Part shown: piece after piece, positions 1-40,282 of the stretch | Numbering within the stretch: position 1 is the first letter of the stretch | How the letters are laid out: every line of letters starts with the position of its first letter | From: Armatimonadota bacterium | GTDB taxonomy: Bacteria > Armatimonadota > Hebobacteria > CAIYQO01 | Assembly (NCBI GenBank): GCA_029553475.1 | Contig: JAKPKV010000073.1 | Span: 1 to 40,282, forward strand | Direction: 5' to 3' | DNA: 40,282 bases | The notes under the pieces: model-generated | What the model was told of the DNA's origin: nothing | Databases searched by the model: none | The model's input: the letters and a program-made list of their open reading frames with translations, nothing else | Made by a program: the position numbers and the translations under genes

Positions 1-1772
1 AAGCGGTCGGGAATGCCCAGGTGCGTGCAGGGCAGGGTGCGCCCGTGTTCCGACAGCGCCTGCGCCACCGCCGTGCCGAAGCCGCCGGCGACGACATTCT
101 CCTCGATGGTGACCAGGCGCGGCACGCGGCCGGCGACGCGCAGCAGCGTTTCCAGATCCAGCGGTTTGACGAAGCGCGCGTTCACCACGGCGGCGTCAAT
201 GCCCTGGTCGGCAAGGAGCGCGGCGGCGGCCACCGCCGGGCCAGCCATCGCGCCGATCGCCAGCAGCGCCACGTCTTCGCCGTCACGCAGCACGGCGGCG
301 CGGCCGCGGGCGATGCCGTCCACCGCGCCGGCGGCGTCCAACCCGCCGCGCCCGCGGGGGTAGCGAATGGCGCACGGGCCATCCAGCCGCAGCGCCGCCG
401 CCAGCATGGCGTCAAGTTCCGCCAGCGTCGCCGGCGCCATCACCGTCAGGCCGGGCATCATGCGCAGATAGGAGAGGTCGAAGACGCCGTGATGGGTGGG
501 GCCGTCCTCGCCGACGATGCCGGCGCGGTCCAGCGCGAAGATCACCGGATAGCCCTGGAGGCAGACATCGTGCAGAATCTGGTCATACGCGCGCTGCAGG
601 AAGGTGGAATAGATGGCCACGATGGGGCGCAGACCTTCGCGCGCCATGCCCGCGGCCGCGGTCACCGCGTGTTCTTCGGCCATGCCCACGTCGAAGAAGC
701 GGCCGGGGAAACGGTCGCGGAAGGGGGTGAGGCCGGTGCCATCGCACATGGCGGCGCTGATCGTCACCACGCGCGGGTCGTCTTCCGCCAGCCGGCAGGC
801 GGCGGCGCCGAAGACTTCGGTGAAGGTATCGCCGGCGCTGGCTTCCACCGGCTGCCCCGTTTCCAGATCGAAGACCGGCACGGCGTGCAGGCGGCAGTGA
901 TGATTTTCGGCGGGCGAGTAGCCCTTCCCCTTCGCGGTCAACACGTGCAGCAGCACCGGGCCGGACAGGTCGCGCACCTGGGCCAGGATATCGAGCAGCG
1001 CGGGGAGATCGTGGCCGTCTACCGGGCCGATGTAGGTGAAGCCCAGGTTCTCAAAAAGCATGCCGCGGATAACCATCTGCTTGAGGCCGGCTTTCACGCG
1101 TTCCAGCATCGCCAGCATCCGCCGTCCGCCGGGCAGGCGCAGCAGCAGGGCTTTGCAGCGCGTTTTCGCCCAGCGATACTGCTTGCCGCTGCGCACGCGG
1201 TTCAGATGACCGGCCAGCGCGCCGACGTTCGGCGAGATCGCCATGGCGTTGTCGTTGAGAATGACCAGCAGATTCAGGTCGGAGCGGCCGGCGTCATTCA
1301 GCGCCTCCAGCGCCATGCCGGAGCTGAGCGCGCCGTCGCCGATGATGGCGATGACATGGCCGGGCGCGCCGACCTGCGCCCGCGCCCGCGCCATGCCCAG
1401 CGCCGCGGAAATCGAGGTGCCGCCGTGACCGGCGTCAAAGACATCGTGCGGGCTTTCGGCGCGCTTGGCGAAGCCGGCGAGGCCGCCGAGCTGGCGCAGC
1501 GTGGGGAAGGCCGCGCGGCGACCGGTGAGCAGCTTGTGCGTGTAAATCTGGTGGCTGACATCCCAGACAAAGGCATCGCGCGGGCTCTCGAAGATGTAAT
1601 GCAGCGCCAGCGTGAGCTCGACGACGCCGAGGTTGGCGCCCAGGTGGCCGCCGGTCTGCGCGAGGGTCTGCACCAGGTACTGGCGAATCTCCTCCGCCAA
1701 TTGTGGCAGTTGCGCACGGGGGATCTGCTTCACATCGGCAGGTGATTCAATTTGTTCCAGCAGGGATGTCAC
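1..1772 (-). CDS. dxs: 1-deoxy-D-xylulose-5-phosphate synthase, C-terminus cut by window edge
   Basis: Condenses pyruvate and glyceraldehyde 3-phosphate to DXP, the first step of the MEP isoprenoid pathway; cytosolic, thiamine-diphosphate dependent. About 590 codons are visible; family members are about 620-640 residues, so the last ~40 residues lie before base 1. Visible family features: TGGHLAPNLGVVELT near the N-terminus, the ThDP/Mg site IIGDGALSSGMA followed by LNDN, the transketolase-like central domain with catalytic Glu in MAEEHAVTAAAGMA, and EDGPTHHG. The usual GHSSTS loop reads GHGGTS. I chose GTG at 1772 because a purine-rich Shine-Dalgarno (AGGGAGGAAAGG, complement of 1783-1794) sits 10 nt upstream. 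An in-frame ATG at 1799 has no such signal. No stop is reached inside the window. Confidence 0.96.
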   Translation of the reverse strand, partial: MTSLLEQIESPADVKQIPRAQLPQLAEEIRQYLVQTLAQTGGHLGANLGVVELTLALHYIFESPRDAFVWDVSHQIYTHKLLTGRRAAFPTLRQLGGLAGFAKRAESPHDVFDAGHGGTSISAALGMARARAQVGAPGHVIAIIGDGALSSGMALEALNDAGRSDLNLLVILNDNAMAISPNVGALAGHLNRVRSGKQYRWAKTRCKALLLRLPGGRRMLAMLERVKAGLKQMVIRGMLFENLGFTYIGPVDGHDLPALLDILAQVRDLSGPVLLHVLTAKGKGYSPAENHHCRLHAVPVFDLETGQPVEASAGDTFTEVFGAAACRLAEDDPRVVTISAAMCDGTGLTPFRDRFPGRFFDVGMAEEHAVTAAAGMAREGLRPIVAIYSTFLQRAYDQILHDVCLQGYPVIFALDRAGIVGEDGPTHHGVFDLSYLRMMPGLTVMAPATLAELDAMLAAALRLDGPCAIRYPRGRGGLDAAGAVDGIARGRAAVLRDGEDVALLAIGAMAGPAVAAAALLADQGIDAAVVNARFVKPLDLETLLRVAGRVPRLVTIEENVVAGGFGTAVAQALSEHGRTLPCTHLGIPDR

Positions 1773-1864
1773 GCGCGCCAGACCTTTCCTCCCTACCATA
1801 CCAGAGAAACGGATTTTGCGCTACGGGGGAAAGGGGCAGCGACGGCGCCGTGTACGATCTCCGG

Positions 1865-2845
1865 TCACCGCGGCAGTTGATCGTCCCACTCCTCCTCCCA
1901 CTCCTCGTCCTCATACTCGTCATCGTCATCGTACTCATCATCCCACTCCTCCTCCTCGTCCCGGCGGTCATCGCGCGGCTGGGGTTTCGCCGCTTCGTCG
2001 TCATCGTTCCGGCGGCGCAGCCGCAGCACAATGAGGATGACCAGGATGAGCGCGAGCGGGGCATAAATCACCGGCGAATTGAGCAGCAGCAGCCAGAACA
2101 TGATATCCGGCACGCTGCGCGCCCACTCGCGCAGCCACTGCGCTGGGGTGAGACCGGTGACGGCCGGCAGCACCTGGAAGAACGGATCATGCGTCTCCGC
2201 CATGCGGGCGAAGATGCGCGTCACCGCCCCCGGATGGCGGTCTTCGAGCCAGGCGACCATGGAGCGGCTTTGCAGGTAGGCGGCATCGCGGTAGCGGCCG
2301 GTATCAAAGGCGTCTTCCAACTCCTGGAGGGTGAGGACGCCGTCGCGATGTATCAGCTTCGCGACGTTGCGCAGCTCATCGCGGCGCACCGGCTCGGAGA
2401 GTTGCCCAGCGACGCCTTCGTTGACCCAGGTGGGCAGGCCGGTGAGATCCCCGTGTAGGCGCTGCGAGATCAGGCTGTGGGTCAGCTCGTGGGCCAGCGT
2501 GTGGCGCACGCGGGCGGTGGTGTCGCTGGCGTCGAGACGGATGGTGCCGGAAGGCGAGTAGCTGACGCCCAGCGTGAACGGCTCGCGGGTGGTCTCGCGC
2601 AGAAAGGCGGCGCGGTCCGCATAGGCGTAGACATCGAAGGCTTTCGGCGCGGCCACGCCGATGACCGCGCTGATGCGCGGCAGCTCGTCCGCGGCCATCG
2701 CGCCGATCCGGCGCGCCAACGCCTCTTCGCCGCGCTTGACGTGGACGCGCACGCCGCCGAGGGCATGCACCTGCCAGTCGGCGGCGTGCGCCGCGCCTCC
2801 GGCGAGCAGCAGGCCGGTGATGAGCAGCAGCCACAGCATCCGCAT
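1865..2845 (-). CDS. membrane-anchored gluzincin-type metallopeptidase (peptidase MA-like)
   Basis: A 326-residue protein with an N-terminal signal peptide (MLWLLLITGLLLAGGAAHA), so the catalytic domain should be extracytoplasmic. Zinc motif HELTH is at residues 119-123 and a downstream Glu in NEGVA at 143, the gluzincin arrangement of the peptidase-MA-like family. One membrane segment follows at about residues 245-270 (LLLLNSPVIYAPLALILVIL). After a basic RLRRR stop-transfer comes a ~55-residue cytoplasmic tail made largely of Asp and Glu with Trp and Tyr. ATG 2845 is preferred over upstream ATG 2878 because it directly precedes the signal peptide. It lies 60 bp after the ECF sigma gene on the same strand. 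The substrate is unknown. Confidence 0.82.
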   Translation of the reverse strand: MRMLWLLLITGLLLAGGAAHAADWQVHALGGVRVHVKRGEEALARRIGAMAADELPRISAVIGVAAPKAFDVYAYADRAAFLRETTREPFTLGVSYSPSGTIRLDASDTTARVRHTLAHELTHSLISQRLHGDLTGLPTWVNEGVAGQLSEPVRRDELRNVAKLIHRDGVLTLQELEDAFDTGRYRDAAYLQSRSMVAWLEDRHPGAVTRIFARMAETHDPFFQVLPAVTGLTPAQWLREWARSVPDIMFWLLLLNSPVIYAPLALILVILIVLRLRRRNDDDEAAKPQPRDDRRDEEEEWDDEYDDDDEYEDEEWEEEWDDQLPR

Positions 2846-2851
2846 AGGGCT

Positions 2852-2890
2852 ATTATACGCGAAATGGCGACCCCGCATACGCGAAATGGC
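2852..2890 (-). promoter_or_regulatory. TATAAT box and 14-bp tandem repeat upstream of the metallopeptidase
   Basis: On the minus strand a perfect TATAAT (complement of 2852-2857) ends 6 bp before the ATG at 2845. If it is a -10 box the transcript would begin at or within a base or two of the start codon, i.e. leaderless. It lies at the edge of a 14-bp direct repeat (GCCATTTCGCGTAT, complement of 2855-2868 and 2877-2890). The copies are 22 bp apart, two helical turns, as expected for tandem protein sites on one DNA face. No convincing -35 is visible, so activator dependence or use by the neighbouring ECF sigma factor is possible but unproven. Confidence 0.4.
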
Positions 2891-2892
2891 GG

Positions 2893-2921
2893 CCTCGCCG
2901 GCGGATTACGCGCCGGCGAGG
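2893..2921 (-). other. stable hairpin over the stop codon of the ECF sigma gene
   Basis: An 11-bp perfect G+C stem (2893-2903 with 2911-2921) with a 7-nt loop containing the sigma gene's stop codon. There is no U-tract after it on the minus strand, so it is not a classical terminator. It could attenuate read-through into the metallopeptidase gene or protect the 3' end. Confidence 0.45.
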
Positions 2922-3541
2922 AAGGCCGCGAGGCGGTGACGGAGGTCGGCGCGGGCGCGCGCCAGGCGCGATTTCACTGTGCCCACGGGCACGGCGAGCG
3001 TCAGCGCGATCTCCTCAACCGGCAGGCCCTCCAGGTGATGCAGCACCACGACCGCGCGGTGATCGGCCGAGAGCGCGGCGAGGGCATCGGCCAGCGCGGT
3101 TTTCAGCGCGTCCGCCATGACGCGCTGCTCGCCGTTCTCGGCGGGGGAGGGGAGCTCCCACTCCGTCAAGTCATAGCCGCCGCCCGGCGGCGGCGCGTCA
3201 AGGGAGTAGATCGTCGGGCGCGCGCGTTTCAGATAATCGCGGCAGATATTGGTGGCGATCATGCGAATCCAGCGGCCGAAATAGGCGGCGTCGCGCACGG
3301 TAGCCAGTTGGCGATAGGCGCGGATGAAGGTCTCCTGGGTGAGGTCGGCGGCGTCGTCCGGATGGCCCACCATGCGCAGGGCGATGCGATACACCGTCCC
3401 CTGGTAGAGGTCAAAGAGCGCCTGAAAGGCCCCGGCGTCTCCCCGGCGGGCGCGCGCCACCAGCGCGGCATCGCGTTCGCTGCCGCGCGGGCGTTCCTGT
3501 TGTTCCGGTTGTGCCAGCTTCGCGATCATCTCGACGGACAC
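2906..3541 (-). CDS. RNA polymerase sigma factor, ECF subfamily
   Basis: 211 residues. Sigma region 2 spans about residues 28-100: ARARRGDAGAFQALFDLY, then DDAADLTQETFIRAYRQL and GRWIRMIATNICRDYLKR. Region 4 spans about 150-205: LSADHRAVVVLHHLEGLPVEEIA, then VPVGTVKSRLARARADLRHRL, the helix-turn-helix for the -35 element. A Pro/Gly-rich linker joins them. Start is GTG at 3541, 6 nt after a GGAGGAGGAG Shine-Dalgarno; the frame's next Met is four codons in. No anti-sigma factor is adjacent. The next gene downstream is instead a membrane metallopeptidase, so control may be transcriptional or through that protein. Confidence 0.95.
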   Translation of the reverse strand: MSVEMIAKLAQPEQQERPRGSERDAALVARARRGDAGAFQALFDLYQGTVYRIALRMVGHPDDAADLTQETFIRAYRQLATVRDAAYFGRWIRMIATNICRDYLKRARPTIYSLDAPPPGGGYDLTEWELPSPAENGEQRVMADALKTALADALAALSADHRAVVVLHHLEGLPVEEIALTLAVPVGTVKSRLARARADLRHRLAAFLAGA

Positions 3542-3583
3542 GCCTGCTCCTCCTCCATTTTAGCACATTTTACCCATCTGATA

Positions 3584-3595
3584 GACATACATGTC
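3584..3595. promoter_or_regulatory. 12-bp palindrome upstream of the ECF sigma gene
   Basis: GACATACATGTC is a perfect dyad 43 bp before the sigma GTG. AT-rich TAAAAT-like -10 candidates lie between it and the gene on the minus strand. It could be an operator or part of a promoter; the role is inferred from position only. Confidence 0.3.
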
Positions 3596-3717
3596 ATTTG
3601 CCATGTTGCGCGGAGGCGGCAGAGGCGAAAGGTCCGGGAGGCCGGGACGCGCAGGCGGATTTCGTTTCTCCAACCCCGGATTCATGCTCTTTGACAGATT
3701 GTTTTCCGCCGCACCCT

Positions 3718-3850
3718 GGGCGGGCGAGCGTCCTCGCGAGCCGACTCCGGAGGGAAATCTTATCCGTCGTGCGCGCGAGATAACCTATCTACCGAACACG
3801 ATTTCCATCATTTCCCTCCGGAGTCGGCTCGCGAGGACGCTCGCCCGCCC
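3718..3850. repeat. 41-bp perfect inverted repeat with 51-bp spacer
   Basis: 3718-3758 and 3810-3850 are exact reverse complements. The outer part reads GGGCGGGCGAGCGTCCTCGC and the inner part ends CCGGAGGGAAAT. The spacer is comparatively AT-richer. A related phrase (GGGCGAGCGTCC) occurs at about 34424, so the arm sequence belongs to a dispersed family. It could be a MITE remnant or a large cruciform/hairpin; it is not a U-tract terminator. Confidence 0.8.
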
Positions 3851-3988
3851 GCAGCATCGCCGTGTCTGTATCTCAGTCAGGCTAGGGAGCTGCGGAGTAC
3901 AACTCCGCGGCCCCGGTGAACAGCCCACTAGAGCGGAAGCGTGTCACAGCGCCCCCGGCGCCGTACCGTGCTACGCCCGGGCAAAGCA

Positions 3989-3997
3989 TGGTATGAT
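3989..3997 (+). promoter_or_regulatory. extended -10 promoter candidate for copZ-copA
   Basis: TGGTATGAT matches an extended -10 (TGN plus TATGAT), 52 bp before the copZ start. No good -35 lies 16-18 bp upstream, typical of extended -10 or activator-dependent promoters. No clear CueR-type or CsoR-type dyad was recognised. Confidence 0.35.
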
Positions 3998-4048
3998 GGG
4001 AGCATGCGGAGGTGCCGATTGGGCCGGCATCATCCGGGGAGCGCAACG

Positions 4049-4292
4049 ATGATGACGGTGAATTATCGGGTCGGCGGCATGAGCTGCGCGGGATGCGCCT
4101 CGAGTATCATACGCCGGCTCAGCGCGGTGAACGGCGTCTACCACGCGCATGTTGACCATCTGGCGGGCACGGCGGTCGTCACCTTTGACGAGACGATGGT
4201 CACGCCGGGCACACTGGAGGCGATCATGGATGCGATGGGGTTTGACGCCGATCAGTGCGGATTGGCGGACGATGCCTGTGAGCCGGGTCCCG

Positions 4293-4306
<14 letters not shown>
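4049..4306 (+). CDS. copZ: CopZ-like heavy-metal-associated (HMA) copper chaperone
   Basis: 85 residues forming one ferredoxin-like HMA domain with the metal site [11 protein letters not shown] (Cys pair in MxCxxC) at about residues 9-19, plus a short acidic tail. HMA chaperones of this size bind Cu(I) and hand it to a P-type ATPase. The start at 4049 follows GGGGA by 8 nt; a second ATG at 4052 is equally possible. The last 14 bp overlap the copA gene, which implies co-translation and joint copper handling. It could in principle serve another soft metal, but its partner has the Cu(I)-type CPC motif. Confidence 0.9.
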
Positions 4307-6734
<2,428 letters not shown>

Positions 6735-6769
6735 GGGGCATCCGCGGCTCTCCCGCGCAGCGGGCGACG

Positions 6770-7477
6770 TCACGCGCGGCTGTGCGCGTCCAGCGCCTTC
6801 CGCAGGACGAGGACGATGGGCAGCGCCTCCCTCGCCTGCGCGATATCGAGCGGCGTCTGCCCCCGGCTGTCGCGGATGCCGGGATCAGCGCGGTGCGCCA
6901 GCAGCACGGTGACGAAGCCCAGCAGCTCGCTGATCACCGCGTCATGCAGCGGGGTACGGCCCAGGTGATCCCACATATTGGGATTCGCGTGATGCTCCAG
7001 CAGCAGCTCCAGCATCTCCCCGTGTCGCGCGCGCACCGCTTCGTGCAGCAGCGTGCGGCCCATTTTATCGCGCGCGTTCGGATCCGCGCGATGGGACAAC
7101 AGCAGCGACGCCAACTCGGTATACCCCTCGATGACGGCGAGATGCAGCGGCGATTGCCCGAGCCCGTTGGCGAGGTTCAGGTTCGCATGCCCGCTGATGA
7201 GCTCCACCGCCGCCTCGGTATCGCCGGTGTGCGCCGCCAGGTGCAGCGGCGTATTCCCCTGGTAATCGCCCGCGTTGGCATCGGCGTGGCGGATGAGAAG
7301 AAAGGCCGCCATTTCATCCTTGCCGGCTTCGACGGCTTCATGCAGAGGGGTGCGCCCGTGCGCGGTACGCGCGTTCACGCCGGCGCCGCGGGCCAGCAAG
7401 GACAGCGCCCGGTCCAGGTCGCCGGCCTTGGCCGCTTCATGCAGCGGCGTCGAATTCGAGTGCGGCATGCCGTTCAT
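6770..7477 (-). CDS. ankyrin-repeat protein
   Basis: 235 residues made almost wholly of about seven ankyrin repeats with the usual G-TPLHEA/LHLA---G and LL--A-N motifs, from residue ~8 to the end. No signal peptide or membrane helix is visible, so it is probably cytosolic and mediates protein-protein contact; the partner is unknown. ATG 7477 follows a GGGAGG ribosome site by 8 nt; an upstream in-frame GTG (7486) falls inside that site and is less likely. It is convergent with copA, 35 bp apart, with no clear terminator between them. Confidence 0.9.
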   Translation of the reverse strand: MNGMPHSNSTPLHEAAKAGDLDRALSLLARGAGVNARTAHGRTPLHEAVEAGKDEMAAFLLIRHADANAGDYQGNTPLHLAAHTGDTEAAVELISGHANLNLANGLGQSPLHLAVIEGYTELASLLLSHRADPNARDKMGRTLLHEAVRARHGEMLELLLEHHANPNMWDHLGRTPLHDAVISELLGFVTVLLAHRADPGIRDSRGQTPLDIAQAREALPIVLVLRKALDAHSRA

Positions 7478-7794
7478 CTCTGCCACCTCCCGATAAGACG
7501 GTACAGGGCGGCTCGCGTCGCCCCGGAGGAAGCGCGTTCACGATCATCACGGCTGCGGACAGTACGGTGACGCCGGACTTCGCAACGATGCAATGAACGG
7601 TATAACGATGTGCGGCAATTCACGCCCGCGAACGGCGTGTGTTTTCAGTATACAACAGGAATTGACTCTGTGAGGGTTTGTGGGGAAAATTATGCGAAAT
7701 ATTTTTGCGCGCGGCACGATGAGGACAGTCGTGCACCGCGGCGCCCGAACGTACCGGCTTTCGGGCGCCGCGGTGCACGGGTATTCCAGCCAGC
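7478..7794. other. Intergenic region with a 19-bp hairpin
   Basis: Noncoding. A perfect 19-bp stem (7731-7749 with 7760-7778, 10-nt loop) lies 17 bp past the stop of the minus-strand stalk-protein gene. It is strong enough to end or protect that transcript, but there is no U-run directly after it. On the minus strand a TATACT (complement of 7647-7652) about 170 bp before the ankyrin gene is a weak -10 candidate without a clear -35. Confidence 0.5.
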
Positions 7795-9963
7795 TCAGCG
7801 GGGCGTCAGCGTGCGGGTGATGGTCTGCACGGTGGCGCCGTTGCCATCCAGCAGCTCGGCTTTCACGCTGTATTGATCCACCTTGCCGATGAGCAGCAGC
7901 TCGGTCTCAAATGCCGGCGTGGTCCATTTCCCGTCATCGCCGGCGACGACCGTGCCTTTGTAAAGGTCGCCCTGCATGACCAGGATCAGCGCCACCTTGC
8001 TGTAGGACACGGTGACGCGCACCGGTGATCCCGCCGGCGCTTCGCCGGTGACGGCAAGCTGCGGCGTCACGGCGCTCTTGTCGGCGGGCGCGGTGACGGC
8101 GAACGCGCGGACCGGCGCGGCAATCACCACCGGCGTCGGCGCGAAAATGACCTGACTTTGCGTGGCGTTGCTGAAGACGCGGATACTGGCGGCGTGCGCC
8201 CCGATGGCATCGCCGGCGGCGATGGTATAGGCCAGCGTATACGTGTTGGTGCCCGCCACGCGCGTCGGCGTGCCGGCGAGCAGCGTATTGCCCAGGTACC
8301 ATTCCATCTTCACCGGCGCGGCGAGCAGCTTCGCGGTGAAGGTGACGACTTTGCCGGCGGTGATGGCCGCCGCCGCGTCATGCGCCAGCGTGGCCGCCTG
8401 CGCGGCGGGGGGCGTCGCGACCGTCACATTCCACGCGACCGTCGCCGCGTTCTTCGCCTGGTCGGCGATCTGCAGGCGGATGGGCAGCACGCCCAGCGCC
8501 AGGTTTTGCACCGTGAAGCTGATGCCTTTTTCCGTGACCGTCGCCGTTTTCGTCACGTCCATGCCGTTGACCGTCAGCGTCACCGCCGCCGGGTTCACGC
8601 CGCTGCCGCCCGGATCGCTGAAGGCGGCCTGAATCGTGATCGCGCGCTCGAAGACCTGGGCGTCCTGCGCGGGGATGAGCGCGTTGAAGACGGGCGGGGT
8701 GGTGTCCAGCGTGATGAGCTGCGCGCTCTTCACTTCGGCGGAGGTGACGCCGCCCAGCGTCATCGCCGCGATAATCGGGACATTGGTCGCATTCGTGTTG
8801 GGGGCCACGGTGATGCTCGCCTGATACTTGCCGGGTTCGACCTCGTGCAGCGTCACGGGCTGCAGCACGTCGCCGATTCTGGCGGTGACGCGATCGGCGT
8901 GCGGGGTGCCGGACACCTGAATCGTGACGCTGCCGCCCGCTTTCACCGGGCCCGCGTAGCCTTGCGCGCCCACGGTGAGAATGGTCGGCTGCGCGGCGGC
9001 GGGCGGGACCGGGGCCAGCGCGGCATCCGCCGGCACGGTGATGGCCCAGGCCGTGGTGGTGCCCGGCGTGACGCGCAGGGTCACGTCGTGCCCATTGCCG
9101 ATGGCGGTCAGCGCGACGGCCGCGCCGGCGGCGTCGGCGGTTTTCACCTCCGGATGGAGCTGGTACAGCGAGCCGTCCTGCAGCATGAGCTTGTTATTCG
9201 CGATGGCCGCGACTTTGCCGGACACCTGGGCAAAGGTGGCCGCGACGGCGGACAGTTTGCCCGCGGCATCGTTGGTGAAGGTCACCGCATCGCCGGGCTG
9301 TAATTCGGCGAAAGCGGCAGCCTTGGCCGCGCCGCCCGCCGGGCCGCGCGTGAGCAGCACGCCGGGGCCAAGCGGGCGCACCTGGGCGTCGCCGGCGGCG
9401 TCGAGCACGAGGAGCATCTGCCCGAGCTCGGCGGTCTTGCCGATGATGACGCCGGTATCCGCGGTTTTCACCGGCGTCACGGTGGTCCACACCGCCGGCG
9501 GCGCGGCATCCAGCGGCGGGATGGTGATGACCGCCGTCTGCAGCGGGCCGTTCCATTTGACGTCGCCGCCGAACGCCTCCGCGGGGAAGCGCAGCGGGAC
9601 GAAGGTGGTGCCGTCGAGGAGCATGGGGGGCGCGACCAGCGTCACTTCGGTTTCTCCGATGATGGCGGTGGTGCGGTTGATCCAGAGCTGCACCACGGTG
9701 GCGCCGCGGGTGGCGATGATCTGCTGCGCGGCGGGGAACCATTTCACCTCCGCCTGCAGCGCCTCGAATACCGCGCGCATCGGCAGCACCAGCGAGCCGT
9801 TCAGACGCTTCACCGGGGCTTTCAGCAGCGCCCCGTTCACCACGACGTGCGGGCCGGGGGTGGAAAACACCTCGGCCGGGAGGTGAATCGTCTCCTGTGC
9901 GCCGGCGGGCGCCCACCAGAGCAGGCCGATCAGCACGACCACCACAAGCGGGAAGCTGCGCAT
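7795..9963 (-). CDS. secreted copper-amine-oxidase-N stalk-domain protein with Ig-like repeats
   Basis: 722 residues with a signal peptide (SFPLVVVVLIGLLWWAPAGA). The first ~170 residues match the copper amine oxidase N-terminal/stalk domain: LPMRAVFEALQAEVKWFPAAQ, a middle PPMLLDGTTFVPLRF and AEAFGGDVKW. The rest is beta-rich and consists of repeated Ig-like modules with no catalytic motif; an Asp/Thr-rich linker (TLDTTPPVFNA) precedes a cadherin-like module. Such proteins are usually cell-surface or periplasmic; the function here is unknown. ATG 9963 is chosen because GGAGAAGGAG lies just upstream and the signal peptide follows directly; a longer frame starting at 10116 would place the signal peptide internally. 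It is divergent from nrtR. Confidence 0.85.
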   Translation of the reverse strand: MRSFPLVVVVLIGLLWWAPAGAQETIHLPAEVFSTPGPHVVVNGALLKAPVKRLNGSLVLPMRAVFEALQAEVKWFPAAQQIIATRGATVVQLWINRTTAIIGETEVTLVAPPMLLDGTTFVPLRFPAEAFGGDVKWNGPLQTAVITIPPLDAAPPAVWTTVTPVKTADTGVIIGKTAELGQMLLVLDAAGDAQVRPLGPGVLLTRGPAGGAAKAAAFAELQPGDAVTFTNDAAGKLSAVAATFAQVSGKVAAIANNKLMLQDGSLYQLHPEVKTADAAGAAVALTAIGNGHDVTLRVTPGTTTAWAITVPADAALAPVPPAAAQPTILTVGAQGYAGPVKAGGSVTIQVSGTPHADRVTARIGDVLQPVTLHEVEPGKYQASITVAPNTNATNVPIIAAMTLGGVTSAEVKSAQLITLDTTPPVFNALIPAQDAQVFERAITIQAAFSDPGGSGVNPAAVTLTVNGMDVTKTATVTEKGISFTVQNLALGVLPIRLQIADQAKNAATVAWNVTVATPPAAQAATLAHDAAAAITAGKVVTFTAKLLAAPVKMEWYLGNTLLAGTPTRVAGTNTYTLAYTIAAGDAIGAHAASIRVFSNATQSQVIFAPTPVVIAAPVRAFAVTAPADKSAVTPQLAVTGEAPAGSPVRVTVSYSKVALILVMQGDLYKGTVVAGDDGKWTTPAFETELLLIGKVDQYSVKAELLDGNGATVQTITRTLTPR

Positions 9964-9985
9964 CTCCTTCTCCTTTCCGCGAAGC

Positions 9986-10032
9986 GGATACCACGTATCC
10001 CGGATTGTACGCCAGGCGTAAAATGCGATAAA
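9986..10032 (-). promoter_or_regulatory. promoter candidate with start-site palindrome for the stalk-protein gene
   Basis: On the minus strand TACAAT (complement of 10004-10009) is a good -10, with a weak TTTATC -35 (10027-10032) 17 bp upstream. Three bases downstream is a perfect 15-bp dyad, GGATAC-CAC-GTATCC (9986-10000), which would cover the transcription start. That is a classical repressor position. It is not an obvious ribosome-site hairpin because the ribosome site lies beyond it. Confidence 0.45.
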
Positions 10033-10093
10033 CGTTATTTTCTCGCAAGCGGTCGCTTCTCCTCCCGACCCATCCAGTTCTTTCCGCGGCGTC

Positions 10094-10122
10094 TTGACGT
10101 CGTGTAAAATAGACACTATGAT
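10094..10122 (+). promoter_or_regulatory. sigma70-type promoter of nrtR-nudix operon
   Basis: TTGACG (10094-10099), a 17-bp spacer and TATGAT (10117-10122) place the start near 10129, about 20 nt before the ATG at 10151, with a GAGGA ribosome site in the short leader. Confidence 0.75.
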
Positions 10123-10150
10123 GAGGCATCAGTCTGGGTGAGGAACCGCC

Positions 10151-10840
10151 ATGCCGTATTGCTATGCCTATGCCCGTCCAGCGCTCACGGTAGATTGCGT
10201 GGTCTTCGGGTATGACGCCGAGGCGCTGCAGGTGCTGCTCATCCAGCGTGATCTGGAGCCGTTCATCGGGAAGTGGGCGCTGCCCGGGGGGTTTGTGCGG
10301 GTGGAGGAGACGCTGGACGACGCCGCCCGTCGGGAGCTGCGCGAGGAGACCGGCCTGGCCGATCTGTATCTGGAACAGCTGTACACCTTCGGCGCGCTGG
10401 CCCGCGACCCGCGCGAGCGGGTGGTGAGCGTGGCCTACTACGCGTTGGTCGAGCTTTTCAGCCACCCCGTGCGGGCCGCCACCGACGCGCGCGACGCCGC
10501 CTGGTTCCCGGTGGCGGACACCCCGCCGCTCGCCTTCGATCACGCCGACATCCTCGCCGTCGCCCATGCTCGCCTGCGCGGCAAGGTGCGCTACCAGCCC
10601 ATCGGCTTTGAGCTGCTGCCGGAGAAATTCACCCTCACCCAGCTTCAACGCCTGTACGAAACGATCCTCGACCAGCCGCTGGATAAACGCAACTTTCGCA
10701 AAAAAATCCTCGGCATGGGCCTCCTCGTCGAACTGGACGAGGTGGAACAAGACGTCGCCCACCGCGCCGCGCGCCTGTACCGTTTTGATGCGGCGACGTA
10801 TCGGCGGCTTTGTGAGCGGGGGTTCAATTTTGAACTCTGA
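10151..10840 (+). CDS. NrtR-like Nudix-domain transcriptional regulator
   Basis: 229 residues. The N-terminal Nudix domain (about 8-135) carries the box [23 protein letters not shown], which matches GX5EX7REUXEEXGU in full. The C-terminal ~80 residues ([30 protein letters not shown]) match the winged-helix half of the NrtR family, which controls NAD-synthesis and ADP-ribose genes. Many NrtR proteins have a decayed Nudix box and only bind ADP-ribose; here the catalytic residues look intact, so enzyme plus regulator is possible. It precedes a second Nudix gene, and its own promoter is visible. Which genes it controls cannot be told from this window. Confidence 0.82.
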
Positions 10841-10907
10841 AACAGTTTCTTACAGGGACGACTACACCGGTCCGCGAATAGATCACCCGGCAAAGGAATC
10901 AGTAACG

Positions 10908-11444
10908 ATGACGCATGACATCGAAGTGCTTGGCGAGGGCCGTTTTCTGCGGTTGCTGCGCCGCGGGCGATGGGAATTCGTCGAGCGGCCGAATTTGCGC
11001 GGCGTGGTCGGCATCGTGGCGGTGACGGGGGAGGGGAAGCTGCTGCTCGTTGAGCAGTACCGCCAGGCTGTTGGGGCGACGGTGATTGAGCTGCCCGCCG
11101 GATTGGCCGGTGACCTGCCGGGCGCGGAGGGGGAGGAGCTGGCCACCGCCGCACAGCGCGAGCTGCGCGAGGAAACGGGCTATGCGGCCGCGCGCATGAC
11201 GTTCCTCTGCGACGGCCCGCCTTCGGCCGGCGTCACCAATGAAGTCATCACCCTCTTCCTCGCGGAAGGGCTGGAGAAAGTGGAAGACGGCGGCGGCGAC
11301 GAGACCGAAGAGATCACCATTCACGAGGTGCCGCTCGCGGAGGTCGCGCGCTGGCTGGAGGACCGCCGCCGCGAGGGGAAGATGCTCGACCTGCGCATCT
11401 ATACCGGGTTGTATTTTCTGCTGGCGGGCGCGGGCGGTCACTGA
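10908..11444 (+). CDS. Nudix hydrolase, probable ADP-ribose pyrophosphatase
   Basis: 178 residues. Features of the ADPRase subgroup: VEQYRQAVGATVIELPAG, then [11 protein letters not shown] as the Nudix helix after a ~10-residue insertion (DLPGAEGEE), and ITLFLAEGLE followed by an acidic stretch. Would hydrolyse ADP-ribose to AMP and ribose 5-phosphate in the cytosol. It lies 67 bp after the NrtR-like gene, with AAAGGA 10 nt before ATG 10908, so the pair likely forms an operon for NAD turnover. Confidence 0.87.
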   Translation: MTHDIEVLGEGRFLRLLRRGRWEFVERPNLRGVVGIVAVTGEGKLLLVEQYRQAVGATVIELPAGLAGDLPGAEGEELATAAQRELREETGYAAARMTFLCDGPPSAGVTNEVITLFLAEGLEKVEDGGGDETEEITIHEVPLAEVARWLEDRRREGKMLDLRIYTGLYFLLAGAGGH

Positions 11445-11476
11445 TGCGTATGCGATAATTCATACCTGTCGCGGGT

Positions 11477-11600
11477 CGTCACGATAGACCTTGCCTCGTC
11501 CATCATAGGGAACGCCCGCCGTGGCGTTCCGGGGCTCTGGCTCTCGCCCGCATCGGCTCACCCCTGCGGCGACCCGGAACGCCACGGCGGGCGTTCCCTA
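11477..11600. repeat. 27-bp inverted repeat with conserved 26-bp lead-in (family R3, copy 1)
   Basis: 11506-11532 (TAGGGAACGCCCGCCGTGGC...) is the exact reverse complement of 11574-11600. The lead-in CGTCACGATAGACCTTGCCT... at 11477-11502 recurs exactly, reversed, at 20210-20235 beside a shorter version of the same inverted repeat. It lies 61 bp after the Nudix stop and may incidentally end that transcript. Confidence 0.75.
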
Positions 11601-11734
11601 CCAGCGGTCGGTGCGCAGAGCACGAGACAGCGTGACGACCCGCTACAGATGACCCGCTACAGATAGGGGATAGGAGATAGGAGTAAGAGGTAGAGGAGAT
11701 GATGTCATCCCGAAGGGATCACCCCCGCCAGCCA
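11601..11734. other. low-complexity intergenic sequence, no gene
   Basis: Contains two near-identical GACCCGCTACAGAT phrases (11637-11665) and a purine-rich run of degenerate ATAGG words (11660-11700). No coding or RNA signal recognised. Confidence 0.5.
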
Positions 11735-12220
11735 CGGGCGGCGCGCCAGCGGACCCCGCAGGCAGCACCCGGTCGCCCACCCACCCCCATGTCCCGCAGG
11801 GACCGAAGCCGTTAGCCACGGGTGGAGCGATAGCGGAACCCGTGGGACCCGGCCGCAAAACATCTAAAGCCCCGCAGGGGCGACAGCGTCCCGTCCCATC
11901 GCTACCGCGGAGCATCCGGAATCCTCCTCCTGCAACGTCACCGTCCGCTGCGGCTCGGCCTGCGGCTCGCGATACTGCTTCACCGCGTCCCATCCGCTCA
12001 CGCTGCTCGAGGAGGCGCGGGGCCATCTCCGGTCGGGGCGGCGAATGAATCGGCCATGATCTCCTCCTGCTGTCGCCCCTGCGGGGCTATGATGTTTTGC
12101 AGGACGGGGTCCACGGGTTCCGCTATCGCTCCACCCGTGGCTAACGGCTTCGGTCCCTGCGGGACATGGGGGTGGGGGGCGACCGGGCGCTGTCCGGGGG
12201 GTCCGCTGGCGCGCCGCCCG
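11735..12220. repeat. Composite palindromic element R2, copy A
   Basis: About 150-bp imperfect inverted arms (11735-11886 and 12070-12220) flank a 183-bp core. Both arms carry, reading inward, a GCGCGCCAGCGGACCCC phrase, GTCCCGCAGGGACCGAAGCC, GTTAGCCACGGGTGGAGC and GCCCCGCAGGGGCGACAG. A second copy with the same plan is at 19676-20129. The core contains, on the minus strand, an AGGAGGAG ribosome-like site and ATG (12056) at the start of a 19-codon frame. An overlapping frame from ATG 12026 is open in both copies. No transposase is recognisable. Likely a MITE-like or REP/BIME-like dispersed element. Confidence 0.75.
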
Positions 12221-12307
12221 ATTCCCGTGGGGCGCCCCCGGTCAAGATGGCGAAGCGAGGCGCAGCGTGACGACCCACTACATTTAACAAAGAGAGTGCA
12301 AACTCGT

Positions 12308-12433
12308 GCGGAGTACAACTCCGCGGCCCCAGCGTCCCCCGGATTGAAATCCGGGGCTGGAGAGACGAAGTCCGCCCCCGCGGACTGGCCGGAGCGGGCC
12401 GACTCGCCGGATACCGAGCATGAGCGGGAGTCA
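12308..12433. repeat. Dispersed repeat R1, copy 1
   Basis: Begins with the dyad GGAGTACAACTCC-GCGGCCCC, then the hairpin CCCCGGAT-TGAA-ATCCGGGG, then GGAGAGACGAAGTCCGCCCC, and ends near GGATACCGAGCA. Nearly the same 125 bp recur at 34524-34646, with fragments at 3655-3682 and 3889-3962. The remaining 12434-12596 is leader to the alpha-2-macroglobulin gene without a clear promoter. Confidence 0.75.
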
Positions 12434-12596
12434 GTTGGCAACGCGCGCGGATCGGGAGAGATTCCGGGCGCGGACGACCAGATTTGATGCGGCGCATTTG
12501 CGAGAAAAAAGTTTTCGGCATCCGGGAACAATCGTCGCCCCCGCGCGGTCCAATCCACAAACGAGTGAATATTTCCTGTGAAAGGGATGGGTGACT

Positions 12597-15500
12597 ATGA
12601 AACATCTCCGCGTCGTGCTCTTCACCGTCTTCGCGCTGGCGCTGCTGCTTGTCGGGCGCATGCAGGCCGTCAACGGGCAGGCGCCCGATCCGAAACAGCG
12701 GGAGACCGGACATCAACTGATGCGGGACGGCAACTGGAAGGACGCGTACGAGCGTCTCGCGCCGCTGGCGTTGAACCCGCGGGATGACCCGGCGCGCGTC
12801 GGCGATGACCTGACGAGCGCCATCCAGTGCCTGTACAATCTGGGACGGGCCAACGAGGTGGACGCGTTCCGCGAGAAGGTGATCGCCGCCCACGGCGGCA
12901 ACTGGCGCCTGCTCTACGCCGCCGCCGAGAGTTACATCAACGGCCAGCATTACGGCTTCATGATCGCCGGCAACTTCGAGCGCGGCAGCCATCGCGGCGG
13001 CGGCAAGTGGGTGAACGCCGCCGAGCGCGACCGCGTGCGCGCCCTGCAGCTCATGGAACAGGCGCTGAAGCAGATTACCCCTGGCGACAACCGCGCCGCC
13101 GTCGGCCACTTCTGCTGGAGCTTCGCGCAGATGCTGCTCGGCAACCGCGGCTGGTCCGAAGCCTGGCGTTTGCAGGATCTGACCGATTTGTCCACCCTCC
13201 CCGATTATGACGAGGGCGGCTACTACGGCGGTGGGCGCGGCGCCCCGGTGGACGAAAACGGCGATCCCATCCTCTACGCCGTCCCTGACTCCTGGGCCGA
13301 CGCGCACAACGACGGCGAGCGCTGGCGCTGGATGCTGAAGATGGTCGAGATGAACCAGCCGGAGCGGCAGGCCGAGGTGCAGATGCACTTCGCCAACTTC
13401 CTGCAGGCGCAGTTCGGCGTGGAGACGCTCTCCCAGTACCGCTGGTTCGGGCGCGGCGCGGATGACGGCAAGCCCGGCCGCTACGCCGTGGAGACGCTCA
13501 CCGATGACGAGACGATGGCGCGCCTGGCCACCGGCCCGCGGCGCTTCACGCTGCCCGACGAGTTCAACTATCTCGCCCTGTATAAGCAGGTTGCCGACGG
13601 CAACTCGGCCTTTAAGAACCAGGCGATCTCGACGGTGGCCTCGCATTACGAAAACCGCCGTCAGTTCGACCGTGCGGTGGAATACTGGCGGCGGCTGGCC
13701 GACAAGCAGCACGCCCGCGACCGCATCGCGCAGATCACCGGCAACTGGGGCGTCTTCGAGCCGGTGGTGACGCAGCCGGCCGGCAAGGGCGCCACCGTGG
13801 ATTTTCGCTTCCGCAACGGCAATAAGGTGCACCTGGAAGCGCGCGCGATCAACGTGCAGGCGGTGCTCGCCGACGTCAAAGCGTATCTGAAGACGAATCC
13901 GCGGCAGTTGGATCGGCGGAATATTGACCTCGGCAACCTGGGCTATCGCATCATCACCGAGAATCAGACGAAATACGTCGGCGAGACCGTGGCCGCCTGG
14001 GACGCGCCGCTGACCCCGCGCCCCGGCCACTTCGACCGCCGTGTGACGCTGGCCACGCCGCTGAAGACAGCCGGCGCCTATCTGCTCACCGGCACCATGC
14101 TGGACGGCAATACCAGCCGCATCATCATCTGGGTGGCCGATACCGCCATCGTGAAGAAGGGCATGAGCAACCAGCTCTTCTACTACGTGGCCGACGCGGT
14201 GACCGGCAAACCGATCCCCAATGCGGCGCTGGACTTCTTCGGGTATCAGCAGAAGTGGGTGAATGAGAACAACGGGCGCGGCTACAGCACGGTGGCCGTG
14301 CAGAGCTACCAGAAGACCACTGACGCCAACGGACAGCTTCTCCTGCCCGGCAGCGAGCAGGATCGGCAGTATCAGTGGGTCGTCACCGCCACCGGCGGCG
14401 GCCGCCTGGCCTACCTGGGCTACACCGGCGCCTGGTATCAGCCCTATCAGGACGCCACCTACGAGAACATGAAGGTCTTCGTCATCACCGACCGCCCGGT
14501 CTATCGCCCGGAGCAGACCGTGAAGTTCAAGTTCTGGGTGAACCAGGCGAAGTACGACCTGGAAGGCAAAAGCCCCTTCGCCGGCCAGCCCTTCACCGTG
14601 CGCATCAACAACCCGATGGGCGAGAAGGTGTACGAGAAAACGCTGACCGCCGATGAGTTCGGCGGTTTCGACGGCGAATTCGCCCCCGGCGCCGACGCGA
14701 AGCTGGGCGTCTACAGCATCGCCACCAGCAATCCCGCCGCCCCCGCGAACGGCGCCAAACCCGTCCGGGGTGGGGCGATCATCGCGGACGCCCCGGTGGA
14801 GATCGCACCGGGTGTGCGGATCAGCGGCGGCGGCAGTTTTCGCGTCGAGGAGTATAAGAAGCCGGAATTCGAGGTGAAGGTCCACGCGCCCACCGAGCCG
14901 GTGGCGCTCGGCGAGCCGGTGGTCGCGTCCATCGAGGCGAAATACCTCTTTGGCGCGCCCGTCACCAACGCGAAGGTGAAATATAAGATCCTCCGCACCG
15001 GCTACACCGAGTCCTGGTATCCGGCCGACCGCTGGGATTGGCTCTACCGGCCCGGTTATTGGTGGTACGGCTACGACTACACCTGGTATCCCGGCTTCCG
15101 CGACTGGGGCTGCCTGCGGCCCGTGCCCATCTGGTGGGGCTGGCGCGGCCAGCCGCAGCCGGAGCTGGTGGCCGAAGCGGAGGCGCCGGTGCGCGCGGAC
15201 GGCACCGTGCCGGTGACCATTGACACCGCGCTGGTGAAAGAGCTGCTCGGCGACACCGATCATCGCTACGAGATCACCGCGGAAGTCACCGATTCCTCCC
15301 GCCGCACCATCGTCGGCACGGGGTCGGTCATCGTCGCCCGCAAGCCGTTCACGGTGTATGCCTGGGTGGACCGCGGCCACTACCGCGTGGGCGATCCCAT
15401 TCAGGCCAGCTTCAATGCCCACACCCTCAGCGGCGTGCCGGTGAAGGGCCGCGGCGTCGTCCGTCTGCTGCAGGTGTCCTACACGGCCGACGCATCGGGG

Positions 15501-18500
15501 ATGCTGCAGCCGGTGGAGCGTGAGGTGCAGCGCTGGCCGCTCGACACGAACGCCGAGGGCACCGCGCGCCTGCAGATGAAGGCCGACCGCGCCGGGCAGT
15601 ATCGCGTCAGTTATAAGCTCACCGACGAGCAGAAGCACGAGATCGAAGGCGGCTACGTCTTCTACGTGCGCGGCGACGGCGTGGACGGCAGCCAGTTCCG
15701 CTTCAACGATCTGGAGCTGCTCACCGACAAGCGGGCGTACCGGCCCGGCGAAAATATCAGCCTGCTCGTCAACACGAACCATGACGATGCCACCGTGCTC
15801 CTCTTCGTGCGCCCGGCCAACGGCGTCTACCTGCCGCCGAAGGTGCTGCGCCTGAACGGGAAGACGGCCTTCGAGCAGATCGCCGTGCTGAAGAAGGACA
15901 TGCCGAACTTCTTCATCGAGGCGCTCACCGTCGCCGGCGGCAAGGTCTTCACCGAAATCCGCGAGGTGATGGTGCCGCCCGAGCAGCGCGTGCTCACCGT
16001 GCAGGTGCAGCCCACCGCCTCCACCCTGCAGCCCGGGAAGGACAACCCCGTGCGCGTGAAGGTGACCGACGCCGACGGGAAGCCGTATCAGGGCACGCTG
16101 GCGGTCAGCGTTTACGACAAAGCGGTGGAATATATCTCCGGCGGCAGCAACGTGCCGGAGATCAAGTCCTTCTTCTGGAAGTGGCAGCGCCACCATAGCC
16201 CGCAGACCGAGCACAGCCTGAATCGCGGCGGCGGCAATATCCTGCTGCGCAATGAACGCGGCATGGGCTTCCTCGGCATCTTCGGCTACTCCATCGCCGA
16301 CGAAGATCTGCGCGACGACGTGGGCCTGGAATCCGCCGCCGCATACGGAGACATCTCCGGGGTGAGAACGCTGGGCGCCCGCACCGCCGGCGCGCTGGCG
16401 GTGGATGGCATAGCGCCGGCGGCGCCGATGGCGGCGAAGGCGATGGAGGCTAACGGCCTGATGGCCGATCGTTCGGCAGGTGACGCGGCCGGCGGCGGGG
16501 GCGAGCCCCCGCTGGCGGCGGCCACCGTGCGCACGAACTTCGCCGACACCGCCTACTGGGCGGCGACGGTGCGGACGGACGCCAACGGCCTCGCCACGCT
16601 GCCGGTGAAGATGCCCGACAGCCTGACCACCTGGAAAGCGCGGGTGTGGGCGATGGGCGATGGCGCGCGGGTCGGCGAGGGCACCGCCGAGATCATCACC
16701 CGGAAGAACATCATGGTGCGCCTGCAAGCGCCGCGCTTCTTCATGCAGAAGGACGAAGTGGTGCTCTCCGCCGTGGTGCATAACTACCTGCCGGCGGCCA
16801 AAGCCGTGCGGGTGGCGCTGGAGCTGGACGGCGCGGTGCTGGAGCCGATCAATCCCGCCGCCGAGCCGCTGACGCGCACAGCGATGATCCCCGCCGGCGG
16901 CGAGGCGCGCGTGGACTGGCGCGTCCGCGTGGTGGCCTCCAACTTCGCCACCGTGCGGGTGAAGGCGCTCACCGACCAGGAATCGGACGCCATGCAGATG
17001 GTCTTCCCGGCCTACGTGCACGGCATGCTGAAGACGGACAGCTACAGCGGCGCCATCCGCCCCGACGGCACGGAGAGCACGGTGACGCTGCGCGTGCCGG
17101 CCGAGCGCCTGCCGCAGTACAGCCGCCTGGAAGTGCGCTACTCGCCCTCGCTGGCGACTTCGATGGTGGACGCGCTGCCCTATCTGGTCAGCTATCCCTA
17201 TGACAATACGGAATCCACGCTGAACCGCTTCCTGCCCACCATCATCACGCAGAAGGTGCTGCAGAAGATGGGCGTGGACCTGAAGGATATCCAGGCCAAG
17301 CGCACCAACCTGAACGCGCAAGAGATCGGCGACGACCGCCAGCGCGCGCAGGACTGGAAGCGCATCTACCAGCCGTGGGAGGGTACGCGCAACCCGGTGT
17401 TCGACGACGCCGAGGTGGCGCGGATGATCCAGCATAACCTGAACCGGCTGCAGAGCATGCAGTGCGGCGACGGCGGCTGGGGCTGGTTCAGCGGCTGGGG
17501 CGAGCGCTCCTGGCCGCACACCACCGCGCTGGTGGTGCACGGCCTGCAGATCGCCCGCGAGATCGGCGTGACGGTGCCGCCGGAGATGATCCGGCGCGGC
17601 GTCGCCTGGCTGCAGGGCTACCAGGCCGAGCAGATCAACTGGCTGCGGCGCGGCGACGCGGAGAAGTCGGAATGGCCGTACAAGAAGACGGCCGATGCGC
17701 TGGACGCCTTCGTCTACATGGTGCTCGTGGATGAAAAGGCCGACAGCGCCGTCATGCGCGGCTACCTGTGGCGCGACAGGGTGAGCCTGCCCGTCTACGC
17801 GAAGAGCATGTTCGCCATGGCGCTGCACCGGGTGGGGGACGTCGAGAAGCGCGACGCCGTCATCACCAACATCGAGCAGTTCCTCGTGCAGGATGACGAG
17901 AACCAGACCGCCTACCTGCGCCTGCCGGAGAATAGCTGGTGGTACTGGTACGGCAGCGAGTACGAGGCGCAGGCCTACTATCTGAAGCTGCTGGCGCTCA
18001 CCAACCCGAAGAGTGAGACGGCATCGCGGCTGGCAAAATACCTCATCAACAACCGCAAGCATTCCACCTACTGGAACAGCACGCGGGACACCGCCATCGT
18101 GGTGGAGGCGCTGGCCGACTACATCAAAGCCAGCGGTGAGGACAGCCCGAATATGACGGTGGAGGTGAAGCTGGACGGCAAGACGGTGAAAACGGTGCGC
18201 ATTGACAAGGCCAATCTCTTCACCTTCGATAATAAGCTGATCCTCGACGGGCCGGCGGTGACGACCGGCCAGCACACCCTCACCGTGGTGAAGAAGGGGA
18301 CGGGGCCGCTCTACTTCAACGCCTACCTGACGAACTTCACCACGGAAGACGTGATCACGAGGGCGGGGCTGGAGATCAAGGTCAACCGCAAGTACTATAA
18401 GCTGACGCGGGTGGAGAAGACGACGAAGGTGGCCGGCACCCGCGGCCAGTCGCTTGACCAGCGCGTGGAGAAGTACGAGCGCACCGAGCTGCCGAACCTG

Positions 18501-18842
18501 GCCGCCGTGAAGAGCGGCGACCTCATCGAGGTGGAGCTGGTCATTGACGCGAAGAACGACTACGAGTACATCCTGCTGGCCGATATGAAGGCGGCGGGGT
18601 TTGAGCCGGTGGAAGCCCGCAGCGGGTACGGCGGCAACGAAATGGGCGCGTACACGGAGTATCGCGACAACCGCGTCTGCTTCTTCGTGCAGCGCCTCGC
18701 CCGCGGCACGCATAGCCTCAGTTATCGCCTGCGCGCCGAGACCCCCGGCAAATTCAGCGCCTTGCCCACCACCGCGACGGGCATCTACGCGCCGGAGCTG
18801 CGCGCGAACTCGGACGAGCTGAAGCTGCAGATCACGGATTGA
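12597..18842 (+). CDS. Very large alpha-2-macroglobulin family protein, thioester lost
   Basis: 2081 residues, signal peptide (KHLRVVLFTVFALALLLV then MQAVNGQA). Residues ~30-400 are helical and TPR-like (DGNWKDAYERLAPLAL, YENRRQFDRAVEYWRRLAD). Macroglobulin-type beta domains follow with the hallmark ITDRPVYRPEQTVKFKFWV near 630, a second at ~1045 (LLTDKRAYRPGENISLLVN), and the A2M region YWAATVRTDANGLATLPVKM-PDSLTTWK near 1320. The alpha-helical thioester domain has YPYDNTES at 1534-1540 where active members have YPYxCTEQ, so Cys is Asn1537 and Gln is Ser1540. No covalent protease trapping is expected. A Trp/Tyr-rich insert lies at ~806-851. ATG 12597 follows AAAGGG by 10 nt. No pbpC (penicillin-binding protein 1C) neighbour, which often accompanies bacterial A2M, is present. 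Likely periplasmic or surface protein. Confidence 0.9.
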   Translation: MKHLRVVLFTVFALALLLVGRMQAVNGQAPDPKQRETGHQLMRDGNWKDAYERLAPLALNPRDDPARVGDDLTSAIQCLYNLGRANEVDAFREKVIAAHGGNWRLLYAAAESYINGQHYGFMIAGNFERGSHRGGGKWVNAAERDRVRALQLMEQALKQITPGDNRAAVGHFCWSFAQMLLGNRGWSEAWRLQDLTDLSTLPDYDEGGYYGGGRGAPVDENGDPILYAVPDSWADAHNDGERWRWMLKMVEMNQPERQAEVQMHFANFLQAQFGVETLSQYRWFGRGADDGKPGRYAVETLTDDETMARLATGPRRFTLPDEFNYLALYKQVADGNSAFKNQAISTVASHYENRRQFDRAVEYWRRLADKQHARDRIAQITGNWGVFEPVVTQPAGKGATVDFRFRNGNKVHLEARAINVQAVLADVKAYLKTNPRQLDRRNIDLGNLGYRIITENQTKYVGETVAAWDAPLTPRPGHFDRRVTLATPLKTAGAYLLTGTMLDGNTSRIIIWVADTAIVKKGMSNQLFYYVADAVTGKPIPNAALDFFGYQQKWVNENNGRGYSTVAVQSYQKTTDANGQLLLPGSEQDRQYQWVVTATGGGRLAYLGYTGAWYQPYQDATYENMKVFVITDRPVYRPEQTVKFKFWVNQAKYDLEGKSPFAGQPFTVRINNPMGEKVYEKTLTADEFGGFDGEFAPGADAKLGVYSIATSNPAAPANGAKPVRGGAIIADAPVEIAPGVRISGGGSFRVEEYKKPEFEVKVHAPTEPVALGEPVVASIEAKYLFGAPVTNAKVKYKILRTGYTESWYPADRWDWLYRPGYWWYGYDYTWYPGFRDWGCLRPVPIWWGWRGQPQPELVAEAEAPVRADGTVPVTIDTALVKELLGDTDHRYEITAEVTDSSRRTIVGTGSVIVARKPFTVYAWVDRGHYRVGDPIQASFNAHTLSGVPVKGRGVVRLLQVSYTADASGMLQPVEREVQRWPLDTNAEGTARLQMKADRAGQYRVSYKLTDEQKHEIEGGYVFYVRGDGVDGSQFRFNDLELLTDKRAYRPGENISLLVNTNHDDATVLLFVRPANGVYLPPKVLRLNGKTAFEQIAVLKKDMPNFFIEALTVAGGKVFTEIREVMVPPEQRVLTVQVQPTASTLQPGKDNPVRVKVTDADGKPYQGTLAVSVYDKAVEYISGGSNVPEIKSFFWKWQRHHSPQTEHSLNRGGGNILLRNERGMGFLGIFGYSIADEDLRDDVGLESAAAYGDISGVRTLGARTAGALAVDGIAPAAPMAAKAMEANGLMADRSAGDAAGGGGEPPLAAATVRTNFADTAYWAATVRTDANGLATLPVKMPDSLTTWKARVWAMGDGARVGEGTAEIITRKNIMVRLQAPRFFMQKDEVVLSAVVHNYLPAAKAVRVALELDGAVLEPINPAAEPLTRTAMIPAGGEARVDWRVRVVASNFATVRVKALTDQESDAMQMVFPAYVHGMLKTDSYSGAIRPDGTESTVTLRVPAERLPQYSRLEVRYSPSLATSMVDALPYLVSYPYDNTESTLNRFLPTIITQKVLQKMGVDLKDIQAKRTNLNAQEIGDDRQRAQDWKRIYQPWEGTRNPVFDDAEVARMIQHNLNRLQSMQCGDGGWGWFSGWGERSWPHTTALVVHGLQIAREIGVTVPPEMIRRGVAWLQGYQAEQINWLRRGDAEKSEWPYKKTADALDAFVYMVLVDEKADSAVMRGYLWRDRVSLPVYAKSMFAMALHRVGDVEKRDAVITNIEQFLVQDDENQTAYLRLPENSWWYWYGSEYEAQAYYLKLLALTNPKSETASRLAKYLINNRKHSTYWNSTRDTAIVVEALADYIKASGEDSPNMTVEVKLDGKTVKTVRIDKANLFTFDNKLILDGPAVTTGQHTLTVVKKGTGPLYFNAYLTNFTTEDVITRAGLEIKVNRKYYKLTRVEKTTKVAGTRGQSLDQRVEKYERTELPNLAAVKSGDLIEVELVIDAKNDYEYILLADMKAAGFEPVEARSGYGGNEMGAYTEYRDNRVCFFVQRLARGTHSLSYRLRAETPGKFSALPTTATGIYAPELRANSDELKLQITD

Positions 18843-18864
18843 GTCGTACTGCCACGATGGCGGG

Positions 18865-18900
18865 CGCGCGGGGGACGGTCCAATGGCCGTCCCCCGCGCG
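18865..18900. terminator. shared hairpin between convergent genes
   Basis: A 14-bp G+C stem (18865-18878 with 18887-18900) sits between the alpha-2-macroglobulin stop and the PAP2 stop. It fits a bidirectional terminator by position, though U-tracts are lacking on both sides. Confidence 0.6.
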
Positions 18901-18901
18901 G

Positions 18902-19636
18902 TTATGGGGAGGCCGATCCCGCGCGCCGCTCCCACGCTTCGAGGAACAGGATGGCGCCGGCGAGGATGATGGCGCCCGCGCCCCAACCGGCGGCGACATC
19001 GCTGGGATAGTGTACGTGCAGGTACACGCGGGCGAGGCCGGTGAGGAGGATCATCAGCGCGGCCAGCGCCAGCGCGATGCCGCGCGCCCAGCGCGCGCGG
19101 AGAAGGAAGCGCGCGGTCAGGTAGCCGAGCAGGCCGTAGACGACCACTGATCCGGTGGCGTGGCCGCTGGGAAAGCTGTGGCCGATTTCGTCAATGATGG
19201 CGGTGGGGGGGCGTTCCCGGCCGAAGAGGAGTTTTAACATCTCCACCAGCAGGCCGGTGAAGGCGGGCACCAGCAGGAAGACGAGCGCGGCGACCTCGCG
19301 CCGCTGGGCCAGCAGGCCGATCAGCATGGGGACGATGAGCAGCGCGATCCACGGCAGCACGAGGAGGTCGCTGATGAGGCGCGCCGCGGTATCGAGCGCC
19401 GGCGCGTGATACGGCTGCAGGGCGGCCTGGAGCCGGAGGTCCACGGGGGAGAGCTCCTGCTCGTAGAACTCATCCACCATCTCGCCGAAGACACGGATGC
19501 CGAGACCCGCGATGATGAGCGCCAGCGCCGACCACGGATGGCGCAGCATCCAGGCCCACAGCGCGAGGAGCGGGGTGCGTATCCATGCCGGCACGATCAC
19601 GGCAGATCCTTCCCTGGCGGAAACGATTCGTTTCAT
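18902..19636 (-). CDS. PAP2-family membrane phosphatase
   Basis: 244 residues with about six membrane helices. All three phosphatase motifs are present: KLLFGRERP (KX6RP), FPSGHATGS (PSGH, catalytic His) and ARVYLHVHYPSD (RX5HX3D, nucleophile His and Asp). Such enzymes dephosphorylate phosphatidate, undecaprenyl pyrophosphate or related lipids at the outer face of the inner membrane; the substrate cannot be told from sequence. ATG 19636 has AGCAGGAA about 11 nt upstream. Stands alone between two repeat-bearing regions. Confidence 0.93.
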   Translation of the reverse strand: MKRIVSAREGSAVIVPAWIRTPLLALWAWMLRHPWSALALIIAGLGIRVFGEMVDEFYEQELSPVDLRLQAALQPYHAPALDTAARLISDLLVLPWIALLIVPMLIGLLAQRREVAALVFLLVPAFTGLLVEMLKLLFGRERPPTAIIDEIGHSFPSGHATGSVVVYGLLGYLTARFLLRARWARGIALALAALMILLTGLARVYLHVHYPSDVAAGWGAGAIILAGAILFLEAWERRAGSASP

Positions 19637-19675
19637 GCCGGAGTATTCCTGCTGCCCTCCTCACCAAACTGTACG

Positions 19676-20129
19676 CGGGCGGCGCGCCAGCGGAACCCCG
19701 CGGGCAGCACCCGGTCGCTCATCCCTCTGTCCCGAAGGGACCGAAGCCGTTAGCCACGGGTGGAGCGTCAGCGGAACCCGTGGCTAACGGCCCCGCAAAC
19801 ATCCACAGCCCCGCAGGGGCGACAGAGAAACGCCACCCATGCCTCCTGAAACGTCACCGTCCGCTGCTGCTCGGCCTGCGGCTCGCGCTACCGCTTCACC
19901 GCGTCCCATCCGCTCACGCTGCTCGAGGATGTGCGGGGCCATCTCCGGTCGGGGCGGCGAATGAATCGGCCATGGTATCCTCCTGCTGTCGCCCCTGCGG
20001 GGCTATGATGTTTTGCGGGCCGGGGTCCACGGGTTCCGCTGACGCTCCACCCGTGGCTAACGGCTTCGGTCCCTTCGGGACAGAGGGATGAGCGACCGGG
20101 TGCTGCCCGCGGGGTCCGCTGGTGCGCCC
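19676..20129. repeat. Composite palindromic element R2, copy B
   Basis: Arms 19676-19825 and 19986-20129 are imperfect inverted repeats of each other and of the arms at 11735-12220. The 160-bp core is highly similar to copy A over about 146 bp (19841-19986 against 11923-12070) and in the same orientation, including the ribosome-like site and ATG (minus strand, 19972). The spacer just inside the left arm differs from copy A, so the conserved part is core plus arms. Confidence 0.75.
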
Positions 20130-20235
20130 TCCGTGGCGTTCCGGTTCCCGTATCTCCACCCGGCGTGCCAACGTGCGCCCCGGAACGCCACGGAGGGCGT
20201 TCCCGACGCTGGACGAGGCAAGGTCTATCGTGACG
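20126..20235. repeat. 19-bp inverted repeat with conserved lead-in (family R3, copy 2)
   Basis: 20126-20144 and 20180-20198 are exact reverse complements (GTGGCGTTCCGG core). 20210-20235 is the reverse complement of 11477-11502. Relative to copy 1 the unit is inverted and abuts the R2 element. 20236-20281 is CCCTAA-type degenerate sequence with no gene. Confidence 0.7.
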
Positions 20236-20281
20236 GCCCACCACCCCTAATCCCTAATCTCCAACCCCTAACCCGCTATAC

Positions 20282-21202
20282 CTACTGACCGGCTTTCTTC
20301 TCCAGCGTCTCGAAGAGCGTGTCCCAGCGGCGGCTCATACGGCCGGTATCCTCGCCGTCCGGCTTGTAAAAGGGGTTAAAATTCTGCATGGTGGTGGGGT
20401 CCATCATCGGACGCGCGCCGCGCGCGCCGTCGCCACCGGCCCCGCCCCTGCCACCGGGCGCGCCACCGGGACCGCCGCCCGGCCCGCCGGGGGGCGGCGC
20501 CCCGCCGCCGGGGGGAGGCCCGCCGCGCATGCCGCCGCCATTACCCGCGCCCCCGCCGCCGCCGGTGGCCCGGCGTCCGCCGTCGCGTTCCGGCATGGCG
20601 GCGATGGCATTACGCTGGGCCTCGGTGAGCACGCGCTGCACGTCGCGAATGGCCGCCTTCGCGTCATCCTGGGTCAGTTTTTCCTGCTTGCGCAGCGGCT
20701 GCAGCACTGCCAGCAGCTCTTTCGCCTGCTGCGCGGTGAGGGGCGTCTTGCCGTCGCGCTCCATTCGCATGATATTGCCGACGAGCCCCATGAGCTGGAA
20801 GGTGTACTTGTGCGTCTCCTGGAATTGAACGAATTTCTCGCGATCGAACGGCGCGCCACCGTTCTCACTCCGCCGGCCGCTGTTGGTCGCGCCGGCATTC
20901 GGACGCGAACCCTCGCGCGGCGGTGTCGCCGTGCCGGCGTTCGGCCGTCCGGTCGCGTTGGATGGCGTGCGCGCCTCGGCCGTCTTCGGCGGCGTGGCCG
21001 ATGGCGTCTCCTCGCGCACCGGCGGGCGCGCGGTCGGCGCGGCGGTGTCCGCCCGGGCAGTGGAGCGCGAGGGCGTGGCGCTGCCGGCGTTGGCCATTTG
21101 CGGCGGCGGCGCGGGCGCCGCCTGCTTCGAGAGCAGGAACGCGCCGACCGCCCCGCCCAGCACCAGCACCAGGGCGAGTCCGATTACCAGGTTACGCTGC
21201 AT
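20282..21202 (-). CDS. Anchored low-complexity protein, last gene of the efflux operon
   Basis: 306 residues. One N-terminal membrane segment (NLVIGLALVLVLGGAVGAFLL) without a clear cleavage site, then a Pro/Ala/Thr/Arg-rich linker to ~115. A helical domain at ~120-205 includes TAQQAKELLAVLQPLRKQEK and DDAKAAIRDVQRVLTEAQR, the pattern of periplasmic proteins with repeated LT-EQ helices. A Gly/Pro-rich run follows (~210-260), and the C-terminal ~40 residues contain FNPFYKPDGEDTGRMSRRWD. I do not recognise a family. ATG 21202 follows GGAGGAAT by 6 nt, 61 bp after the permease stop, so it is most likely co-transcribed and may be a periplasmic accessory or sensor of the pump. Confidence 0.75.
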   Translation of the reverse strand: MQRNLVIGLALVLVLGGAVGAFLLSKQAAPAPPPQMANAGSATPSRSTARADTAAPTARPPVREETPSATPPKTAEARTPSNATGRPNAGTATPPREGSRPNAGATNSGRRSENGGAPFDREKFVQFQETHKYTFQLMGLVGNIMRMERDGKTPLTAQQAKELLAVLQPLRKQEKLTQDDAKAAIRDVQRVLTEAQRNAIAAMPERDGGRRATGGGGGAGNGGGMRGGPPPGGGAPPPGGPGGGPGGAPGGRGGAGGDGARGARPMMDPTTMQNFNPFYKPDGEDTGRMSRRWDTLFETLEKKAGQ

Positions 21203-21263
21203 GGCGATTCCTCCATATGCATGATACGCCCGGAGGCCGCGCGCGGTTGCACGGCGACAGGAG

Positions 21264-22505
21264 CTATTCGTAGCGCAGCGCGTCAATCGGATCGAGCCGC
21301 GCCGCTTTCAACGCCGGGTAGACGCCGAAGATGATGCCCACCGCGGCGGAGAAGGAGAAGGACAGCACGATGGACACCGTGGAGACGACGGGCGTGGAGC
21401 CCAGCGTCTCGGCGGCGAAGGCGCCCGTCCAGGCGACCAACAGCAGGCCGAGCAGCACGCCGATGCCGCCCCCTGCCAGCGAGAGCACCACCGATTCCAC
21501 CAGGAACTGGAGCAGGATATCGCGCCGCCGCGCGCCCAGCGCCATGCGGATGCCGATCTCCCGCGTGCGCTCCGTCACCGACACCAGCATGATATTCATG
21601 ATGCCGATGCCGCCGACCAGCAGCGAGAGCGCCGCGACGCCGCCGAGGAGGACGGAGAAGATGGTGGCCGCTTCATTGGCAAACGACATGAACTCCGTCT
21701 GCGTCATGATGCGGAAGTCATCTTCAGCGCCGGAGGCCAGTCGGTGCCGCTTGCGCAGCAGCCGGGTGATCTCCTCCTGCGCCTGCGTCAGCGTATCCGA
21801 GGCGGTGGCGCGCGCGCTGATCATCCGCACGTTCTCCAATCCGAAGAGGCGGTTCATCGCGGTGGTGACGGGGATGAGAATCTGATCGTCCGGGTTGCCG
21901 AACCCGCCTTGCGAACCTTTCTGCGCCAGCACGCCGATGACGCGGAAGCGACTGCCGTTGATGCGGATATCCTTGCCCACCGGCGTTAGTTGAGCAAAAA
22001 GCTCCGTCGCCGTGTCGTAGCCGATGACCGCCACGCGCGAGGATGACCGCACGTCGCTGTTCGAGAAGAACTTGCCGGACGCCACCTTATAGTTGCGCAC
22101 GCCCGGATAATCCGCCGTGGTGCCGAGTACCTGGGTGTTGGTATTCTGGCTGCGATACTTCACCTGGGCGTTGGCGCCGGCTTCCGGCGCCACCGCCAAC
22201 ACCGAGGGGCAGTCGTCGGCGATGGCGTAAGCGTCGTCCAGCGTCAGCGACTGCGTGCTGCCGAAGCCGCCGCGCGCCGGGCCGCCGCCGCCGCCGCGCC
22301 TGCCGCCGCCGGAGAAGATCATCACCACGTCGGTGCCCATGGACTGGATGCTGCTCATCATCTGCACGCGCGTGCCTTCGGCGATGGCCAGCATGGCGAT
22401 GACGGCGAAGACGCCGATGATGACGCCGAGCATGGTGAGCGCGGAGCGGAGCTTGTTGGCCGCCAACCCTTCCAGGGCGACCAGTACGCTTTCCCACAGA
22501 TTCAT
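21264..22505 (-). CDS. MacB-like ABC transporter permease
   Basis: 413 residues with the MacB/FtsX layout: one N-terminal helix ([26 protein letters not shown]), a large periplasmic MacB_PCD domain (~50-280) including the glycine-rich [10 protein letters not shown], and three C-terminal helices with [23 protein letters not shown] and [17 protein letters not shown]. Uses ATP from the adjacent subunit for mechanotransmission rather than direct membrane translocation. Its ATG overlaps the ATPase stop by 4 bp (ATGA), so the two are translationally coupled; E. coli MacB has both in one chain, here split. Confidence 0.93.
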
Positions 22506-23239
22506 GCGTCCTCCTCCTCGTCCTCGGCGGGCAGCTTCGCCAGCACCTCGCGCGCGGCGACGCGCGCCGCCACCGGCTCATCCACGATGATATGGCCATC
22601 CTTGAAGCGGATGATGCGCTGGGCGTGGCGGGCGATATCTTCCTCATGGGTGACGATGATGATGGTCTTGCCTTCGGCGTGCAGCTCCTGGAAGATCGCC
22701 ATGATCTCCTCGCTGGTGCGGGTGTCCAGGTTGCCGGTGGGTTCGTCGCCGAGGATGATGGCCGGATTATTCACCAGCGCGCGGGCGATGGCCACGCGCT
22801 GCTGCTGCCCGCCGGAGAGCTCGTTCGGACGGTGATGGATGCGCGCGCCGAGGCCCACCCGCTCCAGCGCGGCGACGGCGCACGCTTCTACCTCCCGCGC
22901 CGCGGGATTATACATCATGGGCAGCATGACCTGCTTGATGGCCGGGCGGCGGGGGATGAGGTTGAAGGTCTGGAAGACGAAGCCGATGCGGCGATTGCGT
23001 ATCGCCGCCAGCTCGTCGTCGGACATGCCGGACACCTGGAAGCCGTCCAGGATATATTCCCCGCTCGTGGGCTTGTCCAGGCAGCCGAGGATATTCATGA
23101 AGGTGGATTTCCCGGAACCGGAGGGGCCCATGATGGCGACGAACTCGCCGGCGCCGATCTCCAGCGCAACGCCTTTCAGCGCCCGCACGGCGATGTCGCC
23201 CATGTGATAGGTTTTCTGCAGGTCGCGCACGGAAATCAT
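22502..23239 (-). CDS. MacB-like ABC transporter ATPase
   Basis: 245 residues. Walker [10 protein letters not shown] at 38-46, Q-loop [10 protein letters not shown], signature [15 protein letters not shown], Walker [13 protein letters not shown] and switch His in IIVTHEE: a complete LolD/MacB-type nucleotide-binding domain. The C-terminal 35 residues are acidic (PAEDEEEDA). ATG 23239 follows a GGGAGGTGA site; the frame could extend upstream into macA, but that part is not conserved. 20 bp after macA. Confidence 0.95.
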
Positions 23240-23259
23240 GCGGTCACCTCCCTTCGCGC

Positions 23260-25122
23260 CTAGCGCCGCCGCCCCCCACCGCCGCCGAGGATCCCGCGCG
23301 TGCGCCGCCCCGACGAGGCGGACGGCTCGGTGATGGCGGTGACGACCGATTCGCCTGCGCTGACGCCCTCCAGGATTTCGGTATTGTCGACGCCGACGAT
23401 GCCGACGCGCACGGAGCGCGTCACCCGTTTGCCGTCCACCATCACCGTGACGGTGGCGCCGCTGTCCGTCTCGTTCACCGCTTCGCTGGGCACCAACAGG
23501 GCATCGGTATGCCGCTCGGTGATGAAGTCGCAGGTGGCGTTCATGCCCGGCTTCAGGCGCCGGTCGGTCCAATCAAGCTGCACGGTGACCGGGATGGTGG
23601 TGACGGTCTGCGTGGTGGTGGCCTGCGGGGCGATCTTCGTCACCAGGCCGGAGAAGAGCTCATCCGGGTAGGCATCCACGGTGATATCCACGTTCTGCCC
23701 GACGCGGATTTTGCCGATGTCCGTCTCATCCACGTCCACCTGGATGCGCATCTTCGTCACGTCGGCGATATCCACCAGACCGACGCCGGCGCCGGAGCCG
23801 CCCAGCGAGGAGCGGCCGGCGGTGACGATGGAGCCGACTTCCACGTATTTTTTCACCACCACGCCGTCGCGCGGGGCGGTGATCGTCGAGTAGCTGACCT
23901 GCGTGCGGGCATTGGCCACTGACGCGGCGGTGCGCGCACGGGAGGCTTCCGCCTGGGTGATCTCCTCGCGGCGTATCTGCACCTGATGCGCGCTGGCGCG
24001 CGCTGAGGCCAAGTTCGCTTCCGCCTGTTTCAGCGCCGCGCGGGCGGCGGCGATATCCTGCACCTTCACGGTATCCTGTCCCTTGCCCGCCTGCGCGGCG
24101 GCCAGATTCGCTTCCGCCTGTTTCACGGCGGCGCGGGCGGCGGTCGCGTCCTGCCGCTTCAGGTCATCCTGCATGCCGTTGGCCTGCGCGCTGGCCAGCG
24201 CGGCTTCCGCCTGATCCACGCGCGCCTGCGCGGCCTGGATGTCTTCGCGCGCTTCATCTTTCACGGTATCCAGCTTCTGCCGGGCGGTGGCGAGCTGCGC
24301 CTTCGCGACAGCGAAGCTCTGCTGGGCGGTATCCACCTGACTGCGCGGCACGTAGCCTTTGGCGAGGAGCTGCTGCTGGCGCGCGAGGTTCGTCTCGGCG
24401 TGGGCGTAGTTCGCCTGCGCCTGGTCAAAGGAGGCCTGGGCGGCGGCGATCTTTTGCGGCGCCAGCGCGGTTTTGGTCTGCTGGAGCGCAGAGCGCGCGG
24501 CGGCCAGGCTGCTCTCCGCCTGCTTGATGGCGGTGGCGGTCAACCGGGGCTGGGCGGCGGCCTGCGCTTCCGCTTGCGCCAGCCGGGCGCGGGCGGCGGC
24601 CAGGGATTCCGTCGCCTGCTGCACGGCAGACTCCGAGGTCGTCGTCTGCATGTCGGCGAGTTTCTCCGCCTGCGCCAGCCGGGCGCGGGCGCTGGCGACG
24701 GCTTGTTCGGCGGCGGCCACGTTGGTGACCTGCTGCCGGCGCTGGAGCTCCAGGCTCTCGCGCGAGGAGTGCACGCGGGCGGTGGCGCCGGTCAGGTCGG
24801 CCTCCATCTGCTCCAGCGCGCTCAACGCGTCCGCCGGGTCTATGCGCGCGATGAGCTGTCCGGCGCGCACGAGATCGCCCTCATCCACCGCCAGCTCGAC
24901 GATCTGCCCGCCGACGTTGGATTTCACCTCCACCGTGGTCACCGGCTGCAGGATGCCGTTGCCGGAGACGCTGGAGGTCACCGTGCCGCGAAACACCGTC
25001 GCGGTGCTGATAATGGGCTCCGGTTTTCCCTGTTGTCGGGCTTTCACGATGAAGAAGCCGGCGACGACGGCGATGACCGCGATGGCGATGATCCACCGGG
25101 TGGGACGGCGTTTAGTGCGCAT
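23260..25122 (-). CDS. MacA-like periplasmic adaptor with an unusually long coiled-coil hairpin
   Basis: 620 residues versus about 370-400 for typical MacA. Signal anchor ([17 protein letters not shown]), a lipoyl half ([22 protein letters not shown]), then ~330 residues of Ala/Gln/Glu-rich coiled coil (~85-420), the second lipoyl half ([21 protein letters not shown]), a beta-barrel and a membrane-proximal domain, ending in a Gly/Arg tail. The hairpin contains three tandem 31-residue units starting QAEA, at 24017-24295. Links the MacB pump to the TolC channel. ATG 25122 follows AAGGAGGT and overlaps tolC by 11 bp. Confidence 0.92.
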
Positions 25123-26380
25123 AGAGACCTCCTTGCGTGCCGATGGCGTATTCGAGCTGGGCATACGAGGTGTAGTAGTCGTAGCGCGCCTGTATTGCGC
25201 TGCTGCGCGCGGTGACGACTTCCACCTGGGCGTTCAGCAGATCGAGCGTGATGGCCAGTCCCTGTGCATACCGATCCTGCTGGACATCAACGTTCTTCTG
25301 GGCGGCCTGCAGGCTCAGGTCGCTGGCCGCCAGGCGCTCGCGCGCGCTTTCCAGGTTGAGGTAGGCTGCCTCCACCTCGGCCTCAATGTCGCGGCTGATC
25401 TGCGCGGCGCGTATCTCGGCGGAGGACAGGCTCACTTGCGCCTCGCGGTACGCGGCGCGGTTGCTGCCGCCGTTGAAGAGGTCGTAGGCGATGCCGCCGA
25501 CGATGGTGAAGGCGTTGGGATCGCCGCTGGCGATGGGCTGATCGAAGGAGCCGTTGACCACCAGTCGCGGCAGCAGCGCGATTTTCGCCGACTTCACCGA
25601 CGCGCCGGCGGATTGCACGCCCGCCCGCGTCTCTCCCACCTCCGGCCGGTCCGCCGCGCCGCGCGCCAGCGAGTCTTCGAATGAGGTGATGGGCAGGGCC
25701 GGCGGCGCGGCATAGTCCGCCACCGTGAAGGCCGGAGACGGCGACAGCCCCATCGCCTGCTGCAGCTGCACGGACGCCGTGCGGATGGCGGTGTGCGCCG
25801 CCAGCAGGTCCACGCGGGCGTTGGCGAGTTGCGCCTCCACCGGCAGCCTGTCCACCTCGGCGGCGTCGCCGGCATCCACGCGCGCCTGCACCAGCGTCAG
25901 GTAATTCTCCAGGTATGCGACGCGCGCGGTTTGCACCGTGGCGAGCTGCCGGGCGCGCAGCAGCGCGAAGTAATCGCGGGTGACGGCGTAGACCACCGTC
26001 TGCCGCGTGCGCGCCAGCGTATAGCCGCTCTGCGCCACGGCGGCGTTGGCGCCGCTGATCCGCGCCTCGCGCAGCCCGCCGTCGTAGAAGTTTTCGGTGA
26101 TGGTCAGTGACGCGCCGTCGCGCTGGCCCGTCGCGCGCCCCGATTCCGCCAGCACGGTGCTGTGCGAGATGGCGATGCTCGGATAGTAGGCGCTTTTCGC
26201 CTGTGTTGCCCGCGCGCGCGCGCTCTCCACCGCGTTGGCGCCCTGCAGGATGCCGGCTTGCCGCTGCAGGGCGGTCTCCACGCAGGCGCGCAGGGTGAAC
26301 GGCGCGGGGTCCTCGGCCAGCGCGGGGAGGGTGAGGGCGAGCGTGAAGAGCAGGAATCGGGCGATGGTGTTAGCGGTCAT
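25112..26380 (-). CDS. TolC-family outer-membrane efflux channel
   Basis: 422 residues with signal peptide (ARFLLFTLALTLPALA). Two homologous TolC/OEP halves show alternating coiled-coil helices (LRACVETALQRQAGILQGANAVESARARATQAK and its second-half counterpart VEAAYLNLESARERLAASDLSLQAAQ). Trimer forms the outer-membrane beta-barrel and periplasmic tunnel of the pump. ATG 26380 has GGAGGACACC immediately upstream; the gene overlaps marR by 11 bp and macA by 11 bp. Confidence 0.94.
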   Translation of the reverse strand: MTANTIARFLLFTLALTLPALAEDPAPFTLRACVETALQRQAGILQGANAVESARARATQAKSAYYPSIAISHSTVLAESGRATGQRDGASLTITENFYDGGLREARISGANAAVAQSGYTLARTRQTVVYAVTRDYFALLRARQLATVQTARVAYLENYLTLVQARVDAGDAAEVDRLPVEAQLANARVDLLAAHTAIRTASVQLQQAMGLSPSPAFTVADYAAPPALPITSFEDSLARGAADRPEVGETRAGVQSAGASVKSAKIALLPRLVVNGSFDQPIASGDPNAFTIVGGIAYDLFNGGSNRAAYREAQVSLSSAEIRAAQISRDIEAEVEAAYLNLESARERLAASDLSLQAAQKNVDVQQDRYAQGLAITLDLLNAQVEVVTARSSAIQARYDYYTSYAQLEYAIGTQGGLYAH

Positions 26381-26870
26381 GGTGTCCTCCGTGTGGCGCG
26401 CCGGGACAGGCGGCGTCGCCATTCAGGGCGAAGCGCCGCCGTAGGATGCCCATCGCGTGGAGAATGGCGCGCTGTTCGTCGTCGGTCAGCGAGGCGAGAT
26501 GGGTGGCCAGGTAGGCGACGCCTTCCTGGTGGAAGGCATGCAGCAGCTCCCGCCCCCGCGGCGTCAGCGACAGCAGGACGCGCCGGCGGTCGTCCGGCGC
26601 GATAGCGCGGGCGACGAGCCCGCGCTCCACTAACCCGTCAACGAGTTTTGACGCCGACGGCAGGCCCGAGGCGATATGGCGGGCGAGGAAGGAGAGCGAG
26701 GCGCCGTCGTGTTTATCCACGACGTTCAAGGCGTGGAATTGCGGGGCGGAGAGGTCGCCAGCGTGCCGCCGGTGCATTTCGGCGCCGATGGTGCGCATGA
26801 TGAGCGGCAGCGTGGCCATCACTTCCGCGGCGCAACTGCGCGCCGCGTTGTCAGCAATAAGTTCACTCAT
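26370..26870 (-). CDS. MarR-family transcriptional regulator
   Basis: 166 residues. Winged-helix core: LSAPQFHALNVVDKHDGASLSFLARHIASGLPSASKLVDGLVERGLVAR, then the wing DDRRRVLLSLTPRG, flanked by the dimerisation helices. The C-terminal end is His-rich (GAPHGGHHDR), which might bind metal. ATG 26870 follows GGGAGAA by 9 nt; an upstream ATG at 26888 has no ribosome site. As first gene of the efflux operon, next to a palindromic operator, it is almost certainly an autorepressor relieved by a pump substrate. Confidence 0.93.
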   Translation of the reverse strand: MSELIADNAARSCAAEVMATLPLIMRTIGAEMHRRHAGDLSAPQFHALNVVDKHDGASLSFLARHIASGLPSASKLVDGLVERGLVARAIAPDDRRRVLLSLTPRGRELLHAFHQEGVAYLATHLASLTDDEQRAILHAMGILRRRFALNGDAACPGAPHGGHHDR

Positions 26871-26893
26871 CGAATAATTCTCCCGCATAATAG

Positions 26894-26934
26894 TTGCATA
26901 TGCAAAGTATAATCCCGGCTTGCCGATATGTCAA
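26894..26934 (-). promoter_or_regulatory. Promoter and MarR operator of the efflux operon
   Basis: On the minus strand: TTGACA (complement of 26929-26934, perfect -35), 17-bp spacer, TATACT (complement of 26906-26911, -10). Directly downstream is the perfect 12-bp palindrome TTGCATATGCAA (26894-26905), covering the predicted start. The layout is typical of MarR repressor control. Confidence 0.8.
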
Positions 26935-27214
26935 GCGACAGGTTGAGGGTAGTTCCTGGTTCCTCGTTCCTGGTTGGAGCGGGTTGAGATGACCGGTCGG
27001 ACCGCCGGCTTCCAGCCGGACACCGGTCATCGCGACCGTCCCGGTCACGTGCCGGCAGAATGCCGGCGGTCCGACCGCCGGCCGGCGCAGCGGGGATAAA
27101 AAACGCGGCGCGCGCGACTGGAGTGATTTATGCTACAATAGGGCAGAAGAGGCATCGGCCGTATACGGGCACGGCATCCCCGAGTCCCGGGCAGCGCACA
27201 GGAGATGATCAGTC
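26935..27214. other. Intergenic region with 16-bp inverted repeat and weak plus-strand promoter
   Basis: 26944-26987 consists of repeated TTCCTGGTT-like words. 26994-27009 and 27062-27077 are exact 16-bp reverse complements (CGGTCGGACCGCCGGC) with further short GCCGG dyads inside. On the plus strand TGCTACAAT (27131-27139) is an extended -10 candidate for the PAS-GGDEF gene; no clear -35. No gene. Confidence 0.55.
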
Positions 27215-28147
27215 ATGCGTATTCTGGGCACATCGTATCTGCATTTGCTTGACAGCCTGCATGACGGCGTATACGTCGTGAATCGCGACCGCCGGATTCG
27301 GTTCTGGAACTCCAGCGCAGAGCAAATCACCGGGTATCCGGCCGCGGAGGTGGTGAACCGGCGCTGTTCCGAGAACATCCTCATGCACGTGGATAAAGAC
27401 GGGCGCCCGCTGTGCAAGGATCACTGCCCGCTGCGCGCGACGCTGCAGGATGGGCAGAAACGCGAGATGGAGGCGTATCTGCACCACGCGGACGGACACC
27501 GCATTCCCGTGCTGGTGCGGGTCGCGCCGTTATTTAACGCGAAGAAGCAGATCGTGGGCGTCATCGAAAGTTTTAACGAGAGCACGCTACGCGCCGACCT
27601 CATCGAGCGCCTGCATCAACTGGAGGCGCTGGCGCTGCTGGATGAGTTGACGCAGGTCGGCAATCGCCGCTATGCCAACATCACCCTCAGCACGCGCATG
27701 CATGAATTCACCCGCTACGGCATTCCGTTCGGCGTGATGATGGTAGACGTGGATACCTTCAAAGAGTTCAACGACACGTACGGGCACGATATCGGGGATA
27801 TGGTGATCCGCATGGTGGCGCGTACCATGCAGGACGCGCTGCGCACCAGCGACGTGCTCTGCCGCTGGGGCGGCGACGAGTTCCTCATTATCGTGCCGAA
27901 CGCGAGCGAGGAGCAGTTGCAGCGCCTGGGCGACCGCTTGCGCGGCCTCATCTCCACCTCGTTCCTCACCCAGTCCCAGGGGATCCTCAAAGTGACGGTC
28001 TCCGCCGGCGCGACGATGGCAGTACTCGATGACTCGGCGGAGACGCTGCTGAAACGCGCCGACATGCTGCTCTACCGCGCCAAAGACGGCGGGCGGAATC
28101 GCGTCATCGTCGAGCTGGCCACGGCCGCGGCGGGACGGGACGCATGA
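27215..28147 (+). CDS. PAS-GGDEF diguanylate cyclase
   Basis: 310 residues, no membrane helix, so a soluble sensor-enzyme making cyclic di-GMP. PAS domain at ~8-122 with an unusual cysteine/histidine set: Cys51, His58, Cys67 and Cys71 in RRCSENILMHVD and LCKDHCPL. GGDEF domain at ~140-300: DELTQVGNRRYA, active site WGGDEF (219-223), and the product-inhibition I-site RTSD (210-213) exactly five residues before it. The catalytic motif is intact. ATG 27215 follows GGAG by 10 nt. Its stop overlaps the next ATG (ATGA), coupling it to the glycosidase-like genes. Confidence 0.93.
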   Translation: MRILGTSYLHLLDSLHDGVYVVNRDRRIRFWNSSAEQITGYPAAEVVNRRCSENILMHVDKDGRPLCKDHCPLRATLQDGQKREMEAYLHHADGHRIPVLVRVAPLFNAKKQIVGVIESFNESTLRADLIERLHQLEALALLDELTQVGNRRYANITLSTRMHEFTRYGIPFGVMMVDVDTFKEFNDTYGHDIGDMVIRMVARTMQDALRTSDVLCRWGGDEFLIIVPNASEEQLQRLGDRLRGLISTSFLTQSQGILKVTVSAGATMAVLDDSAETLLKRADMLLYRAKDGGRNRVIVELATAAAGRDA

Positions 28148-29904
28148 CGATTCCCCTGCGCATCTTCCGCTCATGTCGCGCGAATTTTTACGCGAATGAC
28201 ATCCGATGCGCTCCGGAACATTACGCTGACGCCTACTTTGACGCGCTGACCGCGCATGGCTTCAACGCCGTCTGGCTGCGCGGCCTGCTGCGCGACCTGG
28301 CGACCACCGACGTCTTCCCCGAGCTGGGCGAGGAGGTGGCCGCCCAGCAGGATGCGCTGGGGCTCGTGGTCGAGCGCGCCGCCGCGCACGGCGTGCGCGT
28401 GCTGCTGTATCTCCAGGAGCCGCAGGCGCTGCCCGCGGCGCACCCGTTCTGGACGCATCACCCGGAGGCGCGCGGGCATACCGCGCCCTTCGCGGATTAC
28501 GCGGCCGAGCCGCTCACCGCCTTTTGCACCTCCGAGGCCGCGGTGCGCGCCTGGCTGCGCGCGGCGATGACCGGCCTTTTCCGCGCCGTGCCGGGACTCG
28601 GCGGCTGGTTTGCCATCACCGCCAGCGAATACCCCGCCCACTGTTACTCCCGCATCCTCGGCTACCGGCGGGGCGAGCGGACGACCTGCCCGCGCTGCCG
28701 CGCGCGGCAGCCGATGGCCATCGTGCGCGAGGTGCTGGAAGACCTGCATCAGGGCACCCGCGCCGCCAGCCCCGACGCCCTCACCATCGCCTGGAACTGG
28801 AGCTGGGCCTATTACGAGGCGGACCCGCAGCCCTCGCTGCTGCCCTATCTGCCCGCCGACATGGCGGTCATGCTCGATTGGGAACGCGGCGGCCATCACG
28901 CGCTGCCGAATGGCAAACCCTACTTCGTGGATGAATACAGCCTGGCCTACCCCGGCCCGTCCGCGCGCTGCATGGCGCTGTATGACGCCGCGCGCCGGCG
29001 CGGATTGCCGGTGATGGTGAAGCTGCAGGTCGGCACTACCCACGAGCTGGCGACGGTGCCGAACCTGCCGGTGGTGGATACCCTGTATCGCAAGCTGCTC
29101 GACGCGGAGCGCTTGGGCGTCGCCGGTCTGCTCGCCACCTGGAATTTCGGCAACACCTTCTCGCTGAACACCGCCGCCGTCGCGCGGTTCGCCGACACGG
29201 TCGCGCGTCCGGCGCCGGCGACATTCGTCGCGCGGTTGGCCGAAAGCTATTTCGGGATTGCCGATGGCGGCGGCGTTGCGGCGGCGCTGGAAACATTTTC
29301 CGCGGCGCTGGTGTGGTTCCCGTCCGATCAGGACCTGCTGTACTTCTGGCCGGGCAATTACGCGCCGGCCTATCCGCTCACCCTCGCCCCGCTCACCGGC
29401 GCGCCCATGGGGTGGAGCTGCCTCGCCCAGGAGCGCGGCGACGATCTCTCCGCCACGGAAACGCAGTTCACCGCCGAAGAGATCGTGGACTGTCTGGACA
29501 ACCTGCTCGTCGCCTGGGACGAGGGCGTGGCCCTGCTGGACGCCGCCCTCGCCGGCGCGTCGAGCGCGACGGCGCGCCTGGAGCGCGGCGTCGCGCACGC
29601 CATCGGGCATATTTTTCGCAGCGCACGGCATATTTACCAAATCTACCTGCTGCGCCGCGACCGCCCGCCGGACAGGGAAGCCCGCTACCGCGCCATCCTC
29701 GACGCCGAGATCGCCAACCTCACCGCCCTCCTCCCTTTCGTGGAGGCCGACCCCCGTCTCGGTTTCCACGCGGAATGCCAGCAATATCTGTTCACGCCGG
29801 AGAGCATCCGGGCGAAGCTCACGGATCTGCGGGACCAGCTCCACCCGCTCATTTCTCGTGAAATCCCGCGGCATCCGGCAGGGAAATCGCCAGACCCGGC
29901 GTAA
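28144..29904 (+). CDS. putative TIM-barrel glycosidase-like protein, paralogue 1
   Basis: 586 residues, no signal peptide, so cytosolic. The alternating pattern HGFNAVWLRG, GVRVLLYLQEP, GGWFAITASE, LTIAWNWSWAYYE, AVMLDWERGG, FVDEYS, GLLATWNFGN suggests a (beta/alpha)8 barrel with acidic residues at strand ends: Glu162, Asp245/Glu247 and Asp263/Glu264 are candidate catalytic residues. A Cys pair (CPRC, 182-185) follows Cys167. A helical C-terminal domain ends with EADPRLGFHAECQ, seen in some carbohydrate-active proteins. Family assignment uncertain (GH20/GH163-like barrels are comparisons only). Four-base overlap with the diguanylate cyclase. Roughly half its residues match the next gene by eye. 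Confidence 0.6.
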   Translation: MTIPLRIFRSCRANFYANDIRCAPEHYADAYFDALTAHGFNAVWLRGLLRDLATTDVFPELGEEVAAQQDALGLVVERAAAHGVRVLLYLQEPQALPAAHPFWTHHPEARGHTAPFADYAAEPLTAFCTSEAAVRAWLRAAMTGLFRAVPGLGGWFAITASEYPAHCYSRILGYRRGERTTCPRCRARQPMAIVREVLEDLHQGTRAASPDALTIAWNWSWAYYEADPQPSLLPYLPADMAVMLDWERGGHHALPNGKPYFVDEYSLAYPGPSARCMALYDAARRRGLPVMVKLQVGTTHELATVPNLPVVDTLYRKLLDAERLGVAGLLATWNFGNTFSLNTAAVARFADTVARPAPATFVARLAESYFGIADGGGVAAALETFSAALVWFPSDQDLLYFWPGNYAPAYPLTLAPLTGAPMGWSCLAQERGDDLSATETQFTAEEIVDCLDNLLVAWDEGVALLDAALAGASSATARLERGVAHAIGHIFRSARHIYQIYLLRRDRPPDREARYRAILDAEIANLTALLPFVEADPRLGFHAECQQYLFTPESIRAKLTDLRDQLHPLISREIPRHPAGKSPDPA

Positions 29905-29914
29905 TTGTCTACCC

Positions 29915-31624
29915 ATGCCTGGCATCCCATTGCGCATCTTTCGCTCGTTTCACGCGAAATATTATGCGGATGACATCCTGACCGGTCCGGACGCCTATCC
30001 GGAAGCGTATTTCGCGCAGTTGGTGGAGCACGGCTTCAACGCCGTGTGGCTGCGCGGCATCCTGCGCGATCTGGCGGCGACGGACATCTTCCCGACGCTC
30101 GGCACGGACATCGCCGCCCATCAGGACGCGCTGGCGACGGTGGTGGAACGGGCGAAGCGCTATGGCGTACGGGTGCTGCTCTATCTCAATGAGCCGCTCT
30201 GCCTGCCGCGCGATCATCCCTTCTGGCTTGCCCATCCGGAAGCGCGCGGCGCCGCCGGCCAGTCCGGCATGGACGAGTGGCCGGAGACCTACGCCTTTTG
30301 CACCTCCGCGCCGGAAGTGCAGGCGTGGCTGCGCCAGGCGGCGGCGAACGTGTTCACCGCCGTGCCCGATCTCGGTGGGTGGTTTCTCATCAGCGCCAGC
30401 GAGCACCACACCAGTTGCTATTCGCACGTCTGGGATGTCCCCGGCGGGCAGCGGCCCGCCTGCCCGCGCTGCGCCGGGCGCGCAGCGTCCGACGTGGTGG
30501 CGGAGCTCATCACTGCGCTGCGCGACGGCACCCGCGCCGCCAGCGCCGACGCCCTCGCCATCGCCTGGAACTGGGGCTGGACGCAGTATGAGCCGGACCC
30601 GCAGCCCGCGCTGGTCGCGCAACTGCCGAAGGATGTCATCGTGCTCATTGACTGGGAGCGCGGCGGGCATCGCACGCTGCCCACCGGCCAGGAGAACTTC
30701 GTTGACGAGTATAGTCTCGGATACGTCGGCCCGTCGGAACGCTTCCGTCATCTGCATGACGAGGCCAGACGCCACGGATTATCGGTGATGGCCAAGCTGC
30801 AGGTGGGCACCACCCATGAGCTCGCCACCGTGCCGAATCTGCCGCTGATAGATCACCTGTACGCGAAACTACGCGGCGTGGAGGAACTCGGCCTGCGGGG
30901 CATGCTCGCGACCTGGAATTTCGGCAACAGCTTCAGCCTCAACACCGCGGCGGTGGGGCGCTTCATCGCGCGGCCGGAGCGCCCGACGCCCGCGGAGTTC
31001 GTCGCCCGGCTGGCGGAGGAATACCTCGGGGTGGCTGATGGCGCGGGCGTGGCGGACGCGGTCGCGCACTTCTCCGCCGCCTTTGCCTGGTTCCCCTTCG
31101 ATATGTCGCTGCTCTACTGGTGGCCGGGCAACTACGCGCTGGCGTATCCGCTGACGCTGGAGCCGCTGACCGGCGCCTCTATGGGCTGGACGTGGATGAT
31201 GCATGAGCGCGGCGACGACCTCACGCAATCCGCGGTACAATTCACCCTCCCGGAGATCGTCGAGCTGCTCACCGGCCTCGTCGCCGAGTGGGACAACGGG
31301 TTGGCGCGGTATCGCGAGGCGCTGGCCGGCAGTGCGCGGCCCACCGCGCAGCTCGAGCTGGGGACGGTGACGGTCATCGGCTGCGCGTATCGCAGCACGC
31401 TGCATATTTATAAAACGTACCTGCTGCGCCGCGACCGGCCGGAAGATCGGGTCGCGCAGTACCGGGCGATTCTCGACGATGAGATCGCCAACCTCACGCT
31501 GGCGCTGCCGTGGATCGAGGCCGACCCCCGCCTGGGCTTCCATGCCGAATGCCAGGGGTGGATGTTCTCCGCGGAAAGCGTCCGTGAAAAACTCGCGTCA
31601 CTGCGAGTACAGAAAGAGGAATGA
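29915..31624 (+). CDS. putative TIM-barrel glycosidase-like protein, paralogue 2
   Basis: 569 residues, aligned end to end with paralogue 1 apart from the latter's longer C-terminus. Shared blocks include HGFNAVWLRG, QVGTTHELATVPNLP, ATWNFGN, FSLNTAAV, WPGNYA, YPLTL, ERGDDL and RAILD-EIANLT. The same acidic positions (SASE, DWERGG, VDEYS) and CPRC pair are kept, so both copies look functional. ATG 29915 lies 10 bp after the previous stop and lacks a ribosome site, implying coupled translation. Product specificity unknown; a tandem duplication with divergence is the simplest origin. Confidence 0.62.
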   Translation: MPGIPLRIFRSFHAKYYADDILTGPDAYPEAYFAQLVEHGFNAVWLRGILRDLAATDIFPTLGTDIAAHQDALATVVERAKRYGVRVLLYLNEPLCLPRDHPFWLAHPEARGAAGQSGMDEWPETYAFCTSAPEVQAWLRQAAANVFTAVPDLGGWFLISASEHHTSCYSHVWDVPGGQRPACPRCAGRAASDVVAELITALRDGTRAASADALAIAWNWGWTQYEPDPQPALVAQLPKDVIVLIDWERGGHRTLPTGQENFVDEYSLGYVGPSERFRHLHDEARRHGLSVMAKLQVGTTHELATVPNLPLIDHLYAKLRGVEELGLRGMLATWNFGNSFSLNTAAVGRFIARPERPTPAEFVARLAEEYLGVADGAGVADAVAHFSAAFAWFPFDMSLLYWWPGNYALAYPLTLEPLTGASMGWTWMMHERGDDLTQSAVQFTLPEIVELLTGLVAEWDNGLARYREALAGSARPTAQLELGTVTVIGCAYRSTLHIYKTYLLRRDRPEDRVAQYRAILDDEIANLTLALPWIEADPRLGFHAECQGWMFSAESVREKLASLRVQKEE

Positions 31625-31631
31625 AAGAACC

Positions 31632-31742
31632 CGTTCGTAGTCAGGCACGCAGCCGCAGCGGAGTGCCGTTCGACCATGCAATCGGTTACAGGAACCAGAA
31701 TCGGACGGCACTCCGCTGCGGCTGCGTGCCTGACTACGAACG
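31632..31742. repeat. 38-bp perfect inverted repeat between genes
   Basis: 31632-31669 and 31705-31742 are exact reverse complements (arm begins CGTTCGTAGTCAGGCACGCA), with a 35-nt spacer. It begins 8 bp after the paralogue 2 stop and ends 34 bp before the M24 gene. It may terminate or process the upstream message, or be a mobile palindrome; no U-run follows. Confidence 0.8.
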
Positions 31743-31776
31743 AGCTTGAGCGAAAAGCATTATAAGGAGACACCGC

Positions 31777-32970
31777 ATGACTCTCGTTATTGACTCTCGC
31801 ACCGGGCTGAAGCGTCTACCCGACAGTGAATTTTCCGCGCGCCTGGCGCGCACGCGGCAGGCCGTGCGCGACGCCGGGCTGGACGCCATCCTCGTGCACA
31901 GCAACGAGGCGGACTTCGCCAACGTGCGCTACCTGACCGACTACTGGCCGCTTTTTGAGTCCGCCGGCTGCATCGTGCCGGCCGACGGCGAGGCGATCCT
32001 GCTCATCGGCCCGGAGAGCAAGGAGTATGCCGAAGACCACAGCATGCTGCCGACGATCCGCACGATGATCGCCTACCGCGAATCCGCCGAGCCGGACTAC
32101 CCGGAACTCTCCGTGAGCACCTTCGGCGATGTCTTCGACGAAGCGCTGGGCGGCAGGCCGCTGCACACGCTGGGGCTGGTGGGCTACAGCATCATGCCGC
32201 TGCCGGTCTACGACGGCGTGCGCGCCGCCTTCCCCGGCGTGGAACTGGTGAAAGCGGATGAGATCATCATCAAGCAGCGCGTCATCAAGAGCCCGGCGGA
32301 GCTGGAGGTGATGCGGGAAGCCTTCCGCATGAGCGAACACGCGCTGGAGGCGGTGGTGTCGCACATCCGCGCCGGCATGACGGAGCTGGAGCTCGTCGGC
32401 CTCATCCAGAAGGAGCTGTACGCCGCCGGCGCCGAGTACGAGGCGCATGCCGTCTACGCCTTCGCCGGCCCGCGCACCCGCCACGCCATCTCGCGCCCGA
32501 CGCACAGCCCCATCATGCCCGGCACGATGATTCAGCTCAACCTGGGCGCGCGGCTGGCGGGGTACTCGCCCAGTGTCGGCCGGCCGCTCTGCATCGGCCC
32601 CATGCCCGCCGAGATGCGCGCGCTGGTCGAGGTGGGCCGCGACGCCCACTACCAGACGATGGCGTGGATGCGGGCCGGCGTCATCGCCAGCGACGTGGTG
32701 AGCCGCTTCTACGACTACATCCGCAGCCGCGGCTTCGGCGACCACCTCCTCTACGGCCCCTGCCACGGCCTGGGGATGATGGAGGTGGAGCGCCCGTGGA
32801 TGGAGAGCACCACCCATTATCCGCTGGAAGAGAACATGACCTTCCAGGTGGATACTTTTCTGCAGACGCCGGCGTTCGGCCTGCGCTGGGAGAACGGCGT
32901 GCGCGTGGCCGCCGATGGCGTGGAGACGCTCTCCGACGCGCTGATGGATATCATGGAGCTGCCGTTATGA
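31777..32970 (+). CDS. M24-fold (pita-bread) protein lacking metal ligands, Xaa-Pro dipeptidase/creatinase-like
   Basis: 397 residues: creatinase N-terminal domain (~18-155) and M24 domain (~175-390). The five metal positions of M24 aminopeptidases read Asn255 (in QLNLGA), Ser266 (in GYSPSVGR), His330 (in GPCHGLG), Asp359 (in FQVDTF) and Glu372 (in RWENGV), so both aspartate ligands are lost and one Glu is Asp. The central His is kept, as in metal-free creatinase. It is therefore more likely a C-N hydrolase of a small compound, or a binding protein, than a dipeptidase. ATG 31777 follows AAGGAG. Overlaps the ASRT gene by 4 bp. Confidence 0.82.
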   Translation: MTLVIDSRTGLKRLPDSEFSARLARTRQAVRDAGLDAILVHSNEADFANVRYLTDYWPLFESAGCIVPADGEAILLIGPESKEYAEDHSMLPTIRTMIAYRESAEPDYPELSVSTFGDVFDEALGGRPLHTLGLVGYSIMPLPVYDGVRAAFPGVELVKADEIIIKQRVIKSPAELEVMREAFRMSEHALEAVVSHIRAGMTELELVGLIQKELYAAGAEYEAHAVYAFAGPRTRHAISRPTHSPIMPGTMIQLNLGARLAGYSPSVGRPLCIGPMPAEMRALVEVGRDAHYQTMAWMRAGVIASDVVSRFYDYIRSRGFGDHLLYGPCHGLGMMEVERPWMESTTHYPLEENMTFQVDTFLQTPAFGLRWENGVRVAADGVETLSDALMDIMELPL

Positions 32971-33329
32971 TGGGCCACACCCGTTGGGCGTTTCCCGATG
33001 GCGACCTCCCTCCCCGCGGGGAGGGGGAGCCCCACGGCCACGAGTCGCTGGTCATCCTCAACCCGAACGGCGTGGAAGCGGCGTGCCGGCTGACGATGTA
33101 CTTCACCGATCGCGAGCCGGTGCGCGACCTGACCTTCACCGTCGGCGCCGAGCGCGTCCGCTGCCTCCGCATGGATGAGCCCGTCGGCGACCAGGGCTTC
33201 ATGGTGCCCTTCGGCCAGTATGCGCTCGTGCTGGAAAGCACCGTCCCCGTGGTCGCGCAGATCGGCCGCATGGATGTGCAGCAGCCGAACCTGGCGTATT
33301 ATACGGTGATGGGATTCCCGGTCGCATAA
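32967..33329 (+). CDS. ASRT-like (sensory rhodopsin transducer family) small-molecule-binding protein
   Basis: 120 residues, one beta-sandwich domain. Family pattern: RWAFPDGDLPP near the start, HESLVILNPN, CRLTMYFTDREPV, and VESTVPVVAQIGRMD-type block (LESTVPVVAQIGRMDVQQ) at the end. Named from the Anabaena sensory rhodopsin transducer, but most bacteria with this family lack rhodopsin, and no rhodopsin gene is in this window; sugar or small-molecule binding has been proposed for the family. Its start overlaps the M24 stop (ATGATG; 32967 or 32970), so the two are made together and may share a ligand. Confidence 0.75.
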   Translation: MMGHTRWAFPDGDLPPRGEGEPHGHESLVILNPNGVEAACRLTMYFTDREPVRDLTFTVGAERVRCLRMDEPVGDQGFMVPFGQYALVLESTVPVVAQIGRMDVQQPNLAYYTVMGFPVA

Positions 33330-33399
33330 TCGTCGTCGCAGTCGTAGTCGTAGCCGTAGTCGTAATCGAAAGGTTTCTGATTCACGACTACGACTACGG
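33330..33399. repeat. TCGTAG-word repeat forming a hairpin
   Basis: Starts right after the ASRT stop as TCGTCGTCGCAGTCGTAG followed by variants (CCGTAG, TCGTAA). 33354-33368 pairs with 33385-33399 with one mismatch. It could end the M24-ASRT transcript. 33400-33522 is otherwise featureless leader to the deacetylase gene. Confidence 0.55.
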
Positions 33400-33522
33400 T
33401 TGCTCACGAACGCATCTATTCCAGGGAGGGTATTGTCCTTGTATGATGATAGTTGGGTAGAGAGTCGAGCCGGGCTCCCGCCCCGTTCCAGACGGTGACT
33501 ATACATAACAACAGGAGCTGTC

Positions 33523-34413
33523 ATGCGCGTCATCTTCGGTTTCGATATGGAGACGGATATCGGCAGTTGGACGCCATTCTACGAAGGGCTGCAACACGGC
33601 ACGCCGCGGTTGCTGCACCTGATGGCGGACAAGGGCATCGTCTCGACCTGCTTTTTCGTGGGGGATGCCGCGCGGCGCTATCCGGAGATCGTGCGCGACG
33701 CCGCCGCCGCCGGGCACGAGGTGGGTGCGCACGCGCTGTATCACGAAACGGTGGGGGAGCCGCTTTTCGAGATTCCCGGCATTTACCCGCTGCTGCCCGC
33801 CGAAGTGGAGCCGCGGCTGGCGCTGACCACCGACCTCGTCGAGCAGGCGCTGGGCGAGAAGGTGGTCTCCTTCCGCGCCCCGCGCCTCTTCGGCGGCACG
33901 CACGTGGTGAATGCCCTCGCGCGCCTGGGCTACCTCGCCGACGCCTCCTACCCGATGTATTTTTACCGGGAGCGCCTGGCGCCGTACCATCCCAGCACGG
34001 ACGATTGGACGCGGGAAGGCGACAGCCCGGTGCTGGAAATCCCCAATTTCGCCGACATGACCATCGAGAGCGCCGACCCCTACGGCCGCGACCGCGACCA
34101 GTGGCCGAAATGGCGCACGGAGAGCGCCGAAGCTCTGATGCGCCACATTGACAACTTCCTCGCCTACCTGCGGGCGCGCGAAATCCCGCCCACGCTCTGC
34201 TTCTACTTCCACCCCTGGGAATTCTGGCCCATGCCCACCGGCGCCATCCACTACGGCGAAGGCGCCGTCATCCCCGACCAGTTCATGGTGGAGGGGTGCG
34301 GCGACTACGCGCTGGAGCAGCTCGGGGTGTTGATTGACCTGCTGAAGGAGCGGGGGGCGACCTTCACCACGTGCAAGGCGCTGGCGGCAGGCTGGGGAGT
34401 GAGTCAAGCGTGA
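33523..34413 (+). CDS. polysaccharide deacetylase (NodB-homology) protein
   Basis: 296 residues, no signal peptide. NodB motifs: catalytic/metal Asp8 with FDMETD, His70 and His74 in GAHALYH as metal ligands, FRAPRLFG (motif with the Arg), and CFYFHPWEFWP near 220 with the final His. This is the short-chain CE4 type with an HPWE motif seen in peptidoglycan- or exopolysaccharide-linked deacetylases. Removes acetyl from N-acetyl sugars, cytosolic substrate unknown. ATG 33523 follows CAGGAG by 7 nt. Last plus-strand gene of the carbohydrate-type cluster. Confidence 0.88.
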   Translation: MRVIFGFDMETDIGSWTPFYEGLQHGTPRLLHLMADKGIVSTCFFVGDAARRYPEIVRDAAAAGHEVGAHALYHETVGEPLFEIPGIYPLLPAEVEPRLALTTDLVEQALGEKVVSFRAPRLFGGTHVVNALARLGYLADASYPMYFYRERLAPYHPSTDDWTREGDSPVLEIPNFADMTIESADPYGRDRDQWPKWRTESAEALMRHIDNFLAYLRAREIPPTLCFYFHPWEFWPMPTGAIHYGEGAVIPDQFMVEGCGDYALEQLGVLIDLLKERGATFTTCKALAAGWGVSQA

Positions 34414-34684
34414 GCCGTGGGAGGGCGAGCGTCCCAGCGAGCTTCATCCGACGGCAAGCGGGTAATCCCGATTCATGCGCTGTGACAACGTGTTTCCGCT
34501 GTGGTGGGCTGTTCACTGGGGCCGCAGAGTACAACTCCGCGGCCCCAGTCCCCCGGATTGAAATCCGGGGCTGGAGAAACGAAGTCCGCCCCCGCGGACT
34601 GGCCGGATCGGGCCGACCAAGCGGATACCGAGCACAACGGGAGTCATGTTTCACAGCGCATACATCGGGATCGTCCGCCTAATT
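34414..34684. repeat. Intergenic region carrying repeat R1, copy 2 (34524-34646)
   Basis: 34524-34646 matches 12308-12433 almost base for base, including the hairpin CCCCGGAT...ATCCGGGG. The 45 bp before it (GCGCTGTGACAACGTGTTTC... to GGGCTGTTCACTGGGG) match, reversed, 3909-3962. At 34424 there is a GGGCGAGCGTCC phrase also seen in the 3718-3850 inverted repeat. No gene; lies between convergent genes. Confidence 0.7.
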
Positions 34685-36205
34685 TCACCGCGGCGCGTCG
34701 GTGCGGAAGGGCACCGCTGGCAGCCCCGCTTGGTTATACAGGTTGCACTCCGGATTGTTCGCGAAGGCGTAGCGCACGGCGACGGGGCTGCGCACCGCCG
34801 GGCTGTTGACGACCACGGTATCCCCCTCGATCACCGCGTCCGCCCAGGCGAATTTCTTGTCTTCGCCGCAGATGACGAAGCCCTTGAGCTTGTCGCCGCG
34901 CACCGTCAGCCCGCCGCCGAGGTTGGCGAACCTGATGCGGACCGTCGCGCCTTCCAGCGTCATGCCGGCGTAAGTGGGGCCGGAAGAGACCACGTCCTGG
35001 CCGTAGGTCTTCGCTAGCGCGTTCAGCGCCAGCCGCTTGCCCACGTCCTGCTTGTTCTTCGGGTGGATGTCGCCCGCTTCGCCGATGTCAATGATCGTCG
35101 CCATGCCGGTGTTGGGCAGCGCCAGCGCCATCGCCTGTGCCTCGCGCAGCTCCGCCCAGCCGCTCTGCTCGCCGGGGTCTTTCTGCGCGGCCAGGTGATT
35201 CGCCAACTGCACGAAATAGAAGGGGAAATCGCCCTGCCCCCAGGCTTTCCGCCAGTCGGCGATCATCGCGGGGAAGAGCGTGCGGTATTGCGCGGCGCGC
35301 CCGGCATTCGATTCTCCCTGGTACCAGATCGCCCCGGCGATGCGATAGGGGATGAGCGGCGCCAGCATGCCGTTGTACAGCGCGCAGGGGAAATTCTGGT
35401 TCGCGCGCGGGTCGGGCAGCGCGTGCAGCGGCATGGGCGGCATGGGCTTCCCGTCGGCGGTCGCCCGCTCCGCCGCCGCCAGCCACTGTTGCAGCGCGGC
35501 GCCGTATTGCGCGTAGATTACGCGGCTGTAGCGCTCGGTCGCGGTATCCGCCGCGCTGATGATGCCCGCCAGCTCCGGTGAGGCCGCCAGCGCCTCGCGG
35601 CTGGTCCACGCCTCCGCGATGGTGCCGCCCCACGAGGTGTGGATCATGCCGATGGGCACCTGCAGTTTCTCGTGCAGCGCTCGCGCGTAAAAATAGCCCA
35701 CCGCGGAGAACGCGCCGGCCGCTTGCGGCGTGCAGACCGCCCAGCGGCCGGCGCACTCGGCGCGGGGCACATCCGCGACCTGCTTCGCGACGGTGAACAT
35801 GCGCATTTGCGGATACGCCGCCGCGGCCATTTCCTGCTGGGCGTTGGCCGCCCGGTTGACCGTCCATTCCATGTTCGACTGCCCGGAGCAGACCCACACC
35901 TCGCCGATGAGCACGTCTTTGATGGTGAGCGTATTTTTACCGGCCACCGTCATCGCGAAGGGACCGCCTGCTTTCATCGGCTTCAGGGTCGTCTTCCAGG
36001 CGCCCGCGGCATCGGTGGTCGCCGTCACCTGTTGCTGGTCAAGCGTGATGGTGACCGCTTCACCCGGCGCCGCCCAGCCCCAGACCGGCACGGGGGCATT
36101 CCGCTGCAGCACCATACCGTCGCTGAAGAGGGTGGGCAGCCGCACCTCCGCCAGCACGGCGGAACAACACGTGAGCGCCAGCAGCGTCCAGGCATACACG
36201 CGCAT
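34685..36205 (-). CDS. sialate O-acetylesterase-like SGNH hydrolase, secreted
   Basis: 506 residues with signal peptide (VYAWTLLALTCCSAVLA; a Cys-Cys pair makes a lipoprotein unlikely but not excluded). An N-terminal beta domain (LPTLFSDGMVLQRNAPVPVWG) precedes the SGNH domain: GQSNMEW with Ser110, GMIHTSWGG, AIWYQGESNAG (oxyanion Asn/Gly region), and DIHPKNKQDVGKRLA with Asp and His of the triad. Removes O-acetyl groups from sialic acids or plant sugars. ATG 36205 has GGAGG 8 nt upstream. Convergent with the deacetylase gene; divergent from the riboswitch operon. Confidence 0.9.
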   Translation of the reverse strand: MRVYAWTLLALTCCSAVLAEVRLPTLFSDGMVLQRNAPVPVWGWAAPGEAVTITLDQQQVTATTDAAGAWKTTLKPMKAGGPFAMTVAGKNTLTIKDVLIGEVWVCSGQSNMEWTVNRAANAQQEMAAAAYPQMRMFTVAKQVADVPRAECAGRWAVCTPQAAGAFSAVGYFYARALHEKLQVPIGMIHTSWGGTIAEAWTSREALAASPELAGIISAADTATERYSRVIYAQYGAALQQWLAAAERATADGKPMPPMPLHALPDPRANQNFPCALYNGMLAPLIPYRIAGAIWYQGESNAGRAAQYRTLFPAMIADWRKAWGQGDFPFYFVQLANHLAAQKDPGEQSGWAELREAQAMALALPNTGMATIIDIGEAGDIHPKNKQDVGKRLALNALAKTYGQDVVSSGPTYAGMTLEGATVRIRFANLGGGLTVRGDKLKGFVICGEDKKFAWADAVIEGDTVVVNSPAVRSPVAVRYAFANNPECNLYNQAGLPAVPFRTDAPR

Positions 36206-36370
36206 GAAAAACCTCCGGACGGTGAGATATGCCTCTCTTCGCGCCCGCGCGCGCAAATTCCTTCCACGAACGCCTCCCGCATGGGGAAGGTCTGCGCGGC
36301 GCGATCCTACGCGTAGCGCATGACGTGTGATTCGACGCTAGATAGCGCGGCAAAATTATCGTAACCCCCC

Positions 36371-36399
36371 TTGACAACCCATCGCGGAAAGAGTACGAT
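36371..36399 (+). promoter_or_regulatory. promoter of the cobalamin operon
   Basis: TTGACA (36371-36376), 17-bp spacer, TACGAT (36394-36399); start near 36406, just before the riboswitch aptamer. Confidence 0.75.
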
Positions 36400-36411
36400 G
36401 CCCCCACAATT

Positions 36412-36560
36412 GAAGATTGTCTGCTCGGATGTTAAGGGAAGCCGGTGCGAATCCGGCGCTGCCCCGCAACTGTAACCGCCGACGAGCCGTGCATTCTGCC
36501 ACTGTCCGATGAGGATGGGAAGGCGCACGGGGAGGATGACGCGGAAGCCAGGAGACCGAA
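36412..36560 (+). promoter_or_regulatory. Cobalamin (B12) riboswitch
   Basis: Conserved aptamer segments appear in order: GGGAAGCCGGTGCGAATCC (36436-36454), GCTGCCCCGCAACTGTAA (36458-36475), GCCACTG (36498-36504), then GGATGGGAAGGCGC and the B12 box GAAGCCAGGAGACC (36544-36557). All are in canonical order and spacing, upstream of an adenosyltransferase and btuB, so adenosylcobalamin should lower expression. Confidence 0.96.
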
Positions 36561-36693
36561 TCCGGCGCGGGATTCGACACCACTTCGCGGGAACTGGTGC
36601 GGACGCCGGATTCACCCTCCGTCTTGCCGCACCCTCGCCCTTCGTGGCGGGGGTGTGTTGTCTGAGACCGGGCATCGGGCCTCCGTACCGGAG
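36559..36693 (+). promoter_or_regulatory. riboswitch expression platform
   Basis: Three candidate stems follow the aptamer. AATCCGGCG (36559-36567) pairs with CGCCGGATT (36604-36612). 36630-36639 pairs with 36646-36655 (10 bp, one G-T), terminator-like, but followed only by TGTTGTCTG. A 5-bp stem at 36681-36693 overlaps the ribosome site GAGAGAGG and could mask it. Whether control is by termination or by translation is open. Confidence 0.5.
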
Positions 36694-36703
36694 AGAGGTC
36701 GAA

Positions 36704-37234
36704 ATGCTCTATACCGGACATGGCGACGGGGGATTCACCCGGCTCATCGGCGGCGCCGCGCTGCCGAAATGCGACCGCCGGCTGGAGGCCATCGGCGCGC
36801 TCGATGAAGCGCAGGCCCACCTCGGGCTGGCGCGCGCCCTGCTCCATGCCACCGCCTGGAATCCCGCGATTTCCCGCGTGCAGGCCGATTTGCGCCTGCT
36901 GATGGCGGAGCTCGCCGCCCCGGAAACCCCCGACGCGTTCCTGGATGGCGCGCATCTCGCGCGGCTGGAGGCGGAGCTGCGGGCCTGGGACACGCCGTTT
37001 CGCGGCTTCGTCACCCCCGGCGAAGGCGTGGGGAGCGCCCACCTGCACGTCGCCCGCGCCGTCATCCGCCGGGCGGAGCGGCAGGTCGTCGGCCTCGCGC
37101 AGGCCGGTGAAACGCTCAGTCCGCTGGTCATCACCTATCTCAATCGCCTGTCATCCTGGCTGTTCGCGCTGGCGTTCCAGGTGGACGCCGGCGAGGCGGA
37201 TACCGTGCACATCTCGCTCACATCCGTAGCTTAA
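36704..37234 (+). CDS. PduO-type cob(I)alamin adenosyltransferase
   Basis: 176 residues. N-terminal ATP loop LYTGHGDGGFTRLIGG (family form YTkxGDxGxTxLxxG), then RRLEAIGALDEAQAHLGLAR, and the C-terminal block ARAVIRRAERQVVGLA (RRAER) and LNRLSSWLFALAF, all typical of the trimeric PduO/MMAB family. Transfers the 5'-deoxyadenosyl group of ATP to Co(I) cobalamin. A longer frame upstream runs through the riboswitch and is not coding; ATG 36704 is preceded by GAGAGAGG. First gene of the riboswitch-controlled operon with btuB 14 bp downstream. Confidence 0.9.
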   Translation: MLYTGHGDGGFTRLIGGAALPKCDRRLEAIGALDEAQAHLGLARALLHATAWNPAISRVQADLRLLMAELAAPETPDAFLDGAHLARLEAELRAWDTPFRGFVTPGEGVGSAHLHVARAVIRRAERQVVGLAQAGETLSPLVITYLNRLSSWLFALAFQVDAGEADTVHISLTSVA

Positions 37235-37248
37235 AGGAGGTTCCCGTC

Positions 37249-39132
37249 ATGTTCACTGTCCCCCGGCTATGCGCGCTTTTCGCCGTGCTCGCCCTGTCCT
37301 CCCTGCCCATGCTGGCGCAGGATGTCGGGGAGGAAGAACCGGAAGTGACCGTCGTGGTCACCGCCGACCGGATCGAAGGCCCGCAGAGCGAATCCATCGC
37401 GACGGCCACCGTCATCACCGGCGAGGAGATGCGGCGGCAGGGCGCGGAGACTGTCGCCGACGCGCTGAAGCTGGTGCCCGGCGTCGCGATCAAGCAAAAC
37501 GGGCAATTCGGCGCCCTCGCCGTGCCCGCCATCCGCGGCACCTCCGGCAACCAGACGCTGGTGCTGGTGGACGGCATGCGCGTCTCCAACTCGTCCTTCA
37601 TGGGCGGCGCCGATCTGTCGAAATTCCCCGTCGAAGAGATCGAGCGCGTGGAGATCATCCGCGGGCCGGCCTCCAGCCTGTACGGCTCGGAAGCCATCGG
37701 CGGCGTCATCAACGTCATCACCAGGCGGCCGGAGGGCTCCGGCGGCAGCAGCATGATCGGCTATGGCAGCAAGGGGCGCCGGACGCGCAACCTGTCGCTG
37801 TACGGCGCGCTGCCGCAGATGGCCTGGCAGCTCACCTCCAGCCTGCCGGAATACGACGGCACGCGCCCGAACAGCGACTTCAGCGCGACGAATCTCGCCG
37901 GCCGGCTGGATTTCCCCGCGGTGGCCGGCTGGCGGATGACGCTGCGCGCCGAGCATTACCGCGATGACCTGGGCCTCCCCGGCGCCGACACGGGCAACAC
38001 CGGGTTCGCCGACCTCGACGACCGCCAGGAGTGGGACCGCAATGAGTATGATCTCTCCGCCAGCCGCGAGCTGGGCGGCGGCGAGCTCGCCTGGCGCGCC
38101 TATCTGGTGCGGCAGGTGCTGGACAACCTCTCCCCCGGCACGGACTGGATGACCGGCAATCCGGCGGTCTTCCGCTCGCTCGTGACCGGCAAGACGAAAG
38201 TCGGGGAGATGACCTACAGCGGCCGTTACGGCGCACACCGCGCGCTGATCGGGCTTGAATACCGGGCGGAAAGCTATGAGAACGCGGAGACGCAGGACGG
38301 CGCGGCCACCAGCAGCCAGGACCAGGACGTGACGACGCGCGCGCTGTTTGCCCAGGACCGCTGGCGCCTGACCCCGGCCACCGACCTGGTGCTCGGGCTG
38401 CGCTTTGACGATCACTCCGTCGCCGGCAGCCGGCTGGCGCCGCGCGTGGGCGTCAACACCGCCGTGCGTCCCGACCTCAACCTGCGCGCCTCCTACGGCG
38501 AGGGGTTCCGCTCGCCGGCGCTGGTGGAGATGTACTACAATGCCATGGGCTTCACCGGCAATCCGAACCTGCGGCCGGAAGTCTCGCAGCAGTACGAGGT
38601 GGGGCTGAACTGGCAGGGTGCGCGGAGCAGCGTGGACCTGGCGCTCTTCCGCAACAGCGTGTATAACGAGATTCAGTGGGCGGGCATCACCTTCAATAAC
38701 GTGGCCCGCACGCGCCACCGGGGCGTGGAGCTGGCATGGACGCGCAAGCTGGCGGGCAAGACCGCCCTTAGCGCGACCTACAGTTATCTGGATTCGGCGA
38801 ACCGCGACAGCGGCGCGCGCCTGCTGCGCCTGCCGCATAACCAGGCGACGCTGACCCTGAGCACGCAGTTCCGCGAATACGGCTGCGCGCTCACCGGGCG
38901 CTGGGGCGATGAGCGGCTGGATATCGTCGGCTTCGATCCGGTGACGTTCGCCGCGATCACCGGCACGCTGCCCGCACGTACGGTTTTTGATTTGTCCGTC
39001 ACCCGCACCGTCGGGGCCGTGCAGCCCTACCTGACGGTGCGCAACCTGTTGGACAAGGCGTATCAGGAACTCGCCGGGTATCCCGCCGAAGGCCGCAGCC
39101 TGGAGGTGGGCGTCCGGTCGGCGTGGAAATAA
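37249..39132 (+). CDS. btuB: TonB-dependent outer-membrane receptor, BtuB-like (cobalamin)
   Basis: 627 residues with signal peptide (LCALFAVLALSSLPMLA). TonB box-like VTVVVTA at ~33-39. Plug domain: ATVITGEEMRRQGAETVADALKLVPGV, LVLVDGMRV, VERVEIIRGPASSLYGSEAIGGVINVIT. A 22-strand-type beta-barrel fills the rest, with the C-terminal strand ending in aromatic residues (VGVRSAWK). Short loops and length (~600) fit the BtuB class; the upstream riboswitch makes vitamin B12 the probable substrate. A strong AAAGGAGG lies 9 nt before ATG 37249. Shows that the host has an outer membrane. Confidence 0.93.
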   Translation: MFTVPRLCALFAVLALSSLPMLAQDVGEEEPEVTVVVTADRIEGPQSESIATATVITGEEMRRQGAETVADALKLVPGVAIKQNGQFGALAVPAIRGTSGNQTLVLVDGMRVSNSSFMGGADLSKFPVEEIERVEIIRGPASSLYGSEAIGGVINVITRRPEGSGGSSMIGYGSKGRRTRNLSLYGALPQMAWQLTSSLPEYDGTRPNSDFSATNLAGRLDFPAVAGWRMTLRAEHYRDDLGLPGADTGNTGFADLDDRQEWDRNEYDLSASRELGGGELAWRAYLVRQVLDNLSPGTDWMTGNPAVFRSLVTGKTKVGEMTYSGRYGAHRALIGLEYRAESYENAETQDGAATSSQDQDVTTRALFAQDRWRLTPATDLVLGLRFDDHSVAGSRLAPRVGVNTAVRPDLNLRASYGEGFRSPALVEMYYNAMGFTGNPNLRPEVSQQYEVGLNWQGARSSVDLALFRNSVYNEIQWAGITFNNVARTRHRGVELAWTRKLAGKTALSATYSYLDSANRDSGARLLRLPHNQATLTLSTQFREYGCALTGRWGDERLDIVGFDPVTFAAITGTLPARTVFDLSVTRTVGAVQPYLTVRNLLDKAYQELAGYPAEGRSLEVGVRSAWK

Positions 39133-39141
39133 CAAGAGCAA

Positions 39142-39183
39142 CGGGGCCGGGCGGCGTCATGCCCGGCCCCGCGAGGATTTTTT
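39142..39183 (+). terminator. rho-independent terminator after btuB
   Basis: 11-bp stem CGGGGCCGGGC (39142-39152) with 39161-39171, then a T-run (39177-39183). It ends only 7 bp before the exbB ATG, so it lies within the exbB leader. Confidence 0.8.
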
Positions 39184-39189
39184 CGCATC

Positions 39190-39759
39190 ATGCCCATACA
39201 CCATTTGCTGCACGATCCGGTGATACTAGTCCTGCTGGCGGCGTCGCTGGGGTCGTGGGGCATCATCATTGATCGCCTGCTGGCGCTGGGGCGCTGCCGC
39301 GGCGCCGACCGCGCGTTTCAGCAGGGGCGCGCGTCATCCGGGGTGCTGGCGCACCTGGCGCGGCTGCGCGACGAGCACGCCGCCGGCGGGCGCGAGCACC
39401 TGGCGACGCTGATGGATACCGCCATCACCGTGGCGCGGCACCGGCTGGAAGGCTGGCTGCCGGTGCTGGGCGTCATCGGCAACACGGCGGCCTACGTGGG
39501 CCTGCTCGGCACGGTCATCGGCATCATTCACGCCTTCCAGGCGATGAAGGTGCAGAACACCATGAGCACGGAGGTGGTGGCGTCCGGCATCGCCACCGCG
39601 CTGGTGGCGACGGCCTGCGGGCTGGGGGTGGCGATTCCGGCGGTGGCCGGGCACCACCTGCTCTCCGCCGCCATCAATCGCCGGGTGGCGGAGTGGGAAG
39701 ACACCGCCGCGCAGTGGCTGCCGAAGGAGGAAGCTGATGAGCCTGTCGCGCGGGCGTAG
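39190..39759 (+). CDS. exbB: ExbB/MotA/TolQ proton-channel protein
   Basis: 189 residues with three membrane helices: ILVLLAASLGSWGIIIDRLLAL, then LGVIGNTAAYVGLLGTVIGIIHAF and ATALVATACGLGVAIPAVAG, the ExbB/TolQ signature (GLLGTVxGIIxAF). Forms the pentameric inner-membrane motor that energises TonB. The start at 39190 has no good ribosome site (GAGG 14 nt away), so expression may depend on read-through of the preceding terminator or on another start. Overlaps exbD by 23 bp. Confidence 0.92.
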   Translation: MPIHHLLHDPVILVLLAASLGSWGIIIDRLLALGRCRGADRAFQQGRASSGVLAHLARLRDEHAAGGREHLATLMDTAITVARHRLEGWLPVLGVIGNTAAYVGLLGTVIGIIHAFQAMKVQNTMSTEVVASGIATALVATACGLGVAIPAVAGHHLLSAAINRRVAEWEDTAAQWLPKEEADEPVARA

Positions 39760-40177
39760 GCATGAGCTGCATCCGAAGGTGGAGATCAATATCATCCCGC
39801 TGGTGGACGTGATGCTGGTGCTGCTCATCATCGTCATGCTCACCGCGAGTTTTGAAAAAACCGCCGGCCTCAGTGTAAAACTGCCCACCTCGGCGGTGAC
39901 GCGGTCGCAAGGGGCGGTCGCGCACGATATCGTCATCGGCATTGATCGCCGTGGGGGATATTTTTGGGCCGGCCGGCCGGTGCCCGACGCCGCGCTGAAC
40001 GCGCTGCTCGCGCATGAGCGCGCGCAGTACGGTACCGAGGGCCGGGTGATCGTACAGGCGGATGCCCGCGCGGCGCACGGGCGCGTGGTGGGGGTGATGA
40101 CGCTGGCGCAGCAGGCCGGTTTTGGGAAGCTGGTGGTGGCGACGCAGGGGACGCCGCGGGGGACGCATGGCCGGTAA
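39737..40177 (+). CDS. exbD: ExbD/TolR-type protein
   Basis: 146 residues: one N-terminal helix with the essential Asp in the family motif INIIPLVDVMLVLLIIVML, then the periplasmic ExbD fold (AHDIVIGIDRRGGYFWAG, VIVQADARAAHGRVVGVMTLAQQAGF). Works with ExbB. ATG 39737 follows AAGGAGGAAGCT. Overlaps tonB by 11 bp. Confidence 0.94.
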   Translation: MSLSRGRRHELHPKVEINIIPLVDVMLVLLIIVMLTASFEKTAGLSVKLPTSAVTRSQGAVAHDIVIGIDRRGGYFWAGRPVPDAALNALLAHERAQYGTEGRVIVQADARAAHGRVVGVMTLAQQAGFGKLVVATQGTPRGTHGR

Positions 40178-40282
40178 CCGCCCGCACGGGATACAGCGCC
40201 TCGCGCCGGTGCTCTGCTCACTGCTGGTGAACGGAGTGCTGGCGTTTTGCCTCGCACGGCTGGCGGCGGCGCCCGCGGCGGC
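40167..40282 (+). CDS. tonB: TonB N-terminus, truncated by window end
   Basis: Only 38 codons are inside the window: MAGNRPHG then a hydrophobic segment LAPVLCSLLVNGVLAFCLA and Ala/Pro-rich start of a linker. The N-terminal anchor, overlap with exbD and position after exbBD fit TonB, which couples the motor to BtuB. No catalytic or C-terminal domain can be seen, so this is by context. Confidence 0.7.
   Translation, partial: MAGNRPHGIQRLAPVLCSLLVNGVLAFCLARLAAAPAA

Follow-up and report, generated by a model that had tools for sequence, protein, structure and literature searches.

A conserved gene module in Armatimonadota

The genes for an M24/creatinase-fold protein, a CE4-type deacetylase, an ASRT-like protein and a glycosidase-like protein (GHL) form a real, deeply conserved module of the Armatimonadota, and the c-di-GMP gene that stands in front of them in the window is most likely incidental. 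The window is the whole 40,282-nucleotide stretch of DNA analysed here, contig JAKPKV010000073.1 of a 5.27-Mb Armatimonadota genome, on which the gene calls were checked.

We surveyed 291 Armatimonadota genomes and counted genes as linked when they lay within 8 kb on one strand. GHL relatives were found in 65 genomes and ASRT proteins in 35, while 33 genomes have an orthologue of CE4 and 32 a close orthologue of M24. Both M24 and CE4 are present in 30 genomes, and in 27 of these the two genes are linked, across 15 families and with a median gap of 103 bp, while linkage was found for CE4 and ASRT in 17 of 25 genomes, for CE4 and GHL in 20 of 29, for M24 and ASRT in 15 of 26 and for M24 and GHL in 17 of 28; most of these genomes are drafts, and some absent links may be contig ends. 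The commonest order is M24>CE4>ASRT>GHL, with GHL>M24>CE4, CE4>M24 and GHL>CE4>M24 found elsewhere and GHL>GHL>M24>ASRT>CE4 in the window genus; ASRT and GHL are absent from some M24-CE4 loci. That linkage is kept despite such rearranged orders argues for a functional tie among the module genes. Co-occurrence with M24 over the 291 genomes points the same way (Fisher p=4e-35 for CE4, 6e-24 for ASRT and 5e-17 for GHL), even though these values overstate independence because the genomes are related. The pairwise identities of M24 and CE4 are also correlated (rho 0.72, Mantel p 0.001).

The original prediction had treated ASRT, M24, CE4 and a pair of proteins of about 570 residues as one group and had proposed to look for the same neighbourhood in other genomes. 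Such a neighbourhood exists, and the linkage of the four gene types holds phylum-wide. When GHL-B, one of the two GHL proteins of the window, was used to scan genome contigs, the sister-species contig was the sole match. Plasmid searches returned no close homologue of M24 (28% identity at most) or of CE4, and the plasmid ASRT matches were at most 39% identical among the matches listed. A GHL6/GH42M-type protein recurs beside the module in 15 loci, and PIG-L deacetylases, alpha-L-fucosidases and an MFS transporter are among the other recurrent neighbours; neither a sugar transporter nor a kinase accompanies the module constantly. Searches of the open-licence literature yielded no paper on the M24/CE4/ASRT/GHL set, a module of which we found no description anywhere.

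Gene organization in the window

The six plus-strand genes that had been predicted are all present, in the order proposed and with the domains that Pfam assigns to them. The first (27215-28147) encodes a 310 aa protein with PAS and GGDEF domains (4e-43) and lies outside the conserved module. It is followed by GHL-A (28144-29904, 586 aa) and its paralogue GHL-B (29915-31624, 569 aa), neither of which has a family at threshold in Pfam or NCBIfam, then by the M24/creatinase-fold gene (31777-32970, 397 aa; M24 3e-28, Creatinase_N 7e-13), the ASRT-like gene (32967-33329, 120 aa; ASRT 5e-30) and the CE4-type deacetylase gene (33523-34413, 296 aa; polysaccharide deacetylase 5e-15). Convergent with the cluster, a SASA-domain acetylesterase gene occupies 34685-36256 on the minus strand; it adjoins the cluster in the sister species too, and its membership is uncertain. 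The contig of that species, L007 ('Armatimonadetes bacterium UR.bin144', same genus), carries PAS-GGDEF, GHL, GHL, M24, ASRT, CE4 and the convergent SASA esterase in this order. An additional ORF (L007:8621-9466) lies there between the cluster and the esterase.

The ATGA overlaps between GGDEF and GHL-A and between M24 and ASRT, as well as the spacing of 10 bp from GHL-A to GHL-B, are all found where they had been described, and L007 also keeps the GGDEF/GHL-A overlap. An ATGA overlap is by itself weak evidence of coupling because, of 210 pairs of neighbouring genes on the same strand at the loci examined, 24 could start in this way. No obvious signal peptide was seen on any product of the window, and on that account the module products are probably cytosolic.

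Elsewhere in the window, the plus-strand gene at 12591-18842 encodes a bacterial protein of alpha-2-macroglobulin type, 2083 aa long (MG2, bait region, A2M, TED and bMG10); the 2281-aa ORF that runs opposite matches no family and is unlikely to be a real gene. A BtuB/haem-type TonB-dependent receptor gene, a MotA/TolQ/ExbB-family gene and a small ORF follow one another at 37249-40177 on the plus strand.

The PAS-GGDEF gene

The original prediction saw the diguanylate cyclase as a possible part of the system, with a functional link to the glycosidase/ASRT cluster that might serve, for instance, to control an amino- or acetyl-sugar matrix polymer. The protein does have the features of such an enzyme, with an intact RWGGDEF motif and an RxxD I-site upstream of it, and the retention of its overlap with GHL-A in the sister species is in favour of a c-di-GMP switch. 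However, that kind of overlap is open to many adjacent gene pairs, as noted above, and no PAS-GGDEF relative occurs in any of the M24/CE4/ASRT/GHL neighbourhoods that we fetched from outside the window genus; the gene stands beside the module in the two genomes of this genus only. Relatives at E <= 1e-55 were found in seven genomes, among them the genome of the window itself, which has a second copy, and the relatives outside the window genus have no module gene within flanks of 1.5 kb, some of which are cut by contig ends. The juxtaposition appears to be genus-specific, and on this phyletic ground the GGDEF gene was rejected as a member of the module. Its co-expression with the cluster is possible in the window genus, while a functional c-di-GMP switch seems to us very unlikely.

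Inverted repeats

Both inverted repeats that had been reported in the cluster exist. The one in the gap between GHL-B and M24 (31632-31742) is a palindrome with arms of 42 nt (31632-31673/31701-31742, 98% identity), and the one near 33354, in the gap between ASRT and CE4 (33338-33403), is imperfect and weaker, with arms of 15-20 nt. The suggestion that the first might split the transcript fared less well: the palindrome has 76 matches in the genome with both strands counted, that is about 40 places, it is absent from the syntenic gap of L007, and a search of this repeat for terminator-like sites on the plus strand found none, so that an operon-specific terminator was rejected. Different palindromes occupy both of the compared gaps in L007, and the intergenic palindromes look like dispersed repeats. 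A palindromic repeat is also present in the intergenic gap at 26994-27077.

Proteins of the module

GHL-A and GHL-B are 61% identical to each other. An N-terminal GH20b-type domain, for which PDB profile searches returned beta-hexosaminidases, is present in 16 of the 23 aligned GHL sequences and is missing from both copies in the window, while E163, E248 and E302 are invariant in all 23. The predicted model of GHL-B (mean pLDDT 62.6, a moderate value) resembles GH138 (E 1e-10) and then GH67 (E 2e-7), with GH115 and GH84 lower, the best matches being 9-14% identical. GH67M matches GHL-B weakly (E 0.018) around E163, and no significant match at threshold was obtained to the catalytic domains of GH20, GH67 or GH138. 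On the strength of the model, GHL would be an unclassified TIM-barrel protein that resembles GH138 and GH67.

The ASRT-like proteins linked to the cluster form a clade of 20 rows with 99/99 support. W7, H25, E26 and N32 are at least 95% conserved in 18 sequences, so that the Trp, the Asn and the HE of the signature are present. The Cys of the SHEshChhN ligand signature is missing from the cluster-linked proteins, which have a GHESL[IV]xLN-type motif instead, whereas most unlinked ASRTs of the phylum retain it. De Souza et al. (PMC2739507) tied the signature Cys and His to ligand contact. With this Cys lost, the ligand of the cluster-linked ASRTs may differ. A second ASRT of the window's genome, at L038:995-1369 (G000:C193:1004-1360), scores highest against Pfam within the phylum; it resembles the Anabaena protein (VGPYPLTV..RRT) and is encoded directly behind an oxidoreductase-like ORF, and no rhodopsin was noticed in the 2.9 kb examined.

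The ligand positions of the M24 protein were set by alignment to 2zsg, and conservation was scored in 31 sequences. The canonical dinuclear-site ligands D, D, H, E and E are not all kept, as the first two are replaced by N255 (N in 26 sequences, D in 4, S in 1) and S266, followed by H330, D359 and E372, the last four positions being invariant in all 31. The protein had been called a metal-site-less M24, a description that suits the dinuclear site, where two of five ligands are lost, but not the remaining three positions, which keep a potential ligand. H41, E44, E61, H224, H236, R240, Q253, E336, E338, E343, Q357 and R370 are invariant polar residues in the same 31 sequences. Near-invariance of this kind argues that the pocket is selected and not decayed, and a decaying pseudo-enzyme was ruled out on this ground.

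In 30 CE4 orthologues D8, E10, H70, H74, R118, P120 and H230 are invariant; we take these to be the catalytic Asp, the metal-binding D/E and H-H, the RxP motif and the downstream His. As judged from these residues, the metal and catalytic positions of the window protein are intact and the enzyme is probably active. Its best NCBIfam match, below cut-off, is the XrtA-system polysaccharide deacetylase (4e-14), followed by the NodB and PgdA families. The module could then modify a polymer of the cell's own, with CE4 acting like the deacetylases of peptidoglycan or exopolysaccharide. We find such an envelope or exopolysaccharide role unlikely, as the window products have no evident signal peptide and the recurrent neighbours that we scanned are mostly hydrolases, with no glycosyltransferase, flippase or XrtA gene among them.

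A non-sugar substrate must also be weighed, because M24 and CE4 are the tightest and widest pair of the module. Below the NCBIfam cut-off, ectoine hydrolase models match the M24 protein, whose metal site is altered, and CE4 has a weak match to the allantoinase PuuE; M24 could be likened to creatinase or ectoine hydrolase and CE4 to PuuE, the pair turning over a compound of N-acyl, hydantoin or guanidino type, while ASRT and GHL would have joined them to deal with this compound in a glycosylated form. However, CE4 fits sugar deacetylase models better than PuuE, and GHL together with the GHL6/GH42M and PIG-L neighbours points to sugars, which makes a substrate of this kind rather improbable.

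Proposed function

We consider it moderately probable that the four gene types form one cytosolic catabolic module for an acetylated oligosaccharide, possibly one containing uronic acids or amino sugars, with ASRT as a metabolite-binding regulator. Sugar-type enzymes beside the module elsewhere and the downstream SASA esterase in the window point to acetylated glycans. The modelled resemblance of GHL to GH67, GH115 and GH138 suggests uronic acids, and the GH20b domain and PIG-L neighbours suggest amino sugars; we make no choice between the two. In such a pathway the acetylated oligosaccharide would be imported and then deacetylated by CE4 in the cytosol, GHL would remove a terminal sugar (a uronic acid or an amino sugar), and the M24-fold protein would act on this substrate or product as creatinase does, by hydrolysing a C-N bond, or a related one, that is not a peptide bond. 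ASRT would bind a metabolite of the pathway and tune the enzymes through direct contact. In the window genus, the GHL gene was duplicated, its products lack the N-terminal domain seen in relatives, and the pair stands behind an unrelated PAS-GGDEF gene.

More tentatively, the module may be an undescribed catabolic pathway found throughout the phylum. CE4 and an M24 protein with a rebuilt active site would work there, together with a glycoside hydrolase of a new family, on a glycan or glycoconjugate that carries acetyl groups, and an ASRT subfamily whose ligand pocket has changed would control the pathway by direct allostery. Creatinase works without metal on the M24 fold, and no sugar pathway known to us requires an enzyme of this fold. 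The cluster may hold a new activity on the M24 fold as well as the new hydrolase family. Since the Armatimonadota are mostly uncultured and little is known of their sugar metabolism, a cluster spanning 15 families offers one testable shared function for four proteins, and it is a tractable place for testing ASRT-like proteins as soluble sugar sensors that contact enzymes.

Comparison with known systems

The M24 protein resembles creatinase and prolidase in having Creatinase_N plus M24 domains and in overall length, and it differs from them in the replacement of two dinuclear-site ligands by N255 and S266 and in the set of pocket residues that are invariant. CE4 keeps the catalytic and metal residues of the polysaccharide deacetylases, but it and its orthologues, about 60% identical, make up a group of their own in the Armatimonadota. 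GH138 (BP0997) and the GH67/GH115 uronidases are the nearest solved folds to the GHL-B model, although at 9-14% identity, with no significant family match and with the N-terminal domain missing from the window copies.

ASRT-like proteins have been proposed as sugar-binding regulators by De Souza, Iyer and Aravind (2009, PMC2739507). The ASRT/ASRAH sugar-metabolism operons outlined there are similar to the present module in that a stand-alone cytosolic ASRT-like protein, a proposed metabolite sensor acting via protein contact, lies beside sugar-type enzymes. However, the neighbourhoods given in that paper are of isomerase/aldolase/kinase, ABC transporter, amylase and pyruvate decarboxylase types, the text consulted names no M24/CE4/GHL set, and the window ASRT is without the pocket Cys. 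The module adds a variant to the known ASRT-containing sugar operons.
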